DNA of 37,095 bases from an uncultured Hyphomicrobiaceae bacterium (GCA_937931785.1 CALHAX010000076.1:1-37095); one strand, 5' to 3'; counted from the first letter of the stretch, positions 1 to 37,095 are shown. Numbers and translations are program-made. The notes: a model not told the origin generated them from the letters alone.

Positions 1-1
1 G

Positions 2-154
2 GAACACTTCGTCGCCGCCATGGCCTTGCCGAACAAGGTCGATGCGTTCCCGAAACTGGAACTGACAGTAAAGCTACCCGAACCGAAAGAGGCTTCGACC
101 TCTGCAGATGGTGACGCCGAAGGTGGCCGCCGCAGACGCAGGCGTCGCGGCTGA
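2..154 (+). CDS. 3' end of an unrecognised gene with Arg-rich tail (partial)
   Basis: The frame is open from the left edge and stops with TGA at 152-154, giving the last 50 residues of a protein. The tail changes from an ordinary segment (reads EHFVAAMALPNKVDAF) to a charged, low-complexity end finishing with seven arginines and a glycine. Such basic tails are common on alphaproteobacterial RNA-binding proteins and helicases, but 50 residues do not allow a family call. It converges with lepA, and 50 bp separate the two stop codons. No clear terminator was seen between them. Confidence 0.6.
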   Translation, partial: EHFVAAMALPNKVDAFPKLELTVKLPEPKEASTSADGDAEGGRRRRRRRG

Positions 155-204
155 TTGCGGCAGCTGTAAAGCGCAAAGAGCGCCAAACAATCAGACGGGC
201 ATCC

Positions 205-2064
205 TCAATTATCGTCCATTTTTAGTGCGGCGATAAACGCGTCCTGCGGAATATCCACCTTCCCGAATTGGCGCATCTTCTTCTTGCCCGCCTTCTGCTT
301 CTCAAGCAGCTTGCGCTTGCGCGTGATGTCACCGCCATAACATTTAGCCGTCACGTCCTTGCGCATCGCAGCAATCGTCTCGCGCGCGATCACTTTCGCG
401 CCAATCGAGGCTTGCACCGGAATCTTGAACAGGTGACGCGGAATAAGGTCCTTGAGTTTTTCGCACATGCCACGCCCACGCGCTTCGGCCCGATCCCGGT
501 GCACGATGATGGAAAGCGCATCGACCGGCTCGGCATTCACGAGGATCGACATCTTGACCAGGTTTTCAGGTTCATAGCCCTGGAGATGATAATCAAAGGA
601 CGCATAGCCCCGCGTGACGGACTTCAACCGGTCATAGAAATCGAACACCACTTCATTCAGTGGAAGTTCGTACACCACCATGGCCCGCGAACCAGCGTAT
701 GTCAGATCCTTCTGTCGTCCGCGGCGATCTTCGCACAGCTTCAAAACCATCCCGAGATATTCATCCGGAACAAGGATCGTCGCAGTGATCCAGGGCTCTT
801 CAATCCGCTCCACATGCACAGGATCCGGCATGTCTGATGGATTGTGCAACTCGATCATCTCTCCGTCTGTTTTGTAAATCTGGTAGATCACGCTCGGCGC
901 GGTTGTGATCAGATCGATGTTGAATTCCCGTTCAATCCGCTCGCGCACGATCTCAAGGTGCAACAACCCGAGGAAGCCGCATCGAAAACCAAACCCGAGC
1001 GCCGCGGACGTCTCCATCTCGTAGTCAAAGGATGCATCGTTCAGGCGCAGCTTGCCCATCGCTTCGCGCAAATCTTCGAACTCGGAATTATCGACCGGAA
1101 AGAGTCCGCAGAACACAACAGGTTGCGCAGGCTGAAACCCGGGCAACGGTTCAACACACCCTTTTTTCTCGTCCGTAACCGTGTCACCGACACGTGTGTC
1201 GGCAACTTCCTTGATGGCCGCGGTAAAGAAACCAATCTCACCCGGACCAAGGATGTTGGTCATCTCCTGTTTTGGCCGAAACACGCCAACCCGATCTACA
1301 AGATGGCTCGCGTTGGTCGACATCAACTTGATCCGTTGTCCCTTTTTAAGGAACCCGTCGATCACACGTACAAGCACGACGACGCCCAGATAGGGGTCAT
1401 ACCAGCTATCCACCAGCATCGCTTTGAGTGGAGCCTGCGGGTCGCCCGTCGGAGCGGGAAGCCGTTTGACAATCGCTTCAAGCACATCCGGCACACCAAC
1501 ACCGGTCTTGGCAGAGATTTCCACGGCATCCGACGCGTCCAGGCCAATCACATCCTCAACCTGCTGACGGATCCGGTCTGGTTCAGCCGCCGGAAGATCA
1601 ACCTTGTTCAACACCGTCACGATCTCATGGTCGTTATCAAGCGCCTGATACACATTCGCGAGCGTCTGAGCTTCAACGCCCTGGCTTGCATCCACCACCA
1701 GCAAAGACCCGTCACATGCCGCAAGGGAACGGTTGACCTCGTAAGCAAAGTCGACATGGCCAGGCGTATCGATCAGGTTCAGCTCGTAGGTGATCCCGTC
1801 CGATGCCGTATAATCCAATCGCACCGTCTGGGCCTTGATCGTGATTCCGCGCTCTTTCTCGATATCCATATTGTCGAGCACTTGCTCGGTCATTTCGCGG
1901 TCCGTAAGCCCACCAGTAACCTGGATCAGGCGGTCGGCGAGCGTCGACTTCCCATGATCGATGTGAGCAACGATCGAGAAATTGCGGATACGCTCAAGCG
2001 GCATCGTTTCCGGTTTCCCGGTCGCTGCAGGTGAACGAGATTTCGTAGCGGTTGTGTCGGTCAT
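205..2064 (-). CDS. lepA: Elongation factor 4 (LepA), ribosome back-translocase GTPase
   Basis: EF4 is a translational GTPase that binds the ribosome and is proposed to remobilise stalled or mis-translocated complexes. The 619-residue product matches the family length (about 600). The G1 motif AHIDHGKS lies at residues 33-40, followed by the G3 motif DTPGH and the G4 motif NKVD. The LepA-specific C-terminal domain is present, with the [15 protein letters not shown] stretch and the basic end [19 protein letters not shown]. The first ATG (2064) gives an N-terminal extension of about 20 residues relative to most homologues. An internal ATG at 2004 ([10 protein letters not shown]) is an alternative start, and neither has a strong Shine-Dalgarno. 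The identification itself is secure. Confidence 0.97.
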
Positions 2065-2164
2065 GTGAGCGGTGTAGCAGGCCGCAAGAGCGCGTCAAGC
2101 AGCGGATCGGCGTCGCAAGAACGCAGGCGTGAGCAACCAGCGTGCTCGCGCTGCAAAAACGCCT

Positions 2165-2893
2165 TCAGTCCTCAAGAAATACAGGCTGAACGCCGATCGC
2201 ATCCAGCACTTTGGCGGCCTCGATCACCCGTGGATCATCACTGGCGACGATACCACTAACGCCCTCAAGTGTCCTTGCAACTACGCGCCCACCATCGTCG
2301 TCGACCGGGAACATCACGATTGGCGTTGCCGCAGGTTGAAGCTTGCGGCCCTGTGGATTGGCAAAGGTCATGACCATTCCCCGAATCACCAGATCGTTCT
2401 CCGGCATATGATACGCCGTTATGAGTCGCGCCGAGCCCCTGTCCAGCGTAACAAAATGCAGGAATTGTGTACCTGTCGGCACCGTGATGACGCCTGATTG
2501 CTCATAACCCTTGTTGTGATCGCGAAAAACCAGGCCACCCGTATCCTCGTCCCACGCGATACTCATCGGATAAACCGTCAGGCGGTCCGTATCGGCAAAC
2601 GATTGCCGAACACAAACGTAGTCTTGCTCGTAATAGGAATACAACTCACGAGAGTATCCGCCGTACTCAATCCGTGCGAACGTCGCGGCCAACGCCGTCG
2701 CATCTGTCGGGTCGATTCCCAGAGCGCGCTCGACCTTGCGCAAGGTCTTGGTGCTGTACTCACCTTTCAGGAGCCTGAAAATCGTGGATTCTCCCACGAG
2801 CGCCTTGTCAGCGAGATCGCGCTGTGACCACCCAAGGCGATCAAGATCCGTGCGTATACGTTCGATCGCTGCATTATCCGTCACGTCGCTCAT
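2165..2893 (-). CDS. XRE/Cro-type helix-turn-helix transcriptional regulator
   Basis: The 242-residue product has an N-terminal helix-turn-helix of Cro/C1 type at about residues 10-60 (reads LGWSQRDLADKALVGEST then FRLLKGEYSTKTLRKVERAL). A C-terminal domain of about 170 residues follows, starting GGYSRELYSYYEQDYVCVRQS. It resembles the uncharacterised sensing domain seen on other proteobacterial XRE regulators, but I cannot name its ligand. ATG at 2893 is chosen because upstream in-frame starts (ATG 2956, TTG 2977) add only non-conserved residues. It lies 100 bp upstream of lepA in the same direction but is probably a separate unit. Its target is unknown. Confidence 0.85.
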   Translation of the reverse strand: MSDVTDNAAIERIRTDLDRLGWSQRDLADKALVGESTIFRLLKGEYSTKTLRKVERALGIDPTDATALAATFARIEYGGYSRELYSYYEQDYVCVRQSFADTDRLTVYPMSIAWDEDTGGLVFRDHNKGYEQSGVITVPTGTQFLHFVTLDRGSARLITAYHMPENDLVIRGMVMTFANPQGRKLQPAATPIVMFPVDDDGGRVVARTLEGVSGIVASDDPRVIEAAKVLDAIGVQPVFLED

Positions 2894-3275
2894 GCCGTCC
2901 GCACCTGCACAAATGCCCTCAAAAGATGTATGGTCTCCATTGCCCGGTCGCCTCATCGTCCAGAGCAGCGCCACCAAAAACCATCAAAACGCATTCAAGC
3001 TATAACGATATGACCGCGTTGTGACTATGGTCAAATAGGCCAACACGCGCGAAAACAGTGTCCAGAATTGAATATGCATAAGAGGGCGAACCTGATCATT
3101 TATTCCAAAAACGAAATACAATTGACATGAAAATCAACTAGGTACATGACAAAGTAAGACGTATTCACCGCATTTGAACTAATTTTGCTCAGTATTCATC
3201 TTATCGTGAGTGTCATGCAGATCTCCAAAGGTGATCGTCGACTGAAAACACTCTTGATACAGGAATAAATGCATC
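2894..3275. other. AT-rich intergenic region, probable divergent promoter
   Basis: This roughly 380-bp stretch separates the leftward XRE gene from rightward genes and is more AT-rich than its surroundings. A TTGACA hexamer lies at 3122-3127, but no convincing -10 box follows at 16-18 bp. I see no gene, RNA or strong hairpin. It presumably carries promoters for the flanking genes. Confidence 0.4.
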
Positions 3276-3506
3276 GTGAGCGCCCCCAACGCGACCGATG
3301 CATTTTGGGGCGCCGCAGAGCAGTCTGCGGCGTCCGTCCATGTCCCCAGCGTCAACAACACACCAGGCTTTAAGGCTGACGGAAGACCGCAGGGCGTCGC
3401 CACGATGGAGATGCTAGGCTCTGTTACGAGCAACAAACCGGTCAGGCTTCACTCACCCCGGAACGCGTTGCAGATCGTTAGCAACACGCTGGATGCGCCT
3501 TCTTGA
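3276..3506 (+). CDS. Small hypothetical protein upstream of GMC oxidoreductase
   Basis: This is a 76-codon frame starting at GTG (3276), preceded by AGGAA about 10 bp upstream, and ending 2 bp before the ATG of the GMC oxidoreductase gene. The product is polar, with no signal peptide, membrane segment or motif I recognise (begins MSAPNATDAFWGAAEQ). The placement and ribosome-binding site suggest a translated leader or small partner gene. It could equally be a chance frame in a 5' leader. Confidence 0.4.
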   Translation: MSAPNATDAFWGAAEQSAASVHVPSVNNTPGFKADGRPQGVATMEMLGSVTSNKPVRLHSPRNALQIVSNTLDAPS

Positions 3507-3508
3507 AC

Positions 3509-5200
3509 ATGACCGACCACACTCCGCCTTCACATCAACGTTTGACGTCCCCACACAATCAGATGGCAGCACACTATGACGTGGTGATTGTCGGCTCTGG
3601 CTATGGTGGAGGCGTCGCCGCGTCCCGTCTGTCCCGCGCTGGAAAGAGGGTTGCGGTGATCGAGCGTGGCAAGGAATTCGCAACCGGGAATTTTCCTTCC
3701 CGTCTACCGGAACTCCGTCGAGAACTGCAGGTCTCTGGTGGCAAGATGCGGATCGGCGGCGAACGTGGCCTGTTCGATATGCGCCTCGGCGAGGACATTC
3801 ACGTTCTTGTTGGCTGCGGTGTCGGCGGTGGATCCTTGATCAACGCCGGGGTCGCATTGCAGCCCGATGCAAGAGTCTTCGAGGACGACGTCTGGCCCGG
3901 CCAGATCCGTCAGGACGGCTTGCTTGCAGAAGGGTATCGCCGCGCGCGCACATGGCTTCGGCCGGCGGAAGATAACGGTGCCACCATACGTCAGAAATTC
4001 AAGGCGCTGGATCGCGCCAGCTCCGCCGTCGGCACGTCTCCCAAACCAGCAGATGTCGTGATCAGCTTTGACGACACAATCAATGCTGCAGGTATCCTGC
4101 AATCCGCCTGCACACGTTGTGGAGATTGCTGTGCCGGATGCAACGTCGGCGCAAAAAATACGGTGGCCCTGACCTATCTTCCAGATGCCGTCGCACACGG
4201 GGCTGAAGTCTACGCAGAACTGACCGTCTCCCACGTGTCGCGCGAGAACAACGCGTGGAGAGTCAATTTCCGTACTGATCCCAAAGCAACAACAGACGAC
4301 AATCATCCACCATCGGTCACAGCTGATCAGGTTATCCTGGCCGCCGGCACACTTGGCTCATCCGAAATTCTTCTCCGTTCACGCGATTCAGGCCTCTCGC
4401 TTTCAGACAAGGTCGGTGAAGGATTTTCGGCAAACGGCGACATCATCGCCTTCGGTTACGGCGCAACAGAGCCCGTGAACGCCATCGGGACAGGACATCC
4501 GCCACGCGAGGACGTTGAGACAGTCGGCGCATCTGTATCCGGACAAATCCGCGTTCAGAACAGCAAGAAACTATCCCACGAAATGTATATCCAGGAAGGC
4601 GTCCTCCCCTCCGCACTCGCACCGCTACTCCCGATCTTTTTTGTTCCTGGCGGACGGCTGCTCGGCGCAGCGCAATCCCTGCTTAAAGGTGTCTACAAGG
4701 GGCCATTAAACCACCTGCACACCTTCTTTGTGGTCAGTCATGATAGCGGTTCGGGCCGAATGGTCATCGAGGACGACAAGCTCAAGGTCAAATGGCCAGG
4801 CGCAGAAGAGGAACCCGTCAACGCGCGTGTCGACGGCGCTCTCAAGTCTCTGGTGGAGAAAAACGGCGGTGACTACATCAAAAGCCCACTCGCGGCTACA
4901 TCTGTCGGATCGAAACCCGCGACGGCGCATCCTCTCGGCGGCTGCGCCATGGCAACGGATCGCACTTCAGGCGTCGTCAACCACAAAGGCCAGGTCTATG
5001 ACGGTGCACCAGACGCGCATGACACCGCCGTGCACGAGGGGCTCTACGTGATAGACGGGTCAGTGATACCACGTTCGCTCGGTTGCAATCCGTTGCTGAC
5101 CATCACGGCACTCGCAGAACGGACCATGATTCATATGGCAGCCGACCAGGACCTGACATTCGACGCACAGCCAGCAACCCACGTGGTCGCGGCGGAGTAG
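3509..5200 (+). CDS. GMC-family FAD oxidoreductase, cholesterol oxidase-like
   Basis: GMC enzymes oxidise alcohols or sterol-type hydroxyls with FAD. The 563-residue product has the N-terminal dinucleotide-binding motif GSGYGG at residues 29-34 and the ChoD-type segment GCGVGGGSLINAGV. The C-terminal GMC block reads HPLGGCAM near 474 and LGCNPLLTITALAER near 524. A compact cysteine cluster (CTRCGDCCAGC, about residues 200-210) resembles the one in actinobacterial ChoD-like proteins. The substrate cannot be read from sequence, and sterol, terpenoid or other alcohols are possible. ATG 3509 is the first ATG. A second ATG at 3563 (MAAHYDVVIVG) would start right at the Rossmann fold and is also plausible. 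It converges with the GST gene 11 bp away. Confidence 0.9.
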   Translation: MTDHTPPSHQRLTSPHNQMAAHYDVVIVGSGYGGGVAASRLSRAGKRVAVIERGKEFATGNFPSRLPELRRELQVSGGKMRIGGERGLFDMRLGEDIHVLVGCGVGGGSLINAGVALQPDARVFEDDVWPGQIRQDGLLAEGYRRARTWLRPAEDNGATIRQKFKALDRASSAVGTSPKPADVVISFDDTINAAGILQSACTRCGDCCAGCNVGAKNTVALTYLPDAVAHGAEVYAELTVSHVSRENNAWRVNFRTDPKATTDDNHPPSVTADQVILAAGTLGSSEILLRSRDSGLSLSDKVGEGFSANGDIIAFGYGATEPVNAIGTGHPPREDVETVGASVSGQIRVQNSKKLSHEMYIQEGVLPSALAPLLPIFFVPGGRLLGAAQSLLKGVYKGPLNHLHTFFVVSHDSGSGRMVIEDDKLKVKWPGAEEEPVNARVDGALKSLVEKNGGDYIKSPLAATSVGSKPATAHPLGGCAMATDRTSGVVNHKGQVYDGAPDAHDTAVHEGLYVIDGSVIPRSLGCNPLLTITALAERTMIHMAADQDLTFDAQPATHVVAAE

Positions 5201-5211
5201 CTGAAATCGAG

Positions 5212-5817
5212 TCAGGTCGCGCCCGGCAAACCTGGCATCGCAACATACCCGGGCAGACTTTCAACCCGCCGACACCACGCCTGCACAGCGGGCCATTTTG
5301 CCAGGTCCATGCCACCTTCGTGGCTCAGCGCGGTGTAGGGATAACACCCGAGATCTGCCAGCGTGAACCGGTCAAGCGACAACCAGTCGTGATCCATCAA
5401 CCGATGCTCAAGCATGTCGAGTGCATCGCTTGCGGCCTTGGTCAACGCAGCCTGATCGAGCCCGCGCTTGAAGATAATGTTGGCGCGAACCATGGCCAGA
5501 CCGTTGAACACTTCATTCACGGAAAAAGACAACCATTGCTGAACATCCGCCATCTCGGCCGGTGCATCAGGATAAAGTTCCGGTTTGCCGTACGTGCGCG
5601 CGAGGTACACCATGATTGCCGCAGAATCCCGCAGCAGAACATCGCCATCGTCCAGTACCGGAACCTTGTGCAGCGGGTTGAGCGCAACGAAATCAGAGTC
5701 AAACTGGTCCTTGTGACGAAGATCAATATCAACGCGATCATATTCCTGCCCGAGCATCGAGAGCAGCATTCGAATCTTGTGACAATTGCCGGAGAGTTCG
5801 AAGTCATAGAGTTTCAT
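5212..5817 (-). CDS. Glutathione S-transferase family protein
   Basis: The 201-residue cytosolic protein has an N-terminal thioredoxin-fold domain (reads MKLYDFELSGNCHKIRMLL) and an all-helical C-terminal domain. Ser9 in the LSGNC motif sits where Ser-type bacterial GSTs place the residue that activates glutathione. The cis-Pro loop reads KVPVLDDGD, followed by the glutathione-contacting RDSAAI. It is the downstream gene of a two-gene unit with the M24 protein (15 bp between stop and start), with AGGGA upstream of the ATG. The pairing suggests related small-molecule or peptide-conjugate metabolism, but the substrate is unknown. Confidence 0.9.
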   Translation of the reverse strand: MKLYDFELSGNCHKIRMLLSMLGQEYDRVDIDLRHKDQFDSDFVALNPLHKVPVLDDGDVLLRDSAAIMVYLARTYGKPELYPDAPAEMADVQQWLSFSVNEVFNGLAMVRANIIFKRGLDQAALTKAASDALDMLEHRLMDHDWLSLDRFTLADLGCYPYTALSHEGGMDLAKWPAVQAWCRRVESLPGYVAMPGLPGAT

Positions 5818-5832
5818 AGTTGATTATCCCTG

Positions 5833-6993
5833 TCAGGAGCCAATTACGATTTGGTTGAGACTGGCGTTGGACAACGACTCGGCTTCGTTCTCCATAACCA
5901 CCGATGTGCGTCCAAGTGAGGCCGCAAAACCCGTATCGGAGTCAAAAATGATCATATGAAGAAAAAACACCATGCCCGGCTGGATGACAACCGGATTGCC
6001 AGCGTAGAACATCGGCCAGTCCATCCAGTTCGGCGCAAACGTCGCGCCCAGACTATAGCCGCACGCGTTCATACGTGCGTTGGAAAGTCCGCGTTCATCA
6101 AGCATGCTCGCGTGCGCCTGGAACACCTCGCCCATCGTTGCGCCAGGCTTCAGAGCTGCTTCACAGGCCAGAAGCGTGTCGTGCGCTGCCTCATGCAGAA
6201 ACGCCTGTCGGTCTGAGGCTTTGCCGATCACAAGCGTATTCATCATCGCCGCATGATAATGGCGATACGTACCGGCCCATTCGAGCGTGAGTTGATCCTG
6301 CGTATCAAGATAGCGTCGACCGGTGAAGTACCGGCACATGAGGGCACCGTCTCCCGAACCGATGATGAATTCATTTGCAGGATAATCCCCACCACCTTCG
6401 AATACGGCAGCATTCATTGCTGACAGAATCTCGCCTTCGAATGCCCCTGGCCCCACTAGATCGATGGCACGTTCCAAAGCCGCATCGGCCAGTGCTCCCG
6501 CCTCGCGGCAGTATTCAATTTCCTTCGGGCTCTTGATTAGACGTAACTTCGACACCAGAAAGGATGCATCCTTCAACGCGCAGAATCCATGAAAGCCCTT
6601 TTCGAGCGACCGCCCGTTCGCAGCCGTCAAACCATAGGAGTCCCACTCCACGCCCAGTGTCTTGTCACGACAATGATGTTCTTCAAGGATCGACTTCAGA
6701 TCATCGACCGGATTGGCACCCGACGCGTCACGCCAAACGCGAATATCATCAATAATGGATGTAAACTGGGCCTGCCGGAAATCTGGCGCGCGCGTGAGCA
6801 GAGTCATTTTACCATCAGCGCTGAGGTACAGGCACTGAAAGAACACGAAGCCAAACGTGTCATATCCCGTCAGATAGTACATCGACTCCTGACGAAAGAT
6901 CAGCAGTCCGTCGAGGCCGTCCTGAATCATCGCAGCGCACGCCTTCGCACGGCGCGCTGCAAGCTCGTCTTCGGAAAAATGAATATGCTTCAT
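5833..6993 (-). CDS. M24-family (creatinase/Xaa-Pro peptidase-fold) protein lacking canonical metal ligands
   Basis: The 386-residue product has the two-domain creatinase/prolidase layout, with an N-terminal domain (about 1-140) and a pita-bread domain. In classical M24 peptidases the pita-bread fold holds two metals through Asp, Asp, His, Glu and Glu. Here the region of the two Asp reads LEWAGTYRHYHAAMMNT (about 233-250) and the usual GHGIG His position reads CGYSLGATFAPNW (about 308-320), so several ligands are replaced. This pattern occurs in the creatinase/ectoine-hydrolase branch, which works without metal. Amide or C-N hydrolysis of a small compound is therefore likelier than dipeptide cleavage. 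A GGGGAG element lies just upstream of ATG 6993. It forms a unit with the GST. Confidence 0.85.
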   Translation of the reverse strand: MKHIHFSEDELAARRAKACAAMIQDGLDGLLIFRQESMYYLTGYDTFGFVFFQCLYLSADGKMTLLTRAPDFRQAQFTSIIDDIRVWRDASGANPVDDLKSILEEHHCRDKTLGVEWDSYGLTAANGRSLEKGFHGFCALKDASFLVSKLRLIKSPKEIEYCREAGALADAALERAIDLVGPGAFEGEILSAMNAAVFEGGGDYPANEFIIGSGDGALMCRYFTGRRYLDTQDQLTLEWAGTYRHYHAAMMNTLVIGKASDRQAFLHEAAHDTLLACEAALKPGATMGEVFQAHASMLDERGLSNARMNACGYSLGATFAPNWMDWPMFYAGNPVVIQPGMVFFLHMIIFDSDTGFAASLGRTSVVMENEAESLSNASLNQIVIGS

Positions 6994-7127
6994 CGCATGG
7001 GCTCCCCAACCACAGACTTGCTAACGCGCCTTTCCCGGCACATCAGCCTGCAACGAAACACGTGTCATGCTCGCAACGCAATCAAAACAGTTCCAAGTTG
7101 ACGTGAAACAATTTACGCACGGGCGTC

Positions 7128-7640
7128 ATGGTTTCGATCTCGTCATCCAGCGCAAGCATTCCCTTCACCCGCCGCCACCGCTGGCGATGGTGGGTCATGC
7201 TCGTAATGGGCAGCGCCTTTCTCGTTTACGGCCTGGCCCTGCTCACCAGTCCGGCGTGGGACAACCGGGGCATCATCAACGTAGACGGTGTCTGGCTCTG
7301 GCTCCGCGGTGAAACATATCTGGTGTTCGGTTTCATGCAGGCCCTGATCGGCGGTGGATACATACGCCTGACCTCACGCCCGGCGGAGGCCGTGGCGGTT
7401 ACTCAACAAGGCATCAGCGTGCGTCGCCTGTATGGAACGCAGCACATCGACTGGCAGGACGTCACGACCGTGCGCAAAGGCCGAACGTCCCTGCTCGTCG
7501 CCGCAACGCCGATTTCGCTATGGAAGCTGTTCCTGTGCGACCCACGTCTGATGCGGCTCGACACCACCGTCATCGATGCAAGTGTCGACGATCTGATGCA
7601 GCTCATCGAAACCTACAGCGGTGTTCACCAGCAAATGTAA
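7128..7640 (+). CDS. Two-TM membrane protein with bacterial PH-like domain
   Basis: The 170-residue protein has a basic N-terminus, then two hydrophobic segments (about 23-41, VMLVMGSAFLVYGLALL, and about 60-80) and a cytoplasmic part of about 90 residues. The segment VTQQGISVRRLYGTQHIDW followed by QDVTTVR has the strand pattern of bacterial PH (bPH/YdbS-like) domains. No function can be assigned. It is divergent from the M24 gene, with the shared upstream region at 6994-7127, and converges with the FKBP gene. Confidence 0.65.
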   Translation: MVSISSSSASIPFTRRHRWRWWVMLVMGSAFLVYGLALLTSPAWDNRGIINVDGVWLWLRGETYLVFGFMQALIGGGYIRLTSRPAEAVAVTQQGISVRRLYGTQHIDWQDVTTVRKGRTSLLVAATPISLWKLFLCDPRLMRLDTTVIDASVDDLMQLIETYSGVHQQM

Positions 7641-7657
7641 GACGGGCAGCCGTCGAC

Positions 7658-8011
7658 TTACGACTTCACATCCAGCAATTCGACATCGAAGATCAGCGTC
7701 GCATTCGGTGGAATGACACCGCCAGCACCACGCGCGCCATAACCAAGTTCCGGCGGGATCGTCAGTGTGCGCTTACCACCGACCTGCATTGTAGACACAC
7801 CTTCGTCCCACCCCTTGATCACCTGTCCAACGCCAATGGAAAACTCGAACGGCTGCCCGCGATCGACGGAGCTGTCGAACTTCGCACCACGTGCGCCGTT
7901 GTCATCCAGCCAGCCGGTGTAATGCATTACGCAGGTCTGCCCGGTCTGTGGGCTCGCGCCCGTGCCAACTTCTGCGTCAGCAATCGTCATGCCTGAAGGT
8001 GTTGTTGTCAT
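7658..8011 (-). CDS. FKBP-type peptidyl-prolyl cis-trans isomerase
   Basis: This is a 117-residue single-domain FKBP without a signal peptide, so it is likely cytoplasmic. Family hallmarks are VMHYTGWLDDNG, FDSSVDRGQPFEFSIG, VIKGWDEGVSTMQVGGKR and IPPELGYGARGAGGVIPPNATLIF, which cover the hydrophobic active-site pocket. It catalyses prolyl cis-trans isomerisation and assists folding. ATG 8011 is preferred over in-frame starts further upstream because GAGAG lies about 8-12 nt upstream and the fold begins soon after. Confidence 0.93.
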   Translation of the reverse strand: MTTTPSGMTIADAEVGTGASPQTGQTCVMHYTGWLDDNGARGAKFDSSVDRGQPFEFSIGVGQVIKGWDEGVSTMQVGGKRTLTIPPELGYGARGAGGVIPPNATLIFDVELLDVKS

Positions 8012-8109
8012 TTGTTTTCTCTCAGCGCATTGCGCTGCCCTCAATGGAACGCCAGTCGTCACGCGAACGACAGATCGGCCAGGTTGAATTTGATTGCAAG
8101 TGATGCACG

Positions 8110-9609
8110 CTAGGTCATCGTCGGAATCGAGAACTCCGCACCGTCCTTGATGCCGCTTGGCCAGCGGGACGTGATGGTTTTGGTCTTGGTGTAGAACTTG
8201 ATCGAATCCGGGCCATGCTGGTTCAGATCACCAAAGCCGGAGCGCTTCCACCCACCAAATGTGTGATACGCCAAGGGCACGGGGATCGGCACATTGATGC
8301 CAACCATGCCCACTTGCACACGGGACGCAAAGTCCCGCGCCGCATCGCCGTCACGCGTATAAATCGCAACACCGTTGCCGTATTCATGGTCCGTCGCAAG
8401 TGCGAGACCTTCCTCGTAGTCCTTGGCGCGCACGACAGAAAGAACCGGACCAAAAATCTCTTCCTTGTAGATTTTCATGTCCTTGGTCACGTTGTCGAAC
8501 AGACATCCACCAACATAAAATCCGTCTTCGTAGCCCTGCATCTTGAAGTCACGACCATCGACTTTCAGATCAGCACCTTCATCGATGCCGGACTGGATGT
8601 AGTCCTTGATCCGCACCGTTGCCTCCGCCGTGATGACCGGACCGAAATCCGCTTCCAGATCTGTTGAGGGGCCGATTTTCAGGCTTTCGACGCGCGGAAT
8701 CAGCTTATCCATCAGCGCATCGGCCGTTTGCTGCCCGACAGGAACCGCAACAGAAATCGCCATGCACCGTTCACCCGCCGAACCATAGCCCGCACCGATC
8801 AGCGCATCCGCAGCCTGGTCAAGATCGGCATCCGGCATGATGATCATGTGGTTCTTCGCACCGGCAAACGCCTGCACGCGCTTCCCGTTCCCACATCCGC
8901 GCGCATAAATATATTCTGCAATCGCCGAGGACCCGACAAAGCCAACAGCCTGAATGTCCGGATCATCCAGGATCGCATCCACCGCTTCCTTGTCCCCATT
9001 GACGACATTCAAAATACCCGCAGGCAACCCGGCTTCCATCATCAACTCGGCAAGGCGCATCGGTACACCCGGGTCCCGCTCGGATGGCTTCAGGATGAAC
9101 GCGTTGCCACACGCGATTGCAGGCGCAAACTTCCACATCGGGATCATCGCAGGGAAGTTGAATGGCGTAATCCCGGCCACAACGCCCAACGGCTGACGAA
9201 TGGAGTACATGTCGATGGCTGGCCCGGCACCTTCCGTATGCTCGCCCTTCAGAAGGTGCGGAATGCCGATCACGAACTCACAAACCTCGACGCCGCGCTG
9301 AATATCACCCAGCGCATCCGGGATCGTCTTACCATGCTCCCGTGCCAGCAAGAGCGCCAACTCATCTTTGTTGTCGTTGACGAGTTGTACAAACTTCATG
9401 AACACACGCGCCCGCACCTGGGGGTTCTGCGCCGCCCATGCCGGCTGTGCCGCCATCGCATTCTCGACCGCAGCCCGAACTTCATCCTTCGACGCCAGCG
9501 GACATTTTCCGGCCACCTCGCCCGTCATCGGCCAGAAGACGTCGCTGAACCGTCCCGACGTTCCCTTGACCCGCTTGCCATCGATGAAATGTTCGAGTTC
9601 TTCCGCCAT
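8110..9609 (-). CDS. mmsA: CoA-acylating methylmalonate-semialdehyde dehydrogenase
   Basis: MmsA converts (methyl)malonate semialdehyde, CoA and NAD+ to propionyl-CoA or acetyl-CoA with CO2 release, in valine, inositol and beta-alanine catabolism. The 499-residue product has exactly the family length. The ALDH fold is complete, with the cofactor segment ITPFNFPAMIPMW, the GFVGSS loop and catalytic Cys282 in GERCMA. The NHMIIMPDADLDQA segment is MMSDH-type, lacking the general-base Glu of hydrolytic ALDHs. ATG 9609 follows GGAGAGACAGGC, a good ribosome-binding site. A longer frame to 9696 is not needed. No other valine-pathway gene is in the window. Confidence 0.95.
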   Translation of the reverse strand: MAEELEHFIDGKRVKGTSGRFSDVFWPMTGEVAGKCPLASKDEVRAAVENAMAAQPAWAAQNPQVRARVFMKFVQLVNDNKDELALLLAREHGKTIPDALGDIQRGVEVCEFVIGIPHLLKGEHTEGAGPAIDMYSIRQPLGVVAGITPFNFPAMIPMWKFAPAIACGNAFILKPSERDPGVPMRLAELMMEAGLPAGILNVVNGDKEAVDAILDDPDIQAVGFVGSSAIAEYIYARGCGNGKRVQAFAGAKNHMIIMPDADLDQAADALIGAGYGSAGERCMAISVAVPVGQQTADALMDKLIPRVESLKIGPSTDLEADFGPVITAEATVRIKDYIQSGIDEGADLKVDGRDFKMQGYEDGFYVGGCLFDNVTKDMKIYKEEIFGPVLSVVRAKDYEEGLALATDHEYGNGVAIYTRDGDAARDFASRVQVGMVGINVPIPVPLAYHTFGGWKRSGFGDLNQHGPDSIKFYTKTKTITSRWPSGIKDGAEFSIPTMT

Positions 9610-9687
9610 TGCCTGTCTCTCCGCCCAAAACCAAAATCGAATTTTGCCGCACCATATGGGCGGGGCCATACGGGGTCCAGAGGGAAA

Positions 9688-9713
9688 CGCCGTCACATGA
9701 CACGTTGACGGCG
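9688..9713. promoter_or_regulatory. Inverted repeat in the mmsA/EamA divergent intergenic region
   Basis: A perfect 8-bp inverted repeat, CGCCGTCA (9688-9695) and TGACGGCG (9706-9713), has a 10-bp centre. It lies between divergently transcribed mmsA and the EamA transporter gene, so it could be an operator for either. No T-tract follows, so it is not an intrinsic terminator. Confidence 0.35.
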
Positions 9714-9729
9714 CCCCTCACTTCCCGCA

Positions 9730-10635
9730 ATGCGTTGTCAGAGGGGACAAAGGGGCGATCGGCCATTGGCACCGAGACAAAAATCAACGATGCGGGCCGC
9801 CGTCTGGATGGTGGGATGCCTGTTCTCGTTTTCCATCATGGCCATCTCGGGTCGTGAGATCGGTGACACACTCGGCACTGCAGAACTGCTCACCTGGCGC
9901 AGCTTGATCGGATTTCCGATCATGGCGCTTGCCATCGCACTGTCACCTGCCGGATTCTCGCAAATCCGTACAACACGCTTTCCACTGCACATTGTTCGCA
10001 ACCTGTTCCATTTCACAGGGCAATATTGCTGGTTCTTTGCACTTGGCCTCATTCCTTTGGCACAACTTTTCGCCCTTGAGTTCACATCGCCGATATGGGT
10101 GGCCGTGCTCGCTGCGCTTCTCCTCGGCGAACGATTCACGATCTGGAAAGTGCTCGCTATCGCGTTTGGCTTTGCAGGCGTCCTGTTCGTCGCTCAACCG
10201 GGAACGGGCGCATTCGGACCTGGACAGATCTGGGCCCTGTCATCCGCTGTATTCTTTGCCTGCCAGATGATCGCAACCAAGAAACTGACCGAAACGGAAT
10301 CCGTTCCCTGCATCCTGTTCTACATGACGATCTTTCAGTCGTTCATCGGTATGGCCGTGCATGGCGGATTGCCCTCTGTCCCACAAGATCTCTGGACATT
10401 ATCCTGGGTCGTAGCGCTGGCCGTCGGCAGCCTGTGCGCCCACTTTTGCCTGACACAGGCCTTCACCTATGCAGACGCCTCTCTCGTTGTGCCGATGGAC
10501 TTCTTCCGCCTGCCACTCATCGCACTGGTTGGTGTGACATTCTATGCAGAACCACTGGACCCGTTGATTCTCGCGGGCGGCGCCCTCATTTTCCTCGGCA
10601 ACTTCATCAACATCCGCATGTCGCGACCGGCATGA
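9730..10635 (+). CDS. EamA/DMT-superfamily inner-membrane transporter
   Basis: The product of up to 301 residues has ten hydrophobic segments arranged as two EamA repeats, the layout of drug/metabolite exporters. Repeat 1 ends near ALLLGERFTIWKVLAIAFGFAGVL and repeat 2 carries the matching VVPMDFFRLPLIALVG and ILAGGALIFLGNFI. The substrate is unknown. ATG 9730 gives a 20-residue basic tail before the first helix. ATG 9790 (MRAAVWMVG) starts just before that helix and may be the true start, and neither has a clear Shine-Dalgarno. The VOC gene follows after 28 bp, suggesting cotranscription. Confidence 0.88.
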   Translation: MRCQRGQRGDRPLAPRQKSTMRAAVWMVGCLFSFSIMAISGREIGDTLGTAELLTWRSLIGFPIMALAIALSPAGFSQIRTTRFPLHIVRNLFHFTGQYCWFFALGLIPLAQLFALEFTSPIWVAVLAALLLGERFTIWKVLAIAFGFAGVLFVAQPGTGAFGPGQIWALSSAVFFACQMIATKKLTETESVPCILFYMTIFQSFIGMAVHGGLPSVPQDLWTLSWVVALAVGSLCAHFCLTQAFTYADASLVVPMDFFRLPLIALVGVTFYAEPLDPLILAGGALIFLGNFINIRMSRPA

Positions 10636-10663
10636 CGGACTGGAACCGTTGGCAAGGCAGCAG

Positions 10664-11212
10664 ATGAAAACGATCCAGACCCAAGGCGTCCATCACATCA
10701 CGTTGAATGGGGCCGACCGGCAGACCTCCATCGATTTCTGGGAAGGCGTGCTGGGAATGCCATTCGTGTTCGAGCAACCCAACCTCGACGATCCGGATAC
10801 AAACCATCTTTATTTTGATCCCGGTGACGGGCGGTTGATCACGATTTTCACCCGCGAGGACCTGAAACCCGACGCAACACCGAATCCGATGGGTATCGGC
10901 AACACCCATCACATCGCCTTTATGGTTTCACGCGCAACCTACACACAAGCCAGAGCACGCCTTGAAGAGCATGGGTTCGCGAACTCCGGCGAAGTTGACC
11001 GTGGCTTTATGGATTCGCTTTATTTCCGCGAGCCACTCGGTCAACTCCTGGAACTCGCGTGCTACAAATTCGATCCACCGGTTGGGTTCACGCACACCGA
11101 TGTGCTGCACCGCGCCCACCACATCCGCATCACAGTTGGAGCTGCTGCCATATCAGACGAACACCTTACTGACGCCATTGAAGCTTTGTCCGGCCTGCGA
11201 ACCGCCCTATAG
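10664..11212 (+). CDS. VOC-family metalloprotein (glyoxalase/extradiol dioxygenase-like)
   Basis: The 182-residue protein has paired beta-alpha-beta-beta-beta modules typical of the vicinal oxygen chelate fold. The predicted metal triad is visible: His10/11 in GVHHITL, His82/83 in THHIAFM and Glu130 in LLELACY. A His-His-Glu set with this spacing matches type I extradiol dioxygenases and relatives, but ring cleavage is not proven because many VOC proteins share it. ATG 10664 is preceded by AAGGCAG and chosen over the upstream TTG at 10649. It lies between the EamA transporter and rimO, with short gaps. Confidence 0.85.
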   Translation: MKTIQTQGVHHITLNGADRQTSIDFWEGVLGMPFVFEQPNLDDPDTNHLYFDPGDGRLITIFTREDLKPDATPNPMGIGNTHHIAFMVSRATYTQARARLEEHGFANSGEVDRGFMDSLYFREPLGQLLELACYKFDPPVGFTHTDVLHRAHHIRITVGAAAISDEHLTDAIEALSGLRTAL

Positions 11213-11254
11213 AGGCGCAACACTCCCCGCACTCCTTTCGGAAATTCCTGACAT

Positions 11255-12574
11255 ATGACCTCACTCGCCCCGAAAGTCGGCTTCGTTTCACTCGGCTGCC
11301 CGAAGGCGCTGGTGGACTCCGAGCGGATCATCACCAAACTGCGCTCCGATGGCTACGACATCAGCCCGAACTACGATGCCGCCGACGTCGTCGTCGTCAA
11401 CACGTGCGGCTTTCTCGACAGTGCCAGGGATGAGTCCCTGGAAGCCATCGGCGAGGCCATGGCGGAAAACGGCCGCGTGATCGTCACGGGGTGCCTCGGT
11501 GCGGAAGAAGAGCGGATCCGCGAGGTCCACCCGGATGTCCTCGCAATCACGGGCCCCCACCAATACGAAGATGTGGTGCAAGCCGTGCACAAACATGTGC
11601 CACCGCGCCAGGATCCATTCGAAGCGCTGGTGCCGGATACCGGCATCCGCCTCACGCCCCGACACTACGCGTATCTGAAGATTTCCGAAGGGTGCAATAA
11701 CACCTGCAGCTTCTGCATCATTCCTGATTTACGCGGCAAACTCGCAAGCCGCCCGATCGGGAACGTTCTGCGCGAAGCAGAGCGTCTCGCTGCCGCCGGC
11801 GTCAAGGAACTCCTGGTGATCTCGCAGGACACCAGCGCCTACGGCCTGGATATCAAGTACGCGGAAAGTGAATGGCGCGGAAAACAAATTCCAGCGCGCT
11901 TCTACGATCTGGCGTCGGCGCTGGGTGAACTCGGTATCTGGGTGCGCATGCACTACGTTTACCCCTATCCACACGTCGACAACGTGATCCCGCTCATGGC
12001 GGAAAATAAAATTCTCCCTTACCTGGATATTCCGTTCCAGCATGCCAGCCCGGCGGTCCTGAAGCGAATGCGTCGCCCAGCCCATCAGGAAAAGACACTG
12101 GAGCGCGTGCTGTCCTGGCGCAAAACCTGTCCGGATCTTGCAATCCGCTCCACATTCATCGTCGGCTTTCCGGGCGAAACCGAAGAGAATTTCACGGAAC
12201 TGCTGGATTGGCTCAAGGCCGCACGCCTGAACCACGTCGGTTGCTTCAAATACGAGAACGTCGATGGTGCACGCTCCAACACGCTCGACGGGCATGTTCC
12301 GGAAGACATCAAGACAGAGCGCTACGGCAGACTGATGGAAACCCAGCAGGCGATCAGCGCATCCATTTTGAATGAGAAGGTCGGCCGCACATTGCCCGTC
12401 CTGATCGACACCATCGAAGAGGATGTCGCGATCGGGCGCACTTTTGCCGACGCACCGGAAATCGACGGATCAGTCATTTTCAAAAATGCCGGGAACCTGA
12501 AGCAAGGCGATGTGACCAATGCAGAGATCACAGCGGCGGACGCCTACGATCTCCACGCCGTAATCGCACAGTAG
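11255..12574 (+). CDS. rimO: Ribosomal protein S12 methylthiotransferase RimO
   Basis: RimO is a radical-SAM enzyme that methylthiolates the conserved Asp of ribosomal protein uS12 (beta position). The 439-residue product has the full MTTase architecture. The N-terminal UPF0004 domain carries cluster cysteines Cys15 ([12 protein letters not shown]), Cys51 (NTCGF) and the TGC near residue 80. The radical-SAM domain has C147-x3-C151-x2-C154 (reads [14 protein letters not shown]), and a C-terminal TRAM domain follows. SLGCPK plus IPDLRGK is typical of RimO rather than MiaB. It is probably the last gene of the EamA-VOC-rimO unit. Confidence 0.96.
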
Positions 12575-12702
12575 CAGTCGCAATCTATCCACGGCTTTTC
12601 GTGCCGTTCCGGCGCCATATCCTGTGCGGACTCCTCTGTTTGTGATTCGGTAAGTTCAAAGTGATTCGCGCGCGCTTTCAGCTCAACCGCAGGAGCCTTT
12701 CA

Positions 12703-13458
12703 ATGGCAAACTTCCGAACTCACATAGGTGTCGGCGTCGTTGCATCAGGCATGCTCGCGACACTCACCATGGCCTCATCGCTCGTACCGTCGAACGACCT
12801 TGTCAAACTCGCGATCGTTGGCACAATCGGCAGTGTTCTGCCTGACATCGACCTTCAGAACTCGCGCGCATCGCAAGCCATGTTCAGTGCACTGGCACTC
12901 TTCGTGGCCTTCACGCTGCTGTTCAATTTCGCCTGGAAGTATTCAATCGCGGAAATGTGGATCGTATGGGTCGGTGTGTTTGCCGCAGTTCGGTATATCG
13001 GACACAATATGTTTCACAAATTCGCGGTTCATCGCGGAATTTTCCACTCCATCATCGCGGGAATATTTTTCGCTTTCGTCACGGCGTTCGTATTCTGGAA
13101 CTGCTACGGTTCAGATCCAGCCATCGCATGGCTCGCAGGCGCATTCATGCTGTTCGGCTACCTCGTACATTTGTCTCTGGACGAGATCTACAGCGTGGAC
13201 TTCAACAACAATCGCGTAAAACGGTCGTTCGGTTCGGCAATGAAGTTCATTGATCGCAAACATCCCAAGGCAACGGCAGGCATGGTGTTCGCGATGCTCG
13301 TCGCATTCTTCCTGACGCCAGAAGCCAACACATTCTTTGCAAACCTGACCAATCCGGAAGTTTGGGCTGTACTCAACGAACGCCTGTGGCCGGAAGGGAG
13401 CTGGTTCGGCATCATCGCCGACATGACGCGAGTCGCATCAGCAGACATCGCACAATAG
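12703..13458 (+). CDS. YdjM-like (LexA-binding, membrane-associated putative hydrolase) protein
   Basis: The 251-residue polytopic membrane protein belongs to the YdjM/DUF457 type. The pattern is THIGVG at residues 6-11, PDID after the second segment, HNMFHKFAVHRGIFHS in the middle and a later HLSLDEIYSVD. These His/Asp positions match the putative metal-binding sites of the family. Function is unproven for the whole family. ATG 12703 is preferred because AGGAG lies 7-11 bp upstream; a GTG frame from 12661 lacks this support. It converges with the TadE-like genes. Confidence 0.8.
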   Translation: MANFRTHIGVGVVASGMLATLTMASSLVPSNDLVKLAIVGTIGSVLPDIDLQNSRASQAMFSALALFVAFTLLFNFAWKYSIAEMWIVWVGVFAAVRYIGHNMFHKFAVHRGIFHSIIAGIFFAFVTAFVFWNCYGSDPAIAWLAGAFMLFGYLVHLSLDEIYSVDFNNNRVKRSFGSAMKFIDRKHPKATAGMVFAMLVAFFLTPEANTFFANLTNPEVWAVLNERLWPEGSWFGIIADMTRVASADIAQ

Positions 13459-13460
13459 CT

Positions 13461-13500
13461 GAAAAAGAAAAAACCCTGCGGCACACGTGGTACCGCAGGG
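13461..13500 (-). terminator. Rho-independent terminator of the TadE-like operon
   Basis: An 8-bp perfect stem, CCCTGCGG (13474-13481) and CCGCAGGG (13493-13500), is followed on the minus strand by TTTTTTCTTTTTC. It therefore ends leftward transcription from the TadE-like genes. The plus-strand side lacks a T-tract, so it would serve the YdjM-like gene poorly. Confidence 0.85.
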
Positions 13501-13526
13501 CTCCTAATTCGATATTACGATGACTT

Positions 13527-14162
13527 TCAGCAATCGTCACAGTCAACAGCACCGCGTCGTGGCGCAAGAAAGAACAGTTCTTCAAGCTTGATCGTGCCAC
13601 CAAATTCCTGATTGATGAAACGCCCGACAGTCGGTGTGTAGTTATATTCAGCTTTTGCGATGATCTGCGAGGAATTTTCAAGGATCACTGCCGGATCAAA
13701 AGATGAATCGATCTGTGTCGCTGTCACAGTCTGGCCTTTTGGATAGGTACTGGAAGCCGCCGGTCCCGAGCCTGTCTTTTCACGAGACCAGATCACTGTC
13801 ATTTCGCCGTCATCATCTTTACCGACGTTCAGGACTGTGATCTTGAAGTCGGAGGGGTCGTACAAACCCATCATCGACGTCTTCATGAGGTCGTCCGACA
13901 GCTCAAGAATTTCATCAAGTTGCGTTTGACTCACCGAACCCGTTTGCGCAATCAGATCGGCAATAGAGCTTGTTGTGGTCGTCACACGACGGTCGATCAT
14001 GAGTGCCTGACCAAACTCATTGCTTCCAAGCCAGAAGACAAGAAGAATAGGAATCAGCAGACCGAACTCGACGGCTGCGACCCCCCGAACGCAATCGCGT
14101 ACTCTGACAAAGGGACGAACGACTGCGGCAAGGCAACTTCGACGTGTTTTACAATGGTTCAT
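13527..14162 (-). CDS. TadE-like minor pilin/pseudopilin, second gene
   Basis: The 211-residue product has a short basic cytoplasmic N-terminus. A TadE-type hydrophobic segment with the preceding motif GVAAVEFGLLIPILLVFWLG (about 27-46) comes next, followed by a periplasmic domain of about 165 residues. The conserved Glu in AAVEFG corresponds to the Glu+5 of Flp-type prepilins, so it is a likely CpaA substrate and minor component of the Tad pilus. The C-terminus carries an unusual CDDC. It starts 5 bp after the first TadE-like gene and ends before a strong terminator. Confidence 0.85.
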   Translation of the reverse strand: MNHCKTRRSCLAAVVRPFVRVRDCVRGVAAVEFGLLIPILLVFWLGSNEFGQALMIDRRVTTTTSSIADLIAQTGSVSQTQLDEILELSDDLMKTSMMGLYDPSDFKITVLNVGKDDDGEMTVIWSREKTGSGPAASSTYPKGQTVTATQIDSSFDPAVILENSSQIIAKAEYNYTPTVGRFINQEFGGTIKLEELFFLAPRRGAVDCDDC

Positions 14163-14167
14163 GATAA

Positions 14168-14785
14168 TTAACCTCCCGCACCATTAAATGGTTCATTCCG
14201 GAATGCGACACTTGCAGACATGATCCGGGATCCGTCTCCCTGATTCGCGAGCGGGCTGATCGGGTATTTGCCTTTTTCCTCAAAGTTCATGACGATTGGC
14301 AATTGTGCGATGATATCCCACTTGTAGAACGCATTCACGAGAACGACGGCGCTACCCTGACCTGGCTGGTATGTCCCCTGCCCGGCTCCTGGGGGTTGGA
14401 AATTCCCACTTCCGTCCTGATAACTACTAAAGACATCCGTTGTTTTGGCTTCACCAAAATTATTCAGCGTCCGGACATCAACGACCAGCTTCGACTGGCA
14501 GTTCGTCAGCAACACAACGTGGTTACAGACTTCTGTTTTGAAGTCATCGAGCGATGCGAAGGCCGCTCCAACCCGAATTTGACGAGATGTTTTCTCGAGT
14601 GCATGTTCCAGCGAAACAGTGCCGCCATAAACAAACGCCACCTCGATGGTCATGAACAGGAATGCAAGAAAGGGAGCTGCAACAAAGGCAAACTCGATCG
14701 CCGTAGAGCCTTCCTCGTTCCGTTTCAAACGTCGAAGAATGCTTGATCCACGGTATTTTCGCGGTTGTTTACTATCTGTCGTCAT
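14168..14785 (-). CDS. TadE-like minor pilin/pseudopilin, first gene
   Basis: The 205-residue product has a basic N-terminus, then EGSTAIEFAFVAAPFLAFLF (about 27-46), the TadE hydrophobic signature with conserved Glu. A secreted domain follows, with two cysteines (VCNHVVLLTNC) and a Pro/Gly-rich stretch. In other species TadE/TadF proteins are processed by the prepilin peptidase and needed for Flp pilus assembly. ATG 14785 has GAGGCG about 9 nt upstream. The in-frame extension to 14917 adds residues unlike the family. It is first in a two-gene leftward operon. Confidence 0.87.
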   Translation of the reverse strand: MTTDSKQPRKYRGSSILRRLKRNEEGSTAIEFAFVAAPFLAFLFMTIEVAFVYGGTVSLEHALEKTSRQIRVGAAFASLDDFKTEVCNHVVLLTNCQSKLVVDVRTLNNFGEAKTTDVFSSYQDGSGNFQPPGAGQGTYQPGQGSAVVLVNAFYKWDIIAQLPIVMNFEEKGKYPISPLANQGDGSRIMSASVAFRNEPFNGAGG

Positions 14786-14906
14786 ATCAGTACGCCTCAC
14801 AAATCTGATATGGCGCGACCGAGTGTTGTCGCGCGTCAAGCGACAGTAAATAGCAAGCGAGTAAATAAGCCGTTTACGAATCAGAAATTCGCAGTATGCG
14901 TCATGC

Positions 14907-14928
14907 CTCCCAGGCAAACACCCGGGAG
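14907..14928 (-). other. Hairpin between pilus N-domain gene and TadE-like operon
   Basis: Arms CTCCCAGG (14907-14914) and CCCGGGAG (14921-14928) pair fully in the minus-strand RNA through one G-U pair. There is no U-tract after it. It may weaken read-through or stabilise the upstream message. Confidence 0.35.
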
Positions 14929-15012
14929 ACTTTATATATAGTCACGTTGGAGAGCTGCAGTTTACAGCCCCACAACATGAGATCTGGATTGCGACGGAAG
15001 CGTAGCTGAAAA

Positions 15013-15525
15013 CTACTCACCGCCTCCCGAACTCTGAGACAGACCTGCAGAGAAGCTGACCTTATCCTGTGAGGATTTGGCAATCTGGCCGTAATATTCA
15101 GTGTCATCACCAATTTTAAGTGTGGGCTGACATTTCGGGGCGCAATTATAAGTCCGGCTCACACCACCGCGCGTCAGATTGACGATCTTCTGATCATTCG
15201 AGCTCACAACCAGTTGCCGATCGAGAACAACACGACCAGCACGATCCAGGATGATCAGGTTGGTTGTACCAAATGTCTTGCCGGTGATCGCAAGCAATTT
15301 GCCATTCTGGATTGTCACATCTGCGATCGACGGGTTGCCGACAATCACATCCGCTGCTTTTTCTTCAAGACGCAGCAGGCGAACCTGATCATATTTCACA
15401 ACAAAGTCGCTGCCATCGTCGGCATTGGCGGGAGTCGACGTTGCACTGAACAGGACAATCGCACTTGCGATGCCCGTCGCAAAGGCCGTCAGGCGGGTCG
15501 AAAAGGGAGTCACGCGCTTCAACAT
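15013..15525 (-). CDS. Stand-alone pilus/secretin N-terminal domain protein (T2SS-T3SS_pil_N type)
   Basis: The 170-residue exported protein has a signal peptide (reads FATGIASAIVLFSATSTPANA, about 16-36) followed by one domain of about 75 residues. The strand pattern (QVRLLRLEEKAADVIVGNP, then GKTFGTTNLIILDRAGRVV) mirrors the N-terminal domain of CpaC encoded 3 kb away. The secretin domain itself is absent. A tail with two close cysteines (YNCAPKC) and a Ser/Gly-rich end follows. It probably acts in the periplasm with the CpaC secretin. ATG 15525 has GAGGA upstream and is preferred over a TTG at 15540. Confidence 0.82.
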   Translation of the reverse strand: MLKRVTPFSTRLTAFATGIASAIVLFSATSTPANADDGSDFVVKYDQVRLLRLEEKAADVIVGNPSIADVTIQNGKLLAITGKTFGTTNLIILDRAGRVVLDRQLVVSSNDQKIVNLTRGGVSRTYNCAPKCQPTLKIGDDTEYYGQIAKSSQDKVSFSAGLSQSSGGGE

Positions 15526-16012
15526 GGTTCGGGTCCTCAAACTATACCGATTTCACTCAGTTAGCCTGACAATGGTGAATGAAGTCGTAACAATTGACTC
15601 GGAGTGAGAAAAAATAGTCATCGCGCAGGAAAGCATTCCATTGTGCAAGACATCGCACCACTCAAACAGATCATTGTTCGATCACAACAAGCGCAATGAC
15701 TCTGGAAACAATAGTAAAAATACTTTTTTAAGCAGGATAATCAGAATTCAAATCCGCTTGAACAAGTAAAGAACGTCAAATTTCGAAAATTTTACAAGTA
15801 TTCATAACGGATTTCAGATGAAAATCTCAGTGTAAACTAAAAATAAACCAAGAAATCTCAAGTAAAAGCCGTAGCTTGCCGCATTTTAACTTCATGTTAG
15901 CGTGTCGAGCCTACATTCCAATGCAGTTCAGGGGCACAACACGAACCCCACTGAAACGGTTCAGCAACTGAGCATTTGCAGTCTAAGAGTCTTAGTAACG
16001 GGAGAATACAAA
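15526..16012. promoter_or_regulatory. AT-rich divergent control region of the pilus locus
   Basis: This region of about 490 bp between the leftward N-domain gene and the rightward flp gene is strongly AT-rich compared with the coding DNA. It must hold promoters for both directions. It contains the CtrA-like box described separately and ends with GGGAG (16000-16004), a good ribosome-binding site for flp. No gene or structured RNA was recognised in it. Confidence 0.55.
15886..15901 (+). promoter_or_regulatory. CtrA-like binding site upstream of flp
   Basis: The sequence TTAACTTCATGTTAGC matches the alphaproteobacterial CtrA consensus TTAA-N7-TTAAC with one mismatch. It lies about 110 bp upstream of the pilin ATG. 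In Caulobacter crescentus pilin transcription is CtrA-activated; regulation here is inference. Confidence 0.45.
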
Positions 16013-16180
16013 ATGAAAAATCTGGTAGCACGCTTCAGCAATGACGAGTCCGGCGCAACAGCAATCGAATACGGCCTCATCGCAGCAATCATCGGCGTCG
16101 GCATCATCGTTTCTGTCAACGCAGTTTCGACTGGCCTCGAAACAACGTTCACGACTGTTGCTACAGAGCTGGGTGGTTAA
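16013..16180 (+). CDS. flp: Flp/Fap-type major pilin
   Basis: The product is a 55-residue prepilin. A 14-residue leader ends in Gly, and cleavage is expected before ATAIEYGLIAA, where Glu+5 and Tyr+6 of the mature protein form the Flp signature. The remaining residues are one hydrophobic helix plus a short Thr-rich end, giving a mature subunit of 41 residues. It is the structural subunit of the Tad (type IVc) pilus used for adhesion. ATG 16013 has GGGAG 9-13 bp upstream. Its own terminator follows within 75 bp, so it can be expressed at a higher level than the assembly genes. Confidence 0.96.
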   Translation: MKNLVARFSNDESGATAIEYGLIAAIIGVGIIVSVNAVSTGLETTFTTVATELGG

Positions 16181-16191
16181 TCCACACGCTT

Positions 16192-16209
16192 GATGATCAC
16201 GTGATCATC
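16192..16209. other. 18-bp perfect palindrome after flp
   Basis: GATGATCACGTGATCATC is a perfect palindrome located between the flp stop codon and the flp terminator. It may form a small stem in the 3' UTR or be a dimeric protein-binding site. Confidence 0.5.
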
Positions 16210-16221
16210 GCACAGACGACG

Positions 16222-16255
16222 GGCCGCCTGCTCCTTGGAGCTGGCGGCCTTTTTT
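16222..16255 (+). terminator. Rho-independent terminator of flp
   Basis: The stem GGCCGCC (16222-16228) with GGCGGCC (16243-16249) has an additional inner CTCC/GGAG pairing and is followed directly by TTTTTT. It is a strong intrinsic terminator that separates flp from cpaA. Confidence 0.93.
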
Positions 16256-16408
16256 GTCTCACCGCCGCAGATGGTGCGTCACGCAGGGCTTACAATCGGA
16301 CATGGGATTCAAGGAGCCGCTAATTGGTAACAACTTAGGCCAACGTTTACTTCAACCGACTAGAGTCTGGAAAGTAACAACAGCCCTTCAAGCGACGAGG
16401 ATTCCACC

Positions 16409-16921
16409 GTGCAAGACATTTTGTTGTACGTCGCATTGTGCTTCTTTCCAGGTTTGATCGCCTTTGCAGGTTCCATGGACCTGTTCACAATGACGATCCC
16501 AAACAAGATTTCCCTGGCACTCATTGCAGGCTTTCTGCTGCTTGCACCTTTGATGGGCTTCGGAATTTATGACATCATGATGCACCTCGCGTGCGGTGTT
16601 CTCGTTCTTTGCGTTACAGTTTTCATGTTCGAGATGGGCTGGATGGGTGGCGGAGACGCCAAGATCTTCGCGGCGATCTCTCTCTGGCTCGGGTTCGATT
16701 TTGTAGGAAGTTTCCTTCTCGTTGCCGCCATCGCTGGCGGCGCGCTCACTATAGGCCTGCTCGTGTTCAGAAAAATTCCACTACCGAACATTCTTGAGCG
16801 TCAGGCATGGCTGGCACGTCTGCATCACCCAAAGACTGGTATCCCCTACGGCATCTCAATCTCCTTCGGCGCTCTGGTGGTCTACCCGAACACACCTTGG
16901 ATTCTTGGAACACTAACGTAG
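16409..16921 (+). CDS. cpaA: Prepilin peptidase CpaA (A24 family)
   Basis: CpaA is the inner-membrane aspartyl peptidase that removes the leader of Flp and TadE-type prepilins. The 170-residue product is the short form lacking the N-methyltransferase domain, as usual for Tad systems. The two catalytic Asp are visible: Asp24 in GSMDLFTMTIPN and Asp83 in the GGGDAK motif. Six or so hydrophobic segments are present. The start is GTG 16409 with GAGGA about 9 bp upstream. It lies 150 bp after the flp terminator, so it needs its own promoter or read-through, and it is about 320 bp before cpaB. Confidence 0.93.
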   Translation: MQDILLYVALCFFPGLIAFAGSMDLFTMTIPNKISLALIAGFLLLAPLMGFGIYDIMMHLACGVLVLCVTVFMFEMGWMGGGDAKIFAAISLWLGFDFVGSFLLVAAIAGGALTIGLLVFRKIPLPNILERQAWLARLHHPKTGIPYGISISFGALVVYPNTPWILGTLT

Positions 16922-17241
16922 TGCGTCGCAGCGTTGGTGAATGTGCAATGGGCGAGATACCCTTCAAGCCTCTCGCCGCGCAATGCTCCCAATAGATCCA
17001 GGCACCTGCCTGCTCATCCAGCATTGCGTTCATAGCCTCGCACAGCCCCAGACACGCCCTCGCCGCGCGCTGAATGACTGACATATGTCACGTCGAAGTG
17101 CCTGCCTTTGTGGAATAAAAATCTTCATACGCCACAAACTGTATCAGAATCGAACACCCATTAACTGCACATTGACCTTTGTGTCCGATCATCCAACTCA
17201 ATTCAGTTTGATTGGATGTAGGGCCGAAGGACCCAAAGTGT
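16922..17241. promoter_or_regulatory. Intergenic region upstream of the cpaB-tadC operon
   Basis: This gap of about 320 bp contains no gene I can support. Its last 80 bp are AT-rich and probably hold the promoter of the long assembly operon. TTGACC at 17172-17177 is a possible -35 hexamer with only a weak -10 (AACTCA) 17 bp later, and it overlaps the CtrA-like box. AAGGA, about 11 bp before ATG 17242, is the ribosome-binding site. Confidence 0.4.
17161..17176 (+). promoter_or_regulatory. CtrA-like binding site upstream of cpaB
   Basis: TTAACTGCACATTGAC matches TTAA-N7-TTAAC with one mismatch and lies 66 bp before the cpaB start, overlapping the best -35 candidate. It is the same type of site as that before flp. 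Function is inferred. Confidence 0.4.
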
Positions 17242-18036
17242 ATGAAACGGGCTCGGATTGTCGTCCTTGCAATTGCATTACTTGCAGCAGGCGCAGCAGC
17301 ATTAATCGCAAAGAGTCTCATTGGCGCGAAGCCTGAGACCAAGGTCGTAACCAAGACAGACTACAAGACGTCTGAAGTCCTGGTTGCAAATCTGGATATC
17401 GGACTTGGCGAATCCATCCAGGCCAACGACCTGCGCTGGCAGGCCTGGCCAAGCGACGCCATCACAACCGGCTACATTGTAAAGAGCAAGCGCAACGCGG
17501 CACGCAAGGAACTTTCCGGTTCCCTTGCTCGTGCACCTTTCCTGGCCGGCGAACCGATCAAGGAAAAAAAGTTGATCAAGGCCAATGAAGGTGGCGTCAT
17601 GGCTGCCATTCTGCCAGCTGGGATGCGCGCTATCTCAACGCAAATCGCACCGGAATCTGCGGTTGGCGGCTTCATTCTTCCAAACGACCGGGTGGATGTC
17701 ATCCTGACACGCCGCGATCGCAGCGGAAAGAAAGAGCAGCATGTCAGCGACACGCTGTTTCACAATGTTCGGGTTCTCGCCATCGGTCAGGTGATTGAGA
17801 TCAAGGACAATGAGAAGATTGCAAACGGCAAAACAGCAACGTTGGAGCTGACCCCACGTCAGGCCGAGTCGCTCGCCCTCGCACGCTCAATCGGAGAAAT
17901 TTCGTTGGTTCTTCGCAGCCTGACGGACTCCCGCACGAGCGGTAAGGGAGTTGCCGGCAACGTCATCAACGAACGTTCAAACAGTGTCACGACCTTGCGC
18001 TACGGCGAAAAGGCCCAGGCATTTGGCGTCAAGTAA
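17242..18036 (+). CDS. cpaB: Flp pilus assembly protein CpaB/RcpC
   Basis: The 264-residue protein has one N-terminal membrane segment (RIVVLAIALLAAGAAALIA, about 4-22). A SAF-type domain follows (reads EVLVANLDIGLGESIQANDLRW). The RcpC/CpaB core comes next, including GMRAISTQIAPESAVGGFILPNDRVDV. CpaB is a periplasmic component thought to link the secretin to the inner-membrane machine and possibly to contact peptidoglycan. ATG 17242 is chosen because the hydrophobic segment and AAGGA fit; the TTG at 17212 is less likely. It is the first gene of the seven-gene operon. Confidence 0.94.
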   Translation: MKRARIVVLAIALLAAGAAALIAKSLIGAKPETKVVTKTDYKTSEVLVANLDIGLGESIQANDLRWQAWPSDAITTGYIVKSKRNAARKELSGSLARAPFLAGEPIKEKKLIKANEGGVMAAILPAGMRAISTQIAPESAVGGFILPNDRVDVILTRRDRSGKKEQHVSDTLFHNVRVLAIGQVIEIKDNEKIANGKTATLELTPRQAESLALARSIGEISLVLRSLTDSRTSGKGVAGNVINERSNSVTTLRYGEKAQAFGVK

Positions 18037-18074
18037 TTAAATTCCAGTTTGTAGCTCGTGAGAAGGTCTGAGCG

Positions 18075-19607
18075 ATGAGAAATAAAATGCGTAGTATATG
18101 GACCGCAACGGCAGTGTGCCTGATCGGTCTTCTTGCAACAGGTTTGGGCCCTCATGCCAACCCACTAAAGGCGACGGCAGCCCAGGCTGAAGAAGGTTCA
18201 CAACATAAATCTGTACTTCACGTCTCGGACGCTTCGCTTCCCGCACAGCGTACAGTCCGCATCGCCGTAAACAAGTCGATGATGATCGAGTTGCCGCGCA
18301 CACTGCGTGACGTCGTAATTTCCAATCCGGAAGTCGTTGACGCCGTCGTACAAGCGTCAAACCGCGTCTATCTGATTGCCAAGAAATATGGTCAGTCGAA
18401 CGCATTCTTCTTCGATTCATCGGGTGAAAGAATCCTCGTGCTCGAAATCACGGTGGAAGTGGATTCCGCACCGCTGGCCACGATGTTGAAACGGTTGATC
18501 CCAGACTCGGACATCACGGTCGAAATGCTGAATGACACTGTCGTTCTGTCCGGTTCCGTCATGCGTCCGGCTGATGCCACACGCGCACGTAATATTGCAT
18601 CACGTTTTGTCGTACCTGCAGGCGGCGAGGCTGACACTGTCGCAGTCAACAAAGTTGTCAACCTGATCTCCGTTCTTGGCAAGGAACAGGTGATGTTGAA
18701 AGTCACAGTTGCCGAACTTGAGCGTGAGTCCATCAAACGTCTTGGCGTGAAATGGGGTGCAACCTCTGGCAGACTGAACTTTGGAACCAACACGGCGTTT
18801 CCTTTGACAAACGGTTCAGGGGCCAACAATTTCCTCACAGGCATAGCTGGAGGAAACTGTAATGGTATCGCAACCGTTGTTGCCGGTGGCGCCGCCGCTC
18901 TCACACCAGGGGGCACAGCAACGCTTCCAAATGGACTGAGCTGCCTTCAGCAAAGCGTAGAAGCCTTCGAACGTCACGGCCTGCTACGCACTCTGGCTGA
19001 GCCATCACTCACGGCAATTTCCGGTGAGACGGCCAGCTTCCTTGCAGGTGGTGAGTTCCCTGTTCCTGTCGGCCGGGATGAAAACGGCATCACGATTGAA
19101 TTCAAGCCCTTCGGCGTCGGACTGTCCTTCACACCTTTCGTGATGTCCGCGAACCGGATCAGCCTGAAAATCAACACCGAAGTCAGTGAACTCTCCAATG
19201 AGGGCGCAATCCAGGCAGCCGGTATTTCCATTCCAGGCCTGAAAGTTCGTCGCGCCTCGACTACGGTTGAGTTGCCGAGTGGTGGATCGATGGTTTTGGC
19301 TGGATTGATCTCTGACGACACACGTCAGAACATCGACGCACTTCCCGGTCTGCGCAAGCTTCCGATCCTTGGAACTCTGTTCCGCTCACGGGACTTTTCC
19401 AAGCAGGAAACGGAACTGGTCGTGATCGTAACGCCCTATGTCGTCAAGCCGACAGCACGCAAGGATCTGGCTCGCCCAGACGACAACTGGCTGCCAGCAT
19501 CTGACAACAAAGCAAACTTCCTTGGACACATGAACCGGATTTACGGCCGCGAAGATGCCGTACCGGCTGGTGATTACAAGGGCGACGTCGGTTTCATCAT
19601 TGAGTAA
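18075..19607 (+). CDS. cpaC: Outer-membrane secretin CpaC/RcpA
   Basis: CpaC multimerises into the outer-membrane channel of the Tad pilus. The 510-residue product has a signal peptide (about 1-38). An N-terminal pilus domain (reads RTVRIAVNKSMMIELPRTLR) and a BON-like segment follow. The C-terminal secretin domain includes LAEPSLTAISGETASFLAGGEFPVPV and the LPILGTLFRSRDF motif. A Gly/Ala-rich insert at about 240-300 contains two cysteines that could form a disulfide. AAGG lies upstream of ATG 18075. It is second in the operon, 38 bp after cpaB. Confidence 0.95.
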   Translation: MRNKMRSIWTATAVCLIGLLATGLGPHANPLKATAAQAEEGSQHKSVLHVSDASLPAQRTVRIAVNKSMMIELPRTLRDVVISNPEVVDAVVQASNRVYLIAKKYGQSNAFFFDSSGERILVLEITVEVDSAPLATMLKRLIPDSDITVEMLNDTVVLSGSVMRPADATRARNIASRFVVPAGGEADTVAVNKVVNLISVLGKEQVMLKVTVAELERESIKRLGVKWGATSGRLNFGTNTAFPLTNGSGANNFLTGIAGGNCNGIATVVAGGAAALTPGGTATLPNGLSCLQQSVEAFERHGLLRTLAEPSLTAISGETASFLAGGEFPVPVGRDENGITIEFKPFGVGLSFTPFVMSANRISLKINTEVSELSNEGAIQAAGISIPGLKVRRASTTVELPSGGSMVLAGLISDDTRQNIDALPGLRKLPILGTLFRSRDFSKQETELVVIVTPYVVKPTARKDLARPDDNWLPASDNKANFLGHMNRIYGREDAVPAGDYKGDVGFIIE

Positions 19608-19630
19608 CTGGTGACAAGAGGAAAAGAATT

Positions 19631-20377
19631 ATGTTTGTATCCAAGTACACATCCAGAACTGCCAGTCGCAGCAAGTCGCCTCTGTCAGTCATTTTGACCA
19701 CTGCCACTGTGGCAGCCATCGGACTGAGCGGTTGTCGCGGACATACGGCAGGGTATTCCCAGCTTCGTGGCACCGTTATTGCCGACCCAAGTGCGCGCCA
19801 TCCGATCTCGGTGTCCAAGGCACCAGTTCAGATGGACATCGAGGTGCCGCACGGTTCATCCGGCCTGACCCGGTCGCAATCATCGCGCCTGAAGGCTTTC
19901 GTTGCACGCTTTCGTTCTGAAGGCGAGGGACAGATTATCGTCTCTGCACCAAGCGGGGGGCGCAACGAATACGCGATCGTGAATGCAGTTTCCAATGTAC
20001 GCCACGTTATTCATGGCGCGGGCATTTCAGGGCATGCCATCAGCATGGAACCATACTACGTCGGCGGCAACTCTGACGCACCCATCAAGGTTTCCTTTAC
20101 GACTCTTGTTGCAAAAGGTCCTGACTGTGGCCGTTGGACAGAAAACCTCGGTGACTCGGATCGGAATACGAACCATGGAAACTTCGGTTGCTCGCAGCAG
20201 CACAACCTTGCCGCCATGGTTGCCAATCCAAGGGATCTCGTAAGTCCGGGGCATCTCGATCCCCGCTCAGCAAGTCGACGCGATATCCTGGCCGACAAAT
20301 GGGCCAAAGGCGAAACGACAGGTGCACAGAAGTCTGAAGAAGAACGTTCAGGCTCAATCAGTGAGGTTGCGAACTAA
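19631..20377 (+). CDS. cpaD: CpaD-family pilus lipoprotein
   Basis: The 248-residue product has a signal sequence ending in a lipobox (IGLSGC, lipidated Cys35). A CpaD domain follows, with the RLKAFVARFRSEGEGQIIVSAPSG segment, then a cysteine-containing region (CGRWTENLGDSDRNTNHGNFGC) common to CpaD homologues. The last 40 residues are charged and probably disordered. It likely acts as the secretin-associated lipoprotein in the outer membrane. GAGGAAAAG lies just before ATG 19631. It sits between cpaC (23 bp) and cpaE (2 bp), indicating translational coupling to cpaE. Confidence 0.92.
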   Translation: MFVSKYTSRTASRSKSPLSVILTTATVAAIGLSGCRGHTAGYSQLRGTVIADPSARHPISVSKAPVQMDIEVPHGSSGLTRSQSSRLKAFVARFRSEGEGQIIVSAPSGGRNEYAIVNAVSNVRHVIHGAGISGHAISMEPYYVGGNSDAPIKVSFTTLVAKGPDCGRWTENLGDSDRNTNHGNFGCSQQHNLAAMVANPRDLVSPGHLDPRSASRRDILADKWAKGETTGAQKSEEERSGSISEVAN

Positions 20378-20379
20378 AT

Positions 20380-21792
20380 ATGAGCAACGTAGCTTATACT
20401 CCTGAAGTAGCGGATCTTGAAGAGGACCGGGTTGAACCGGTCCTTGCCGCCCCTTCCATTGAGACAGCGCATCAAGCGCCCATCGACGAATTTGCGGCGC
20501 CTGCCCCACAATTCGATGAATCAAGTTCCGTTGACCCGTTGGCTGCACACGCAGCAGGCGTCGTCGTGGAAGAGAATCCTGAACGGGCACGTCCTATTCC
20601 ACGCATTTCGATCCAGGCATTTTGTCAGGATCAACGCACTGCTGAATGTTTGCAATCGGCCTCAGGGGATCGGCGCCTTGCCAAGGCTCACGTCTCTGTC
20701 CATCTCGGTGGCACGGCAGCAGCGCTTGCAAATTTTCAGGATGCTCCGACCCCCAACCTGATCATCATTGAATCCATGCAGGCCCGTGAAGGTATGCTGG
20801 CCGAACTCGATCAACTGGCTTCTGTATGCGATGCAGGCACAAAGGTCATTGTCATTGGCCATGTCAACGATGTGATCCTCTATCGCGAGCTTCTGCGTCG
20901 TGGTGTGAGCGAATATATCGTCGCGCCTGTGACCGAGCTCAAGGTTATGGAGAGTATTTCCAACCTCTACAATGACCCTGAAGCGGACCCGGTCGGTCAT
21001 GTCTACGCGTTTGTAGGCGCAAAGGGCGGCGTCGGATCGAGCACAATCTGCCATAACGTAGCCTGGTCATTGTCCCGGGAACTCAAAAATGATGTGGTGA
21101 TCGCCGATCTTGATCTTCCATTTGGCACAGCAGGTCTGGACTTCGACAAGGATCCTGTTCAAGGCATTGCCGACGCATTGTCTTCGCCAGATCGACTTGA
21201 TGAAGTGCTGCTCGATCGTTTGCTTGCCAAATGCACGGAACACCTGAGCCTCTTTGCTTCACCTGGCACTCTTGATCGTGATTACGACATTGCGCCGGAA
21301 GCCTATGAGTGGGTGGTTGATGTCGTACGGCAGAATGTGCCGTACGTCGCGGTTGACATGCCTCATCTGTGGACTCCTTGGAGTCGTCAGCTTTTGACGC
21401 AAGCAGATGAAATCGTCATCACGGTCGCACCTGATCTGGCAAACCTGCGGAACGCCAAGAACCTCGTTGACTTGCTCAAGGACCGGCGTTCCAATGATAA
21501 TCCTCCGCATCTGGTCATCAATCAGACCGGCATGCCAAAACGCCCTGAAATTCCTGCAGCAAAATTCGCAGAAGCACTCGGGTTGACGCCTGCTTGCGTC
21601 ATAGAATTTGACGGCGAGAGTTTTGGAATGGCGTCGAACAACGGCCAGATGATCGGTGAATTCGCTGAACAGGCGCGTGCGGCAGAGCAAATGCGGAACC
21701 TCGCACTGCGTCTCGTGAAACGTCCTGAGCAGGTGATTGAACCAACGTCGAAACTATCGCCATTCCTCGACAAATTTAAAATCAAGAAATAG
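20380..21792 (+). CDS. cpaE: Pilus assembly ATPase CpaE/TadZ (MinD/ParA-like)
   Basis: CpaE/TadZ places the Tad machine in the cell, often at a pole. The 470-residue protein has an acidic, Pro/Ala-rich N-terminus (about 1-70). A receiver-like domain follows (about 75-200, reading TPNLIIIESM and later VIVIGHVNDVILYRELLRRG). The C-terminal ParA/MinD ATPase has a deviant Walker A (GAKGGVGSST, about 212-221) and DLDLPFGTAGLDFD as its Walker A' region. The receiver shows no clear phosphoacceptor arrangement, as usual in TadZ. It overlaps the operon context closely (2 bp after cpaD). Confidence 0.94.
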   Translation: MSNVAYTPEVADLEEDRVEPVLAAPSIETAHQAPIDEFAAPAPQFDESSSVDPLAAHAAGVVVEENPERARPIPRISIQAFCQDQRTAECLQSASGDRRLAKAHVSVHLGGTAAALANFQDAPTPNLIIIESMQAREGMLAELDQLASVCDAGTKVIVIGHVNDVILYRELLRRGVSEYIVAPVTELKVMESISNLYNDPEADPVGHVYAFVGAKGGVGSSTICHNVAWSLSRELKNDVVIADLDLPFGTAGLDFDKDPVQGIADALSSPDRLDEVLLDRLLAKCTEHLSLFASPGTLDRDYDIAPEAYEWVVDVVRQNVPYVAVDMPHLWTPWSRQLLTQADEIVITVAPDLANLRNAKNLVDLLKDRRSNDNPPHLVINQTGMPKRPEIPAAKFAEALGLTPACVIEFDGESFGMASNNGQMIGEFAEQARAAEQMRNLALRLVKRPEQVIEPTSKLSPFLDKFKIKK

Positions 21793-21804
21793 GGACGTAC
21801 GCAG

Positions 21805-23307
21805 ATGTTTGGCAAGCGAAACACAAGCGGTGGCGGTGAGCTGAAACAGGTCACCCGTCCGGAACCTGCTGCACCAGTGGCGGCAACACAAGCACCTGCG
21901 CCCGTTGCTCCGGCGGCCCCCGCCGCCGCAGCTCCTGTTCCTCAGGCACCTGTTGCACCAGCACCGACACCAACGCCACCTCCTCCGGTAGCGGTCGAGA
22001 AATCAGTGCCTCGACGGTCAGAGGAATATTACGACGTGAAGACGACGGTCTTCAACGCCTTGATCGACACCATCGACCTGACACAGCTTGCGCAGCTTGA
22101 GCAGGAAGCCGCACGCGAAGAAATTCGAGACATTGTCTCGGAGATTATTCAATACAAGAACGTTGTGATGTCCATCGCAGAGCAGGAAGAACTGCTTGAG
22201 GACATTTGCAACGATGTGCTCGGTTATGGCCCTCTTGAGCCACTTCTGGCACGCGACGACATCGCCGACGTGATGGTCAATGGCGCCGAACGCACATTCA
22301 TCGAAGTCGATGGCAAGGTGCAACTTACCGGCGTGCGGTTCACCGACAATTCGCAACTCATGAACATCTGTCAGAGGATTGTGAGCCAGGTCGGTCGACG
22401 GGTCGATGAATCAAGCCCGATCTGTGATGCGCGTTTGCCAGACGGTTCACGCGTCAACGTGATCGCGCCACCACTCGCGATCGACGGCCCCGCGCTGACC
22501 ATTCGGAAATTCAAGAAGGATCGGTTGACGCTACAGCAACTCGTCAACTTCGGTTCGATCACACCAGAAGGCAAAACGATTCTGGAGATTATTGGTCGGG
22601 TTCAATGCAACATCCTGGTCTCGGGCGGCACAGGTTCCGGGAAAACAACGCTCCTCAACTGTTTGACAGCGTTCATCGATCAGGACGAACGGATCGTAAC
22701 CTGTGAAGACTCGGCCGAGCTGCAGCTTCAGCAACCGCACGTCGTGCGCCTCGAGACCCGCCCGCCAAACCTCGAAGGCGAAGGTGAGATCACAATGCGC
22801 GATCTCGTGAAAAACTGCCTCCGGATGCGGCCTGAACGAATCATTGTTGGTGAGGTGCGTGGCCCGGAAGCATTCGATTTGCTGCAAGCCATGAACACGG
22901 GCCACGACGGATCAATGGGTACGTTGCACTCGAACAGTCCACGTGAGGCCTTGAGTCGGCTTGAATCCATGATCATGATGGGTGGCTTTGCCCTCCCCAT
23001 CAAAACAATTCGCGAAATGATCACCGGCTCCGTCGATATCATTGTCCAGGCAGCGCGTCTCCGCGACGGTTCACGCAAGATTACGCACGTAACCGAGGTT
23101 ATGGGCATGGAGGGGGATGTGATCACACTACAGGATCTGTTTCTCTACGATATTCAGGGTGAAGACGAGGACGGCAAGCTGATCGGTCAGCATCGCTCTA
23201 CCGGAATTGCACGACCAAAATTCTGGGATCGCGCGACATACTTCAAGGAAGAAGGCCGTCTCGCAGAAGCACTGGCCGCATCCGAGCAACGTCAGCAGAA
23301 CACATAA
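21805..23307 (+). CDS. cpaF: Tad pilus secretion ATPase CpaF/TadA
   Basis: CpaF powers Tad pilus extension and retraction. The 500-residue product begins with a Pro/Ala-rich linker (about 20-68, many APAPVAP runs) typical of CpaF. The T2SE ATPase core follows, with Walker [10 protein letters not shown] (about 274-282), the Asp box [20 protein letters not shown] and Walker [11 protein letters not shown], and then a His box [12 protein letters not shown]. It would act as a hexamer on the cytoplasmic face with TadB and TadC. It starts 12 bp after cpaE. Confidence 0.97.
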
Positions 23308-23323
23308 GCCACCGGAGATCCGA

Positions 23324-24319
23324 ATGTTTAGTCATGAAGTCATTCAGCTTTCCGTTATCGTACTTGCTGCGATAAGTGTTGGCTTGATCGCATATGTCGT
23401 TGCGTATCCATTTCTCTCTGGAGAGAAAAAAGCTGAAAAGCGCACGGCCGAAATCGCAACGCAAAGCCGACGGTCTGGCTCTGTTCGTACATCCGACGCA
23501 GACAATCTTGTCCACCGCAAAAAGCAGGTGCAGGATTCGATGCAGGAGATCGAACGCAAGCAGAAAGCCAAGGGCAAGGTTACGCTGCGCACCCGCCTGG
23601 AACGCGCCGGGCTGGATCTGACTCCGCAAGCCTTCTACATCGGCAGTGTTGTCCTTGGTCTCGGTCTGGGACTTGGCACGTTCATCATGGGCGCACCCAT
23701 TGCCGCTGCAGCCGGTGCAGGATTCGTGGGCACGCTTGGTCTGCCGCGCTTCCTGGTGAACAAGAAAACCCAGATGCGCCAGAAGAAATTCATCAATGAA
23801 TTCGCCAACTCGATTGACGTGATTGTGCGCGGTGTAAAATCCGGTCTTCCACTCAACGAGTGTCTCGGCATTATTGCCCGTGAGGCACCGGAGCCGGTGC
23901 GGTCCGAATTCTCGGAACTTGTGGAACAACAGCGCATCGGCATTCCACTTTCGGACTGCTTTGACCGGATGATGCACCGCGTGCCTCTTCCCGAAGTCAA
24001 CTTTTTCGCCATCGTGATCTCGATTCAGAGCCAGGCGGGTGGTAATCTCGCCGAAGCACTGGGCAACCTGTCAGAAGTCTTGCGCACGCGCAAATCGATG
24101 GCCGCAAAGGTCAAGGCGATGAGCTCGGAAGCCAAGGCCTCCGCCGGCATACTTGGATCCTTGCCGTTTGCTGTCATGGGCATGGTGCATCTGACGTCTC
24201 CAAACTACATCTCGTTGCTGTTCACGGATCGGATGGGAAATTTCCTCCTTTTGTGTGCCGCTGTATGGATGACCTTTGGCATCCTCACCATGAAAAAGAT
24301 GATCAACTTCAAATTCTGA
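23324..24319 (+). CDS. tadB: Tad pilus inner-membrane platform protein TadB
   Basis: The 331-residue protein has a GspF-type domain (PF00482 pattern: FANSIDVIVRGVKSGLPLNECL, then EAPEPVRSEFSELVEQQRIGIPLSDCFDRM). It is flanked by hydrophobic segments at the N-terminus (about 5-28), at about 108-140 and at the C-terminus (about 285-325). With TadC it forms the platform engaged by the CpaF ATPase. ATG 23324 has GGAG about 8 bp upstream. An in-frame start at 23207 lies inside cpaF and lacks support. There are 16 bp to the cpaF stop. Confidence 0.95.
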   Translation: MFSHEVIQLSVIVLAAISVGLIAYVVAYPFLSGEKKAEKRTAEIATQSRRSGSVRTSDADNLVHRKKQVQDSMQEIERKQKAKGKVTLRTRLERAGLDLTPQAFYIGSVVLGLGLGLGTFIMGAPIAAAAGAGFVGTLGLPRFLVNKKTQMRQKKFINEFANSIDVIVRGVKSGLPLNECLGIIAREAPEPVRSEFSELVEQQRIGIPLSDCFDRMMHRVPLPEVNFFAIVISIQSQAGGNLAEALGNLSEVLRTRKSMAAKVKAMSSEAKASAGILGSLPFAVMGMVHLTSPNYISLLFTDRMGNFLLLCAAVWMTFGILTMKKMINFKF

Positions 24320-24379
24320 TCCACGAGACCCTTGTCTCGCGGCCCAGCAGTACAATCTGGTTCAAGGACGAATAGAAAC

Positions 24380-25354
24380 ATGCAGGCGATCATTAACACC
24401 GTTACCGATCCACGCGTCCTCTTCATGGCGTTGATCGGCGTCACGACGTTCCTGACAATTGTCATGATTGCGCTTCCGGCCTTGTCCCGCGATCAGGCCA
24501 ATAAACGCATGAAGATCATGGCACTGGAACGCGACAAGATGCGTGCAGCCCGGATCAATGACCTGAAAACAGAGGCCGCAGGCGGCAGCCTGCGGAACGA
24601 GAGCAAAGGCACGCTCGCACAGATCGTCGACCAGCTTAATCTCCGAAAGATTTTCGAGTCGGAAGACCTCGGGAACCTGATGAAGATGGCCGGTTTTCGA
24701 GGACAGCGACCGCTCGTTATCTTTTTCTTCTTCAAGCTGGCAACCCCCATCATCGTATTCCTGATGACGTTCGCATACATGTTCTTTGCGTACGAAGGCG
24801 AGATGATCCCGCTGATCAAACTCGCAATCTCGATTGGCGCCGGTTACATCGGTTTGTACCTGCCGACGGTGTTCGTGAAAAACATCATTCAGAAACGTCA
24901 GGATTCGATCAGAAAAGCGTTCCCGGATGCACTCGACCTGCTGCTCATCTGTGTGCAATCGGGCATGTCCGTCGAAGCGGCATTCGGCAAGGTATCTCAG
25001 GAAATCGTCGCACAGTCGCTTGAGCTGGGCGAGGAGCTGACATTGACAACTGCAGAGCTGTCCTACCTGCCAGAGCGCCGCCAAGCATTCGAAAACCTCG
25101 GCAAACGCACGGGCCTGCCAGCAATCAAAGCTACAGTCACAGCACTGATTCAGGCCGAACGTTACGGAACACCAGTCAGTCAGGCGTTGCGTGTCATGGC
25201 CAAGGAAAATCGCGACATGCGGATGTCCGAAGCAGAGAAGAAAGCGGCGGCCTTGCCTCCGAAACTGACGGTCCCGATGATTGTCTTTTTCCTGCCCGTA
25301 CTTTTCATCGTCATCCTCGGCCCCGCCGCCATCCGCGTGAGCCGGTCGCAGTAA
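24380..25354 (+). CDS. tadC: Tad pilus inner-membrane platform protein TadC
   Basis: The 324-residue GspF-domain protein is a paralogue of TadB. It has an N-terminal hydrophobic segment (LFMALIGVTTFLTIVMIALPAL) and a central membrane pair near 120-170. The GspF segment reads FPDALDLLLICVQSGMSVEAAF, and the C-terminal helix reads VPMIVFFLPVLFIVILGPA. The motif ERYGTPVSQALRVMAKENRDMR is typical of TadC. AAGGA precedes ATG 24380. It is the last gene of the cpaB-tadC operon and is followed by a strong terminator. Confidence 0.95.
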   Translation: MQAIINTVTDPRVLFMALIGVTTFLTIVMIALPALSRDQANKRMKIMALERDKMRAARINDLKTEAAGGSLRNESKGTLAQIVDQLNLRKIFESEDLGNLMKMAGFRGQRPLVIFFFFKLATPIIVFLMTFAYMFFAYEGEMIPLIKLAISIGAGYIGLYLPTVFVKNIIQKRQDSIRKAFPDALDLLLICVQSGMSVEAAFGKVSQEIVAQSLELGEELTLTTAELSYLPERRQAFENLGKRTGLPAIKATVTALIQAERYGTPVSQALRVMAKENRDMRMSEAEKKAAALPPKLTVPMIVFFLPVLFIVILGPAAIRVSRSQ

Positions 25355-25394
25355 AGCCAGCACGGGCATCGCGCCCCGACACCAAAAACACAAC

Positions 25395-25514
25395 TCAAGG
25401 GAGGTGTTTCAAACACCTCCCTTTTCTGTATGCTGAGCTGTATTGCGCCATCACCGCGATCGCCAACGCCAAGAACACGAGATAGTCTTTCAACTCAAAA
25501 TGTCGAATAAACAT
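25395..25514 (-). CDS. Candidate 39-aa single-pass membrane peptide
   Basis: A short frame begins at ATG 25514 with AAGGTG about 9 nt upstream and stops at 25395-25397. The peptide has a charged start (MFIRHFELKD), a hydrophobic segment (YLVFLALAIAVMAQYSS, residues 11-27) and a basic tail with one Cys (RKGRCLKHLP). This is the layout of small inner-membrane peptides. Its last codons lie inside the terminator hairpin of the opposite-strand tadC operon, which is unusual and argues for caution. I do not recognise a family. Confidence 0.35.
   Translation of the reverse strand: MFIRHFELKDYLVFLALAIAVMAQYSSAYRKGRCLKHLP
25397..25425 (+). terminator. Rho-independent terminator of the cpaB-tadC operon
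   Basis: AAGGGAGGTGTTT (25397-25409) and AAACACCTCCCTT (25411-25423) form a near-perfect long hairpin ending in TTTTC, about 45 bp after the tadC stop. The hairpin is symmetrical and could also affect leftward transcription. Confidence 0.9.
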
Positions 25515-25661
25515 CTCGAATTCACCTTCATGGTTCCATTGCCATCTGTCGACCGAGCCATACATCCACATCCATCACACCGATAGAACACAACCCTCGG
25601 CAGACGGATGGCAATAGATTATGGACCCAATGTTCCGTTGTGATGCTCCACGCTCTCCTCA

Positions 25662-25830
25662 CCCATCATCCCGGCGGATGCCGGGACCCACGGGACTATC
25701 AGACGCGATGATTGTCACGGGACGACGTCGGTGGTGGGAACGAGGTCTTTGCGTGGCTCGATGTCGAACATTGACCGAACACAAGTGGATACCCCCGTGG
25801 GTACCCGCATGCGCGGGCATGACGGATGGG
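25662..25830. repeat. MITE-like palindromic element, full copy
   Basis: The ends are imperfect inverted repeats of about 35 bp: 25662-25694 (starts CCCATCATCCCGGCGG) and 25795-25830 (ends GGGCATGACGGATGGG). Each arm is itself a small hairpin of the CCCGGC-GCCGGG or CCCGC-GCGGG type that is common in dispersed alphaproteobacterial repeats. No protein is encoded. The left roughly 70 bp recurs at 25948-26020. Confidence 0.6.
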
Positions 25831-25947
25831 GGTGGCGATGTATTGGGGACCCAATATCACTTCAGGGTGTTGCACACCCACCATTTGTTATCCTTGGGAA
25901 TGTCCCCAGGACCCATCGTTCGACGCCTTTCCCACATCCCCCACAAC

Positions 25948-26020
25948 CGTCATCCCGGCGCAGGCCGGGACCCACGGGACTATCGGACGCGATGACTGTC
26001 ACGGGACGACATGTCGGCGG
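25948..26020 (+). repeat. Second, half copy of the palindromic element
   Basis: About 70 bp match the left part of the 25662 element with few differences (shared stretches include GGGACCCACGGGACTATC and TGTCACGGGACGAC). The inverted right arm is not found downstream, so this copy is truncated or diverged. Confidence 0.6.
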
Positions 26021-26445
26021 ATGACTGCATCCATGGGCTTTGCGAAAGTGCTGGGGGTTAGAAATGGGTCAGCACCCCGGGCTCGGCAAGGGTGTCTTCG
26101 ACAACGTCGAAACGCCGCGGTGTTGCTGCTGTGCGGATAGAGGTGCGTCAGTCGCGATGCTCCTGACACCCCTGAGATAAGCCGAAAATCGTTTGTGCGG
26201 GGCACTCCAAGACGTGCCATGACCGTTTTGGTCATGACGCGCCCTCTCACTGCGAACACATGCATCCCGGCGCCTTCGAAAAATCGAAGCCGCCCCAGTG
26301 AGCGCCACTTATTTATTCACACGGACGACGCAAAGCATTTGCCCCGCCTGCCTCCTGAAGCAACTGCACAGGGAGGCCCCACGTTGGAAGACCGTAGAAC
26401 TCCGGAGGTTGTGCCTTGCGGAGCCAAAGACGCATGGCACGCAAA
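26021..26445. other. Non-coding region between repeat copies and tadD
   Basis: I find no supportable gene in this stretch of about 425 bp. It holds two small hairpins: GGCAC/GTGCC (26201-26205 and 26214-26218) and CATGACC-gtttt-GGTCATG (26218-26236). The mixture of palindromes next to the MITE-like copies suggests repeat-derived DNA. Confidence 0.4.
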
Positions 26446-26481
26446 CAAAAAAGGAGGCGGGCTCAAGTGAACCCGCCTCCT
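26446..26481 (-). terminator. Rho-independent terminator of tadD
   Basis: AAGGAGGCGGG (26450-26460) pairs with CCCGCCTCCTT (26471-26481). On the minus strand the stem is followed by a T-rich run (TTTTTTGTTTG), so it ends leftward transcription from tadD 63 bp after its stop. Confidence 0.92.
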
Positions 26482-26543
26482 TGAATAACAATATCGGTGC
26501 CGCCAATCATATCGCATCAGTGGCCTGCGCCGACTTCGGCGGC

Positions 26544-27512
26544 TCAGGACGCATCTGCCGTTTGTGTTTCCGTGGCCCACGGTGTGATGCGTTCAGGTTG
26601 GGCTGTTCCGCGAAGCGGCGATGTAGAGGCTGTCGTGGCCCAACCGGAGGAAGCAGACGCTGCAGAAGAACCAACCGCCGCAATGGTTCGTGGCGCGGAC
26701 TGCGGGCTTGCCTTCACCCACCGCTTCAGGAATTCCGTATTGTCCTTGGCCTTGCCGTCGTCGCGATAGACCGATTGTGCAACAGTTTGCGACTCGTTGA
26801 ACTTGCCTTGCACGCCAAGCACCAGGGCCAGATTCTGTTTGATCTTGCCAATATTCTGGCCACGTGCTGCGGCCTTGCGCAACAACTGTTCGGCGTCATC
26901 GATATCGCCGTTCAAAGCATACGCCAGAGCAAGGTTGTTCAGAAGTGGCGGGTGCGCCGGCTTGAGTTGAAGTGCGCGGAGAAAATATCCTTGCGCTTGC
27001 TTGTGCTTGCCCTGTTTAGCAAGTCCAGCACCCTGTGCAGATATCAGGCGCCAATCTGGGTTACGTGGATCAGTGGCACGCCGAATGAGTTTTTGTGCAA
27101 ATTCAATCTGCCCCATATCAACGGCCAGGCGGGCGTATTCCGACGCAATCGCACGGCTTTTCGAGTTGGAGATCGAGGCATGCCGCAACACTTGCAACGC
27201 CTTCTGTTTTTCTCCTTTAGCCCGCAGATTACGTGCGTAAGCCACAGCCGCTTTCTCATTGCCCGGGTTCTGGGCAAATTCCTGCGACCAATACTGAACA
27301 GCCTTGTCGATCGGCGTTGCATTGGCCTGCAGCGGAACGAATGGTTTTGCCGTAGTGGAAGAATTAAGACTGGCGAGAGATCCATCGCCACCGGTCGAGG
27401 CGCAACCACCAAGGGCCACCGCCGTAAGAGCCGCAACCAGGGAAAATCGACCCACATTTGCCAGACGGGTCGCGCAGTTGGGCCTTGAACGCATAAGCTT
27501 ACTGGTAATCAT
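26544..27512 (-). CDS. tadD: TPR lipoprotein TadD, Tad pilus assembly
   Basis: The 322-residue exported lipoprotein has a lipobox (VALGGC, lipidated Cys37). Tandem TPR-like helices run from about 70 to 250 (reads AVAYARNLRAKGEKQKALQVL, then ALQLKPAHPPLLNNLALAYALNG), followed by a low-complexity Ser/Ala/Thr tail. TadD is thought to help secretin (CpaC/RcpA) assembly as a pilotin-like factor. It is encoded apart from the main operon and in the opposite direction. ATG 27512 or the adjacent GTG 27515 follow GAGAGGATAGAG. The upstream region carries a CtrA-like box. Confidence 0.9.
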   Translation of the reverse strand: MITSKLMRSRPNCATRLANVGRFSLVAALTAVALGGCASTGGDGSLASLNSSTTAKPFVPLQANATPIDKAVQYWSQEFAQNPGNEKAAVAYARNLRAKGEKQKALQVLRHASISNSKSRAIASEYARLAVDMGQIEFAQKLIRRATDPRNPDWRLISAQGAGLAKQGKHKQAQGYFLRALQLKPAHPPLLNNLALAYALNGDIDDAEQLLRKAAARGQNIGKIKQNLALVLGVQGKFNESQTVAQSVYRDDGKAKDNTEFLKRWVKASPQSAPRTIAAVGSSAASASSGWATTASTSPLRGTAQPERITPWATETQTADAS

Positions 27513-27577
27513 CACTCTATCCTCTCATCGCCCAACACACAGGCGAATCACTCTGAGTGTCAGATTATGGGACGAGA

Positions 27578-27593
27578 GGTAACAAAGGATTAA
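27578..27593 (-). promoter_or_regulatory. CtrA-like binding site upstream of tadD
   Basis: On the minus strand, TTAATCCTTTGTTACC matches TTAA-N7-TTAAC with one mismatch. It lies 66-81 bp before the tadD start and also in the leader of the divergent aminopeptidase gene. It is inferred from the motif only. Confidence 0.38.
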
Positions 27594-27706
27594 AGCCGAC
27601 GGATCACACACGTCACATCGTAATCCAGTGCGCAGCGAGCACCGATTTGCGTGGTGCCTCAATGCCTAGTATGCGAACATATCATTGCTGATTGAAGGTG
27701 TACGAC

Positions 27707-29155
27707 ATGCCCGATAAAGATATCTATAAAACGGCTCAACGCGCCGCCGAAAGCATTATTCCGTCGAGCGCAAGGACAAGCACCATCCCCATCACTTTGG
27801 CGTCATCCACGTCAAGTCGCAGCAACCTTTCAGATCTCACAAGCGCGCAACGTACATTTCTGAAATCATCCGGATTCAATTTTGCTGCCGGTGATTTCAT
27901 CCTTCTGACAGATGAAAAAGGAGATATCGCACGTGTCGTGTGCGGGATCGATGGGCCGTCGAGCTTCTCTTTGACTGACAATGGGGCCGACGCGTCTTCA
28001 TGTTTCTTCGCAGGAACCTTGGCATCCAGACTCCCACAAGGTGATTACAACTTCGCGTCTGATATGCCGAACGCAGCACTTGTGGCTCAGGCCTGGACTT
28101 TGGGATCGTACAATTACGACCGATATAAATCAGACTCGGCTCCCGTCAAACGACGCCTGAAACCAGGCAAGTCCGTTGATATTGACAGGGTTCGCGACAT
28201 CACAACGAGCGTATTTCTGGGGCGGGACCTCATCAACACGCCGGCCAATGATCTCGGCCCTGACGAACTTGAAGCGACAGCACGAAGTCTTGCCAAGGCC
28301 CATGCCGCTAAGATCTCGGTAATCACGGGCGATGATCTTCTCAAAAAGAACTTCCCGATGATTCATGCCGTCGGTCGCGCAAGCAACCGCCCCCCGCGTC
28401 TGATTGACATGCAGTGGGGGAAAAAATCGAACCCGGCCATAACTCTTGTCGGCAAGGGAATCGTATTCGACACGGGTGGTCTCAACATCAAACCCGGCAG
28501 CTCGATGACCCTCATGAAGAAAGACATGGGGGGCGCTGCAACAGCACTCGCAACGGCAGCCATGATCATGAGCGCCGAACTGCCGGTTCGGTTGCGTGTG
28601 CTCCTGCCAGTTGCAGAAAACAGCATTTCGTCAAACGCCTACCGACCCGGCGATGTGCTTGAAAGCCGCAACGGTATGACAGTCGAAATCGGCAATACGG
28701 ACGCAGAAGGCCGCCTTGTCCTCGCGGATGCACTGGCCCTTGCCGACGAAGATAAACCAGACGCTCTGTTCTGTTTCGCAACACTGACCGGCGCAGCCCG
28801 CGTCGCACTCGGCCCCGACCTGCCTCCGCTGTACACCTCAACGGATGCGCTGGCAGATCAGATCCTCGCAGCGGCCAATGCCGTTCACGATCCCCTGTGG
28901 CGCATGCCGTTCTGGGCCCCGTACGACCAGACTTTGCATAGCGCCGTAGCGGACGTCAGTCATATTTCCAATGGTCCTTTTGCAGGCTCCGTGACCGCCG
29001 CGCTGTTTCTCAAGAGGTTTGTAAACAATACGGACAACTTCGCCCATATTGACCTCTATGGCTGGGTTCCTGTCGCGAAACCCGGATGTCCAAAAGGGGG
29101 CGATCCGCAAGGCGCGCGAGCAATTTTTGAATGGGCCCGACAGAACTACAAATAA
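27707..29155 (+). CDS. Leucyl aminopeptidase family protein (M17)
   Basis: M17 enzymes are cytosolic, two-metal aminopeptidases. The 482-residue product has the non-catalytic N-terminal domain (about 1-170) and the C-terminal catalytic domain. The metal/substrate motif VGKGIVFDTGG lies at 248-258 (Lys250 and Asp of FDTGG). A KKDMGGAA segment follows, and then the family signature NTDAEGRL at 330-337. All expected ligands are visible, so it should be active. GAAGGTG upstream supports ATG 27707 rather than TTG 27692. The NlpC/P60 gene follows after 14 bp. Peptides released from murein are plausible substrates. Confidence 0.94.
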   Translation: MPDKDIYKTAQRAAESIIPSSARTSTIPITLASSTSSRSNLSDLTSAQRTFLKSSGFNFAAGDFILLTDEKGDIARVVCGIDGPSSFSLTDNGADASSCFFAGTLASRLPQGDYNFASDMPNAALVAQAWTLGSYNYDRYKSDSAPVKRRLKPGKSVDIDRVRDITTSVFLGRDLINTPANDLGPDELEATARSLAKAHAAKISVITGDDLLKKNFPMIHAVGRASNRPPRLIDMQWGKKSNPAITLVGKGIVFDTGGLNIKPGSSMTLMKKDMGGAATALATAAMIMSAELPVRLRVLLPVAENSISSNAYRPGDVLESRNGMTVEIGNTDAEGRLVLADALALADEDKPDALFCFATLTGAARVALGPDLPPLYTSTDALADQILAAANAVHDPLWRMPFWAPYDQTLHSAVADVSHISNGPFAGSVTAALFLKRFVNNTDNFAHIDLYGWVPVAKPGCPKGGDPQGARAIFEWARQNYK

Positions 29156-29169
29156 GACAGGCAATAAAG

Positions 29170-30021
29170 ATGGAGCAGAACAGCCCAGATCCGCGATTGA
29201 ACGCCTTTCGAAGCGATCTTGCAAATGCAGCACTTCGAAATCAGGTCAAAGCCACCAGCTATGTCGATGGCCAGACAGCGCAACTGGCCGCGACAGCACC
29301 GGTTCGCAAATCTCCCTCTCACGACGCCATGTTGCTCACTCAAGGTCTGAGGGGCGAAACCGTACAACTGTTTGAATCATCGAGTGGCTGGGCATGGGTG
29401 CAACTTCAGCGTGACGGATATGTTGGATATGTGCCCACTGACACGCTCGCACCAGGCATCTCGTTCGCAACACATGTTGTTACCTCGCCCAAGGCACTCC
29501 TGTTTCCGGCTCCCGATCTCAAGACACCACCTATAGGGTGTTTCTATCTCGGTTCTGAAATCACTCTTGGAGCCCCAGACGGAGAATATATTTCCGTTGC
29601 GGGTGGTGGCTATGTTCACAACCGCGCCGTAGCTCCAACCATGACAATCGCTCACGACTACGTCTCAGTAGCCGAACGATTTCTTGGCGTACCGTACCTC
29701 TGGGGCGGCAAGACCGCGGATGGCATTGACTGCTCAGGTCTTGTTCAAGTCACCATGCAGGCATGTGGCAAAGAATGCCCACGCGATAGTGACATGCAAA
29801 TGGCAGAAACCGGAACATCAATCGGAACAGATACCAGGCCTGAATTGCTGCGCCGTGGAGATCTGGTATTTTGGGATGGTCATGTTGGCATCATGCTGGA
29901 CGAACATCGTTTGCTCCATGCCAATGCGTGGCACATGGAAACAGCAATCGAGCCGGTGAGTGAAGCCGTAGAACGCATCGAAGCATCAGGGAATGCTGTA
30001 CGCGATGTTCGGCGTCCATAA
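29170..30021 (+). CDS. SH3-NlpC/P60 cysteine peptidase (C40)
   Basis: The 283-residue product lacks a clear signal peptide. It carries two SH3b-like regions (about 30-150, reading GETVQLFESSSGWAWVQLQRDGYVGYV) and a C-terminal NlpC/P60 domain. The catalytic residues are Cys188 (GIDCSGLVQ) and His238 (WDGHVGIM), with a third polar position His250 (LLHANAW). The layout resembles YkfC-type gamma-D-glutamyl-L-diamino acid endopeptidases that degrade murein peptides. ATG 29170 lies 14 bp after the M17 stop, so the two are one unit, consistent with peptidoglycan recycling. It converges with the outer-membrane protein gene. Confidence 0.92.
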   Translation: MEQNSPDPRLNAFRSDLANAALRNQVKATSYVDGQTAQLAATAPVRKSPSHDAMLLTQGLRGETVQLFESSSGWAWVQLQRDGYVGYVPTDTLAPGISFATHVVTSPKALLFPAPDLKTPPIGCFYLGSEITLGAPDGEYISVAGGGYVHNRAVAPTMTIAHDYVSVAERFLGVPYLWGGKTADGIDCSGLVQVTMQACGKECPRDSDMQMAETGTSIGTDTRPELLRRGDLVFWDGHVGIMLDEHRLLHANAWHMETAIEPVSEAVERIEASGNAVRDVRRP

Positions 30022-30050
30022 CGGTGGGTCATCGAACGATCACCCACCGT
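30021..30050. other. Strong hairpin between convergent genes
   Basis: The arms ACGGTGGGT (30021-30029) and ACCCACCGT (30042-30050) are perfect, with an inner ATCG/CGAT pairing. It overlaps the stop codon of the NlpC/P60 gene. A T-tract does not follow in either direction, so it may block convergent read-through or protect 3' ends rather than act as a classical terminator. Confidence 0.55.
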
Positions 30051-30066
30051 AAAACATCTGACACGT

Positions 30067-33000
30067 CTATAGCTTGCCGACGAGGTTGAAAAAGATACCG
30101 CTATCATCGAACGTCTGGTCCGCGAGATCATCCGAAAATTCGCCGAAGTTGTATCCAACACCCATTTTCACGTTCTCTCCGACATGACGGTAAATCGCTG
30201 CCAGGAATCCGGTTTGCGTAGTTTTAAGCTCCGGTGTGCTGAGAACACGTGCTTCCAGCAACACGTCCCAGTGCTTCACAACATGCGCATCAAGGCGCAA
30301 TACGCCAAGATGCGCTGACGACGACACGAACGTATTGGAATTCCGACTGACAGAGACTTCTCCATACCGTGCGCCGTACTTGCCGCCCAACGTGATGTAA
30401 TCGTTCATCTGATAGGATACATCTGCCGAGATAATATGACTACGTTGCGCAGGACCGTTTGTACTCCCCGAAGCGTTCACCTGATCGATACCAGGCAAGT
30501 CATAGAGATAGGTGTACTTGAACAACGCATTCCAGTCATCGTTGTCGATCGGTCGGTAAGCTGCTCCAAGTGACGCTTCTACATAATCTCCGTCAAGAAT
30601 GTCCGCCTGATTGGAGTTCGAGAATGCTGCGTCAAGATTAGCGAGCAGACGCCAGTTCGGATTTTGCTTCACCTTGATACCGGTACTGATCAGGTACGTA
30701 TCGCGATCCTTCGTTCGGTCTGTTGAATTCTCAAACCGCGCCTCACCTTTCAGTTTCCAGGCGATCCGCTCTTTCTCCACATATGAAACGGACGAGGAAA
30801 GAGCCACACGTGAAATTTCCTGGCCTGCGCTGTCCTGCACATCGCCATACTCGATCCCGCCATTGACAACCCAAAGCGCTGACGGCGTGTAAGTTACGCC
30901 ATACGTCGTACCGAGCGTGCGTTGTCGCCCGAAGATATCGTAGCTGTTCTCGGCATAACCAGACAGCGTATCGGTATAACGTGTCTTCGCCCCGATAACG
31001 ACGTTCCCAAGGTCAGTGCCCTGTAGCGACGTGGCTGTAGAAAGTGAACGCTCCGGATCAAGTCGATAACCTGCATAGTAATGATCATCCGGAGTCTTGT
31101 CGTACTTCACACCGGCAAGCGCACCCCAGCCAATACTTCCGTTCGACACTTCACCCTGTAGCCAGATTTTTTCCGTAACACGAACTTCAGCACCAGCCCC
31201 GATGCGGTCATTCACACCAATATCTTCGCTCTTCCCCACGGTGCCATGAGCGAAGGCATAAGCTTTCAGGTCATCATCACGCTGATAGGTGAACCGCAGT
31301 CCAATGTCATTCCGGGAGCCTTCCCCTTTGATCTGACGGTCGTTGCGAACGCGCGTATGCTTGAACCCCAAACCAACCGTGAAACCAGGGACAAACTCGA
31401 ACTCGACCTCAGCATCGCCTTGACGCCGATGAACGCCACCCGCATCCTGAAAATCTTCATAGTGAAAGAGGTAGCGGAATCCATCTTCGATTTCGATGTC
31501 CGCATGCGCCCCGATCGTCTGTTGAGTGACAGAGGTATTGTAATCAATCGAAGAAAATCCTGCTTCGCGCTTGTCGTAGTAAGCACCAACGGATCCTCGA
31601 AGCGTGTCGCTCATGTCTGAGAGGTCGACTTTCAACTCTCCCCGTCCGGCGAACGCCTTCGTTCCGCGCAACCCTGCGGTCAAAGTCTGATCAGTGGTCA
31701 AACCACCGTTTATGGATTCCGATCGACCAAATCCCGGTCCTTCACTCCGTGCTATTTCACCATGAAGGTAGGAATTCTTTCCAAGTTGAAGCCGCAGATC
31801 GGCAGCAACCAGTTTCTGGTCGACAGGTCCACTTTCTTCCTTGATCGCAGTTCCACCGAGTCGCAGACCATCGAGGATCCACGCCTGCGCACGGCCGCCG
31901 TAGGAGTAACCATCCGTATCACCCAGTGCCGGTGTATATTCGTACTGGACAACGAGGCTTTGTGCATCGTCGCCAAGTGGGTTGTTCTGCACAATCGGCC
32001 CACTGCGAACTGTTGAGTTCAGTGGCTTGTCCAGAATGATAACGCCCTGAATATAGTCAATCTGGTAATCCGCACCATAGGCCAAAGCGCGTCGAGATCG
32101 AACAATGCGCGTAATGGGGTCGCGAACTTCAATCGTAACTGTTTCCGAGCCACGCGTGATGTCCTGCCTGGACAGGAAATAGGCTGACCCACCTGTACCG
32201 CGAAGGATGTCGCGCTGAGGCAGGGTGCCAGGCTGGGACGCATAGGCCTCAGCTTCGTATCGCCGCTCTCCGTACGACGTTGTGTCTTCCGAGCGGTGTC
32301 GCACGTGCGCACCGTAAAGTCCGCGTTCGTTCCGCGCAAACTCCGTACCAGAAATCGTAGTCTTGAAGTTCCCCCAGAGAACATGACTATCACCACGTTC
32401 AAGGCGGACATAGAACTTACCGTTTGTAGGAGCATCCTCTGTAATTTCCGAGTCGTCCCCATACACTGGATAATATTTGTCTGGATCGATCCGCCGTAAC
32501 AATTGGCGAGGATCTTTTGAGTCCAGTCCCCTGAAGATATTTTCAAGATCATCTTCCTGCGTATCGGCAGCCGCTGTCAGGAGGTAGCGTCCGCGAACCT
32601 TGCCCTTCAGATAGAAAGCCAGACGTCCTTTGGCATAAACCCGCTCGAACTCGCCAGGCTCCGTTTCGCGCAACGCCCGGTCACCAAAGCGGCGACCAGC
32701 CGTTAGGTCAGCGAGGCCTACGTAGAACCATTCGTTGTCCGGAATGTGGATATCGCGAGTGATCGCCACATCATTCTCGTGTGGATCCGCAACACGAACA
32801 TCGATCGCATGTTGCCCTGGCGGCAGAATTTGCTGAGAAACAAATGCTCCATCACTATCCACGGGAATTGGCCGACCCATGGCAAACGCACTGGCTCCAG
32901 GCGGCACGTTACGCCCGTAGACCGTGACCGCACCGCCATAAACTGGAATATTTCTCTTCGCAGTGCGATCTTCACCATCACCAGCCGAGACCAGTTCATC

Positions 33001-33699
33001 TGGCGATGTCCGATGAGTTGGCAACTCTCGAGATGTCCGTGACAAAGTCAGAGGTACGGTTTCGTCATACCGCCCGAGATGATCCAGTACGCGCAATACG
33101 TAAGTGTAACGACCACCACCGTCCTCAGGCATGGTCCAAACGGCACGTCCACGTGTCACCGGAATGATCTGGATCGGTGTATCGTTGAGTTTCCGACCTA
33201 CTTCCGTGATATGGACTTCAGCGCGCTCGATCCAACCCGGATAGTTCGTCGTGGCAACAAACGTGATTTCTTCTCCAGCTCCAAAGCTGTGACGTAAATC
33301 TATCGTTGCAACGTTCAGCATCGGCTTGACGCCGAGACCATCAAATTTCACTTGCAGGTCAACATCATTGAGGTCCACGTCAGCGCGGCGCTGCGCATCA
33401 GCAGACGTATCATTATCTGACTTGACCTCATGAACATGATGTCCACGCTTCGGCGCACTACCGGCAATACGATTTCCATCAACACTGATTGAAAAACCGC
33501 CAGCACCAGGATCGTCTTCCCCTGTGAGATCCTGTTCCGTGTTCCGTCCGACAGGAATATCCGTGACACCACGCAGATCCGCCACAGCAATGGCATCAGA
33601 TGCCACAGCTTCTGACAAAAATGCCATCGCAAGCCCGGTCGTGAGCACTAGCGCGAGGACAGTCGGCGCGGTTGTCTTGTATGTTCTGGACATTTTCAT
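30067..33699 (-). CDS. Large exported protein with Ig-like N-terminus and outer-membrane beta-barrel
   Basis: The 1210-residue protein has a signal peptide (about 5-34, TVLALVLTTGLAMAFLSEAVA). An acidic linker follows, then beta-sandwich-like modules (about 125-320, including TTNYPGWIERAEVHI and YVLRVLDHLGRYDETVPL). The remaining 850 residues or so are alternating-hydrophobicity strands with turns, as in a large outer-membrane barrel. The barrel region includes VVIGAKTRYTDTLSGYAEN and VSYQMNDYITLGGKYGARYG, and the chain ends in a strand, GIFFNLVGKL. No TonB box or plug was recognised, so calling it a TonB receptor is not justified. It is 3 bp downstream of the repeat-protein gene, implying coupled synthesis and a joint role. 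The barrel call is inference from composition and strand pattern. Confidence 0.72.
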   Translation of the reverse strand: MKMSRTYKTTAPTVLALVLTTGLAMAFLSEAVASDAIAVADLRGVTDIPVGRNTEQDLTGEDDPGAGGFSISVDGNRIAGSAPKRGHHVHEVKSDNDTSADAQRRADVDLNDVDLQVKFDGLGVKPMLNVATIDLRHSFGAGEEITFVATTNYPGWIERAEVHITEVGRKLNDTPIQIIPVTRGRAVWTMPEDGGGRYTYVLRVLDHLGRYDETVPLTLSRTSRELPTHRTSPDELVSAGDGEDRTAKRNIPVYGGAVTVYGRNVPPGASAFAMGRPIPVDSDGAFVSQQILPPGQHAIDVRVADPHENDVAITRDIHIPDNEWFYVGLADLTAGRRFGDRALRETEPGEFERVYAKGRLAFYLKGKVRGRYLLTAAADTQEDDLENIFRGLDSKDPRQLLRRIDPDKYYPVYGDDSEITEDAPTNGKFYVRLERGDSHVLWGNFKTTISGTEFARNERGLYGAHVRHRSEDTTSYGERRYEAEAYASQPGTLPQRDILRGTGGSAYFLSRQDITRGSETVTIEVRDPITRIVRSRRALAYGADYQIDYIQGVIILDKPLNSTVRSGPIVQNNPLGDDAQSLVVQYEYTPALGDTDGYSYGGRAQAWILDGLRLGGTAIKEESGPVDQKLVAADLRLQLGKNSYLHGEIARSEGPGFGRSESINGGLTTDQTLTAGLRGTKAFAGRGELKVDLSDMSDTLRGSVGAYYDKREAGFSSIDYNTSVTQQTIGAHADIEIEDGFRYLFHYEDFQDAGGVHRRQGDAEVEFEFVPGFTVGLGFKHTRVRNDRQIKGEGSRNDIGLRFTYQRDDDLKAYAFAHGTVGKSEDIGVNDRIGAGAEVRVTEKIWLQGEVSNGSIGWGALAGVKYDKTPDDHYYAGYRLDPERSLSTATSLQGTDLGNVVIGAKTRYTDTLSGYAENSYDIFGRQRTLGTTYGVTYTPSALWVVNGGIEYGDVQDSAGQEISRVALSSSVSYVEKERIAWKLKGEARFENSTDRTKDRDTYLISTGIKVKQNPNWRLLANLDAAFSNSNQADILDGDYVEASLGAAYRPIDNDDWNALFKYTYLYDLPGIDQVNASGSTNGPAQRSHIISADVSYQMNDYITLGGKYGARYGEVSVSRNSNTFVSSSAHLGVLRLDAHVVKHWDVLLEARVLSTPELKTTQTGFLAAIYRHVGENVKMGVGYNFGEFSDDLADQTFDDSGIFFNLVGKL

Positions 33700-33702
33700 C
33701 TC

Positions 33703-36700
33703 TTAACGCCCCCCAACGATCTTGGTTTCGACGTTGAGTGGAAGGTCGCCTGCCGTGCGTCGCCAGTTTTCATTTATGACACCGGTGATGTGCCGAAGTC
33801 GTTCCAGTGCAAGTTTCCGGTCATATGTCCGCGTGTGATAGGTGATCCTCAAAATGGAAGGCTCACCGGTGTTCATCTCGGAAACCAGTTTGCGGATACC
33901 CCGCAGCAGGCTCTTGTGAGGTTCAACGCTGTCCACCCGGAATGCTTTCGCGTTCAGGTCGACGCGAACCACACGGGAAATCGATGCACCAAAGTTCAGC
34001 TTGGTGATCTTGCCACGTGTCAAACGCACGACACGTGGATTTTCCGAAGTCATCCTGTAGCCACTTGGAAGTGTGCGCGTGTCAAGCTTGAGAATGAAGT
34101 TCGAACCAATCTTGGCATCCGGGATCGCGGCACACGGGACATGAAAACGACCATGCTTGTCAGTCGTGATCAAGAGGCCCTTGACCGATGCAACCCGCAC
34201 ACCTGGCAGCCCAGGCTCACCCTTGTTCTGATATCCATTCCTGTCCAGATCATCAAAGACCTTGCCAATCACCTCGCCACAATCGAACACATGCTCGATT
34301 TCGCGGCGAACAACGGCGCGGCCAATGCTGGATATTCTCCGTCCAGAGACCGGGTCCTCGATCCACGCCAGGTTAACAAACCGATCAGCCGTTGCCCCTG
34401 CACCAACACCGAGCAGGAACGTCACCGTGATCCGAGAGCCCGGAGCAAACGTCTGATTTGCCCACACGAGGCGTCGCCCAACCTGCGCTGGTTCCGTCGC
34501 AACACCATTCACGATCGCCGTACCAGGCCGGTAAGTGAAGCCTACTGGCAGGAAGTCCGTGATATTGACGTTCACCCGCGGAAAAACATCCGGATTGGCG
34601 ATCGTGATGGTATACGGGATGACATCGCCAATACGCGCAGTCGCACGCCCCGCAACCTTGCTTACAATCAGACCACCGCGTCCATTTGGTGAATTAAGTT
34701 CCACATCAGCTGTACCGTTGGCCTGAGGGATCGGACTGCCATCAAGAGGGGACGCTCCACCAGCCACCACAGTGTTTGTGAAGACGCCAGTACTGAGCAC
34801 AGGCGAGATGTCAACAACATACTCGAACGTTGCAGACTGGTTTGGATCAAGGTCGTAGCCGGAGCCGACCACATTCTGGTCACCAGCTCCATTGAACCCA
34901 CCATTCGGTGTGACGACGGCACCGCCCGTTACAGCAACTGTGGTGATGCTGACAACATTGTGACGACCTGCTCCAAACACCGAGTTCAGATCATCGGTCA
35001 AAATCACATTCCGGATCGGCACGTCACCAGTGTTCCGTACAGTAGCGTGATACGTCACACGACTATCACCATTCGGCTGCGTATCAGGACCAGCAGCAAC
35101 GCGTTTGTTGGTCGCAATTTGCGGTGGCGCGCAGAATTGCAGTGGAATGTTATTGTTGAACAGGCTTGGGTCGCCAGCCTCAATATCAAACTCGTTGAAG
35201 AACGGGTTGCCACCAGCAGTGAAGTCGGAGAGCTGTCCAGTATTCTGAATTTGTCCTCCACCAAGAACAGCAGGGTCTGTCGGCAGGAACGTTGTCAGGT
35301 CAAGAGCCGAACCAGCTGTACGCGTAGTGCTCGCAATACCTGTTGAAGGCAAAACATAACTCAGTGTGTAACGCCCAGGTGCGGAGACAAAGAACTGATA
35401 GTCCCCCTGTGCTCCATCCCGAACAATAGTGATGTTGCTGCTTGTCCCGATACCTGTCTGGGTTCCAAGCGGTCCTGTAACAGAGATCTGTCCACCCGTG
35501 AGGATTCGACCGTTTTCCTGGCAGTAGAAGTAACCTGTAGGATCATAATCATCCCGATCACTCACTCCGTCTCCATCACGATCCACAGTGTCGGATTCAT
35601 TGGTATCTGGCGCACCATCCTGATCCTGATCCTGTACAGGATCGGGGGTTGGGTTGGTATCGTTCGGATCTCCTGGTGTCACAACAGGAGCATCAGACTG
35701 AACGGGAACGGGTGTCTGATCTGACCGACCAAACGCCGTATTGCCCTGGCCCTCTGGCGCGTATCCAGAACTGAAGTTCACCCGAAGAGTGATCGTTATC
35801 GTACCGACTTGTGCTGGAGAAAGCGTAGCAGCACCGCTGATCAACTCATTTGAACCCGTTCCATTATAGCTCCCATCCACAGCTCCACCGGTAAACCCGG
35901 CAAGCGTCACTGTCGGTGTGCCAACAACGATTCCCGGTGTCAGCGCGGCAGCGAGATCATCTGATACGCGAACATTAGTCTGCGTTACGTTGCCAGTGTT
36001 CTCAACATCAATCCGATAAACGAGATCGTAGATATAAGGGAATTGCTGCGTGACGGAGACAAGTTCCTTGTCAAGGTCAAGCTCGGGCGCACCAATCAAT
36101 GGCGTTGCCGTTGGATCATCATTACCAGCGGTTGGTGATGTGTCATCCGATCGGTCTGTGATGGCCGGACCTGCAGGCGGTGTGCCCGTGGCCGCCGCTT
36201 GGTTTGAGACGCCACCACCATCTATATCAGCCTGATCGATGGTGTAAGTCGCTTCAAACACAACCGTGTCTGATCCGACGCGCAAATCTATAATGGATGG
36301 ATTGCCGCCAACGTTGCTTCCACCCGAAACGTAAGTCGGAGTAGGCAGTCCACCTGTGCCCGTGAAGTCGACCGCGCTTTCAGAGACACCAATATCAGTC
36401 AGCGTAACGTTGCCGGTGTTCGATACCGTATACGTGTAGGTAATCGTATCGCCAACACCAAGCCGCCCATCAGGACCAAGGTTGACGTTCGACGTTTTGA
36501 CGAGCCCGATACCAGGAGTGCGCACCAATGTAGTGCTTGTAGGATCGTCCGCCCCAACGATCGTGCTGGTATCATCCGACAGATCAGTCACGGACGCGCC
36601 CGTGATTGGGGATCCGGTCGCCGTAGCCTGGTTCAGCACACCACCGTTGTCGATGTCATCCTGTGTGACCATATAGTTCGCTGTGAACACGATCGTACCT

Positions 36701-37095
36701 GCACCCACCGCAAGGTCCGCAGCGTCAGCATCTCCGTCAAGATCCGCCCCACCTGAAACATAGATCGGAGCAGGGAGTGTGCCGGAGCCAGTAAATGTGA
36801 TGGCCGACTCAGTCACAGCCACATCGTTCAACGTCACGTTGCCTTCGTTACTTGCTGTATAGGTGTAGGTAATAATGTCCCCAGCGTTGAGCGCCCCGTC
36901 AGGCCCCATATCGATCACGGACGTCTTGACCAGTGCTATGCGAGGCGTTCCGACCAGTGCTGTTGTTGTCGGGTCATCCTGTCCGGCAACTGTTGAGCTT
37001 TCGTCCGAGTTGTCTGTTACGGGGGCACCGTTGCGTGGTGTGCCTGTGCTCGTGGCCCGGTTTGTCACACCGCCGTTGTCAATATCCGCCTGCGT
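33703..37095 (-). CDS. Giant repeat surface protein: DUF11-like, SdrD-like and OmpA-like modules (5' end outside window)
   Basis: The frame is open to the right edge (the first codons there read [12 protein letters not shown]), so this is the C-terminal 1130 residues. Modules from N to C: at least two and a half repeats of about 142 residues (each with LVKTS-x5-GPDG, TYTYT-x-SNxGNVTL, VSGG and DNGGVxNQA), and a related DUF11-like domain ([10 protein letters not shown]). An Asp-rich Ca-binding-like linker ([14 protein letters not shown], 35540-35690), two more DUF11-like domains and an SdrD/CNA-B-like module ([19 protein letters not shown], near 34200) come next. The last segment of about 90 residues resembles an OmpA-like fold. 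Such proteins are surface stalks or adhesins. The downstream barrel gene follows after 3 bp. Confidence 0.8.

Follow-up and report, generated by a model that had tools for sequence, protein, structure and literature searches.

The described systems closest to the proteins discussed here are Gram-negative fibrillar adhesins with DUF11 (CLIPPER) stalks, such as B9T28_05395 of Acinetobacter silvestris (PMC12617251; PMC10952558). They have an N-terminal adhesive end, an Ig-like stalk and a C-terminal OmpA-like anchor. DUF11 and DUF7507 (CLIPPER_2) are families in which Lys-Asn isopeptide bonds form with the assistance of an Asp, and a DUF11 crystal structure is known from a Gram-negative adhesin with a terminal OmpA-like anchor (PMC12617251). 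Only the stalk is described in these papers, and the words 'outer membrane' and 'barrel' are absent from both main texts. Recent surveys of these adhesins do not cover how up to 6000 residues pass the outer membrane. In the CdrA/CdrB two-partner secretion system, adhesin and barrel are adjacent, and the C-terminus of the adhesin is held in the barrel with the adhesive end outside (PMC7616799).

The window analysed here, 37,095 nucleotides from an uncultured Hyphomicrobiaceae bacterium, is the entire contig C76 of a 3.66-Mb genome. An earlier note on this DNA reported two very large minus-strand genes separated by 3 bp, and this observation is confirmed: both are open frames, with the gene for a repetitive stalk protein upstream of that for a predicted barrel protein. 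Homologues in other genomes are 40-60% identical across nearly the full length, and these are therefore real genes. The stalk frame runs off the end of the contig, so that its 1130 residues are a lower limit. Its features are as follows.

33703..37095, minus strand: stalk gene, C-terminal 1130 aa, 5' end lost at the contig end
36613..36948, minus strand: DUF7507 (CLIPPER_2) Ig repeat, candidate isopeptide residues Lys57, Asp91, Asn155
36154..36519, minus strand: DUF7507 repeat, candidate isopeptide residues Lys200, Asp234, Asn298
35536..35640, minus strand: Asp-rich calcium-type linker read from the sequence, residues about 486-520, DQDQDG... stretch at 489-516
34357..34671, minus strand: DUF11 (CLIPPER) domain, residues 809-913
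33958..34221, minus strand: conserved C-terminal junction module, SdrD_B-like, ...TTD..GR.HV...GSNF.LKLD.RTLP.GYR.T.ENPR..RLT.GK..KLNFGA
33706..33972, minus strand: degenerate OmpA-like domain at the stalk C-terminus, residues 1042-1130, weak profile match

Pfam identifies five stretches of DUF7507 (E 2e-61) and five of DUF11 (E 2e-18), followed at residues 945-983 by an SdrD_B-like module that scores below threshold. Together with the Asp-rich linker, this agrees with the tandem Ig-like repeats and calcium-binding linker proposed earlier. The Lys/Asp/Asn order expected from the residue roles given in PMC12617251 is present in two of the repeats, and by this pattern they are candidate isopeptide-forming domains. 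In the definition of Monzon & Bateman, a fibrillar adhesin is a long protein with stalk domains in tandem, an N-terminal adhesive domain and a cell-surface anchor, which is OmpA-like in Gram-negatives. The DUF7507/DUF11 repeats are stalk domains of this kind; among complete relatives, the shortest has 740 aa (L056) and the longest 6195 aa (Sulfitobacter plasmid pSG53).

Because the window stalk lacks its N-terminus, an adhesive head could not be seen. One relative (L085) has a GEVED adhesin-type N-terminal region, and the stalk of a paralogue has a DUF6923 domain. On another contig of the same genome (G000; C3:45438-45914, equivalent to L104:3439-3915) there is a 159-aa frame with a signal peptide and a DUF11-like sequence, which also runs off its contig end. 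It stops at '...TTSQAD', a repeat phrase that also opens the window stalk ('TQADIDNGG'), and is probably the missing N-terminus. Upstream of this frame are genes for a response regulator and for a sensor kinase.

The features of the partner gene are as follows.

30067..33699, minus strand: barrel-protein gene, 1210 aa, predicted partner outer-membrane barrel protein
33601..33699, minus strand: Sec signal peptide, residues 1-33, cleavage site placed by eye
32734..33372, minus strand: two Ig-like domains, residues about 110-222 and 250-322, Glucodextran_B in three relatives
31960..32727, minus strand: most conserved region, residues 325-580, with YPVYGDDS, GTGGSAYFL, GSE.VTIEVRD and G.DYQIDY.QG
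30070..31908, minus strand: predicted beta-barrel, modelled with about 33 strands, whose C-terminal motif GIFFNLVGKL resembles the BAM beta-signal

The earlier description of Ig-like modules followed by a long strand-rich region is matched by the signal peptide, the two Ig-like regions and 29 amphipathic segments within residues 581-1210, compared with 9.9 +/- 2.6 (maximum 18) when alignment columns are shuffled. In most relatives the C-terminal residue is F or Y. The region 325-580 is shared with distant single-chain relatives; a suspected likeness of this region to SprA is not supported at the sequence level, where its profile matched no SprA chain in the PDB.

AlphaFold2 was run on residues 575-1210 with a three-sequence input, and generated about 33 long antiparallel strands (pLDDT 67, pTM 0.45). 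The PDB matches of this model listed by Foldseek and VIA-align are all membrane beta-barrels (rmsd 9-16 A), including LptD, TonB receptors, FimD/PapC ushers, LamB, AlgE and mitochondrial VDAC/TOM40; the usher pores have Z 14.8-17.1, as with other large barrels. That the listed matches are exclusively membrane barrels supports the class, but not the exact size or closure of the barrel. The strand-rich region is thus predicted, with moderate confidence, to be an outer-membrane barrel, as the earlier note had supposed.

No family was found for the 1210-residue protein at the curated cut-offs of Pfam or NCBIfam, and the only match in a PDB profile search with the whole barrel family was KdgM (E 0.012). 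Neither the protein itself (E up to 1) nor any of 29 relatives (E up to 0.01) gave a POTRA, ShlB/FhaC, usher, DUF560 or autotransporter profile. This sets it apart from the chaperone-usher pathway (usher profile) and from type 11 (Slam) secretion (DUF560 profile).

A large barrel could also be a nutrient receptor of the TonB type, for which the stalk would act as an accessory binding protein. RefSeq names several relatives 'TonB-dependent receptor', the fold matches above include TonB receptors, and at a Phyllobacterium locus the pair is followed by genes for a siderophore-interacting protein and ExbB/ExbD/TonB. Despite the name, no TonB plug or receptor profile was found in the protein (Pfam and NCBIfam, E up to 1) or in the 29 relatives (E up to 0.01), which is the outcome that the earlier note had taken to speak against an ordinary receptor. 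An ExbBD neighbourhood was not seen at the other annotated loci, about 33 strands are predicted rather than 22, and the stalk is a fixed partner. We therefore regard a receptor function as very improbable.

The AlphaFold2 model of the full-length barrel protein, also from three sequences, has a pLDDT of only 40.5. Its top weak matches are the Deinococcus SlpA/SDBC envelope barrels, with LptD also present, and given the low pLDDT they were used only as an indication of barrel-like hairpins. They might suggest that the assembly is not an adhesin but a periplasmic structure, or a scaffold that resembles an S-layer or spans the envelope, and the OmpA domains described below would be compatible with envelope tethering. 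The SlpA/SDBC matches come, however, from this low-confidence model; stalks of highly variable length, up to the 6195 aa noted above, are ill-suited to the periplasm; and adhesin-type domains occur in related stalks (GEVED, and CshA_NR2 in PMC12617251). There is in our view only a slight chance that the scaffold interpretation is correct.

The pairing itself is well conserved. A large stalk gene lies directly upstream of the barrel gene in 31 of 32 loci, with a spacing of -4 to +68 bp (median -4). The exception, L047, has the reverse order, with the stalk 45 bp downstream of the barrel. Strong matches to the junction module and full-length matches to the barrel occur in the same 23 of 398 Proteobacteria genomes and in no others, although in one of these (G259) the barrel match is a fragment at a contig end. 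Weaker matches to either profile represent the distant single-chain group and were left out of this comparison. The hypergeometric probability of identical sets is 8e-38 on the assumption of independent genomes, which they are not; the 23 genomes cover about 11 families. The divergences of stalk and barrel partners are correlated (r = 0.77, permutation maximum 0.32), as would be expected from linked inheritance alone. Chance neighbourhood is ruled out, and the co-occurrence for which the earlier note proposed a search is thus borne out.

The same genome contains a second pair, on contig C73, in which a 1578-aa stalk with a signal peptide overlaps a 1218-aa barrel at ATGA. The second barrel is 61% identical to that of the window. 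Downstream of the genome's second pair, at L003:18128-20000, is a repeat-rich frame with a GGxGxD-type calcium-binding stretch. By tblastn, the barrel was also located on 25 plasmids (at least 80% of the length in 20) from members of the Alpha-, Beta- and Gammaproteobacteria, where it is often annotated as 'TonB-dependent receptor'.

No relative of the pair was found in phage records; further scans of viral contigs for homologues gave one match only and no new contig, and PADLOC detected nothing. The L085 pair (758-7825 and 7794-11570) is on an IMG/VR contig, from a viral collection, on which the proteins at 13144-19193 look phage-tail-like by eye.

The two proteins are in some cases fused. 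In L045, a relative from the same order, a single chain of 2079 aa (5' cut) runs from DUF11 repeats through the junction module and an OmpA-like domain into the barrel, and the stalk and barrel parts are not separated by a signal peptide. L068, L070, L071, L072 and L082 are single chains as well, and in more distant relatives of 1600-2400 aa one chain has the stalk-type domains in its N-terminal part and the barrel in its C-terminal part. On the reasoning commonly applied to gene fusions, the C-terminus of the stalk adjoins the N-terminus of the barrel protein. Both ends of outer-membrane barrels are normally periplasmic, so the junction is probably located in the periplasm, as probably are the two Ig-like domains of the barrel protein. 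An Acinetobacter haemolyticus plasmid, p4 (L087), has several short DUF11-type genes, then a single-chain stalk-barrel gene, and after it one gene for OmpA and another DUF11 gene.

OmpA domains, mapped with a profile of canonical members, are repeatedly found at this junction. In L058-L061 and L063 they stand at the C-terminal end of the stalk, and in L008, L049, L054, L055 and L057 at the N-terminal end of the barrel protein, with up to three in tandem. In the single chains L067, L068, L070, L082 and L083 they separate the stalk from the barrel, and in L009, L064-L066, L076 and L077 they are encoded by the next downstream gene. The junction domains of these relatives are canonical, whereas the window protein has only a weak match: the 89-residue C-terminal domain of its clade matches OmpA with hhalign probabilities of 78% and 71%, and a PDB search with the profile of this domain gave no significant OmpA match (3td3, E 0.75). 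Whether this degenerate domain would bind peptidoglycan is doubtful.

On the basis of these observations, we hypothesise that the pair consists of a fibrillar adhesin, stabilised by isopeptide bonds, and a dedicated outer-membrane barrel that serves as both its anchor and its translocator, and we consider this reading fairly likely to be correct. Both proteins would reach the periplasm via Sec. BAM would insert the barrel protein into the outer membrane, with the N-terminal Ig-like domains of this protein on the periplasmic side. The Ig repeats of the stalk, stiffened by Lys-Asn isopeptide bonds, would cross outwards through the barrel or with its help, while the junction module and OmpA-like domain would remain at the periplasmic mouth, bound to the barrel and to peptidoglycan. 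We infer export through the barrel from the constant partner, the order of domains in the fusions and the fact that no other secretion gene travels with the pair; the orientation, with the N-terminus out and the C-terminus in, and the adhesive role of the stalk are likewise suggested rather than observed. The anchoring role is better supported than the export role, and the earlier note's proposal that the barrel anchors or threads the stalk has partial support.

The barrel might be solely an anchor, with the stalk exported by another system, for example by type II secretion or along some general pathway. The junction OmpA domains indicate anchoring as such. Other secretion genes do not consistently travel with the pair, though, and the single-chain fusions and constant pairing most simply fit a dedicated route, so that we consider separate export unlikely.

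The simplest account, by analogy, is that the anchor-translocator pair works like CdrA/CdrB or a split autotransporter, while being unrelated to them by sequence. As in CdrA/CdrB, adhesin and barrel genes are adjacent; retention of the C-terminus would be a further likeness. Two-partner secretion nonetheless differs in having a ShlB/POTRA profile and 16 strands, as against about 33 predicted here, and Pfam finds no haemagglutination/TPS domain in the complete stalk relatives L003 and L085 (the window stalk being without its N-terminus). Classical (type Va) autotransporters resemble the single-chain relatives, since L045, L068, L071, L072 and L082 have passenger and C-terminal barrel in one chain; the window pair, in contrast, is split into two genes, gives no autotransporter barrel profile and has OmpA-like and Ig domains at the junction. 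LapA-type (type I) adhesins, which are characterised by a C-terminal RTX/T1SS signal and no Sec signal peptide, differ in that complete stalk relatives, judged by eye, begin with a signal-peptide-like sequence and end in a junction/OmpA-like module. The domain content therefore upholds the earlier claim that the system is unlike two-partner secretion or LapA.

Adhesins resembling the stalk were known already. The barrel partner, which here accompanies every stalk examined, and the conserved pairing are apparently new, as no description of them was found in open-licence papers. A fixed barrel partner would explain how giant stalks cross the outer membrane. More tentatively, plug-less and very large barrels (about 30 or more strands) could constitute an undescribed export family for the secretion and anchoring of isopeptide-linked stalks, with junction OmpA domains as the tie to peptidoglycan, and that exists in two-gene, three-gene and single-chain forms in Alpha-, Beta- and Gammaproteobacteria; this wider proposal is possible, but we hold it with less than even confidence. 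In current annotation the barrel partner mostly goes by 'TonB-dependent receptor' or 'hypothetical protein', and our reading would correct a widespread annotation. As a two-gene system, it is simple enough for laboratory testing.

It is worth adding that the earlier note had related the pair to nearby Flp pilus genes. These form a real cluster, located as follows.

17212..25354: Flp/Tad cluster, with TadE-like genes at 13527-14917

The whole locus, 13527-25354, encodes the TadE-like proteins, RcpC/CpaB, a secretin, CpaD, a T2SSE ATPase and two T2SSF proteins. A functional connection of this cluster to the pair is not supported, because the neighbouring genes differ among relatives, and we do not count the cluster as part of the system. 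Closer to the pair, at 29131-30021 and convergent with the barrel gene, lies a gene for a peptidoglycan hydrolase with SH3 and NlpC/P60 domains.
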